From contig VXTU01000044.1 in NCBI GenBank assembly GCA_009837285.1, positions 1 to 41,244 on the forward strand: a DNA stretch of 41,244 nt, in the 5' to 3' direction. Both the position numbers and the translations under genes were made by a program. Numbering within the stretch: the stretch's first letter is position 1; each line of letters starts with the position of its first letter. The notes under the pieces are model-generated. The model searched no databases and had not been told where the DNA came from. It worked only from the letters and a program-made list of their open reading frames with translations. Shown piece after piece: positions 1 through 41,244 of the stretch. The stretch comes from Chloroflexota bacterium (GTDB lineage: Bacteria; Chloroflexota; Dehalococcoidia; UBA2979).

Positions 1-1245
1 TTCATTGACGTCGTTGACGTTGATGGTCACCTTGATGCTGTCGTCAAATATGCTGTCGGCGCCTCCGGCGGGGTCCTTGCTGTCGCGAACGTAGAGCGGC
101 ACGACGTAGGAGGATGTCGCCTCGAAGTCCAGGGGCGCGAATGTTGAGAACTGACCGGTGTTCGTGCCGACGCTGAACAGTAACAGGACATTCGAGGGCA
201 GCGAGTAGGTCAGCGTGTCGCTGGTGTCATCGTCTGCGGCGGCGACCGGGTCCCCGAAGGCGGTCATAATCGGCGTGTTCTCGTCAACGGAGATTGTGAT
301 CGTTTCGCTCGAGAACTCCGGCCGGTCGTTGGTCGCGCCGGTGTGGTTGGTGACCGGCCTGTTCGTCTCGGCCACCGCATCGTTGCCCGCCAGGTCCTTC
401 ACCGGGTTTGTTCCCTTTGTGTAGTCCAACGCCACCGTGTCGCCGCTTGCGGCGCCGGTCGAGAGCGTGAGCGCCACCTCCGCGCCGCGCACGACGACGC
501 TCGACGGGGTGTAGTCCGTGCCACCGATGTCCACCGTGTAGTCGCTCGCTGCGGGGGTGGAGCTCTCGTCCAGGAGCTCGTCGTAGATGATCACCAGGGA
601 CGTTCCGTCCACGTTCGCCACCTGCAGTGACGGGGGGGTGACATCGAAGTTCTGCCGGACGGACCGCTCACCTTGCTGCGGCGCCTGCTCGGTGGAGGTC
701 GCCTCGGGTTGCTGCGGAGTCAGCTCGGGCGTGGGCTCGGGGGTGGTGGCCTCGGGCAGCGTGATGTCCGTCCGGCCCGACCTCGCCCCCTGGTCGTTCG
801 AGCGGATCCGGTAGCGGTAGTGCTCGCCGGCGTTCACGTCGTCGTCGGTGTAGGTCAGCGTCAAGCCGTCGACGGTGGCGATGTGGGTCATGCGCGCGCC
901 CTGGACGTCCATGTCGCGGCGGTAGACGGCGTACTCGTCGGGCGTGCAGTCGGGCGAGGCCTCCCAGGTCAGCACGACGGCCGAGCCGTCGTCGCTCAGC
1001 TCACTCGTCAGGTTCGTGGGCGGCACCTCGCACGCGGCGTCCGCGCTGACGCCCTGCGTGCGCACGAGCAGCACCGCCAGCAACACGAGCAGGGCCGAGA
1101 CCGGGGTGAGCAGGCGGAACGCGCTCCCGCCGCCGCGGAAGCCGCGCGCAAGCGCCCACGGGGCGCGCACGCGCGACGGGGCGAGCCGCGCGGCGAACCC
1201 GCGCGCGAGGGACGGGAGATGTGTCCAGGCCGCACGGTGCTTCAT
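1..1245 (-). CDS. Secreted surface protein with FN3, Ig-like and cadherin-like modules (3' end cut by window edge)
   Basis: About 415 codons are visible, and the gene continues past position 1. The ATG at 1245 (MKHRAAWTHL) opens a basic leader followed by a hydrophobic stretch (LLTPVSALLVLLAVLLV, about residues 43-60), so it is an exported or membrane-anchored protein. After it comes a fibronectin type III module (about 70-155, with TNLTSELSDDGSAVVLTWEA and YRYRIRSND), then a Thr/Pro/Glu/Gln-rich linker (about 155-195). Next is a SwmB/Ig-like module (VANVDGTSLVIIYDE, later VKDLAGNDAVAETN), then a cadherin-like module ending in VTINVNDVNE at the window edge. No enzymatic domain is visible. The role is probably adhesion or cell-surface display; that is inference from architecture. 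It is transcribed divergently from the sensor kinase. A GTG ten nucleotides or so further upstream is possible, but the ATG is preferred. Confidence 0.8.
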   Translation of the reverse strand, partial: MKHRAAWTHLPSLARGFAARLAPSRVRAPWALARGFRGGGSAFRLLTPVSALLVLLAVLLVRTQGVSADAACEVPPTNLTSELSDDGSAVVLTWEASPDCTPDEYAVYRRDMDVQGARMTHIATVDGLTLTYTDDDVNAGEHYRYRIRSNDQGARSGRTDITLPEATTPEPTPELTPQQPEATSTEQAPQQGERSVRQNFDVTPPSLQVANVDGTSLVIIYDELLDESSTPAASDYTVDIGGTDYTPSSVVVRGAEVALTLSTGAASGDTVALDYTKGTNPVKDLAGNDAVAETNRPVTNHTGATNDRPEFSSETITISVDENTPIMTAFGDPVAAADDDTSDTLTYSLPSNVLLLFSVGTNTGQFSTFAPLDFEATSSYVVPLYVRDSKDPAGGADSIFDDSIKVTINVNDVNE

Positions 1246-1310
1246 CCGGGGGCGCACGGAGGGCCACGCTGAGGGGACGCTCCGGCGAAGGTAACTTTCG
1301 TCCGCGGCGG

Positions 1311-1329
1311 TCGTTTCGATGCGAAACGA
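1311..1329. promoter_or_regulatory. Perfect 8-bp inverted repeat between divergent genes
   Basis: The arms TCGTTTCG (1311-1318) and CGAAACGA (1322-1329) are exact reverse complements separated by ATG. They lie in the 200-nt divergent region between the surface-protein gene (start 1245) and the sensor-regulator gene (start 1446). Position and symmetry suit a dimeric regulator operator, possibly for the neighbouring winged-helix protein. That assignment is inference. The flanking stretch 1330-1410 is noticeably more A/T-rich than the genes and may hold the promoters. Confidence 0.45.
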
Positions 1330-1445
1330 TAGCCGACCACACACGTAGAGATGTGAGAGAGATATGAAATAGCGCGCCAGATACGTGAGATATCTGTTAG
1401 TGTTTTGTGACGGCGCTCACCAACGGCCGATCGTCAGGGGTAGTC

Positions 1446-3854
1446 ATGGTTCAGGAAGACACGCCGGAAGGGCTCGAAACCCAGACCCTGCGCGAACGCC
1501 TCTCCAGGCTGAGCGAGGCCAGCGTGCGCATCAACGAGAGCCTCGACTTCAACGTCGTGCTCCAGGAGACCATCGACAACGCGCGGCGCCTGACCAATGC
1601 CCGTTACGGCGTGATCGCGACGACGGATGAAGCCGGCGGCCTGGATGCGCTCCTCACCTCCGGCACCACAGACGAGCAGCACGACACGCTAATCACACTG
1701 CCGGGCGGGATGGCGATCTTCGATCACTTCAGCACGCTCGCGGGGCCTCTCCGGGTGGAGGACTACCGCGAATACGCGGAGTCGGTCGGACTGGACGGCG
1801 AACTGCCGATGACCGTGTTCTCGGGCATGGCCGCGCCGATGAGACATCGGGACGAACTGGTGGGGATTATCTGGCTGGGCCATGACCAGTCGGACCAGCG
1901 GTTCAGCGACGAGGATGCCGAGACGCTGGTCATGTTCGCCTCGCAGGCGGCGCTGGTCATCGCCAACGCCCGGCAGCACCGCGATGTACAGCGGGCCCGA
2001 GGGGACCTCGAGACCCTGGTCAATACCGCCCCGGTAGCCGTCGTCGTCGTCGACGCAACGACGGGAGCGTTGGTGTCGGTCAACCAGGAGGCGAAACGGC
2101 TCGTCGAGATCCTCACTCCGGGTCAGCCGCCCGCGGAACTCCTCACGGCGTTGACCGTGCGACGGGCGGATGGGCGCGAGGTGTCTCTGCGCGACTTCCC
2201 GCTGGAGGAGGCGCTCTGGCGCGGCGAGACGGTACGAGGCGAGGAAGTCACCCTCACGATGGGCGAGGAGCGCTCGCTGACGGCCCTGCTCAACGCCACT
2301 CCCATCCGTGCGGAGAACGGAGAATTGGAGCGGTACGTCGCCACCGTGCAGGACATGACGCCACTGAAGGAACTCGAGCGGCTCCGGGCCGAGTTCCTCG
2401 CCATGGTGAGCCACGAACTGCGCGCTCCCCTGACCTCCGTCAAGGGCTCGATCGCCACCCTGTTGAACCCCTCGAGCCCCCTCAACCCGGGCGAGATCGT
2501 CCAGTTCCACCGGATCATCGACTCACAGACCGACCAGATGCGAGAGCTGATAGCAGACCTGCTGGATGTCGCGCGTATCGACACCGGCACGCTCAGCGTC
2601 GCTCCGGAACCCACGGACCTCGCGACGCTGGTCGGCGAGGCCAGGGAGGCCTTCCAGAGCGGCGGCGGTCAGCACACGCTGCTCGTTGACCTCGATCCTG
2701 AGTTGCCCCTGGTCATGGCCGACAGGCTGCGCATGGTCCAGGTGCTGAACAACCTGCTGTTCAACGCGGCGAGGCACTCGCAGGAGACGTCTCCCATCCG
2801 GGTGTTCGTCGAGCGCGGAGAGATCCAGGTCACGGTCACGGTCGCCGACGAGGGGAGCGGCGTGCCCGCCGACCGGATGTCGAGCCTGTTCCGGAAGTTC
2901 TCGGGCATCACTGCCGAGGACCGGGACCGCGACTTTGCGCGGACGGGCCTCGGCCTGGCTATCTGCAAGGGGATCGTCGAGGCCCACGGCGGCCGCATCT
3001 GGGCGGAGAGCGACGGTCCGGGGACCGGCGCCCGCTTCTCCTTCACCATCCCGACGGTGGGAACGGTCGAGGCCTCCTCGCCGGCCCAGGTCGCCCAGCC
3101 AGCCACCCACTCCGCTCGAGCGCAGGAGCAGGAGCGGGTGCGCGTGCTCGCCGTGGACGACGACCCCGAGGCGCTCCGCTATATCCGAGCCGCGCTCACC
3201 CAGTCCGGCTACGAGCCGATCGTGACGACCGAACCCCAGGACGTACTCGCGCTCGTGCAGGACGAACGGCCGCACCTGGCGTTGCTCGACCTGCGCCTCC
3301 CCGGGACCGACGGCATCGAGCTGATGGCGGAAATCACCGCGATGGTGGACGTGCCCGTCATCTTCATCTCGGCATACGGACAGGACGAGCTCATCGCCCG
3401 GGCCTTCGAAGAGGGCGCCGAAGACTACGTGGTGAAACCCTTCTCAGCCACGGAGCTAGGCGCGAGGATCAAGGCGGCGCTGCGGAGGCGGGCGGTGTCC
3501 GAGCCCGCGGAGCCGTACGTGATGGGCGACCTCGTCATCGATTTCAACGAACGGCGGGTGGTCCTTGCCGGTGAGCTGGTCCCGTTGACCCCCATCGAGT
3601 ACCGGACGCTCGTCGAGCTCTCGGCGAACGCGGGCCGCGTGGTAAGCCATGAACAGCTACTACGGCGGGTGTGGGGCCTGCAGGCCGGCGACGACGTCCG
3701 GCCCATGCGCACGGCAATCAACAGCATCCGACGAAAACTCGGTGACGACGCCGCGAATCCCACGTACATCTTCACGGAGGCCCGTGTCGGCTACCGGATG
3801 GGGAGACCCGAGCCTCGCGGCGGGAGTGAGGAGAGGACGCCTTCGACACCGTAG
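1446..3854 (+). CDS. Hybrid histidine kinase / response regulator with C-terminal winged-helix DNA-binding domain
   Basis: A single 802-residue polypeptide that could sense, phosphorelay and bind DNA. Order: GAF-like domain (about 15-175), PAS-like domain (about 190-310), HisKA with H-box VSHELRAP (His323), HATPase (N-box NNLLFNAARHS, G1 VADEGSGVP, G2 TGLGLAI near 500), receiver (acidic DDDP, phosphoacceptor Asp615 in LALLDLRLPG, Lys664 in VVKPFS), and an OmpR/PhoB-type winged helix (about 690-785). No transmembrane segment is seen, so it is probably cytoplasmic. I chose the ATG at 1446 because AGGGG (1436-1440) sits 5 nt before it; an in-frame GTG at 1407 lacks a good ribosome site. Targets are unknown; the neighbouring genes and the palindrome at 1311-1329 are candidates. 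Its last 140 or so bases (3673-3816) recur at 28554-28699. Confidence 0.92.
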   Translation: MVQEDTPEGLETQTLRERLSRLSEASVRINESLDFNVVLQETIDNARRLTNARYGVIATTDEAGGLDALLTSGTTDEQHDTLITLPGGMAIFDHFSTLAGPLRVEDYREYAESVGLDGELPMTVFSGMAAPMRHRDELVGIIWLGHDQSDQRFSDEDAETLVMFASQAALVIANARQHRDVQRARGDLETLVNTAPVAVVVVDATTGALVSVNQEAKRLVEILTPGQPPAELLTALTVRRADGREVSLRDFPLEEALWRGETVRGEEVTLTMGEERSLTALLNATPIRAENGELERYVATVQDMTPLKELERLRAEFLAMVSHELRAPLTSVKGSIATLLNPSSPLNPGEIVQFHRIIDSQTDQMRELIADLLDVARIDTGTLSVAPEPTDLATLVGEAREAFQSGGGQHTLLVDLDPELPLVMADRLRMVQVLNNLLFNAARHSQETSPIRVFVERGEIQVTVTVADEGSGVPADRMSSLFRKFSGITAEDRDRDFARTGLGLAICKGIVEAHGGRIWAESDGPGTGARFSFTIPTVGTVEASSPAQVAQPATHSARAQEQERVRVLAVDDDPEALRYIRAALTQSGYEPIVTTEPQDVLALVQDERPHLALLDLRLPGTDGIELMAEITAMVDVPVIFISAYGQDELIARAFEEGAEDYVVKPFSATELGARIKAALRRRAVSEPAEPYVMGDLVIDFNERRVVLAGELVPLTPIEYRTLVELSANAGRVVSHEQLLRRVWGLQAGDDVRPMRTAINSIRRKLGDDAANPTYIFTEARVGYRMGRPEPRGGSEERTPSTP

Positions 3855-3893
3855 CTTGCCTGTCGCCCTGGCTACCCCTGCACGAACATGGCG

Positions 3894-3959
3894 GTCACTG
3901 ATGGCAATGCCGTCGCCGTCGGCATCACCGCTCTGCACGGCGTAGTCGAGTGCGGCGCG
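3894..3959 (-). other. Possible remnant of a surface-protein repeat in a 158-nt intergenic region
   Basis: Between the kinase stop and the CoA-transferase start, the minus strand reads LRAALDYAVQSGDADGDGIA, which looks like the Asp/Gly-rich repeat of secreted Chloroflexota-type proteins. There is an upstream in-frame stop, no start codon in reach and no continuation on either side. It may be a small relic or chance. The rest of 3855-4012 shows nothing else. Confidence 0.22.
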
Positions 3960-4012
3960 TAGCCGTACGTGTACCTATGCTGGCCGCGTCCTGGGACCCG
4001 CCGGAGCACGGC

Positions 4013-5272
4013 ATGACGCTCGACTTCGCACCTTCTCGGCTGCTGTCCCCGTACCGGGTGCTGGACCTGACCGACGAGACCGCGCTGCTGGCAGGGCGCA
4101 TCCTCGCCGACCTCGGCGCGGACGTGGTCCAGATCGAGCCGACAGCCGGCAGCAGCGCGAGGCGGGTGCCGCCGCTCGCCGCCGACGACGTCCCTGAGCC
4201 GGACCGCTCCCTCTACTGGAGCTCATACGCCGCAAACAAGCGCGGCGCCGCTATCGACATCACGCATCCTGCCGGCCGGGACCTGCTGCTGCGTCTGGTC
4301 GCCACGGCGGACTTCCTCATCGAGTCGGCCCCTCCGGGCGAGATGGCGCGCCTCGGCCTCGGATACGAGGCGCTTGCCGGCGCGAACCCGGCGCTGGTCC
4401 ACGTGTCGGTGACGCCGTTCGGCTCGACCGGCCCGAAGGCGCACTGGGCCTCGACGGACATCACGCTCTGGGGCTCGGGTGGCCCGCTGTTGCCGCAGCG
4501 CGACGAGGGCCGCCCACCCGTACGGATCGCCGCGCCGCAGGCCTACCGCCACGCCGCAGCCGACGCCGCGGGAGGTGCGCTGATCGCGCACTTCGCGCGG
4601 GTACGCGACGGGAAGGGCCAGCACGTCGACATCTCCGTGCAGCAGTCGGTGATGGAGGCCACGCTCTCGCGCGTGCTCTCGTCGCTGATCGGCGATGTGG
4701 ACACCCTCGCGGCGGGTGGTGTGGCTCTGCCGCTCCCGACCAAATGGGAGGTGAGCGACGGCTACGTCTCGCTCACCGTGGCGATGGGCACGACGACCGG
4801 GCACTTCTCGAACAACCTCATGCAGTGGATCCACGAAGAGGGCCACTGCTCCGATGAGATTGCAGCGATCGACTGGCGCGGGATGCAGCGCCCGACGGGC
4901 GATGGCGAGGTCGCCCCGGAGCTCCTCGCGGAGGTCGAAGGGGTGATCCGGGCATTCCTCGCCGACAAGACCAAGTCGGAGCTGATGGACGCTGCCGTCC
5001 AGCGCAAGCTCATGGTCACGCCGGTCTTCACCATCGAGGAGATCGCGGCGAGCAAGCACCTGCAGGCGCGGGACTTCTGGCAGGCGCCGCCTGACTCACC
5101 GCTGCCCGGCACGCGCCTTCCCTCGTTCCCGGCGAAGGTCGACGGCGCCACGCTGCCGGTCGGCCGGCCCGCTCCCCGGCTCGGGCAGCACACACGCGAA
5201 GTCCTCGTCGACGAGCTCGGAGTCGACGCTCGGGAGTACGAGCGCCTCCTGCGCGACGGGGTGGTCCGGTGA
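4013..5272 (+). CDS. CaiB/BaiF family III CoA-transferase, first of a coupled pair
   Basis: Predicted to move CoA between carboxylic acids through a covalent aspartyl-CoA intermediate. Family hallmarks: the N-terminal YRVLDLTDETALLAGRILAD followed by LGADVVQIEP, a likely catalytic Asp184 in AADAAGG just before the R-DGKGQHVDIS stretch, and the C-terminal RLGQHTREVL motif. The length of 419 residues is normal. The ATG at 4013 is preferred because GGAG (4003-4006) precedes it at 6 nt and the conserved core starts soon after; an in-frame ATG at 3977 and a GTG at 3950 lack support. The stop overlaps the next gene's GTG by four bases, so the two products are probably made in equal amounts and may form a heteromer, as in BbsEF or SmtAB. 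The substrate cannot be read from sequence. Confidence 0.9.
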   Translation: MTLDFAPSRLLSPYRVLDLTDETALLAGRILADLGADVVQIEPTAGSSARRVPPLAADDVPEPDRSLYWSSYAANKRGAAIDITHPAGRDLLLRLVATADFLIESAPPGEMARLGLGYEALAGANPALVHVSVTPFGSTGPKAHWASTDITLWGSGGPLLPQRDEGRPPVRIAAPQAYRHAAADAAGGALIAHFARVRDGKGQHVDISVQQSVMEATLSRVLSSLIGDVDTLAAGGVALPLPTKWEVSDGYVSLTVAMGTTTGHFSNNLMQWIHEEGHCSDEIAAIDWRGMQRPTGDGEVAPELLAEVEGVIRAFLADKTKSELMDAAVQRKLMVTPVFTIEEIAASKHLQARDFWQAPPDSPLPGTRLPSFPAKVDGATLPVGRPAPRLGQHTREVLVDELGVDAREYERLLRDGVVR

Positions 5273-6495
5273 GCGCGCGCATCCTCGAGGACCTGAAGGT
5301 CGTCGACCTCACGTGGGTCGTCGCCGGGCCTCGCGTGAGTCGGGCGCTGGCCGACTACGGGGCGGTGGTCATGCACGTCGAGTCATCGCGACGCATCGAG
5401 ACGGCGCGCGTGGCAGGCCCGTTCCAGGACGGGGTGTTCGGCCCCGAGCACTCGCTGATGTACGGGAACGGCAACGCCGGGAAGCTGGGCGTCACGCTCG
5501 ACCTGGCTCGAGAGGAGGCGCGGGGAGTCATGCGCGACCTCCTCCGCTGGGGCGACGTCTTCATCGAGTCGTTCACCCCCGGGGTCGTGGGGCGGTGGGG
5601 GCTGTCCTACGAGGACGTCTCGGCGCTCAATCCGGCGATCATCATGGTGAGCACCTGCCTGATGGGCCAGTACGGCCCGTTCGCGTCGTACGCCGGGTAC
5701 GGGACCGCCGGGGCGGGCATGTCGGGCTTCCAGAACCTCGCGGGCTGGCCCGGCCGTCCGCCGATCGGCCCGTTCGGGCCGTACACCGACTACGTGGGTC
5801 CGCGCTTCGCCCTGCCGCTGCTGCTCGCCGCGCTCGACCACCGGCGCAGGACGGGCGAGGGCTGCTACATCGACCACTCGCAGTCGGAGTCCGGCCAGTT
5901 CTTCCTCGCCCCCGAGTTCGCGGACTACTTCGCGACGGGGCGATCACTCGAATACAGCGGCAACCGTGACAGCGAGATGGCGCCGCACGGCGCGTACCCG
6001 TGCCGCTCCGACGACGGAGCCTCGGCCGCCTGGGTCGCCATCGCCATCCGCAACGACGACGAGTGGACTCGCTTCGCGAGGCTCATCGGGGGCGCCGAGC
6101 TCGCAGGCGAGCCTCGATACGCCGAGGCGTCGCAACGCCTGGAACTGGCGGCCGAACTCGATGAGATCGTCGCGGAATGGACGCAGGCACGCACGGCCGA
6201 GGCCATCGAGACCACGCTGCAGGACGCCGGCATCCCGGTACATCGCGCATCGAACGCCTCGGACCTCGCCGCGGACCCACAGCTCGCCCACCGAGGCCAC
6301 TTCATCGAGCTCGAGCACCCGCTCCACGGCACGACGCACGTGGAGAACTCGCGCTTCACGCTGTCGCGCACGCCCGCCCAGGTCGAGCGCGTGGCGCCGA
6401 CCCTCGGTCGCGACCAGGAGCTCGTGCTGCGCGAGATCCTCCAGTACCCGGAGCCACACATCGAGGAGCTCTTGCTGTCCGGCGCGCTTGAGTAG
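5269..6495 (+). CDS. CaiB/BaiF family III CoA-transferase, second of a coupled pair
   Basis: 408 residues, GTG start inside the four-base GTGA overlap with the preceding stop, indicating translational coupling. The N-terminus carries LKVVDLTWVVAGPRVSRALA and ADYGAVVMHVES. The likely catalytic Asp174 lies in YTDYVGPRFA ahead of HRRRTGEGCYIDHSQSESG. The C-terminal half has the usual ELDEIVAEWTQ and TLGRDQELV stretches. Both members of the pair keep the catalytic Asp, so neither looks like a dead scaffold. Known two-gene systems of this family activate an organic acid with a CoA donor from central metabolism; which acid is used here is unknown. The gene converges on the B12 importer operon. Confidence 0.9.
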   Translation: MSARILEDLKVVDLTWVVAGPRVSRALADYGAVVMHVESSRRIETARVAGPFQDGVFGPEHSLMYGNGNAGKLGVTLDLAREEARGVMRDLLRWGDVFIESFTPGVVGRWGLSYEDVSALNPAIIMVSTCLMGQYGPFASYAGYGTAGAGMSGFQNLAGWPGRPPIGPFGPYTDYVGPRFALPLLLAALDHRRRTGEGCYIDHSQSESGQFFLAPEFADYFATGRSLEYSGNRDSEMAPHGAYPCRSDDGASAAWVAIAIRNDDEWTRFARLIGGAELAGEPRYAEASQRLELAAELDEIVAEWTQARTAEAIETTLQDAGIPVHRASNASDLAADPQLAHRGHFIELEHPLHGTTHVENSRFTLSRTPAQVERVAPTLGRDQELVLREILQYPEPHIEELLLSGALE

Positions 6496-6566
6496 GTCGC
6501 GGGGGTGCGGCCGGTCGCCGGACTACCTCACGGGGAAGCGAGGGTTCAACTCGGGTGTGCCCTTGG

Positions 6567-6656
6567 ACCCACGACAGTGGGTGACGAATGCTGACAGCGA
6601 AGACCTCCACTCGCTCACCTCGACAACCGATTCGGGTAGTTGGAGTCGGCGACTCC
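6567..6656. terminator. Two perfect hairpins between convergent genes
   Basis: The 277-nt convergent gap 6496-6772 has no gene. ACCCAC (6567-6572) pairs with GTGGGT (6577-6582) across a 4-nt loop, and GGAGTC (6642-6647) pairs with GACTCC (6651-6656) across 3 nt. Neither is followed by a T-run, so this is a weak or Rho-assisted terminator candidate for either strand. Confidence 0.35.
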
Positions 6657-6772
6657 GCGTGGATAGCGTCGCTCACGTGATGTCGCGTGGGGTGGCTCGC
6701 GGCGGCCTCCAGCTCTCGCTGGGTCCCGCGAGGCAGGGAGTAGGTACGGCTCTCCCTCGGCGCGACCGGACC

Positions 6773-7669
6773 TCAGCCGACCGCCCCGGCCGGCTCATCG
6801 CGTTCTCCGCCGACTCGCGCGGTGGCCGGACTGTCGGCAGTCCGGCCGACCGCCCGCGGAGCGCGCCGCGCCTCGTCTGCGGGGGCGATCAGGCTGATCA
6901 TCAGCGTCCCGGTGGCCGGGTCAGGATGGACCGCGGCCGTGACGCCGAATGTCGACTCGATCGTTGCCGGCGTGAGCACCTCGGCGGGGGCGCCTTCCGT
7001 GACGACGCGCCCACGGTTCAGGAGCACCAGCCGGTCGCAGAAGCGCGCGGCCAGGTTCAGGTCGTGGATGGCCGCGACCGCCGTCAGGTGTTCGTCGACC
7101 AGCTCCTTCACCAACGTCAGGATCTTGAGTTGGTGCAGGATGTCGAGGTTCGAGGTCGGCTCGTCCAGGAGCAGGATGCGAGGCTGTTGGGCGACCGCGC
7201 GGGCGAGGAAGACCCGTTGGCGCTCGCCACCCGACAGCGTTTCGAGCGTTCGGGTTGAGAACTCATCCGTCTCGGTGAGCTCCATCGCCTCGCGCGCGAT
7301 GCGGCTGTCCGCCGTCCCCTCGACCTGGAAGCGCCCGAGGTGCGGGTAGCGGCCCATCACCACGAGTTCGAATGCAGTGAACCCCTGGGTGTAGGGCGCG
7401 ATCTGCGGGACGAGGGCGAGCGTGGTGGCGACCTCCTTCGCCGACAGCGACGCCAGGTCGGCGCCTTCCAGCCACACCGCCCCGGCCTGGTAGCGCAAAA
7501 TCCGCGAGATCGCCTTGAGCAGCGTGCTCTTGCCCGCGCCGTTCGGACCTATCAGCCCGACGAACTGCCCGCGCTCGGCGCGCAGGTCGATGCGATCGAG
7601 CAACTGCGCGGCGTCAACGGCGTAGGAGACGTCGTGCGCGTCGACAGCCGGGTTGGATGGCTCGGTCAT
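6773..7669 (-). CDS. btuD: BtuD-type ABC transporter ATPase (corrinoid/siderophore importer family)
   Basis: 298-residue cytoplasmic ATPase of the FecCD-associated family. Walker A GPNGAGKST (41-49), Q-loop in LVPQIAPYTQG, signature LSGGERQR, Walker B ILLLDEPTS and switch His in AAIHDLNLAARFCD are all present. The last 35 or so residues (Ala/Arg-rich) extend beyond the family core. It starts 6 nt after the binding-protein stop and is the last gene of the riboswitch-led run, so cobalamin or a precursor corrinoid is the likely cargo. By sequence alone the family also includes ferric-siderophore and haem importers; the B12 assignment rests on context. Confidence 0.88.
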   Translation of the reverse strand: MTEPSNPAVDAHDVSYAVDAAQLLDRIDLRAERGQFVGLIGPNGAGKSTLLKAISRILRYQAGAVWLEGADLASLSAKEVATTLALVPQIAPYTQGFTAFELVVMGRYPHLGRFQVEGTADSRIAREAMELTETDEFSTRTLETLSGGERQRVFLARAVAQQPRILLLDEPTSNLDILHQLKILTLVKELVDEHLTAVAAIHDLNLAARFCDRLVLLNRGRVVTEGAPAEVLTPATIESTFGVTAAVHPDPATGTLMISLIAPADEARRAPRAVGRTADSPATARVGGERDEPAGAVG

Positions 7670-7675
7670 ACCCGG

Positions 7676-8878
7676 TCACTCCGCCAGGCTGAACGATTCC
7701 GCGGCCGGCTCCGGGAAGTCGTCCGGCCACAGTATGCGCGCGAGGTCCTCGGCGCCGCGGACGTTCCAGAACGAGAGCGTGGTGAAGTGCCGGCTGTTGA
7801 CCACGTGCACAGCGCCGTTCTTGATCGCCGGCACCTCGGCCAGCGCCTCGGTTTCGAGCAGGCTCTGGCGGAGCTCCTCTGCGCCGAACTCCAGGGGCTG
7901 GGCGATGATGATGACCTCCGGGGCGATCGCGATCACGCCTTCCAGGCTGGTCGTCTGGTGTCCTTCGAGGCCGGCTGCCCCTGCGGCGTCGGTCCCGCCG
8001 GCTGCGAGGATGACGCCGCTCTCCGTCGAGTTGGCGCCCGCGACCCAGAGTGAGTCCGAGTACCTCGTGAGCGCCAGCACGGACGGCCGCGACTGCTTGG
8101 TGCTGGTCACGGCGGTAAGTGCCTCGAACCGCGACCTGACCTCGTGCGCAAACTCGAAGGCGCGCTCTTCCTCGCCGAGGATGTAGCCGAGCAGCACGAT
8201 GTTGTTGATGCGATCCTCGGGCGTGTTCCGCAACTCCGTCTGGATCACCGTGATGCCCGCGCGTTGCAGCGCGTCGACCGCTTCCGCGGGGAAGTACGGG
8301 CTCGTGGCGACGATGTCCGGCGTCTCGGCGAGGATGACTTCAGGGTCGCGCGAGATTTCAGCCTTGTCCTCTACCAGGTGAGCCACGTTCGAGTAGGTCG
8401 GGTTCTTCGTCGAGCTGCCCACGGCCACGAGCCGCTCATTCGGCACCAGGGCCAACACCATCTCGTCGTGACCGACGGACGCCGTGATGATGCGCGCCGG
8501 CTTCGCCGCGATGGTCACGATCCCGTTCAGCCCCTCCACCTCGCGTGGCCAGCCCGTGTTCGTGGGATCGACGATGCCGCGGACCCCCTCCAGCGACCGT
8601 GCGGCTGGGGCGGGCTCGGCGGTCTGCTCTGCCGCCGCGCCGTCCTCGTCGTCCTCCGACTGGGCGGCGGCTGCGTCGTCCGAGGCGTCGTCCTCCGTGG
8701 CCGTTGGGGTGACGGGAGTGGCGTCCGGCTCAGCCTCGGCCGTCGCCTCTTGCGTCGCGCTCCCGGCCTGGGCCGTCGGTGCCGCCGGAGGGGCGGGCTC
8801 GGGCTCGTCTGACTGGCACGCGGTCACCAACGCGGCCAGTACCAGGGTGGCGAGGAGCAGGACTCCAACCGAACGCAT
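7676..8878 (-). CDS. btuF: BtuF-type substrate-binding lipoprotein
   Basis: 400 residues. The ATG at 8878 gives a lipoprotein signal with lipobox LVTAC (Cys21) and has GGGAG upstream at about 10 nt, so it is preferred over longer readings. Residues 22-100 are an Ala/Pro/Thr/Glu/Asp-rich linker, long for the family. The rest is a TroA-like helical-backbone binding fold (RIITASVGHDEMVLALVP, PDIVATSPYFPAEAVDALQ, ITVIQTELRNTPEDRINNI, and a C-terminal WNVRGAEDLARILWPDDFP). It presumably captures corrinoid outside the membrane and hands it to the permease encoded upstream. Ferric-siderophore binding is the main alternative. Confidence 0.87.
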   Translation of the reverse strand: MRSVGVLLLATLVLAALVTACQSDEPEPAPPAAPTAQAGSATQEATAEAEPDATPVTPTATEDDASDDAAAAQSEDDEDGAAAEQTAEPAPAARSLEGVRGIVDPTNTGWPREVEGLNGIVTIAAKPARIITASVGHDEMVLALVPNERLVAVGSSTKNPTYSNVAHLVEDKAEISRDPEVILAETPDIVATSPYFPAEAVDALQRAGITVIQTELRNTPEDRINNIVLLGYILGEEERAFEFAHEVRSRFEALTAVTSTKQSRPSVLALTRYSDSLWVAGANSTESGVILAAGGTDAAGAAGLEGHQTTSLEGVIAIAPEVIIIAQPLEFGAEELRQSLLETEALAEVPAIKNGAVHVVNSRHFTTLSFWNVRGAEDLARILWPDDFPEPAAESFSLAE

Positions 8879-8910
8879 CACCAGCGGGCTCCCATCGATG
8901 CCTCGCTGCG

Positions 8911-9981
8911 TCACAGCGAGTAGACCTGTCGCTTGTTCCTGATGAGCAGGAGGATGAAGAACGGTGCGCCCACGAAGGCGGTCAGCACGCCGACCCGGAA
9001 CTCGGCCGGCTGGATGATGGTGCGCGCCACCGTGTCGGCCAGGATCACGAAGGCCGCTCCGCCCAGGGCGCTGAGCGGGATCAGCACGCGGTTGTCGGGA
9101 CCCATGATCAGGCGCAGGACGTGCGGCGTGACGAGTCCGACGAATGCGATCGTCCCGCTCACCGCGACGGCCGCCCCGGTGCCCAGGCACGCAGCCGAAA
9201 GCAGTACGGCACGGGTGACCCCGACGCGCACGCCCATCGAGCGAGCCTCATCGTCACCCAGCATCAGCAGGTTCAGGTCCCGGGCCATGAGCAGCAGCAC
9301 GGCGGTGCCGGCGACGATCAGCGGCGTCGCGATGCGGACGTGCTCCCACGAGCGCGCGTCGAGCCCGCCGGCAAGCCAGAACAGGATCTCGCGCAGCGCC
9401 TCGTTGTCTGGCAGGAACAGGACGATCGCGGAGACCACGGCCCCGAGGAAGGCGTTCACCGCGACCCCCGCAAGCAGCAGCGTGGCCATGGAGAAGTGCC
9501 CGCCGACGGCGGCGATCCCGTAGACCAGGAACGCGGCAGCGGTAGCTCCGACGAACGCGAAGAGCGGGAGCGCCAGCAGAAACGCTCCGGCCATGCCCGT
9601 GGCGATCGCGATGACCGCACCGAGCGCCCCGCCCGCGGAGACACCGATGATGCCCGGATCCGCCATGGGGTTGCGGAACAGGCCCTGCATCGTCGCGCCG
9701 GCGACGCCGAGCGCCATGCCGACGGACGCTCCGACAATGATGCGCGGCAGCCGAATCTGCTCGATCACGAGCTGCTCGGTCCGCCCGAAGTCGGGCGTGT
9801 CCACGCCGAGCGACGAGACGACGATCCACGCGACGTGGCTGGTGGGGATGTTGACCGGCCCCATGCTGAGCGAGACGAGGCCGACCCCAAGCACGAGCAC
9901 GGCCAGGATCGACGCGCCGATCGCGAGCCGGGCCACCACACCCATGTGGCGATAACCACGCAATCCCGGTACGGCTGCCAC
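8911..9981 (-). CDS. btuC: BtuC/FecCD-type ABC transporter permease
   Basis: About 356 residues with roughly ten hydrophobic segments. Family signatures include LVIEQIRLPRIIVGASVGMA, GATMQGLFRNPMADPGIIGV, GGHFSMATLLLAGVAVNAF and the C-terminal FVGLVTPHVLRLIMGPDNR. The start is uncertain: GTG at 9981 has AAGGGG (9992-9997) 10 nt upstream and supplies a basic N-terminus; ATG at 9945 would also contain the whole transmembrane core but has no clear ribosome site. The gene starts 20 nt after the chelatase-subunit stop and ends 32 nt before the binding-protein start, consistent with one B12 operon. Confidence 0.88.
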   Translation of the reverse strand: MAAVPGLRGYRHMGVVARLAIGASILAVLVLGVGLVSLSMGPVNIPTSHVAWIVVSSLGVDTPDFGRTEQLVIEQIRLPRIIVGASVGMALGVAGATMQGLFRNPMADPGIIGVSAGGALGAVIAIATGMAGAFLLALPLFAFVGATAAAFLVYGIAAVGGHFSMATLLLAGVAVNAFLGAVVSAIVLFLPDNEALREILFWLAGGLDARSWEHVRIATPLIVAGTAVLLLMARDLNLLMLGDDEARSMGVRVGVTRAVLLSAACLGTGAAVAVSGTIAFVGLVTPHVLRLIMGPDNRVLIPLSALGGAAFVILADTVARTIIQPAEFRVGVLTAFVGAPFFILLLIRNKRQVYSL

Positions 9982-10001
9982 TCTCAAGACACCCCTTGCC
10001 G

Positions 10002-12041
10002 CTACTCGCCGCGCAGCGCGCGCGTCGCGCGCCGCACCGAGTCCGTGAGGGTCGCCTCGTCGGGGTGGTCGAGCGTCACGTAGTCGGCGTCGAGTTCCGA
10101 GGCGAGGCGGTGAGCGAGCCCGAGCTTGACGTAACCCTCTTCGGTATCGATCACCAGGGCGCGCACGCCGAGCGACCGGAACGCGCGGGCCGACTCGATG
10201 GTCGCCTCGGCGGGCCCGAGCGGGCCGCGAGGCGCGTTCGCGCGCCCATCCGTGACCGCGACGAGTAGCGTGATCACGTTCGCCTTGCGTTGCCTCGCGG
10301 CGGCCACCAGCTCGGCCGCCCGGTCGAGTCCGGCCCACAACGGCGTCCGGCCGCCGGTGGGTAACTCGGCGAGTCTCCGGTGGGCCAGCTCAACGCTCCG
10401 GGTCGGCGGCAGCGTCACGGTCGCGTCCGTTCCGCGCACGCTGATGAGCGCGACACGGTCCCGGCTCTGATATGCGTTCATGAGGAGCGAGAAGACCGCG
10501 CCCTTGGTCGCCTCCATCCGGCGCCGCGCCCCCATCGACCCGCTCGCATCGAGCACGAACACGACCAGCGCCGAAGCGTTCGCCTCGCGTTGCTTGACCC
10601 GCACGTCCGAGGCGCGGATCTCGAGGGTGCTCCCGCCGCGGTGACGCTGGTGGGGCGCCGCGGCAACCACCGTGGCCGTGACGTCGAGGTCGCTCATCTC
10701 GCCGTCGGGCAGCCGCGCTCCGACGTGCCGGCCGGCGGAGGTCGCAATCAGGGCCCGGGCCCGGCGGCCCGCCCCGTTGCGAGGCCGATCGTCGAGCCGG
10801 GGAGACTGAGGGGGTTCGACCGGGACAGGGGCTCCGATCGCCGCCTGCTCGTCCGGTCGCGGCGCATCCTGGCCCCCGTCAGGTCGGTCCGCCGCCGCGC
10901 CGTCCGTCTCCTGGCCCGAGGGTTGCTCGTCCTCCGTGTCGACTTCGCGCTCTGTCCCGGGCGGGCTGGACGAGCGCTCGCCACGGTTACTCCGGGTGCG
11001 CTCGAAGTCGTCGAGCACCTCGTCGAGGCGCTGCGTGTCGAGCCGCGGTTCGTCGAACGGCATCCGCCGCAGTCGGTGCGCGAGGGCCAGCCGGGAGGCT
11101 TCGGCGACATCGTCGATCGTGACCTCGTCGCGTTCGGACCACGCCGCGATGGTGCTGGCCGCGCGATGGATCACGATGTCCGCGCGGAGCCCGTCGACGC
11201 CGTGTTCGCGGCAGATGTGCGCGGTCGCCTGGTGCATCTCGTCCGGGACCATGACGCGCGGTAGCGCCTCCTGCGCCGCTCGGATGCGTGCGCGGAGCCG
11301 TTCGTCCTGAACACGCCACGCGTCGATGAAGGCGGCGGGATCGGACTCGAATGCGATCCGGCGCTTCACCACCTCGATGCGGTCTTCCGTGCTGAACTCG
11401 GACTCTGCCTCGACCATCAGCCCGAAGCGGTCGAGCAGCTGTGGGCGTAACTCGCCCTCCTCCGGGTTCATCGTCCCGAGGAGGATGAAGCTGGCGGGGT
11501 GGCTCACCGAGAGGCCGTCGCGTTCGACGTAGTTGCGGCCCATCGCCGCCGCGTCCAGCAGCACGTCGACCAGGTGGTCGCTCAGCAGGTTCACCTCGTC
11601 CACGTAGAGGATGCCGCGATGCGCCGCTGCCAGTATCCCCGGCTCGAAGGCCTGCTCGCCGGTCGAGAGCGCCCGCTCGATGTCGAGCGAGCCCACCACG
11701 CGCTCCTCGGACGCGCCGACGGGGAGTTCGGTGATGCGGACCATGCGCTCGACTGTCTCGATGGGCTCGTCCCGCCCGGAGCAGCCGATGCATGTCCCGA
11801 GCTCTTCCCCCGGACTGCACGAGAACGGGCAGCCGCGGACGACGACCAGCGAGGGAAGCACGCCGGCCAGCGCTCGCACCGCCGTGGACTTCGCTGTCCC
11901 CTTGTTGCCCCGGACGAGCACCCCGCCGATGCGCGGGTTGACCGCGTTCAGCAGCAGCGCGCGCTTCATCGGCTCCTGCGCGACGATCGCGCTGAACGGG
12001 AACCGCGGCTCGGTGGTGAACGGGTCCATTCCCTGCATCAT
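10002..12041 (-). CDS. Fused ChlI-ChlD-type AAA+/vWA chelatase subunit
   Basis: 679 residues joining the motor and coupling parts of a metallochelatase. Residues 14-330 are an AAA+ domain with Walker [10 protein letters not shown] (45-53), the Cys-containing insert [18 protein letters not shown], and Walker [12 protein letters not shown]. Residues about 345-440 are an acidic, Pro-rich linker. Residues about 490-670 form a vWA domain with MIDAS motif DASGSMG. With CobN encoded two genes upstream, it should drive ATP-dependent cobalt insertion into the corrin ring. Magnesium chelatase use is unlikely because no bacteriochlorophyll gene is near. The ATG directly abuts the cobO stop; a third ATG, four codons in, is an alternative start. 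Confidence 0.9.
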
Positions 12042-12635
12042 TCAGAACTCGATCCCGGGTTGTGCGCGGATACCCTGTTCCCGGAAGGGGTGCTTGACCA
12101 GCGACATCTCGGTCACAAGGTCGGCGTACTCGACCAGCTGCGCGGGCGCGTAGCGCCCGGTGATGACGAGGTGCATCAGCTCCGGCTTGTGCTCCCGCAG
12201 CCATGCGACCGCCTCGTCCACGTCGAGCCAGCCGTAGTGCAGCGGGTACGTGAACTCGTCGAGCACCAGCAGGTCGAAGCGGTGCGCCTCGATGTACTCC
12301 CGGGCCCGCTCCCAGCCCGCCACGGCGAGCGCCGCGGACTCATCGAGGTCCTTGCTCTTCCATGTCCATCCGTCGCCGGATCCCTCCACGTGGATGCCGG
12401 CGTCGCGCGCGGCGCGGATCTCACCGAAGTTGGCGGTGTCGGGCTTGATGAACTGCAGCACACCCACCCGCATCTTGCGGCCGCGCGCCCGGAACGCCAT
12501 CCCGAACGCGGCGGTCGTCTTGCCCTTGCCTTCGCCCGTGTTGACGATCACGAGCCCCTTGCGCCGCTTCGCCTTCCGTACGTCGCGCCGGTAGGCCTCG
12601 GCCTCGCTGACCCCGCCCTCGTCCGTGGGTGTCAT
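12042..12635 (-). CDS. cobO: Corrinoid adenosyltransferase (CobO/BtuR/CobA family)
   Basis: 197 residues. Transfers the adenosyl group of ATP to cob(I)yrinate diamide or cobinamide. The P-loop GEGKGKTT (34-41) follows KGLVIVNT; other family marks are VGVLQFIKPD, LLVLDEFTYPLHYGWLD and VITGRYAPAQLVEYADLVTE, with the usual C-terminal PFREQGIRAQPGIEF. The ATG shares four bases with the cobN stop (ATGA), so translation is coupled to the chelatase. Longer in-frame readings upstream lie inside cobN and are rejected. Confidence 0.95.
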   Translation of the reverse strand: MTPTDEGGVSEAEAYRRDVRKAKRRKGLVIVNTGEGKGKTTAAFGMAFRARGRKMRVGVLQFIKPDTANFGEIRAARDAGIHVEGSGDGWTWKSKDLDESAALAVAGWERAREYIEAHRFDLLVLDEFTYPLHYGWLDVDEAVAWLREHKPELMHLVITGRYAPAQLVEYADLVTEMSLVKHPFREQGIRAQPGIEF

Positions 12636-15600
12636 CCCGAGACCCGCCCCATCTCCGCGGGGCGCTCGCCCAGGCCCTCGATGTCGCCCTCGGCCGCCAG
12701 CAAGGCGGACTCGATGGCGGCGCGCGTCTCCGCTTCGGGGGAGGCCCACAGGCCGCGCTGGATCGCCTCCAGCAGACGCTCGGCGATGTCGCGCCGGGCC
12801 CACGGGTTGCTCGCCGCGAAGAACTCGGCCATCGATTCGTCCAGAAGGTACTGCTGCGTGACCTGCTCGTACTGCCAGTCGTGCACCACCTGCGCGGTCG
12901 CGTCGTAGCCGAACAGGTAGTCGACCGTGGCCGCCACCTCGAGGGCGCCTTTGTAGCCGTGGCGCTTCATCGCCTCGATCCACTTGGGATTGACGACGCG
13001 CGACCGAAACACGCGGTTCGCCTCCTCCTGGAGCGAGCGCACGCGCGGCTGGTCCGGATCCTGGGTGTCGCCGAAGTAGCGCTGCGGATTGCGCCCCGTC
13101 AGGGCACGGATCGTGGCGATCATCCCGCCGTGGAACTGCATGTAGTCGTCGGAGTCGAAGATGTCGTGTTCGCGGTTGTCCTGGTTCTTGACCGCGATCG
13201 CGACCGTCGAGAGTGCGTCGCGGAACGCCGTCCGCGCGTCCGCGCCGAACTCGGCTCGGGTGTAGGCGTATCCGCCCCAGTTCACATACGTCTCGGCCAG
13301 GTCGGCGTCGTCGCGCCAGTTGCGCTCGTCGATGAGCTGCAGGATGCCGGCCCCGTAGGTGCCGGGTGGGCTGCCGAAGATGCGGTACCCGGCGTCACGC
13401 CATGCCTCCGCTTCGGTCGCCCCTTGCAGGCGCAGCCGTTCCGCGTGGGCCAGCCGGTTCGCCCGCACGAAGTTGTCGTGCGGCGATTCGTCCAGGCTGG
13501 AGACACGCTCGACCGCGTCGTCGATCAGCGCGATGGCATGCGGGAACGCGTCGCGGAAGAACCCCGAAATGCGGCACACCACGTCGATGCGCGGCCGGCC
13601 GAGTTCGGCGAGCGGGATCACCTCGACGCCCGTAACGCGGCGGCTCTCGGGCTGCCAGACGGGACGTACGCCGAGCAACGCGAGCACCTGCGCGATGTCG
13701 TCGCCCGAGGTGCGCATCGCTGATGTACCCCAGATCGAGATGCCCACGGAGCGTGGCGGCTGTCCCTGTTCGCGGACATAGCGCTCGACCACCCCCTGCG
13801 CCAGGTCCTGCCCCACCTGCCAGGCCGTTGAGCTCGGGATCGAGCGCGGGTCGACGGCGTAGAAGTTGCGCCCGGTGGGCAGCACGTGCGCCATCCCACG
13901 GGTAGGCGCGCCGCTCGGCCCGGACGGGACGTAGCGCCCCTCGAGCGCGGAGAGGATGTGCAGCATCTCCTCGTCGGTCCGGCGCAGCGCGGGGACCAGC
14001 CGCTCACAGACGAACGCCAGCGTCTCGCGGACACTCGCCTGGCCGTCGGTGTCCGTCGCACCCGCCAGCAGCCCGGCGACGGTGCGTTCGGCATGCGCCG
14101 CGTCGAAGCTGACGCGGTCGAGTTCGCGCAGCACCCTCCTCGTGAGTTCCTGCACGGCGTCCAGAGCGGACGCGTTCGACTCGATGGGGATGCCGGAAGC
14201 CGCGGCGAGCGCGTCGAGCGGGACGCCGGGACGTTGCCCGGGCGCACGCAGCGCCTCCGGTACATCGAGGCCGTATGCGGCCCCGATGCCCGTGCGCAGG
14301 CTCGGGACGGTGCCGTTCGCCAGGCGCACCAGCATGAGGAGCGTATCTATCAGGCGCTCGCCGTCCGGGGGCCGGCCCAGCACGTGCAGACCGTCGCGGA
14401 TCGGCGCGGTCCCCAGCTCGTGCAGGTAGGCATGGATCGCCTCCACGAGGTGTGCGAACTGGTTACCCGACAGGTCCGAGATCGAGTACGGCACGCCGTC
14501 CTCGTGCGTCGTCGGATCCCACTCGTGGGTGTGGTCCTCGGCGTTGTCGGCATTCAGCAGCGTGCCGAGGTCCTTGTCGAGGTCAGCTTCGCGGAGCAGC
14601 GCCCAGATCTGCTGCTGCAGCAACGGCAGCTTGTCCGGGTCGGTGCGCTCCAGGAGGTAGTACTCGTCGACCAGCCGCCCGAGCTGGTCCAGCTCGCCGT
14701 ATGTATCGGCGGTGGTCATGGGCGGCGGCAGGTGGTCCACGATGGTGGCGTGGGCCCGCCGCTTCGCAGCGGCGCCCTCGCCAGGATCGTCGACGATGAA
14801 CGGGTAGATCAGCGGCAGGTCGCCGAGGAACAGGTCCGGGTAGCACTCCTCGGACAGTCCGACGCCCTTGCCGGGTAGCCACTCCAGCGAGCCGTGCTTG
14901 CCCATGTGGACGATCGCGTCGGCGCCGAATCCTCCGGCGGACTCGGGCTCGGCCAGCCAGCGGTACATCGCGTGGTACGGGTACGGCGGTGCGAGGTCCG
15001 GCTTGTGCATGATCGCCGTCTTGTCCATGCCGTACCCGCGCGGTGGCTGGACCGCGACGAAGACGTTGCCGAATCGCAGCCCGGCGAGCGCCACCGTTCC
15101 GGAGTCATCGATGTAGTGGCCACCCGGAGGCGCGCCCCACTGGTCCTGCATCTCCGAGGCGCGCCGGGCAGGGAGCTCGTCGAACCACGCGGCGTGGCGG
15201 TCCGGCGGCACACGGGCCAAGGCAGAACGCAGCTGCTCCTCCGTCAACAGGTCACGGTCGTAATGCCCGCGTTCCACGAGCAGCGCCATCATCGCGTCGG
15301 AGTCGGGCGGCAACTCCCCAACCGTGTAGCCGGAGTCACGCAGCCGCCCCAGCAGCTCGAGCAGCGACGCGGGCGAGTCGAGGCCGACCGCATTCGCGAT
15401 CCGGGCAGCCTTGGCGTTGTGGTTCGTCAGGACCACCACGACCCGCTTCTCGGAGGGGGGGATGTGGCGCAGCGATGCAAGCCGCGAGGCCATACCCATC
15501 ACCCGGTCCGCCCGGTCGGCGACGGCGCCGCGGCGCGTGACGCTCTCCCCGTGCGGCCCGGTGGTCTCCTCCTTGAACGCGACGGGAACGCCGATGATGC

Positions 15601-17047
15601 GGCCGTCGAGTTCCGGGATCGCGACATTCATCGCCACGTCCAGCGGGGGAAGGCCGTTCTCGGATTCTTGCCATCGCTCGGCGGTGATGCCGGCGTTGAT
15701 GGCCTGTAGCTGCGGCACGTCCATACGCCGCAGGACCTCGGTGGCCCACTCATCCTCGGCTCGGTCTTCCGGCGACGAGGCGCCCATCGCGAACGACATC
15801 GTGTGGACCACCGCATCCACGAGGGGCCGCCCCGTGCTGTCGAGGAAGTACGAGCAGGCGGCGGGTATGCCGCCGTCGCCGGTCTCCGCTGCGTCGTCCT
15901 TCAGGGAGTAGGCATAGACCGGCAGCACGTTGAGGCCCGCCGCCTCGCCCGCCTCGACGAGCACGTCGACGAAGTCGGTGTCGCCCGCGAGCCAGTACGA
16001 GCGGTAGAAGGTGAGACCCACCGTGGGCCTCGACGGGTCAGCGATGGCCAACCAGTCGTCGAGGTCGCCACTCGACACGCGCGGATGGTAGACGCCGGTG
16101 CGCGGCTGTTCCGCCGGCGGGTCGTAGCCGATCCCGGTAGCGAGCAGGTGGTCGCTCAGGAAGTAGAGGCACTGGCGGAAGTTCTCGACCCCGCCGAGCT
16201 GGAGGTACGCCTTCGCCTCGTGCGCGATCGCCACGCCGGTGTTCGAGTAGGCGGTCAGCTCCGGGTCGAGATCGTCGGTGGCAGGCATCGCGACGAACCA
16301 CTGCGTGTTGCGGTCGATCATTGCGGCCAGGCGCTGGAATCCGGGTAGGCCCGCGGCGCCACCGTAGACCTTCACCAGCACGATCTCCGCGGAGGGCACC
16401 ACGGACTCGAAGAACGCGACCGCCTCCGCCTCGTCCTGCAGGTGCGCGACGTTGACCACCTGTAGCGGCGGGAGCTGCTCGTCGAGGTCCCCGGAGACAG
16501 CGGACGCCATGACCACGTCGGTATCGGCGTGTGTCAGCACCAGGATGCCCTCGCGACGTGTCACGGCCTCGTCATGCTCTTCCGGAGGCGAGGTCGGGTC
16601 GGCCGACTTGCCGTCCGTGCGGACGGCCGAGAAGGCGAGGTCGCGCAGCGCGGCGGGAGGCGGGAGCCAGCGCTCCTCCGCGACCAGCGTTTCGATGTAG
16701 TCGTAGAGCTCGACGATCCGCTGCTCCGTATTCATCGAGTGGAAGAACGTCGTCGTTCCCTCGAACAGCAGCATGCAGACGTTCGCGAGCGGGCAGGGCC
16801 CGAGGCACCCCGCCATGTTGAGGTGCACCTGGTTGCGGATGCGGCGGCGTTCCCACTCCTCGTGATAGAGGTCGAAGTGCCCCTCGGGCTTGCCGTCCTC
16901 CTCACGTCCGCAGCAGCAGCCGAACCGGCAGACGAAGAGCTGCCCCATCTGCCGGTTGACGTTGACCATCTTGCCGTCGGCGCGCGTGACGATGTTGCGC
17001 GCCCTGCGCGCGGGTCTCGGCCCTCCGACCCACTCGAGGTTAGTCAC
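12632..17047 (-). CDS. cobN: Cobaltochelatase CobN with N-terminal ferredoxin-like domain
   Basis: 1471 residues, about 200 longer than an ordinary CobN. Residues about 30-140 form a Cys-rich module (Cys40, 44, 45, 46, 81, 85, 91; MAGCLGPCPLANVC) typical of thioredoxin-like [2Fe-2S] ferredoxins. The remainder is a full CobN/ChlH-type large subunit (for example PTVGLTFYRSYWLAGDTDFV, HMGKHGSLEWLPGKGVGLSE, WGTSAMRTSGDDIAQVLALL) that binds hydrogenobyrinate diamide and cobalt. GTG at 17047 is the chosen start, with GGAG about 10 nt upstream; Met27 would still keep the Cys module. It heads the riboswitch-led operon and overlaps cobO by four bases. The purpose of the Fe-S-like module is not evident: redox sensing, cobalt delivery or electron transfer are all possible. 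Confidence 0.94.
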   Translation of the reverse strand: MTNLEWVGGPRPARRARNIVTRADGKMVNVNRQMGQLFVCRFGCCCGREEDGKPEGHFDLYHEEWERRRIRNQVHLNMAGCLGPCPLANVCMLLFEGTTTFFHSMNTEQRIVELYDYIETLVAEERWLPPPAALRDLAFSAVRTDGKSADPTSPPEEHDEAVTRREGILVLTHADTDVVMASAVSGDLDEQLPPLQVVNVAHLQDEAEAVAFFESVVPSAEIVLVKVYGGAAGLPGFQRLAAMIDRNTQWFVAMPATDDLDPELTAYSNTGVAIAHEAKAYLQLGGVENFRQCLYFLSDHLLATGIGYDPPAEQPRTGVYHPRVSSGDLDDWLAIADPSRPTVGLTFYRSYWLAGDTDFVDVLVEAGEAAGLNVLPVYAYSLKDDAAETGDGGIPAACSYFLDSTGRPLVDAVVHTMSFAMGASSPEDRAEDEWATEVLRRMDVPQLQAINAGITAERWQESENGLPPLDVAMNVAIPELDGRIIGVPVAFKEETTGPHGESVTRRGAVADRADRVMGMASRLASLRHIPPSEKRVVVVLTNHNAKAARIANAVGLDSPASLLELLGRLRDSGYTVGELPPDSDAMMALLVERGHYDRDLLTEEQLRSALARVPPDRHAAWFDELPARRASEMQDQWGAPPGGHYIDDSGTVALAGLRFGNVFVAVQPPRGYGMDKTAIMHKPDLAPPYPYHAMYRWLAEPESAGGFGADAIVHMGKHGSLEWLPGKGVGLSEECYPDLFLGDLPLIYPFIVDDPGEGAAAKRRAHATIVDHLPPPMTTADTYGELDQLGRLVDEYYLLERTDPDKLPLLQQQIWALLREADLDKDLGTLLNADNAEDHTHEWDPTTHEDGVPYSISDLSGNQFAHLVEAIHAYLHELGTAPIRDGLHVLGRPPDGERLIDTLLMLVRLANGTVPSLRTGIGAAYGLDVPEALRAPGQRPGVPLDALAAASGIPIESNASALDAVQELTRRVLRELDRVSFDAAHAERTVAGLLAGATDTDGQASVRETLAFVCERLVPALRRTDEEMLHILSALEGRYVPSGPSGAPTRGMAHVLPTGRNFYAVDPRSIPSSTAWQVGQDLAQGVVERYVREQGQPPRSVGISIWGTSAMRTSGDDIAQVLALLGVRPVWQPESRRVTGVEVIPLAELGRPRIDVVCRISGFFRDAFPHAIALIDDAVERVSSLDESPHDNFVRANRLAHAERLRLQGATEAEAWRDAGYRIFGSPPGTYGAGILQLIDERNWRDDADLAETYVNWGGYAYTRAEFGADARTAFRDALSTVAIAVKNQDNREHDIFDSDDYMQFHGGMIATIRALTGRNPQRYFGDTQDPDQPRVRSLQEEANRVFRSRVVNPKWIEAMKRHGYKGALEVAATVDYLFGYDATAQVVHDWQYEQVTQQYLLDESMAEFFAASNPWARRDIAERLLEAIQRGLWASPEAETRAAIESALLAAEGDIEGLGERPAEMGRVSG

Positions 17048-17202
17048 CGCGCCGCCACTCCGTCCGCGGTTGTGGCCGGGGCGTGCGGCCCGCCCATCTC
17101 CGGGAGCGCGAAGGCTCCGCCGTGGTCGGGGAGCGGAGCACGCCCTCCATCAACCCGGTGACCATTCGCGTGCCCGTTTCGTTGCCGCTCTTGGAGCGGA
17201 AG

Positions 17203-17230
17203 CCACAAGAAACCCCCCTCGCGGGGGGTG
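17203..17230 (-). terminator. Intrinsic terminator between riboswitch aptamer and cobN
   Basis: On the minus strand CCCCCC (17228-17223) pairs with GGGGGG (17218-17213) across a GCGA loop, and is followed immediately by TTTCTTGT. It lies about 55 nt past the aptamer and 160 nt before cobN, the position expected for a switch-controlled expression platform. B12 binding should favour termination; that polarity is family knowledge, not visible here. Confidence 0.8.
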
Positions 17231-17284
17231 GAAGGGAGTGGGCTCGATTCCGGCCGACTCGCCCTCACCCGTACCGCGCGGGCT

Positions 17285-17425
17285 GGACGTCTCGCTGCGT
17301 TTCGGCGACCTGGCTGACCGCCCGCGAGGGCGGATCACAGTTGCGGGACAGCGCCGGATTCGCACCGGCTTCGCTACTTCGCAGCGATTGGGAGCGTACT
17401 ACCGCTGTAGCCGCGGTGGCAATGT
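17285..17425 (-). promoter_or_regulatory. Cobalamin riboswitch aptamer
   Basis: The 445-nt gap between cbiE and cobN (17048-17492) holds no gene but contains this RNA element. On the minus strand the core reads GAAGCCGGTGCGAATCCGGC and then GCTGTCCCGCAACTGT, the conserved centre of B12 riboswitches (forward positions 17341-17376). It is followed by a GC-rich stem and GGTCAGCCAGGTCGCC (17304-17319), a slightly divergent B12 box. A 5' paired region (about 17400-17420) completes the fold. Its placement implies that adenosylcobalamin or a related corrinoid represses the cobN-cobO-chelatase-importer run. Exact boundaries are approximate. Confidence 0.9.
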
Positions 17426-17492
17426 TCGCGGGGCCTGCGGAGCGTGCCGTCGGGCGTGGTCGGCGCTCGAACGATCCTCGCGCCCGGCCGGC

Positions 17493-18155
17493 CTACGGGC
17501 CGACCGGGAAGACGAGGATCGTCAGGTCGCTCCACTCGGTGGCGTCCGAGGCGAGCGACGCAAGGCTCCGCTCGGCGATGCGTTCGCCGGGCAACGAGAG
17601 CCGCTCCAGCACATGCACCGAGGTGTCCGGGGAGACGCCCGCATCGAGCAGTACCTCGGCGATCCTGCGCGGCATGAGGTCGTACGGACGCGGCAGCACG
17701 ATGAGGTGCCGTTCGCCGCTACGCAGCGACTCGATCAGGTCGTTCAAGCCTGCCTCGTGTCCGTCGCGGACGTGCAGTGTGATGAACAGTGAGCGCTCCA
17801 TCGCGAGCCCCAGGCGAGCGCACGCCACCTGCACGGAGCTGACGCCGGGGATCAGCTCCACTTCCGCCCGCTGGCGGACGCGTGCGACGAGCTCCCCGGC
17901 GGAGAAGTTGAGATCGCCCCATGCGCACACCACGCATTGCTTGCCGCTCCGGGCGTGCGCGGCGAGCTGGTCGAGGACCTGGTCCTGGTCGGCGTAGGTC
18001 ATCGGCATGGCGGCGCCGCGGATCCACCGGCTCACCGGCTCGAGCACCGTTCCGAATGCCGCGACGTAGTCGGCGTCCTCGATGGCGGTGCGCCCCTTCA
18101 GCGTGAGGAGCTCCGGGTCACCCGGTCCAATGCCTACCATCACGATGGTCGCCAC
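17493..18155 (-). CDS. cbiE: CbiE-like precorrin C5 methyltransferase (tetrapyrrole methylase family)
   Basis: 220 residues. GTG at 18155 has GGAG 8 nt upstream and places the family motif VGIGPGDPELLTLKGRTAIE near the N-terminus. The middle holds LIPGVSSVQVACARLGLAME, and the C-terminal third resembles the CbiE half of CobL. Predicted role: SAM-dependent methylation at C5 of (cobalt-)precorrin-7. The SAM-side loop is atypical (CAWGDLNFSAGEL, where GDP is usual), so function may be altered. No CbiT partner is in the window. It lies upstream of the riboswitch and is therefore not obviously under the same control. Another corrin methylase is the main alternative. Confidence 0.72.
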   Translation of the reverse strand: MATIVMVGIGPGDPELLTLKGRTAIEDADYVAAFGTVLEPVSRWIRGAAMPMTYADQDQVLDQLAAHARSGKQCVVCAWGDLNFSAGELVARVRQRAEVELIPGVSSVQVACARLGLAMERSLFITLHVRDGHEAGLNDLIESLRSGERHLIVLPRPYDLMPRRIAEVLLDAGVSPDTSVHVLERLSLPGERIAERSLASLASDATEWSDLTILVFPVGP

Positions 18156-18179
18156 GAGGGCATCTCCACTCACGCACCC

Positions 18180-18306
18180 GGCGGCTCCGCAGCCGCCGTG
18201 GCCGCCCACGATACCCCGCCGCGGCCGAGCCGCCATGCGTGCGCGTCGGCGCCGCGCTGGGCGGCGCCGCAGAGCCTGGCAGCGGGTACCGGCGCCGACA
18301 GGCGCC
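18180..18306. other. Intergenic region with several perfect GC hairpins
   Basis: The 165-nt gap 18156-18320 contains GGCGGCT (18180-18186) pairing with AGCCGCC (18191-18197) and a self-complementary GGCGCC-GACA-GGCGCC near 18291-18306, plus another GGCGCC pair between them. There is no T-run. They may terminate the upstream membrane-protein transcript or form part of the cbiE leader. I found no second B12 box here. Confidence 0.35.
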
Positions 18307-18320
18307 GCGCCCGGGCCTCG

Positions 18321-19031
18321 CTAGGCCTCGCCGGCTGAGGACGAGTCCCTTCCTGCGGTGAAGTGCCGCTCTACCCGGCCCGTCAGCAGCATCAACGCAA
18401 TGGCGAACAGCCATAGCACGAAACCCACGCCGCTGATCCGGTGCACGATCGTCGCGGCGTCCAGCCAAATGAACTGCATCGTGATACCGAGCGCCACCGA
18501 ACCCGGGGCGATGCGGCGTATCGCCCCGCCCGCCTTCCACTGTCGTTGCGCCGCTGCCAGCAGCGCGAGACCCGCGACCGCGAACCCCGCCTTGCCGGCG
18601 ACCCAGCGCACGCTCGCGACCGCCTCCGTCGAGGCATCCACGACACTGACGGCGGCGCTCTCCGATGCGGCCGGCGCAGCTGCGGCCAGCGCGATCGCGC
18701 ACAGGCCGGATACCGCGGTGCAGGCGCCCGAGACCGCGAACAAGACGGGGACCGCAGGCGTGCCGAAACGTTCCCGGACGACCCACGTTCGCCACAGGAA
18801 CCATGCCCCGGCAATCAGCGTGAGCCCGGAGATGAGACGCGCGGCTCCGCTCACGCTGTACATGGCCTTGTTCGCTGCGATCGCGCGGAGGGTCTCCACC
18901 AGGTCGGGTTCGTCGGCATCTGCTGCCACGCGCGCGAACACCATCACGACAGAGGCAGCCGCCGTGAGTAGCAGCAGCACGCCCGCCCTGCGAGCAGTGA
19001 GATCCCTGGACGGGGCTGCTGTGGTCGTCAC
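18321..19031 (-). CDS. Hypothetical six-helix membrane protein
   Basis: About 236 residues from GTG 19031 (AGGT upstream), with a short polar N-terminus (TTTAAPSRDLTARR) and roughly six hydrophobic segments (near 16-34, 58-78, 93-115, 145-163, 178-198, 205-225). I do not recognise the family and no catalytic motif stands out; RVAADADEPDLVETLRAIAA after the first helix is probably extracytoplasmic. A longer reading from TTG 19124 exists but adds a non-hydrophobic, unsupported extension. It shares the minus strand with cbiE, 165 nt away, and is divergent from the small gene at 19148. Confidence 0.65.
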   Translation of the reverse strand: MTTTAAPSRDLTARRAGVLLLLTAAASVVMVFARVAADADEPDLVETLRAIAANKAMYSVSGAARLISGLTLIAGAWFLWRTWVVRERFGTPAVPVLFAVSGACTAVSGLCAIALAAAAPAASESAAVSVVDASTEAVASVRWVAGKAGFAVAGLALLAAAQRQWKAGGAIRRIAPGSVALGITMQFIWLDAATIVHRISGVGFVLWLFAIALMLLTGRVERHFTAGRDSSSAGEA

Positions 19032-19147
19032 TGGTTGACCTGACCTGTCATGGCCCGTGCCGCTCCCGGCCTCGCGGCGCGTTCCGGCTCGGACATCCAG
19101 GAACCCACCTCTCACAATCTTCAATGCACCCGGTCGAGGATCAACCC

Positions 19148-19599
19148 ATGCCGGTCCCGATTGGCAGGCAGATCATCAGGCCGGGCTCGGGGTCGGTGAA
19201 GAGCCGCGCTCGACCGCAACAGGACGAGCTGATGCGGCGCAGGGGGGCGCTGGAGCGAGGGCGCGCGAAACTGCGTGCGGATGCCGAGCCCGGGCCCGAT
19301 CCGGAGTTGCTGCGGGAGCGGATGCCGGACGTGCTCCGGTTCATCCGCGAGTGGGTCACGGAGGCTGACGGGGACGAACTGACGCTGGTGCTTCAGGCCC
19401 CCAGGTGCGCGTGGACGTGTCTCCCGAGGAGGCCGATATGCGCGTCGAGGTGCCGATGATCGAGGCGGTCGAGGGCGCAGATCTTGTTACCACTGAACGA
19501 ACGTCGGGTTTGGCGTTCAGAACCGACAAGATCGAGCGCGTTCCACTAGTTGTGACGGTCCCTCTCTCACGGCTCCGGCGTCAACCGGGAGGGGCGTAA
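19148..19599 (+). pseudogene. Small hypothetical gene with apparent frameshift
   Basis: ATG 19148 has a strong GAGGA ribosome site 7 nt upstream and opens a charged, soluble protein (MPVPIGRQIIRPGSGSVKSR, then RERMPDVLRFIREWVTEADG). Good coding sense stops at a CCCCC run near 19401-19405, after ELTLVLQAP. Sensible sequence resumes in another frame (VRVDVSPEEADMRVEVPMIE) to the TAA at 19599. One extra C would join them as a roughly 150-residue protein of unknown family. This could be a true mutation, a sequencing error in the C-run, slippage, or two overlapping short genes (the second from GTG 19405). Confidence 0.5.
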
Positions 19600-19618
19600 G
19601 GTCCGGACTTGGAGGTCC

Positions 19619-19640
19619 GAGCGCTTCCGCGCTCTCTCTT
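19619..19640 (+). terminator. Intrinsic terminator after the small gene
   Basis: GAGCGC (19619-19624) pairs with GCGCTC (19629-19634) across TTCC and is followed by TCTCTT. It lies 20 nt after the stop at 19599 and separates this unit from the penicillin-binding-protein gene. A smaller CGGAC/GTCCG hairpin precedes it. Confidence 0.6.
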
Positions 19641-19703
19641 AGAACGGAGGTGATACCGGGGCCTCGATCAATCACTTCTTCCCTGTGCGCCTAGACTGGG
19701 TAG

Positions 19704-22082
19704 GTGCTCGCTCTTGCTCACGACGCATGGACATTGGCGCTACATCGCAGCCGTTGGGGGGCGGTGACGCGGGCGGCGCTGCTCGTTGTGGCAGGCGCGG
19801 CAGGCGTCACCGCAGCACTGCTGGTATACGCTCATCTGGCGCCGCTCACGCCGCTCGACGAGCAGGCGCCGCCCGCGGGCACCCTCATCCTCGACCGGCA
19901 CGGGACGCCGCTGCTTCGTGACGCGTCCGCGGGGACGCGCATCCTCGTCGCGCTCGACGACATCGCACCGATCGCCCTGGCGGCCACCGTCGCCGCCGAG
20001 GACCGGCGGTTCTGGCGTCACCCGGGAGTGGACCCGCTCGCGGTCGCGCGAGCGCTCGGCGAAGCCGCGACGGCGGGGGCACAGCCGCGTGGAGCCTCGA
20101 CGCTCACGCAGCAGCTCGCGCGCCGGCTGTACCTGGCCGACGAAGACGCGCCCGCGCTGCTGCGCAAGGCGCGCGAGGCGCTCATCTCGCTACAGCTCGA
20201 GGCGCGCCACTCGAAGCGGGAGCTGCTGGAGGCGTACCTCAACCACGTCTACTACGGTCGAGGCGCATACGGTATCGAGGCGGCTTCGCGGCGCTACTTC
20301 GGGGTGAGCGCGCAACACCTCGGCGTTGCGCAGGCCAGCTACCTTGCCGGCCTGCCGCAGCTGCCGGCCGTATACGGCGACGAGGACGCGCCCGCGGGCG
20401 CGCTTGCGCGACAACGCTACGTGCTGGATCGCCTCGTCACGACTGGCGCGATCAGCGAGGAGCGAGCAGCTGACGCGCTCGCCACGCCTCTCGTCTTCGC
20501 CGGCGAGGGTGACGAGCCCCTCGCGCCGCACTTCACGGCGATGGTCCTGGACGAGCTGGCATCGGTGCGCCCGGACCTCGCGGTGCAGGAAGGCCTCATC
20601 GTCGAAACGACGCTCGACGCGACTCTCCAGCACGCGGCTACGCGATCGCTGCGAGTGCGACTCGAACGCATCGCCGCATGGGGAGCGGGCAACGGGGCGG
20701 TAGTCGTGATCGAGCCGGCGACCGGAGCGCTGCTTGTGCTCGTCGGCAGCGTGGACTTCGAGGAGACGGAGACCGGGCAGGTCAATATGGCGCTCGCGCC
20801 CCGGCAGACCGGCTCGGCGCTGAAGCCGCTCCTGTACGCCGCCGCCTTCGAGCACGGCTACACGGCGGGGTCGATGCTCCTGGATGTGCGCTCGAGCTTC
20901 CCCACACCGATCGGCGTCTACACGCCGGTGAACGCCGACCATCGCTACCGGGGCCCGGTGGCGCTGCGCACTGCCCTCGCCTCGTCGCTGAATGTGCCCG
21001 CGGTGCGCACCCTGGAACACATCGGCGCGGGAGCGCTGGTCCGCATGGCGAACCGCGCTGGGCTCAGCGAGATCGCCGCGCCCGAGCCGTACGGGCTCTC
21101 GCTCGCCCTGGGATCGGCCGAGGTACCGTTGCTCCGGCTGGCAACCGCGTTCGGCGCGATCGCGAACGGCGGCGAGCTGGCCGAGTCCTACACGATCGAG
21201 CGCGTGCGTGACGCCAGGACCGACGACGTTCTGTACGAGCGTGCACAGCCTCCACCGCGCCCGGTGATGTCGCCGGGGCACGCGTTCCTCCTTGCTGACA
21301 TCCTGAGCGACCCGATTGCTCGCGAGCCGGGATTCGGGGCGGGCTCGGTGCTCGAAACGCCGTTCCCGGCCGCGGTGAAGACCGGCACCACGTTCGAGTT
21401 CCGGGACAACTGGACGGTCGGTTTCACCCCCGATCGCGTCGTGGGTGTGTGGGTCGGGAACACCGAGGGGGGCCCGATGTTGGGGCTCTCCGGCGTCGAC
21501 GGCGCAGGCCCGGTATGGCGCGACGTGATCGAGGCGGCAACGGCCGGCCGCCCGCTGCGCGCCTTCGAGCCGCCGCCTTCGGTCGTGGCCGGCATCATCT
21601 GCGCGCCAACCGGCCTGCGCCCGGGTCCGCACTGCCCCTCACCAGTGACCGAGTGGTTCGTGGACGGCACGGAGCCCGAGGAGATCGAGGCGTACTACGT
21701 CCTCGACGCCGATGGCGCGCTCGCGATCGACCCGCCGCTGGAGGCCCGGACGTGGGCGGAGCGGACTGGCATTAGACTGGCCGACACTTACGATCAGGAA
21801 TCCGTTGTGGGTGTGGCGATCGTACAACCGGTGGAAGGGGCTGTGCTCTATTTTGCACCGGAGCTGCAACGCCAGGAGACTGTGCTGCGCGCCACCGTGC
21901 CCGCGGGCGTCCAACACGTCGAGTTTCGAGTGGACGGCGCCACCGTCGGACGGGCGACGGGGCCCGATGCGTTCGTGGTGTGGCCGATGACCCGCGGCGA
22001 GCACACGCTTGAGGTGATCGCGACGTTCGCCGACGGCGCCACTGCTGCCACTTCCTCGCATTACGAGGTGCGCGACCCGTGA
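19704..22082 (+). CDS. pbpC: Bifunctional penicillin-binding protein 1C (PbpC)
   Basis: 792 residues, membrane-anchored by a segment at about 22-42 (AALLVVAGAAGVTAALLVYA). The glycosyltransferase domain carries catalytic Glu99 (AAEDRRFWRHPGVDPLAVAR) and GASTLTQQLARRLYL. The transpeptidase domain carries Ser371 in SALK, SLN (428-430) and KTGT (from Lys559). A C-terminal BiPBP_C-like beta domain (about 695-790) marks it as the 1C class. It polymerises and cross-links peptidoglycan outside the membrane. GTG 19704 is the first possible start because a stop codon directly precedes it; no clear ribosome site is present. An orphan GGAGGTGA lies at 19646-19653, too far upstream to serve it. It overlaps the next gene by four bases. 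Confidence 0.93.
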   Translation: MLALAHDAWTLALHRSRWGAVTRAALLVVAGAAGVTAALLVYAHLAPLTPLDEQAPPAGTLILDRHGTPLLRDASAGTRILVALDDIAPIALAATVAAEDRRFWRHPGVDPLAVARALGEAATAGAQPRGASTLTQQLARRLYLADEDAPALLRKAREALISLQLEARHSKRELLEAYLNHVYYGRGAYGIEAASRRYFGVSAQHLGVAQASYLAGLPQLPAVYGDEDAPAGALARQRYVLDRLVTTGAISEERAADALATPLVFAGEGDEPLAPHFTAMVLDELASVRPDLAVQEGLIVETTLDATLQHAATRSLRVRLERIAAWGAGNGAVVVIEPATGALLVLVGSVDFEETETGQVNMALAPRQTGSALKPLLYAAAFEHGYTAGSMLLDVRSSFPTPIGVYTPVNADHRYRGPVALRTALASSLNVPAVRTLEHIGAGALVRMANRAGLSEIAAPEPYGLSLALGSAEVPLLRLATAFGAIANGGELAESYTIERVRDARTDDVLYERAQPPPRPVMSPGHAFLLADILSDPIAREPGFGAGSVLETPFPAAVKTGTTFEFRDNWTVGFTPDRVVGVWVGNTEGGPMLGLSGVDGAGPVWRDVIEAATAGRPLRAFEPPPSVVAGIICAPTGLRPGPHCPSPVTEWFVDGTEPEEIEAYYVLDADGALAIDPPLEARTWAERTGIRLADTYDQESVVGVAIVQPVEGAVLYFAPELQRQETVLRATVPAGVQHVEFRVDGATVGRATGPDAFVVWPMTRGEHTLEVIATFADGATAATSSHYEVRDP

Positions 22083-25000
22083 CGCGCGCTGTCCTGCGGT
22101 GGCTGGCCCGGCGGTGGTGGCCGCTGGACATCGCGGGCCTGGCCAGCCTGGCTGCGCTCGCAATCGTGCTCAGCGATGTGCCCGAACGCGACGAGCAGCC
22201 ACCAACGGTCATCGCAACGCCGGTTGCCGACGCTACACCGGTGGCCACCGTGGTGGCGTCGCCGACGGCGACTCCCGTAGCCGCCAGGCCGACACCCACC
22301 ACACCCACGCCGGTCCCCACGCCGCCTCCGCCCCCGCCGCCGGTCGTGGTGACGCCGGACAGCGAGGAGGCGCCCCGGCTCTCGTTCATGCGCATCGCCT
22401 TCCTCGATCCTCCTCCCGAGAGTGAGCCCGCCCAACTCGTCTCCATCGAGCCGGCCGTCGAGGGCTCGTTCGTGTGGGTGGACGACCGGACGCTGCTGTT
22501 CCAGCCGGTCTTCCCCGGCTGGGCACGAGGCGAGCGCTACCAGGTGCGCGTCGATGGCGCTGCCTCGGGGCTCGACGAGGACCACGAGCATGCCTTCACC
22601 GTCGAGGGCGCGCTCGAAGTCGTGTACGTCATCCCCGGCGACGGAGACCGCGAGGTGCCGTCGAACGCGCAGATCCTGGTGCAGTTCAACCGCGGGGTGG
22701 CGGCGCTGACGGTGCTGCAAGAGGGTCCGGGCCCGCCCGTGCTGGAGTTCGACCCGCCGCTCGACGGACACGGCGAGTGGCTGAACACCTCGCTCTATCG
22801 ATTCATCCCCGGCGACCTGCGGCCGTCCACGGAGTACCGGGTGCGCATCGCGGCCGGCCTCACCTCCGCCGTCGACGGGGTGCTCGAGGAGGACGTCGAG
22901 TGGAGCTTCACGAGCATCCTGCCGCGCGTGAGCAGGATCACGCCGCATGACAACTCGAACTTCGTCGAGCCTGACCGCAAGGTCGTCATCCAATTCAACC
23001 AGCCGATGGACCATGCCTCCGTCGAAGAGCGCATTGACTTCCGCGTGGACGGTGAGAATCTGAACGTGCCGGTCTCGTTCGCATGGAGCGAGGACAGCGC
23101 CTCCGTCACACTCGAGCCGTTGCGGCCACTCCGGCGGGGCTCGTCGTTCAGCGTGATCGCGCGAGCGGGCATGCTCGGCGCGGGCGGCGGCGCCATGGCG
23201 AACGAGCGCGCCACTACGTTCAGCACGCTTCCCTGGCCGCGGCTGCTCAGCACCGATCCGCGTGACGGAGCCCGTCACGCGCGCCCGTGGGGGATCCGGC
23301 TCAACTACAACAACCCGATGGCCGAGGAATCGTTCGACGACCGCATCTCGATCAGCGGCATCGCAGCCGAGGATATCGATGTCTGGGCGTACTACGACCG
23401 GGCGACTATCAACGCGCCCATCGCGTACTCCAGCGAGTACACGGTGACGATCGCCGAGGGCGTCCGCGACCGCGGTGGGGCCGAGCTACCGGCATACGAG
23501 TTCTCATTCGCGACGCGTGACCCGGACCCCCCGCCTCGCCCCTCGCGCTCGATGCGCCTGTCTCTCCCGAGCTGGTTCGCGACGTACTCGGCGAGCACGG
23601 AACAGGAGCTGTTCTTCGAAGCCATCGTCGCCCCGACAGTCCAGTTCACGCTGCACCCCATCACTGACTACGAAGCCCTCACGTTGCTGCGGCGCGGCTA
23701 CATAGACAGATGGGTGTGGGTGGATGACAAGCGAGTCTGGCGGCCGTTCCGGCCCTCGCTCTCGCACCTGCGCGAGTGGACAGCCGAGACGAGCGAGGAG
23801 GACCGCACCGCATGGAGACGCTACTCGACGACGCTCGGCGGCGGCACGCCGCTGCCGACGGGCGACTACGTGCTCTTCGCGGACTCCGACCGCGGCTCAG
23901 GTCGCCAGGCGCTCATGTTCAGTGTCGTGGACACGGCGATCATCACGAAGCAGTCGCACAACCACCTCACCGCCTGGGTCATCGACTACGCCACGGGCGA
24001 GCCGCTCGATGGCGCACTGCTCACCTACAACTCCGGGAGCGAGACGACGGATGCCGACGGGCTTGCCGATGTCTCATCCCCGAACGCGCGCTGGGGCAGC
24101 TACATCCTGCGGCTGAACGACCAGGGGCGCTTCGGGGTCTCCTTGACGGGGTGGCAGCAGGGCACGGCGCCCTGGCAGCTCAGCGTGCCCTTCACGAACT
24201 CCACGTTCGACCTGCTGGCCCACATCTACACCGAGCGGCCCATCTACCGCACCGGCGAGACGGTCTCCTACAAGGCCGTGGTGCGCCGCGACGACGACGC
24301 AACGTACGCGCTCCCCCGCCCCGACGAGACGGTCACCGTCGTGGTCACGGACTCGAAGTACAAGGAGCTGTCGCGCACAGAGGTGAAACTCAACGATTTC
24401 GGCGCTCTCGAGGGTGAGTTCGAAATCCCCGACGGCGGAGCCACCGGCACGTACCACATCTCGCTGTCCGGCAGCGAGGGGAGGCAATTCCTGGGCCCAG
24501 CTGCGGGCCACATAACGGCTACCACCTTCCTTGTCGAGGAGTTCCGCGTCCCCGAGTTCCGCGTCGTCGTCGAGACGCCCGGGGAGCACTACGTTGCCGG
24601 GGAGCAGATTCCGGTCGAGACCACGGCCGAGTTCTACTTCGGCGGGCCCGTGGAGGGCGCGACCGTCAACTGGGCTGTGCTGTCCCATCCCACCTCGATC
24701 CGCGTTGAGGGGTACGAGCAGTACACCTTCTCCGACTCGCCGTGGCACTGGTACTACTGGGCGCCGCCGGCTCAGCCGCTGCGCGCGCAAGGCCAGGCCG
24801 AGGCCGGCGCCGCCGGCATGGCGCCGTTCGAGGTTCCCGCCGCGCTTCAGTCCGGCGAGGGCACCCATGTCTTCACGATCAGCGCCACGGTCCAGGATGA
24901 CAGCGGGCAGGCGGTGGCCAGCAGCACGAACGTCACCGTACACCCGGCCGCGTGGTACGCGGGGATCGACACCGACTCCTACATCGCCACGGCCGGGGAG

Positions 25001-28000
25001 CCTGAGACGGTGCGTCTCGTCACGGTCGACATCGAGAGCGAGATCGCACCGTGGCGGCCCGTCACCGTCCGCGTGTACGAGCGCGAGTGGGTGACGACGA
25101 AGGTTCGCGCCGCCGGTGGCGGGCGCTACTACACGAGCGAGCTGGTCGAGACCGAGATCGAGGTGCGGGACGTAACGACGGGCGCCGACGGTGAGGCGTC
25201 GATCCGGTTCACCCCGCCGGCATCCGGCTCGTATCGCCTGGTCGCCGAGTCCGTCGACCGCGAGGGGCGTGTTGCGCTCTCGTCCATCTATCTCTGGGTT
25301 AGTGGCCACCGCTACGCACCCTGGCGCATCGGCAACGACGACCTCATCGACCTCATCCCCGACCGCGATGGATACGAGGTGGGCGACGTCGCCGAGGTGC
25401 TGGTGCCCGCGCCCTTCGCGGGCGCGGTCGGCCTCGTCACCATCGAACGCGGCGGCGTCCTCAGCAGGGAGGTCCGCAACTTCGATACCAACAGTGAGGT
25501 GCTGCGGATCCCGATCGAGGATCGACACCTGCCGAACATTTACGTGAGCGTCGTGCTCTACCGCGCCCCGACGGACGACGACCCGGTGCCGCGCTACCAC
25601 GTTGGTTACGTGGAGCTGCCGGTCTCAACAGCGCCTCGGCGCCTCGACGTGACCATCGAGCCCGACCGCGAACGCGCGGCGCCCGGCGAGACGGTGCGAT
25701 ACGAGGTCACAGTCAAGGACTGGCGGGGCCGCGGGGTGGCTAGCGAGGTGTCGGTCGCGATCGCCGACCAGGCGGTGCTGTCGCTGGCCGACGAGGTGGG
25801 ACCGGACGGGATGCGCGCCTTCTGGTTCCAGCGCGCGCTCAGCGTTGCGACTGCCTCGTCGCTCGCTACCTCGATAGACCGCTACAACGACCTCATCGCT
25901 GTCCCGGAGAACGCGAGTGGGAAGGGAGGCGGCGGCGACACCTCGCGCCTGCGCTCGGACTTCCGCAACACCGCGCTGTGGATCGGCCAACTCAAGACCG
26001 ACGAGGACGGCAAGGCGAGCTTCGAGCTCAAGCTGCCCGACAACGCGACGACGTGGCGCGCCCAGGCGCGAGCCGTCAGCGGCACGACGCAGGTGGGCGA
26101 GGCGACGAGCGAGCTGCTGGTCACTCAGCCGCTACTCGTGCGGCCCGCGCTACCTCGCTTCCTCCGCGTCGGTGACGAGGTGACGCTGCGGACGCTGGTG
26201 CGCAACGGCACTACCACCGCGCGCAACGTGACCGTCACCGTCGAGACCGAGGGGGTGGTGTTGAAAGGCTCAGGAGCGCAGACGGTGTGGATCCGCCCCG
26301 ATCAGTCGGAGGTCTTCGAATGGCCGGCCCGGGTGGTCAAGCACGGAACTGCGATCGTGCGCTTCCGCGCCGGTGACGGCGCCGGCCTGAGCGACGGCGT
26401 GGAGCTCAAGCTACCGGTCCACCTCAACGCCACCGCTGAGACGACCGCCACTGGCGGCGCCATCGACGGCGCACTGGCCGTCGAGGCAGTGTACGTGCCG
26501 GACTACGCGATCACGGAGCTCGGCGAGCTCCAGATCTCCGTGCAGGGAGCGCTCGTGGGCGCGCTAGAGGACGAGCTGCGTCACTTCGCGCCGAAGCGCC
26601 GCGAGTGGACCGTGCGCGTTGCGAGCCGGGTGGTCGCGACCGCCGCCGTCTATCGCGCAGACCCCGATGCCCGGCCGGGCTTGCGGAGCCAGCTGCAGGC
26701 CGACGTCACGAAGCTCATCAGCATGCAGAGGTTCGACGGCGGATGGGCGTGGTGCGAGCACAACTGCGGCACCAACCTCTGGATCACAGCCAAGGCGCTC
26801 ATCGCGCTCACCGAGGCGCGAGCGGCCGGCATCCACGTCCCGCCGGGCGTGGCGAGGGACGCCTCGGGTCTCATCTCGGATCGCATCCACCGCCGCACCG
26901 ATGTGATCAGTCCACCCAGCGCCAGCGAGAGCGCGTACCTGCTGTACGCGCTGACGGGCGCAGCGGGCCCCGGCACATCCGTGGCGCGGCAGCACGCGAC
27001 GACCATGGGAGCGATCCTCGACCAACATCGCACGGAGCTCACGAACTGGGGCCGCGCCTATCTGCTGCTCGGTCTGCTCTCGGCCGGGTATACCCCCCAG
27101 CGCGAGTCCGTGCGGATTCTCCTCAACGACCTCACCGCCAACATCATCGCCAGCGCGAACGGTAACCACTGGGAGGACGAGCGGCGCCCTGGCTCCATGC
27201 ACAACGGCAGCGTCGGCACCACCGCGCTGGTGCTGCGCGCCCTCGCCGAGGTGGACCCGGGGCATCCGCTGATCGAGGAGACCGTGCGCTGGCTGGTGCT
27301 CGCGCGCTCGCTCGGCTGGTGGAGCACGACCGTGGACCAGGCGCAGGCGATGGCGTCGCTCGGCGCCTACGCGGAACTGACCCAGGAGCGCCTGGGCGAC
27401 TACGACTACGCGGTCTGGCTCAACACGACCGAGGTGCTGGACGGCCACTTCACCGTGCGCGACGGAGACTACTTCGACGCGACCGAGATCCCGCTCACCG
27501 ACCTCCCGCTGGGCGAGGTCAGCCGTGTCAGCTTCGAGCGCGACGACAGCGGCCCTGGCCGCATGTACTACGGCCTCAACCTCCGCTACGTGACCCCCGC
27601 GCTGGGCATCGAGGCACTCAACCGCGGCTTCGCCGTCTCGCACCGCTACACGCTGCTGGACGATCCGGACACGGTCGTCACCAGCGCCAAACTCGGCGAC
27701 GTGGTGCGGGTGGAAGTCACCGTGGTGGCGCCACACGCCCGCCTCTTCGTGCTGGTCGAGGACTTCCTGCCCGCAGGTCTCGAACCGATCAACCCGCGGC
27801 TGCGGGGCATCGCACCCGAACTCGTCCAGCAGCTCGAGGAAGACCGCGTAGCGGCGACCTTCGGATCCGCTTCCGGGCACTACGCCCCTTGGTACCGCTG
27901 GTACTACAGCCCGTGGCAGCACGTCGACATCCGCGACGACCGCCTGACGCTCGAGGCGAGCCGGTTGCCGCGAGGCGTCCACGAGTACGTCTACTACGCT

Positions 28001-28114
28001 CGCGCGACGACGCCCGGAACGTTCATCGTCCCGCCTGCGCGGGCCGAAGAGACATACTTCCCCGAGGTCTTCGGCCGCAGCGACAGCGGACACTTCACGG
28101 TCGTGGGTGAGTAG
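22079..28114 (+). CDS. Bacterial alpha-2-macroglobulin lacking the thioester motif
   Basis: 2011 residues, starting at a GTG within a four-base overlap with pbpC. The N-terminus is a signal anchor (about 14-33, no lipobox) followed by a Thr/Pro/Val-rich linker with a run of prolines (about 40-95). Then come Ig-like and MG domains, a macroglobulin core (for example IYTERPIYRTGETVSYKAVV), the A2M domain (NTALWIGQLKTDEDGKASFE) near 1300, and an alpha/alpha-toroid complement-like domain near 1555 (GGWAWCEHNCGTNLWITAKA). The CxEQ thioester expected near 1490-1510 is absent; the region reads LRHFAPKRREWTVRVASR. It may trap proteases non-covalently or have a structural role. Pairing with PBP1C is the classic arrangement and suggests protection during wall repair. 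Confidence 0.92.
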   Translation: MTRAVLRWLARRWWPLDIAGLASLAALAIVLSDVPERDEQPPTVIATPVADATPVATVVASPTATPVAARPTPTTPTPVPTPPPPPPPVVVTPDSEEAPRLSFMRIAFLDPPPESEPAQLVSIEPAVEGSFVWVDDRTLLFQPVFPGWARGERYQVRVDGAASGLDEDHEHAFTVEGALEVVYVIPGDGDREVPSNAQILVQFNRGVAALTVLQEGPGPPVLEFDPPLDGHGEWLNTSLYRFIPGDLRPSTEYRVRIAAGLTSAVDGVLEEDVEWSFTSILPRVSRITPHDNSNFVEPDRKVVIQFNQPMDHASVEERIDFRVDGENLNVPVSFAWSEDSASVTLEPLRPLRRGSSFSVIARAGMLGAGGGAMANERATTFSTLPWPRLLSTDPRDGARHARPWGIRLNYNNPMAEESFDDRISISGIAAEDIDVWAYYDRATINAPIAYSSEYTVTIAEGVRDRGGAELPAYEFSFATRDPDPPPRPSRSMRLSLPSWFATYSASTEQELFFEAIVAPTVQFTLHPITDYEALTLLRRGYIDRWVWVDDKRVWRPFRPSLSHLREWTAETSEEDRTAWRRYSTTLGGGTPLPTGDYVLFADSDRGSGRQALMFSVVDTAIITKQSHNHLTAWVIDYATGEPLDGALLTYNSGSETTDADGLADVSSPNARWGSYILRLNDQGRFGVSLTGWQQGTAPWQLSVPFTNSTFDLLAHIYTERPIYRTGETVSYKAVVRRDDDATYALPRPDETVTVVVTDSKYKELSRTEVKLNDFGALEGEFEIPDGGATGTYHISLSGSEGRQFLGPAAGHITATTFLVEEFRVPEFRVVVETPGEHYVAGEQIPVETTAEFYFGGPVEGATVNWAVLSHPTSIRVEGYEQYTFSDSPWHWYYWAPPAQPLRAQGQAEAGAAGMAPFEVPAALQSGEGTHVFTISATVQDDSGQAVASSTNVTVHPAAWYAGIDTDSYIATAGEPETVRLVTVDIESEIAPWRPVTVRVYEREWVTTKVRAAGGGRYYTSELVETEIEVRDVTTGADGEASIRFTPPASGSYRLVAESVDREGRVALSSIYLWVSGHRYAPWRIGNDDLIDLIPDRDGYEVGDVAEVLVPAPFAGAVGLVTIERGGVLSREVRNFDTNSEVLRIPIEDRHLPNIYVSVVLYRAPTDDDPVPRYHVGYVELPVSTAPRRLDVTIEPDRERAAPGETVRYEVTVKDWRGRGVASEVSVAIADQAVLSLADEVGPDGMRAFWFQRALSVATASSLATSIDRYNDLIAVPENASGKGGGGDTSRLRSDFRNTALWIGQLKTDEDGKASFELKLPDNATTWRAQARAVSGTTQVGEATSELLVTQPLLVRPALPRFLRVGDEVTLRTLVRNGTTTARNVTVTVETEGVVLKGSGAQTVWIRPDQSEVFEWPARVVKHGTAIVRFRAGDGAGLSDGVELKLPVHLNATAETTATGGAIDGALAVEAVYVPDYAITELGELQISVQGALVGALEDELRHFAPKRREWTVRVASRVVATAAVYRADPDARPGLRSQLQADVTKLISMQRFDGGWAWCEHNCGTNLWITAKALIALTEARAAGIHVPPGVARDASGLISDRIHRRTDVISPPSASESAYLLYALTGAAGPGTSVARQHATTMGAILDQHRTELTNWGRAYLLLGLLSAGYTPQRESVRILLNDLTANIIASANGNHWEDERRPGSMHNGSVGTTALVLRALAEVDPGHPLIEETVRWLVLARSLGWWSTTVDQAQAMASLGAYAELTQERLGDYDYAVWLNTTEVLDGHFTVRDGDYFDATEIPLTDLPLGEVSRVSFERDDSGPGRMYYGLNLRYVTPALGIEALNRGFAVSHRYTLLDDPDTVVTSAKLGDVVRVEVTVVAPHARLFVLVEDFLPAGLEPINPRLRGIAPELVQQLEEDRVAATFGSASGHYAPWYRWYYSPWQHVDIRDDRLTLEASRLPRGVHEYVYYARATTPGTFIVPPARAEETYFPEVFGRSDSGHFTVVGE

Positions 28115-28283
28115 CGCGGGGCCGGGTAACGGGGCTTTGCTAGGAGACGATCGTTTGGGCGGCTGCTCACCCGGACTCACTCGCCGGGCGACTCCTTCCG
28201 AGCCGCGCGCTACTCGCCGACTCGAGGACACAGTTCAACGTTGACGACGCGCTGTGGAAGAGGGTGACTTCGCGTCGCACGCG

Positions 28284-28396
28284 ACTGCGCGTACATATAC
28301 ATATGCGATTGATACGTCATTGGTACGCACGTAATACACTTTAGGGCTCTGTTGTGCGGCAGCATCCGGTTGCAGACGCCCGTCTACACGACGGGC
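28284..28396. promoter_or_regulatory. A/T-rich island and hairpin in a gene-free region
   Basis: The 937-nt stretch 28115-29051 holds no intact gene. Around 28290-28345 the composition drops sharply in GC, with TTGATA (28309-28314) and TAATAC (28332-28337) spaced 17 nt, a plausible but weak plus-strand promoter pointing at the kinase remnant. Just after it GCCCGTC (28378-28384) pairs perfectly with GACGGGC (28390-28396). No T-run follows. From 28400 to 28553 I see nothing recognisable. Confidence 0.3.
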
Positions 28397-28553
28397 CGAG
28401 ACGTTACGGGGTGTTCCCTTCCTGCGGGGGTCGATAGGGGTAGAGCACCCCATCGGCTGCCGGAACGACGTGGGACCGGAGGCGGAAACGCGCTTGGGAG
28501 CCGTCACGCTAAGGCTGGGTCTGCTGGCAATCACCGTGGCCCCGGTCGTGCTG

Positions 28554-28765
28554 GCGGGGCCTGCAGGCGGGCGACGACGTCCGGCCCATGCGCACGGCAA
28601 TCAACAGTATCCGACGAAAACTCAGCGACGACGCCGCGAATCCCACGTACATCTTCACGGAGGCCCGTGTCGGCTACCGGATGGGGAGGCCCGAGCCTCT
28701 GGACGAAGGTGGGGACCGGACGCCTTCAACGTCGTACCTTGCCCGTCGCCGCTCGGCTACCACCG
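28554..28765 (+). pseudogene. Duplicated 3' fragment of a sensor-kinase/regulator gene
   Basis: Bases 28554-28699 match 3673-3816, the end of the winged-helix domain of the hybrid kinase, with about five mismatches by eye. Similarity weakens but continues through the old stop codon (TAG at 3852-3854 has become TAC) and about 30 nt of flanking DNA. It encodes MRTAINSIRRKLSDDAANPT and the following YIFTEARVGYRMGRP in frame, with no upstream domains and no plausible start of its own. It looks like a remnant of a paralogous kinase gene or a recombination scar. Confidence 0.85.
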
Positions 28766-28771
28766 GCGCCT

Positions 28772-28975
28772 GGCTCGGGTACAGGCTATGTCGATCCACT
28801 GGCCCTCACCGCTGCGGTTGCGATGCACGAGCGACGCAAGGACGGCGATGGCCATGAATTCCCTCGATTCGGATGACCTCGACTCCAACTGCCGCGATGT
28901 AGCGCGTGGCGCCAGCCCCCCATAGCCGTCCCACAGATCGCAGATCCGGATGTGTTCGAGTGCGGGCCTCTTCAC
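28772..28975 (-). pseudogene. Broken CaiB/BaiF CoA-transferase remnant
   Basis: The minus strand shows three pieces of one family out of register: RPALEHIRICDLWDGYGG (the family N-terminus), then after a one-base shift GAGATRYIAAVGVEVIRIEG, then in the first frame FMAIAVLASLVHRNRSGEGQ followed by WIDIA, which belongs some 150-170 residues later in intact proteins. So it has a frameshift and a large internal deletion. It is not a copy of either intact CoA-transferase at 4-6.5 kb. It begins about 75 nt after the PKS stop on the same strand and abuts the kinase fragment on the other side. Confidence 0.75.
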
Positions 28976-29051
28976 GCGCCGCGTGGTTCAGCCTGCCGTG
29001 TACGCCCGGGAGTGTGCGCACCACTTCGGCCGGACCAGCGCCGGTGGGGCC

Positions 29052-32000
29052 CTACGCGCCACCTATGTCAGAGGTACTCCGCGGCTCCATCCAGAACCGG
29101 CGGCGCTGGAACGGATAGCTCGGCAGCGCAACGCGGCGCCGTGACTCGCCCGCGAACAGGCCCTCGAAGGCGATGTCGATACCCAGCTCGTACACGCGAG
29201 CAACCGAGCGCACGAACTCCTCGCACAGGTCCGTCACGTTTACCCGTAGCACCCCGGGAACCACCGGCGCTGTGCTGTCCGGGTGGACCTCCGCACCGCC
29301 GATCTCCACGACAACGCCCACGTCCGCCCCCGCGAGTGCGTCCACGCCGAGGGCGGCGGGCCGCGCGTGGCGCAGCCAGTAGGCCGCGTCGAGCGTCTCG
29401 TCTGCTTCCACCGCGCGTCCGTCGGCACTGCTCAGCAGCGTGACGGACGGTCGGGATGCCGTGTCGGCGCCCAGTGCTGCCTCGATCTCGACTAATGCGG
29501 CTTCCGGCGCTTCAGTTGCGCCTTCGCCCGCTGGCACGCGCGCCAGGGCGATGGCGAGACGCATGCCCGTCTCGAGGCCGACGACTCCGGCTGCGTGGGC
29601 TGCGGCCAACTCACCGGCGCCGCCTCCGCCGGCCACCACGGCGGGCTCGACGCCGACGCTTTGCCAGAGCGCGGTCAGCGCAGACTGCATGGCGTACTCG
29701 GCGGCCACGCTCCAGTCCGCGCCCTCCGTGTCTGCGTGTGCCCCATCGTCAGCGAAGACCACGGCAAGCAGCGATTGCCCGGTCTCCTCCTCGAACGCCT
29801 GGTCGCAGCGGTCGAGGACGGCCCGCACGACCGGCTCGGTCTCGTAGAGGGATCGCATCGAGTCCGGCCATCGCCCCGCATCGCTGCCGTAGGCGAAGGC
29901 CACTCGACCGGCGGGTGACGGTTGGGACGCGTCGTCCGCATCCGCAACCGCTCGGAGGCCCTCGATCAGGGACTCTGAATCGTGGAAGACCACGCCGGCG
30001 CGGTGCGCGAAGTGGCTCCGCCCAGCGCCGGCCGTCCACGCGACGTCCGCCAGCGCGGCGTCGATTGGTTCGCTTGCCGCTTCGTCCGCGGCGTAGCGGT
30101 CGACCCACGACAGGTACGAGCGTGCGAGGTCGCGCAGGGCCGCGTCCGTCCTCCCGGACAGCGGGAGCAGGCGAGTCAGCGGTGGTTTCAGGGAGCCGGA
30201 TGATCCGTCGATCGACGCCCCAATGAGCTGCGGAGCGCCGGTTGCCCATGAGCCATTGTCTGACGCGTCGGTAGCGGGCGGCGCGGCTCCCTCGACCACT
30301 ACGTGCGCGTTGGACCCGAACAGGCCGAACGCGCTGACCGCCGCGATCGGCGCCCGGTCCGGCTGAATGGGCCAGGCCGTTGGCGCCGACGTGACGTGCA
30401 GCGGCAGGCTGTCCCAGTCCAGGTGCGTCGACGGGTTCTGGAAGTGGAGCTGCGCCGGGATCACGCCGCGCTGCATCGACAGCACCACCTTGATCAGGCT
30501 CGCAACCCCCGAGGCGGACTCGAGGTGGCCGATGTTGGTCTTGACTGAGCCGACCAGGAGCGGTCGCTCAGGTTCACGACCCTGTCCGTAGACGGCAGCA
30601 GCCGCCTCAAGCTCGATGGCATCACCGAGCCCGGATGCCACGCCGTGGGCCTCCAGGTAGTCGACGTCTGCTGGGGCGATCCGCGCCGCGGCCAGGGCAT
30701 CCTCGATGACGCGGCGCTGCGCCAGCCCGTTGGGCGCGGTCGGCGAGGCGCCCGCACTGTTCTGGTTGACCGCCGAACCGCGAATCACGGCCCAGACGCG
30801 GTCGCCGTCCGCGAGCGCATCGTCCAGGCGCTTGAGGATGACCATGCCGCAGCCTTCGCCACGTACGTGTCCGTCCGCGGCGGCGTCGAACGTCCGGCAC
30901 TGCCCGTCGGAGGACAGCATGCCGAACTCGGCCATGCTCCGGGTCGCGCTCGGCGAGAGCGCGGCGTTCACCCCGCCCGCCAGTGCGAGGTCCACCTCGC
31001 CCTGGCGCAGCGCGCCCGCGGCGTGGTGAAGCGCCACCAGCGATGATGCACACGCCACCTCGAACGGTAGCGCCGGGCCCTCGATGCCGAGCGCGAATGC
31101 CACGCGCCCGATGCCCAGACCGCCGTTGACTCCCGGGTAGGTGATGGGGGCGCCCTGGGCGCCCATCATGTCCTGGTACTCGCTGAGGCCGATGCCGGCG
31201 TACAGTCCGGCGCGACTGCCGCGCAGCCGGCCCGGGTCCACGCCGGCGTCCTCCAGCGCGTGCCAGCTCGTCTCCAGGAGCAGCCGGAGCTGCGGGTCCA
31301 TGTTGCGAGCCTCGATGGGCGAGACGCGGAAGAACGACGCATCGAACTGATCGAGCCCGTCGACGAACGCCCCCTGACGGTAGAGGGCTTCGCCGGCTGC
31401 GGCGTCGCCCTGGAGGCCCGTCCACGAGCCGGAGCCGTTGCGTTGCTCGCTGACGCCGCTGGCGGCCGCGTCCAGCAGGCGCCAGAAGGCCGCGACGTCG
31501 TCCGCGCCGGGGAAGCGGCAGGCCATTCCGACAATGGCGACCGCGTCCTCCGCGACAGCGGTCCGAGGTGGCGCGAGCGGCTCGGGTGCGACAACGGGCT
31601 GCGCCGACGTCTCGTCATCCGCGGCCCGCAGAGCCTCCACGAGGTGGGTGCCGAGGTCCTCCGCGTTCGGGTAGTCGAAGGCGATCGTGTTCGAGGCGGT
31701 GTACGCCCCGCCAAGTGCGTCGTTGAGCCGTGCGCGCAGCTCCAGCGCCATCAGGGAGTCGATGCCCAGCTCGAAGAAGGCGACGTTGGCCGCGGGCCTC
31801 GATGGCAGCCGCAGTAGCGTCTGCAGGAGGTCCTGGACGAACGTCACCAGAATGCCGTGGCGCTCGCCTGCCGGGGCTTCGCGCACACGCCCCACCAGGT
31901 CGTCGCCCAGCTCGTCTGCCTCCCCGAAGTCGTCCGAGGCGGCCGTCAGCAGCTCCTCGATCAGCGGGGGAACGCTGCGGAGACCGGCGGCGAACGTCGA

Positions 32001-35000
32001 CCAGTCCATCGACGTGACGGCGCCTACCGCCAGATCTTGGCGCACGAGGTGGTCGAGGGCGCGCACCCCCTGCTGCGGCGTCATCCACTCTGCGCCGGAC
32101 GCCGCCAGCGTCGACTCGATCCGTTCGCGGTGTTGTTCGGCCTCGCCCACGCCCAGCCACGCGCCCCACTGGACGGCCTGGCCGGGCAGGCCGAGCGCGC
32201 GCCGGTGACGGGCGAGTTGGTCCAGGAACGCGTTTGCCGACGAGTAGTTGGCCTGGCCGGGGTTCCCGCGCACGCCCGACATGCTCGAGAAGAGGATGAA
32301 GAGGTCGAGGTCCAGGTCTTCGGTTGCCCGGTGCAGCTCCCAGGCGCCCAGCACCTTCGGCCACACGATCTCCTCGAAGCGGTCCCAGCTCTGGTTGATG
32401 AGCGCGGCGTCCGAGAGCGCTCCGACGCTGTGGATCACGCCTCCGAGGGGCGGGAGTTGCTCATCGATTCGTGCGAGCATCTCCCGCAGCGCCCGGGCGT
32501 CGGCGACGTCGGCGATCTCCACCTGTACCGTCGCGCCGCGGTCGCGCAGCGACCGGATCACTCCCTCGGCTGCTTCATCGGGCGGACGACGTCCGTTCAG
32601 CACGATCGTCCCGGCTCCGCGGTCGGCCAGCCATCCGGCGACGGCGCCGCCGATCCCGCCCAGCCCGCCGGTCACGAGGTATGTGCGGTCCTTGCGCAGC
32701 CGTCCGGTCGCGACAGGCGAAGGCATCAGGACGGCAACATCGCCGTTGGGGTCGGAGCGCGTGAATTCCGCTGCAGCCGCCGCCTGGGCCATCGGCCAGG
32801 GGAGGGCGCGCGGCGGCGTCAACTCGCCCGCGCCGGCACGCCCAATGACGCTGGCGAGCGCGGAGCCCACACGCCCGGGGTCGTTCGCGATGTGGTCGGC
32901 GAGGGTCGACGGACTCCCCTCGGCTTCGAGCGCAGCCGCGACGAACGCGACGGGGATGGCCACGAGGTCAGGTGCCCGCATGCTGTTGGGCGCGGGCACG
33001 GCCAGTTCCGCGCGGATCACGACCGTCGGCCCGACCGCGTCGGGAGAGAGCCCAACGACCCGGTCGCCCGTCTCGAGATCCGACACGTCGGGTGCCGCCT
33101 CTATCACGCGACCGCTCACCATGCGGACGCCATCGTCAAAGCTCGTCGCTTCGACCGCCACGCGAACCTCGCGAGCGCCGAGGGGGCCCTGATCGACGGG
33201 CTCCACATGGAGGTCACCGTCTGGGTCGCGGGTGATGTGCCAGTCCGCGTCCTCCGGCAGCGACAACTGCGGCGTGCCGTTCGCGCCTCGCACCAGCCGC
33301 GCCGCGCGCCGCGCGCCGTCCCGGTACGCGACCAGCGTCTCGCCGTCAGGGGCGAGCAGTTCATCGATGAAGCCGTCCGGGAGGGTGTCCGTGTCGGGGT
33401 CGAGGTCGATCACCCTCGCGGGCAGCTGGGACAGCTCGCGGGTTACGACCTTCCCGAAGCCCCAGAGCATCGCGCCGGCGAGCGCACCGGTCCGCTCGTG
33501 ATCCAGTACCTGTCCGCCCCGGGTCACGAGCCAGACGCCGTGCTCGGGCTCCGCGTCGGCGTCGAGCAACCCCTGCACCAGCGCAAGCGCGCTGCCCGAA
33601 GCGTGCGTGACGTCCTGTCTCATCTCGTCGGTCGTGGCGCCCGCGCCGTGGCCGTCGAGGGCGGCCAGATGCACCACGCCTCGCAGCGGAGTGTCGGCGG
33701 GGAGCGCCTCCACCACCGACCGCCATGATTCGCGCTGATACGGGTCGACGAGGGCCTCGGTCCGTCCGGGCCCGTCGGTGGGCGTCGGGCTCGCGACGAT
33801 GACCGTCTGGTCCCGAGCCGCGAGGTCGGCGGCGATGTGGTCCGCGACGCCGCCGCGGTCCGGCGAGAGGATCCAGATGCCGGGTCGATCGGCGATGTCT
33901 TGATCACCCGTGTCCGGCCCGTCCCGGTCCGCCGGATACGGGCGGTCCCGCCAGACCACCTCGTACATAAGGTCGTCGAGGGCGTCGACGGACGAGAGGA
34001 GCGCGGCGCGCGTTGCCCGCTTCGCCGTATACCCGCTCACCCCGCCGACCGGGGCGCCGTCGGTGTCGTAGATCCAGAGGTCGGCCTTGAGCACCTCGGC
34101 GGCGTCCGAGCCGCTGGCGGTCGCGCTTCCCTCGCGCATCAGCGCGCGGCACACCAGCCGCTCGGGGAGCGGGCCGGTCAGCCACAGCCGCTCCCACCCG
34201 AACGGCATGTACGCCGCCGTGTCGTCCTCGCTCGCGCCGCGGGCGCCCGCGACTACCTGGAAACAGGCGTCGAGGAGAAGCGGGTGGACGTCGATGCCGG
34301 TGCGTTCAACCTGGGCCGGCAGCGAGATCTCGCCGAGTGCCTCACCCGGCGCCTGCCACACGTGCGTCAGCCCGCGGAACGCCGGGCCGAGCGCGACGCC
34401 AGTGTTGCTTCGGGCGCGGTAGAGCGCCGGCGCGTCGCCGCGCGTCATGCGCGCCTTGATGCTCGCCACATCGAGTGGCTCGTCCGCTCCGGCCACCGAG
34501 GAGCCCGCCGAGAGCCGGCCGTCGACATGCAGGATCCAGTCCGGGTCCGCACTCCTGCTGAACGCCTCGACGCGCCGGGCGCCGCTGCCGTCCGGCGGCG
34601 CGATGACGAGCTGCAGCCGCCGGCCGAGCTCGCCATCGTCAGTCTCCTCCGGAAACATGAGCGGGCTGTGCAGCTGTATGTCCTCGATGACGACCGCGTT
34701 CGACCCCTCGGTCAGCGCGGCTGAGGCGGCCATCGCGCCGTAGAGCGCTCCCGGCGCGACCACCCGTCCGAAGACGCGGTGGTCCGAGAGCCAGGCAGGC
34801 TCCGACGGGTCCAGCTCGGTCTCGAACGAGACCTCGCCGCCCGGCGATTCGTGCTGCGTCCCGAGCAGCGGGTGGCCGACGTCGGACCGGCGGCGCTTGT
34901 GGCCCTCGATCCAGTACCTGCTCAGCTGGAACGGGTACCCGGGCACGCCCACACGGCTGCGCTGCTCCCCCTGGTAGAGGCCCTCGAAGGCAACGTCGAG

Positions 35001-37706
35001 GCCCGCCTCGAACGCCTGGGCCACGGCCTCCGGGAAGCTCGTCTCCGCCTCGGTTCCTCCGCGTTCGGCGGGCCGCAACATGCTGGGAATGACGACCGCC
35101 GCACCGGGCGTGCCGGGCGGACTCGGCCAGATCATGCTCACCATGGGTCCGAGCACCGCGTGTGGGCCGATCTCGATGACAGTGTCGACGCCCATCTCGG
35201 CCGCCGTCTGGACGCCGTCGGCGAACGCGACCGGCTGGCGCGCGTGGTGGCTCCAGTAGGCGCCGTCGAGCGCTTGCCCGGGCTCCAGCAGCCGCCCGCT
35301 GACGTTGCTGATGAAGTCGACCTGCGGCGGCTCGACGGCGACCTCGTTTGCGCGGGCTTCGAGGGCGGGCAGCACCGGCTCGAGCAGTGCGCTGTGGTAC
35401 ACGCGGCTCATGGTCAGGCGCCGCACCCGGACTTCCTCGGTCTCGAAGCGCTCTGTGATCGCGTCGACTTCGTCCACGAGGCCGGTCACGACCTGGTTGA
35501 CGCCGTTGTCCACCGCGATGCCGAGTGCCTTGCGTTCGGAGGTTGCGTTGACCTCGTCGATCATCGATTCGACGCGGTCGCGTGGCGCGAAGACGGCGGC
35601 CATCGCGCCTTCCTCCGTGTCGGCGACGAGGCGGCCACGGGCAATCGCGATGTGCATTCCGTCCTCGATGCTGAATACCCCGGCGGCCTGGGCCGCGGGG
35701 AGCTCCCCGAAGCTGTGACCGATGACGACGTTCGGGTGGACGCCGACGCTGGCCCAGAGTGCGTTCAGTGCGCAGTCGAGCGCGTAGAGGGCGGGCTGTG
35801 TCCACTCACTCAAGTCGAGGTCTGCGTCGTTTCGGCCGAACATCACATCGAGGATGGAGTCGCCGGTCTCCTCCACATGAACCGCCTCGCAGCGGTCGAG
35901 GACAGCGCGCGCGACGGGCTCGGTCTCGTAGAGCTCCCGGCCCATGCCGACCCACTGGCCGCCCTGCCCGGAGTAGGCGAAGGCCACCTTGCGCGATGAC
36001 CCGGGCGGCGGGCCGGCCTCGGCCGCCGCGAGGTCGGCCAGGCGTTCGCGGAGCGACTGCTCGTCGCCGAACACCAGCCCCGCCCGGTGGTTGAACCGGC
36101 TCCGGCCGACGCTGGTCGTCCAAGCGAGGTCGGCGAGGGCGTCCTGCGTCCAGGCGCCGTCGCCCAGCCGGTCGAGGTAGCGTTGCGCCAGTTCGCGGAG
36201 CGCCGGGTCGTTCTTCGCCGACAGGGGCAGGACGCGCGTCGGTCGTGGCTCAAAGTTCGCGTCGGGGAGGACGAGGTCGGCGAACGGCGCCTCCAGGGGC
36301 GCGGTGACGGTCTGGGAGGGGCCGGCGATCCAACCCTCGGTCGGACTGCCGACGACATCGGTCCGTTCGACGCCTTCGACCACGATGTGGGCGTTGGTTC
36401 CGGACATGCCGTAGGAGCTGATGGCGCCGCGAGGGGGTCGTCCGGGCGTCGCAGGCCACGGTGTGGATTCGGCGGTCACGCGCACGGGCAGCTGGTCCCA
36501 CTCGATGTCAGGGCTCGGGTTTGCGAAGTGCAGATGCTTCGGGATGACCCCTCGGCGCATCGCGAGCACGGTCTTGATCAGGCCGGCCATCCCGGCCGCC
36601 GACTCCATGTGGCCGACATTGGTCTTCACTGAGCCGAGCAGCAGCGGGTTCCCCGGGTCGCGGCCCTTCGCGTACACCTCGGCGAGCGCGGCCACCTCAA
36701 TGGGGTCGCCCACCGCGGTCCCGGTCCCGTGCGCCTCCAGGTACTCGACATCGGCGGGAGCCAGGTCCGCGCGCGCCAGGGCGTCCCGCAGGACCGTGAT
36801 CTGTGCGGGCTCGTTCGGCACCGTGTAGCCGCTGCTCGCGCCGCCGTGGTTTACGGCTGTGCCGCGGAGCACGCCCCAGATGCGGTCGCCGTCGGCGAGC
36901 GCCTCGTCCAGCCGCTTGAGCACGACCACCCCGCAGCCCTCCGCGCGCACGAACCCGTTGGCGGACGCGTCGAAGGCTTTGCACTGGCCGTCCGGCGAGA
37001 GGATGCCGGCGATCGTCCGCGCCTCGAAGAGGCGCGGGTCGAGGATCACGTTCACGCCGCCGGCAATCGCCAGGTCCAGCTCGCGTTGATGCAGAGCCGT
37101 GACGCCCTGGTGCACCGCGACCAGCGAGGACGCGCAGGCGGCGTCGGTCACCGTCGTGTGGCCCTCGAGGCCGAGCACGAACGCCACGCGGCCACTGACA
37201 CCGTTCAGGTTCGTGCCGATCCCGGCATAGAGCCCCACTGCCGGGTCGGGCTGCTCGGTGGCTTCGTCGAGCCACTCGAGCACGAGGTGGCGGTAGTCCA
37301 TGTTGCTGATGCCGGTGAAGACGCCGGTGCGGCTGCCCTTGAGGCCGTCGGGGTCGAGCCCCGCATCCTCGAGCGCACGCCAGCTCGTCTCCAGCATCAG
37401 TCGATGTTGCGGGTCCAGCGTCTCCGCCTCGATCGGGGAGATGCGGAAGAACGCTGGATCGAAGAGGTCGATGTCGTCCAGCAGCCCGGCGAAGCGCGAG
37501 GCATCCCCGGCAACGTCGGCGTAGGGGAAGATCTGGCCGAAGCGCCCGGTCCCGGACCCCGGGTCGCCCTCGGTGATCGCGTTCTCGCCGGCGTCCAGCA
37601 GGCGCCAGAACGCGTCGAGGTCGGGTGCGCCGGGGAAACGGCAGGCCATGCCGATGATGGCGATCGGCTCGGCGGGCTCGTTTGCGGCGCCGACAGGTTC
37701 CAACAC
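29052..37706 (-). CDS. Type I polyketide synthase, KS-AT-DH-(remnant ER)-KR-ACP-KS-(dead AT)
   Basis: 2884 residues. GTG 37706 has AGGGG 7 nt upstream and starts just before the first ketosynthase. Domains: KS1 (about 12-435, Cys191 in DAACASSL, EAHGTGTAVGDPIE, KTNVGHMES); AT1 (about 590-880, GQGGQ, Ser665 in GHSFGE, substrate motif RVYH); DH (about 945-1235, His976 in HRVFGRVVAPG, DACFQ); pseudo-KR and ER remnant (about 1275-1655); KR (about 1670-1850, TGGLGGIGG, Tyr1821); ACP (Ser1984 in GIDSLM); KS2 (about 2045-2460, Cys2219, EAHGVASGLGD); AT2 (about 2560-2830) with the active-site Ser and its preceding His both replaced by Gly (2695-2696). It ends in a post-AT linker with no thioesterase. 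Product unknown; a reduced or unsaturated acyl chain is plausible. It follows the permease gene by 25 nt. Confidence 0.93.
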   Translation of the reverse strand: MLEPVGAANEPAEPIAIIGMACRFPGAPDLDAFWRLLDAGENAITEGDPGSGTGRFGQIFPYADVAGDASRFAGLLDDIDLFDPAFFRISPIEAETLDPQHRLMLETSWRALEDAGLDPDGLKGSRTGVFTGISNMDYRHLVLEWLDEATEQPDPAVGLYAGIGTNLNGVSGRVAFVLGLEGHTTVTDAACASSLVAVHQGVTALHQRELDLAIAGGVNVILDPRLFEARTIAGILSPDGQCKAFDASANGFVRAEGCGVVVLKRLDEALADGDRIWGVLRGTAVNHGGASSGYTVPNEPAQITVLRDALARADLAPADVEYLEAHGTGTAVGDPIEVAALAEVYAKGRDPGNPLLLGSVKTNVGHMESAAGMAGLIKTVLAMRRGVIPKHLHFANPSPDIEWDQLPVRVTAESTPWPATPGRPPRGAISSYGMSGTNAHIVVEGVERTDVVGSPTEGWIAGPSQTVTAPLEAPFADLVLPDANFEPRPTRVLPLSAKNDPALRELAQRYLDRLGDGAWTQDALADLAWTTSVGRSRFNHRAGLVFGDEQSLRERLADLAAAEAGPPPGSSRKVAFAYSGQGGQWVGMGRELYETEPVARAVLDRCEAVHVEETGDSILDVMFGRNDADLDLSEWTQPALYALDCALNALWASVGVHPNVVIGHSFGELPAAQAAGVFSIEDGMHIAIARGRLVADTEEGAMAAVFAPRDRVESMIDEVNATSERKALGIAVDNGVNQVVTGLVDEVDAITERFETEEVRVRRLTMSRVYHSALLEPVLPALEARANEVAVEPPQVDFISNVSGRLLEPGQALDGAYWSHHARQPVAFADGVQTAAEMGVDTVIEIGPHAVLGPMVSMIWPSPPGTPGAAVVIPSMLRPAERGGTEAETSFPEAVAQAFEAGLDVAFEGLYQGEQRSRVGVPGYPFQLSRYWIEGHKRRRSDVGHPLLGTQHESPGGEVSFETELDPSEPAWLSDHRVFGRVVAPGALYGAMAASAALTEGSNAVVIEDIQLHSPLMFPEETDDGELGRRLQLVIAPPDGSGARRVEAFSRSADPDWILHVDGRLSAGSSVAGADEPLDVASIKARMTRGDAPALYRARSNTGVALGPAFRGLTHVWQAPGEALGEISLPAQVERTGIDVHPLLLDACFQVVAGARGASEDDTAAYMPFGWERLWLTGPLPERLVCRALMREGSATASGSDAAEVLKADLWIYDTDGAPVGGVSGYTAKRATRAALLSSVDALDDLMYEVVWRDRPYPADRDGPDTGDQDIADRPGIWILSPDRGGVADHIAADLAARDQTVIVASPTPTDGPGRTEALVDPYQRESWRSVVEALPADTPLRGVVHLAALDGHGAGATTDEMRQDVTHASGSALALVQGLLDADAEPEHGVWLVTRGGQVLDHERTGALAGAMLWGFGKVVTRELSQLPARVIDLDPDTDTLPDGFIDELLAPDGETLVAYRDGARRAARLVRGANGTPQLSLPEDADWHITRDPDGDLHVEPVDQGPLGAREVRVAVEATSFDDGVRMVSGRVIEAAPDVSDLETGDRVVGLSPDAVGPTVVIRAELAVPAPNSMRAPDLVAIPVAFVAAALEAEGSPSTLADHIANDPGRVGSALASVIGRAGAGELTPPRALPWPMAQAAAAAEFTRSDPNGDVAVLMPSPVATGRLRKDRTYLVTGGLGGIGGAVAGWLADRGAGTIVLNGRRPPDEAAEGVIRSLRDRGATVQVEIADVADARALREMLARIDEQLPPLGGVIHSVGALSDAALINQSWDRFEEIVWPKVLGAWELHRATEDLDLDLFILFSSMSGVRGNPGQANYSSANAFLDQLARHRRALGLPGQAVQWGAWLGVGEAEQHRERIESTLAASGAEWMTPQQGVRALDHLVRQDLAVGAVTSMDWSTFAAGLRSVPPLIEELLTAASDDFGEADELGDDLVGRVREAPAGERHGILVTFVQDLLQTLLRLPSRPAANVAFFELGIDSLMALELRARLNDALGGAYTASNTIAFDYPNAEDLGTHLVEALRAADDETSAQPVVAPEPLAPPRTAVAEDAVAIVGMACRFPGADDVAAFWRLLDAAASGVSEQRNGSGSWTGLQGDAAAGEALYRQGAFVDGLDQFDASFFRVSPIEARNMDPQLRLLLETSWHALEDAGVDPGRLRGSRAGLYAGIGLSEYQDMMGAQGAPITYPGVNGGLGIGRVAFALGIEGPALPFEVACASSLVALHHAAGALRQGEVDLALAGGVNAALSPSATRSMAEFGMLSSDGQCRTFDAAADGHVRGEGCGMVILKRLDDALADGDRVWAVIRGSAVNQNSAGASPTAPNGLAQRRVIEDALAAARIAPADVDYLEAHGVASGLGDAIELEAAAAVYGQGREPERPLLVGSVKTNIGHLESASGVASLIKVVLSMQRGVIPAQLHFQNPSTHLDWDSLPLHVTSAPTAWPIQPDRAPIAAVSAFGLFGSNAHVVVEGAAPPATDASDNGSWATGAPQLIGASIDGSSGSLKPPLTRLLPLSGRTDAALRDLARSYLSWVDRYAADEAASEPIDAALADVAWTAGAGRSHFAHRAGVVFHDSESLIEGLRAVADADDASQPSPAGRVAFAYGSDAGRWPDSMRSLYETEPVVRAVLDRCDQAFEEETGQSLLAVVFADDGAHADTEGADWSVAAEYAMQSALTALWQSVGVEPAVVAGGGGAGELAAAHAAGVVGLETGMRLAIALARVPAGEGATEAPEAALVEIEAALGADTASRPSVTLLSSADGRAVEADETLDAAYWLRHARPAALGVDALAGADVGVVVEIGGAEVHPDSTAPVVPGVLRVNVTDLCEEFVRSVARVYELGIDIAFEGLFAGESRRRVALPSYPFQRRRFWMEPRSTSDIGGA

Positions 37707-37731
37707 TATGCCGCCCCTTTTTCGAACTGCC

Positions 37732-39456
37732 CTACGACGATCCCTCGACGAGTACTGTAACGATATCGATTCCGTAGTACTGCTGGTGACGGACCGAGGA
37801 TGCACGGGACCGGAGCAATCGCAGCGACATCTCGTCGATATCCGGCAGCTCGGCATCTTCACTGAGGTACGCCAGTTGATCCTCCAGGTTCTCTTGCTCC
37901 GAGGAAGCAACGAACTCCAACTCCACCATTCCGACCTGGGGGCGCGCGATGATGGTCAGCCTTCCGGCGCCGTCCGCGCTGTCGTCATTCCAGCCCGCGA
38001 GGCTGGACACGGTCTCCTCGCCGACTGAGCGCAGGCGCTCAGTCGATGGTTCGTTCCACCCGAGACCGGACGCGAGATCACGCATGAATTCGTCGATGGC
38101 CGCAAGAGCCGCCACATCCATCGTGGCGTCCAGGCGTCGGGGGCGGCCCCCGGTGTACTCGAGGATAAGGCTCAGCAAAATGGCGGAGAGCGCGCCATAC
38201 AGCACGCCGCTACCGAAGACTGCCCCCAGCTCGTCCCCGAGCACATGCGGGATGACGTCGTGATTGTCGAGTCCAAGGCCGAGCGCGAGCGAGAGTCCGA
38301 TAGTCAGCGTCTTTTGCTGGTCGAGCCCGCCCTGGAAGGCGGTCTGAGCGCCGCCCACGAAGATGATGCCGAGCGCTAGGATCAGGTAAGCGCCCATGAC
38401 GGGACTGGGGATCGTGAGCAGGAGAGCGCCCACCTTCGGAAAGATGGCCGCGACTATGAATATCAGGGCGATGGCGTAGCCGACGCGTCGGGAAGCGACT
38501 CCCGTGAAGCTGATGAGCGAGGTGCTGAACGAGGCGTACGGCTGCACCGGCGGCGTCCCGGTGACCCCCGCGAGGAGCATCCCCAACCCGTTGGTGCTCA
38601 CGGTGCCCTGTACATACCGGAAGTCGACCGCCCGAGGCTCGCGTTGGGACGCTCGCTGAATGATCATGCTGTCGCTGATGGCCTTCGTGCAGAGGACCAG
38701 TGTCAGCACGACGAAGGTTGGAAGCAGTGCCCAGAACTCGGGCCCCGGGGTGAGATCGAGACCCGGGAACTGCGCTTCCGGAAAGCCGAGCCAGGGGGCG
38801 TCGAGCACGCGCTGGATCTCGTACTGACCGAGCGCCGCCGTCAGGGCGCACCCGGCGGCGATGCTGATCATCGTGGACCACTGGCGCCACGGGCCCGAGC
38901 CTCGAAGCACGAACGCCACCGCGACCACGAGGGTGAGGGCGCCTACGGCCGGACCGGCGACGGCGGGGGCGCCGTCGGGCAGCTCCGTGAGGCGATCGGT
39001 TCCAAATCGCACGAGTGTCACGGCGACGAGCATCAGGACGGTGCCTGACACTACCGGCGTGATGATGCGACGCAGCACGGGGAGCCACTGCGCGACGGCG
39101 AACTGCACGAAGGCACAGACCACCAGGAGGCTCGCCAGCGTGGCGGGACCTCCCTCGGAGAGGGCCACGATCGTGATCGCGACGAACTGGACGGTGGGAC
39201 CGGTGATCACGATATGCCCGGACCCGAGCCGCGGCGCACGGGTGGCGTGCAGCGCCGTGATCACGGCGTTGATGAGCAGTGCACAGAGGACAGCCCAATT
39301 CAGGTATTCGTCACCCTGATCCGCCGCCCGCACGGAGATGGCCACAATCAAAATGGTCGGCGCCAGGACGAGCGCGACGCCCTGGAGCCCCACTGCAGCC
39401 GCGAGGAGAGGCGAACAGGCCTCATCTGGTGTGTAGCGCACGGCCTGAGCTGTCAT
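37732..39456 (-). CDS. NCS2-like permease with C-terminal GHKL/RsbW-like extension
   Basis: 574 residues. Residues about 15-435 have 12-14 hydrophobic segments and match the nucleobase/ascorbate (UraA/XanP) transporter family, for example GSGHIVITGPTVQFVAI, STNGLGMLLAGVTGTPPVQP, TGVASRRVGYA and IPSPVMGAYLILALGIIFVG. The usual Asn of the NVG-like motif is replaced (FSTSLISFTG), so the substrate may not be a nucleobase. Residues about 440-574 are soluble and resemble an anti-sigma-factor (RsbW-type) GHKL fold: RLRSVGEETVSSL as N-box, and DEMSLRLLRSRASSV followed by YYGIDIVTVLVEG at the end; the canonical glycine boxes are not clear. ATG 39456 has AAGG 9 nt upstream. It lies between hydrolase and PKS in one run, so export or import of a PKS-linked compound is possible. 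Confidence 0.78.
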   Translation of the reverse strand: MTAQAVRYTPDEACSPLLAAAVGLQGVALVLAPTILIVAISVRAADQGDEYLNWAVLCALLINAVITALHATRAPRLGSGHIVITGPTVQFVAITIVALSEGGPATLASLLVVCAFVQFAVAQWLPVLRRIITPVVSGTVLMLVAVTLVRFGTDRLTELPDGAPAVAGPAVGALTLVVAVAFVLRGSGPWRQWSTMISIAAGCALTAALGQYEIQRVLDAPWLGFPEAQFPGLDLTPGPEFWALLPTFVVLTLVLCTKAISDSMIIQRASQREPRAVDFRYVQGTVSTNGLGMLLAGVTGTPPVQPYASFSTSLISFTGVASRRVGYAIALIFIVAAIFPKVGALLLTIPSPVMGAYLILALGIIFVGGAQTAFQGGLDQQKTLTIGLSLALGLGLDNHDVIPHVLGDELGAVFGSGVLYGALSAILLSLILEYTGGRPRRLDATMDVAALAAIDEFMRDLASGLGWNEPSTERLRSVGEETVSSLAGWNDDSADGAGRLTIIARPQVGMVELEFVASSEQENLEDQLAYLSEDAELPDIDEMSLRLLRSRASSVRHQQYYGIDIVTVLVEGSS

Positions 39457-39472
39457 GCCGTTTCGCCTTCCG

Positions 39473-40387
39473 TCAGCTCCGGAGCAACGCCAGCGAGTCC
39501 AGGAAGTCGCGCATGACGTTCGCGCACTCCGAGGGCTGCTGCAATTGGAGCATATGAGTGGCGTCGGGGAGGAAGTCATAGTCGACGCCGACCATGTCGC
39601 CGAGATCGAAGGTCGGCAGGTACGAGTATGGGAGCGTCGGGTCGGCACCGATGACCTTGACCGGGCATTGGACGGACGGCAGGTCTACCAGGACGGCGAA
39701 CATCCGCGCGTACTCGATGATCTGGCCTTCGTACTCGGGCGGACATCTGAGTTCGTACCCCCGACCGTCTGGAGCGTCGCGGAGCGTTGTCTCCGCAGCG
39801 AGGTGGGCCACGCCGTCCACTACGTCATGAAAGGTCGGCGAAAAGCCCATCAGGTCGGCGAAGTTCTCCTTGCTCCGGAAGCGGTTTGACCGGCCCCGCG
39901 CCCGTCGCGCCTGATCGATGGCCGCGTCGTCGAACTCCTCGTGCAGCACGCCGGGTCTGCGCAAGGGGGGATCGAAGAGCACGAGCGCATCGAGATTGCT
40001 CCCGCTGCTCGGCGCCAGCAATGCGGCCAGTGATGAGACGGAGTGATAGACACCGACTGTTGGTTTCGGGCCCCATTCAGCCCCGATCGCTTCGATCACG
40101 AGATCGTGATCGGCTGCGAGGGTGGGGAGGGTGTGGTTCACCAGCGGCCCGAGGGCGTTCTGCCCGTGATTTCGCAGGTCATGGACGACGACGTCGAACT
40201 CATCCGTCAGCAGCGACCAGAACGGGTAGTAGAGGTCAATCGCCAGGCCGTTGCCGTGGCACAGCACCAGCCGCGGGCCGTTCGGATTGCCGTGTCGCCG
40301 TACCCGGATGTCAGTTTCCTCGTCAACCCGGAGGTCGAATGAGGAGCCGGGCTCTGGCACCCGCCACACAGTCTCAGCGGGGTCCAT
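39473..40387 (-). CDS. Alpha/beta hydrolase
   Basis: 304 residues from ATG 40387, favoured because GGAG lies 7 nt upstream; GTG 40411, abutting the transferase stop, is the alternative. The fold is clear: RLVLCHGNGLAIDLYYPFW (oxyanion loop), FDVVVHDLRNHGQN, and the acid and His near the C-terminus (KVIGADPT, LPDATHMLQLQQP). The nucleophile elbow is unusual: GVYHSVSSLAAL, with Ser flanked by His-Ser-Val-Ser where Gly-x-Ser-x-Gly is normal. Encoded between a phosphopantetheinyl transferase and a PKS that lacks a thioesterase, it could release or proofread the polyketide chain. Esterase or dehalogenase-like activity cannot be excluded. Confidence 0.82.
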   Translation of the reverse strand: MDPAETVWRVPEPGSSFDLRVDEETDIRVRRHGNPNGPRLVLCHGNGLAIDLYYPFWSLLTDEFDVVVHDLRNHGQNALGPLVNHTLPTLAADHDLVIEAIGAEWGPKPTVGVYHSVSSLAALLAPSSGSNLDALVLFDPPLRRPGVLHEEFDDAAIDQARRARGRSNRFRSKENFADLMGFSPTFHDVVDGVAHLAAETTLRDAPDGRGYELRCPPEYEGQIIEYARMFAVLVDLPSVQCPVKVIGADPTLPYSYLPTFDLGDMVGVDYDFLPDATHMLQLQQPSECANVMRDFLDSLALLRS

Positions 40388-40411
40388 CAAGCAGCTCCGC
40401 GCCGCCGTCAC

Positions 40412-41119
40412 CTACGGGCTCAATTCGTAGGCGACCGCCGCGGCGTACTTGTCATTGCCGAGATCTTCCACCCGCCAGGTCACCCCTGGCAACTCGGGCA
40501 ATTCAACGGCGCCGCCGGCGCGCCCCTTGCGCAGCGCCGGCGGGATCTCGAAGGCCGTCGGATCGAGGATCAGGCCGGCGCCGTGCGCCTTGAGCAGCGC
40601 CTCCTTCATGGTCCAGAGCCTGAAGAACAGGTGGAGTTGTTGCGAACCCTCGCGCGCCGCGAGTTCCGCGCGCTCCTCCGCTCCGAATGTGGCGTCGACA
40701 AGCAGGTCGAAGCTGCGGTGCTCGGTGCGCTCCTCGACGTCCACGCCCACGCGGCCGCGCGCCGCAAGCGCGATCAGGCCATGCCGGCCGCCGTGGCTGA
40801 CGTTGAAGCTGACCGGCGCAGGCTCGTCCTCCACCCGGGCGAACGGCTTGCCGTGTGTCGTGGTTCCGAACGATAGCTGGTCGTTGCAGCAGCCGAGGTG
40901 GCTGGTGAGCAGGGTGCGCAGTGCTGCGCGGCACAGCGTGAACTGCCGGCGCGGGCCCGCGAAGGCAAACCCGCGCCGGCGGCGATGCTCGGTCTCGTCC
41001 AGCAACGCAAGCGCGGCCGACTCACGCGTCGAATCCTCGGCGAGGTCGACGTGGAATACGGTGACGCTACCCGATGTCTTCAGCGTCTCCCACCACGGGG
41101 CGGGGACACCGGGCGACAC
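40412..41119 (-). CDS. Sfp-type 4'-phosphopantetheinyl transferase
   Basis: 235 residues. Attaches the phosphopantetheine arm of CoA to carrier-protein serines, so it should activate the PKS ACP (Ser1984). Family motifs: GKPFA then VSFNVSHGGRHGLIALA, Mg-binding GVDVEERTEHRSFD, and RLWTMKEALLKAHGAGL. The length is normal for the Sfp group. The GTG at 41119 is the likely start, though its ribosome site is weak. It ends directly before the hydrolase and follows a carrier-protein-like gene by 48 nt, all on the same strand. Confidence 0.92.
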   Translation of the reverse strand: MSPGVPAPWWETLKTSGSVTVFHVDLAEDSTRESAALALLDETEHRRRRGFAFAGPRRQFTLCRAALRTLLTSHLGCCNDQLSFGTTTHGKPFARVEDEPAPVSFNVSHGGRHGLIALAARGRVGVDVEERTEHRSFDLLVDATFGAEERAELAAREGSQQLHLFFRLWTMKEALLKAHGAGLILDPTAFEIPPALRKGRAGGAVELPELPGVTWRVEDLGNDKYAAAVAYELSP

Positions 41120-41167
41120 GTTCGTGACTGGACTTCGTGACCAATCGGTCGGAGAACGATGGAGCGC

Positions 41168-41244
41168 TTAGGCGGCCAGGCCGTCTAGGTGCTCGACCAG
41201 GGCTCGCGGTGTCAGAAGCTCGGCGAACTGCTCCCTCGAGATCT
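41168..41244 (-). CDS. C-terminal end of a probable acyl carrier protein or PKS subunit (cut by window edge)
   Basis: Only the last 24 residues are visible (ISREQFAELLTPRALVEHLD then GLAA, stop TAA 41170-41168). The pattern, with a Thr-Pro and a closing helix RALVEHL, resembles the last helix of an acyl carrier domain. Placement just before a phosphopantetheinyl transferase supports this, but the serine motif lies outside the window. Confidence 0.45.
   Translation of the reverse strand, partial: ISREQFAELLTPRALVEHLDGLAA

Follow-up and report, generated by a model that had tools for sequence, protein, structure and literature searches.

Gene content of the window

The stretch of DNA analysed here (the window) is 41,244 nucleotides of a Chloroflexota contig. 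Towards its end, genes for a PPTase, an alpha/beta hydrolase, a permease and a type I PKS form a tight operon on the minus strand, and the permease starts 16 bp past the hydrolase stop (Table 1). The permease has an NCS2-like core and a soluble C-terminal tail (about residues 434–574), as a preliminary description of the locus had proposed. The PKS protein ends just past its second KS-AT pair; no ACP or thioesterase comes after it, and no adjoining PKS continuation is found in the window.

The rest of the window holds genes of other kinds. A cadherin and SWM-repeat protein is encoded at 1–1344 (minus strand), and another cadherin-repeat protein is found near the same PKS cluster in a related region (L007:2-5752). 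An 815-residue hybrid sensor with GAF, PAS, HisKA, HATPase, receiver and Trans_reg_C DNA-binding domains follows at 1407–3854 (plus strand). At 6773–17047 (minus strand) a CobN-type chelatase, a ChlI/VWA protein, a FecCD permease, a periplasmic binding protein and an ABC ATPase stand in a row, a set that probably serves cobalt or cobalamin uptake. At 19704–28114 (plus strand) a PBP1C-type penicillin-binding protein is directly followed by a bacterial alpha-2-macroglobulin of 2011 residues.

Table 1. Features of the permease gene and its PKS cluster, with positions in the window
Feature	Position	Strand	Basis or remark
Sfp-type 4'-phosphopantetheinyl transferase (PPTase)	40412..41119	-	Pfam ACPS, AASDHPPT_N
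Alpha/beta hydrolase of the conserved PKS cluster	39473..40411	-	Pfam Abhydrolase_6; distribution and adjacency
Permease-tail fusion gene	37732-39456	-	Encodes 574 aa
NCS2-type membrane core, residues 1-433	38158..39456	-	Pfam PF00860; profile match to UapA, UraA and SLC23A1 structures
Lys258, at the conserved TM8 Glu position of NCS2 transporters	38683..38685	-	Profile alignment to UapA ACECIGD
Altered TM10 signature YASFSTSLISFT, residues 307-318, one extra residue	38503..38538	-	Alignment
Degenerate RsbW/HATPase_c_2-like C-terminal domain, residues 434-574 (141 residues)	37735..38157	-	hhalign/HMM tests with controls; bridging relatives; purifying selection
E480-E481, invariant N-box glutamates of the tail	38014..38019	-	Tail alignment; Asn position is Ser485
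Region in place of G1 box and ATP lid, residues 519-541	37834..37902	-	Family consensus EENLEDRLAYL
Type I PKS, KS-AT-DH-KR-ACP-KS-AT	29052..about 37706	-	Pfam; start inferred, 25 bp past permease stop

The membrane core departs from nucleobase transporters

Residues 22–397 of the permease match the Xan_ur_permease family (PF00860) with an E-value of 9.9e-39 and 133.6 bits, against a cut-off of 27. The NCBIfam models TIGR03173 and TIGR00801 (pbuX, ncs2) match as well, but under their curated cut-offs. In NCS2 proteins, a glutamate in TM8 has a role in nucleobase binding. Lysine occupies this position in the window protein, and likewise in 17/17 PKS-linked members of the family. The QNxGxxxxT-type signature of TM10 is absent from the window protein, which has FSTSLISFT with a one-residue insertion instead. 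This insertion is common to the PKS-linked members; the subset of paralogs that keep the glutamate does not have it.

Since Lys258 stands in place of the usual substrate-binding glutamate, a nucleobase substrate is unlikely. The preliminary description had named the altered TM10 stretch, YASFSTSLISFTG, which is indeed present, and had taken it as a hint of a non-nucleobase substrate. The hint is supported by the way in which the core departs from the normal nucleobase site, both at Lys258 and at the TM10 insertion. Judged by these residues, the window permease is a member of the NCS2 superfamily but is not classed as a nucleobase transporter, and its substrate would be a non-nucleobase compound, perhaps an acidic one.

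The tail belongs to the RsbW-type HATPase_c_2 family

In single-sequence searches, the window tail alone had no Pfam, NCBIfam or significant PDB match; its resemblance to anti-sigma-factor kinases, suggested in the preliminary description, is visible at the profile level only. When the Chloroflexota tails were compared by hhalign with 14 stand-alone HATPase_c_2 proteins, with no bridging sequences, the score was 41.7 and the probability 89.6%. Column-shuffled alignments served as the null (150 trials; mean 11.9, sd 2.3, maximum 19.8). With bridging sequences the probability was 96.5%. An HMM that contained the bridges recovered 57/57 Chloroflexota tails at E<0.1, of which 42 fell below 1e-3, while the best of 639 controls reached 0.22. 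One divergent relative (L031, 29% identity) has, at the corresponding position, a Pfam HATPase_c_2 match above the cut-off (E 2.3e-10), and weaker single-sequence matches were obtained for relatives from Azospirillum (0.0014) and Pseudoroseomonas (0.0098). A PDB sequence search with the L031 tail gave a weak match to RsbW (E 0.35). AlphaFold runs on the tail and on the whole protein, each from two sequences only, yielded models of unusably low quality (pLDDT 47 and 33); in the full-length one, the tail elements run in the RsbW-compatible order helix-helix-strand-strand-helix-helix-strand-strand.

A STAS domain, which the preliminary description had set as a finding that would speak against its reading, is ruled out: the hhalign score of the tails against STAS was 17.6, inside the shuffled range, with a probability of 1.8%. 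The profile scores and the bridging relatives together thus favour the RsbW/GHKL assignment and exclude STAS, and homology of the tail to the RsbW-type HATPase_c_2 family is well supported. Descent of the tail from the RsbW of the switch operon described below is not supported, since the RsbW subset scored 23.3 in hhalign and the other HATPase_c_2 proteins 31.0.

The tail has lost its ATP-binding motifs and is under purifying selection

The N-box glutamates are invariant among the tails, and the N-box asparagine is kept in only one of 56. The G1 motif DxGxF is lost, as is the G2 box GGLG, where an S-[LF]-R-L-L motif is found instead. Because the N-box asparagine, G1 and G2 are all missing, the tail is unlikely to bind ATP and is probably a pseudokinase. 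It could still be asked whether the tail binds ATP and, as an active serine kinase, informs RsbV of transport activity, which comes near the idea of the preliminary description. The RsbW-type domain and its invariant N-box glutamate speak for such a kinase, but the asparagine is replaced in 55/56 tails and the glycines of both G boxes are gone. An active kinase is therefore not supported, and we consider it very unlikely.

Loss of these motifs is not a sign of decay. The omega values of the tail (0.06–0.23) are comparable to those of the core (0.06–0.32), and mean identity to the window protein amounts to 52% over the tail and 49% over the core; the tail is under purifying selection like that on the core. 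Conservation is high on the side of helix-3 and the lid, and the best conserved parts are helix-3 and the strand region that follows (0.82 and 0.77), a pattern that fits a binding surface.

Distribution of the fusion and its link to the PKS cluster

The window's genome carries five further copies of the fusion, 38–47% identical to the window protein. Relatives were found in 8/60 close genomes, and 29 of the 301 Chloroflexota genomes in a wider sample gave long matches, with up to 7 copies per genome. Tail-permeases occur in patchy Chloroflexota lineages and in a few Proteobacteria; no relatives were found in the viral contigs searched. A single-sequence search of genome contigs returned one near-copy only, and the closest public match (96%) is from the MAG Chloroflexi bacterium SB0661_bin_44. 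The tail is present in nearly all full-length relatives, whatever their neighbours.

The set of PPTase, hydrolase, permease and PKS recurs in five Chloroflexota families (f1, f47, f58, f61 and f96). A close homolog of the hydrolase was found in 26/301 genomes, and all 26 are among the 29 permease genomes. By match coordinates, the best hydrolase lies beside a permease in 23 of the 25 genomes other than the window's own (not in G100; G290 was not counted as adjacent). Gene order and orientation vary: in the window's genus the genes run in one direction, and elsewhere the permease is convergent to the hydrolase. In three regions (L119, L120 and L121, from G141, G267 and G156), a 103-aa and a 134-aa protein adjoin the permease. 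Since a clustered relative is HepT-like, the pair may be an MNT/HepT toxin-antitoxin.

In the family tree, the PKS-linked permeases fall in one region, with some unlinked members nested among them. Other paralogs adjoin unrelated genes; at about a dozen such loci, the neighbours were acyl-CoA, aldolase, Rieske, methyltransferase, regulator and repair genes. From the clustering in one branch and the family-wide presence of the tail it follows that one branch is truly linked to the PKS and that the tail is older and wider than this link. The association with the PKS seen in the preliminary description therefore holds for that branch, in five family-level lineages, but is not a feature of the fusion as such, most paralogs standing beside unrelated genes; a PKS-specific tail is ruled out. 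A mainly purine-gene neighbourhood, which had been named as evidence against that description, was looked for at the surveyed paralog loci. Their neighbours are not purine genes, except in the Azospirillum relative, the only one with guaD/puuD close by.

These results bear on two other explanations of the fusion. In the first, the tail is a docking site for acyl carrier protein, which would put export under the control of carrier load or of the PKS. Binding of this kind is reported for the STAS domain of E. coli YchM/DauA; the operon in the window has both a PPTase and a PKS with an ACP domain, and the PKS linkage is conserved in one branch. Paralogs far from any PKS, however, have an equally conserved tail, so that only the general carrier protein of fatty-acid synthesis could serve as partner, and we regard this explanation as quite unlikely. 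The second takes the protein for an ordinary nucleobase transporter that has a neutral extension at its C-terminus and only happens to lie beside the PKS. It agrees with the NCS2 family match, but the lysine in TM8, the changed TM10 signature and surveyed neighbours other than purine genes argue against such a transporter, purifying selection argues against a neutral extension, and a cluster conserved in five family-level lineages argues against chance. We hold it to be extremely improbable.

The fusion provides a conserved transporter candidate for an uncharacterised Chloroflexota PKS cluster, in a host lineage that is presumably sponge-associated. The cluster is comparable to those of sponge-symbiont Chloroflexi in that type I PKS clusters have been reported in SAR202 and Caldilineae sponge symbionts (PMC6306507). 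The main text of that report does not contain the word permease, and no transporter of the window's kind was found described in it.

Co-occurrence with an RsbV-RsbW switch operon

On another contig of the window's genome (C47), one operon encodes RsbV (STAS), a response regulator with a PP2C phosphatase, an intact RsbW, a periplasmic binding protein and a TorS-like histidine kinase. Its order is kept in 22/23 regions from permease genomes, this one included; one region is cut by a contig end. The operon of G054 is divergent and is without the histidine kinase and the periplasmic binding protein. A SulP transporter with a STAS tail lies directly upstream of the switch operon, in divergent orientation, in two genomes (L159:4545-6284 and L201:4449-6095, from G000 and G003), and was not found beside it in the other regions fetched.

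Stand-alone RsbW and the tail-permease were found in exactly the same 8/60 relatives, which represent 4/41 genera; if genera are independent, the chance of such a match is 1e-5. In the Chloroflexota phylum sample, RsbW was detected below an E-value of 1e-22 in 28/29 permease genomes and in 0/272 others. The E-values lie below 1e-40 in 27 of the 29, at 1e-27 in G100 and at 1.2e-15 in G054, and the best among the other genomes is 6e-21. The control for this co-occurrence was one gene, alpha-2-macroglobulin, and its distribution differs: it was found in 13/60 genomes, 7 of them without the permease. The hydrolase of the PKS cluster, which has no obvious tie to RsbW, is likewise confined to permease genomes (26/29, none outside), and the co-occurrence may partly reflect shared ecology or ancestry.

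No permease gene was seen adjoining the switch operon in Chloroflexota. In the gammaproteobacterium Candidatus Thiodictyon syntrophicum, a gene annotated as "hypothetical protein" proves to be the terminal part of a broken tail-permease, and a STAS gene follows 33 bp downstream in the same direction; two whole tail-permeases are nearby. In this region of plasmid pTs417 (L185:479-7722), with its two divergent and one truncated tail-permeases and the STAS gene, there is also an NHLP-type RiPP precursor with ABC transporters. A survey of sigma factors with region 3 found no SigB/SigF-type factor in the window's own assembly and a single Sigma70_r3 protein; the completeness of this assembly is 90.5%, so that a sigma target may have escaped the survey.

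A tail of structural or self-regulatory role is the other explanation on which this distribution bears. Here the tail would steady the NCS2 dimer or block the inner gate and would sense directly, with no link to the switch operon. RsbW-type domains dimerise, as do NCS2 transporters; the tail is found in nearly all full-length members regardless of neighbours, with its ATP motifs lost; and the STAS domains of SulP/SLC26 transporters are reported to be necessary for stability and function (PMC8256260). This explanation would, however, not account for the matching distribution of RsbW, nor for the tail-permease of Thiodictyon that has a STAS gene next to it. We judge such a role somewhat unlikely.

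A proposed partner switch that acts on transporters

The reading that we favour, at a probability of roughly 45%, is that the window gene encodes an NCS2-fold transporter whose pseudo-RsbW tail is a docking and gating domain under a partner switch driven by a two-component system. In this mechanism, the tail would have lost ATP binding and been kept for docking and gating. An outside signal would pass from the periplasmic binding protein and the TorS-like histidine kinase to the response regulator with its PP2C phosphatase. The phosphatase and the intact RsbW kinase would determine whether RsbV is phosphorylated. Either RsbV in its unphosphorylated form or, as a heterodimer partner, the RsbW kinase would then bind the tails and turn transport on or off. 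A single switch would reach six transporters in the window's genome, and the window transporter, recruited to the PKS operon, probably moves an acidic precursor or product of the PKS.

The preliminary description had the fusion couple flux of a compound to signalling. Coupling of the two is retained in the proposed mechanism, but its direction may be the reverse, as the gene survey favours signalling that controls flux. A tentative extension is that this ligand-sensing partner switch has, in place of a sigma factor, a family of transporters with inactive RsbW domains as its output, so that many permeases would be gated at once, one of them dedicated to the PKS. Since the transporter carries an RsbW-like half and the switch operon is intact, direct action of the switch on transporters can be tested with two or three purified proteins.

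Comparison with known systems

Each part of the fusion is of a known kind, but no description was found of an NCS2 core joined to a pseudo-RsbW tail; in the open-access literature, no paper was found on an NCS2-HATPase fusion or on its coupling to a partner switch. Over residues 22–397, the window protein is like NCS2/NAT transporters (UapA, UraA and XanQ; SLC23) in core fold and sequence. It differs from them in Lys258 for the TM8 glutamate, in a TM10 changed by an extra residue, and in the added C-terminal domain. The tail is colinear with the anti-sigma kinases RsbW and SpoIIAB, with which it shares the N-box helix with its invariant glutamate and the helix-3 and strand region; in contrast to them, it is without the N-box asparagine and the G1 and G2 motifs, and it is fused to a transporter.

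The operon on contig C47 resembles the classical RsbVWU switch, in which RsbV, a PP2C phosphatase and RsbW are encoded in one operon. In the SigF switch of Mycobacterium smegmatis, input comes from the two-component system RsfSR, and RsbW3 acts via a heterodimer with RsbW1 (PMC10950880). Two-component input to a partner switch is thus common to both, and the heterodimer is a precedent for an RsbW homolog acting in this way. The output in M. smegmatis is a sigma factor, whereas here a SigB/SigF-type sigma factor was not found and RsbW-like domains are carried on transporters.

A transporter joined to a GHKL-type module is also known from CbrA, in which an SSS/SLC5 domain is fused to a histidine kinase. 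CbrA is unlike the window fusion in having HisKA and an active HATPase_c, and in its transporter family and direction of signalling. The SulP/SLC26 and NCS2 folds are akin, both with an inverted-repeat 7+7 membrane core. Like the window fusion, SulP/SLC26 transporters combine a membrane core of this related kind with a cytoplasmic domain that is one half of an anti-sigma partner pair. SulP carries the RsbV-like half (STAS) and the window family the RsbW-like half; if the proposed switch is correct, its action on tail-permeases would be a mirror-image counterpart to the STAS domain carried by SulP/SLC26 transporters.
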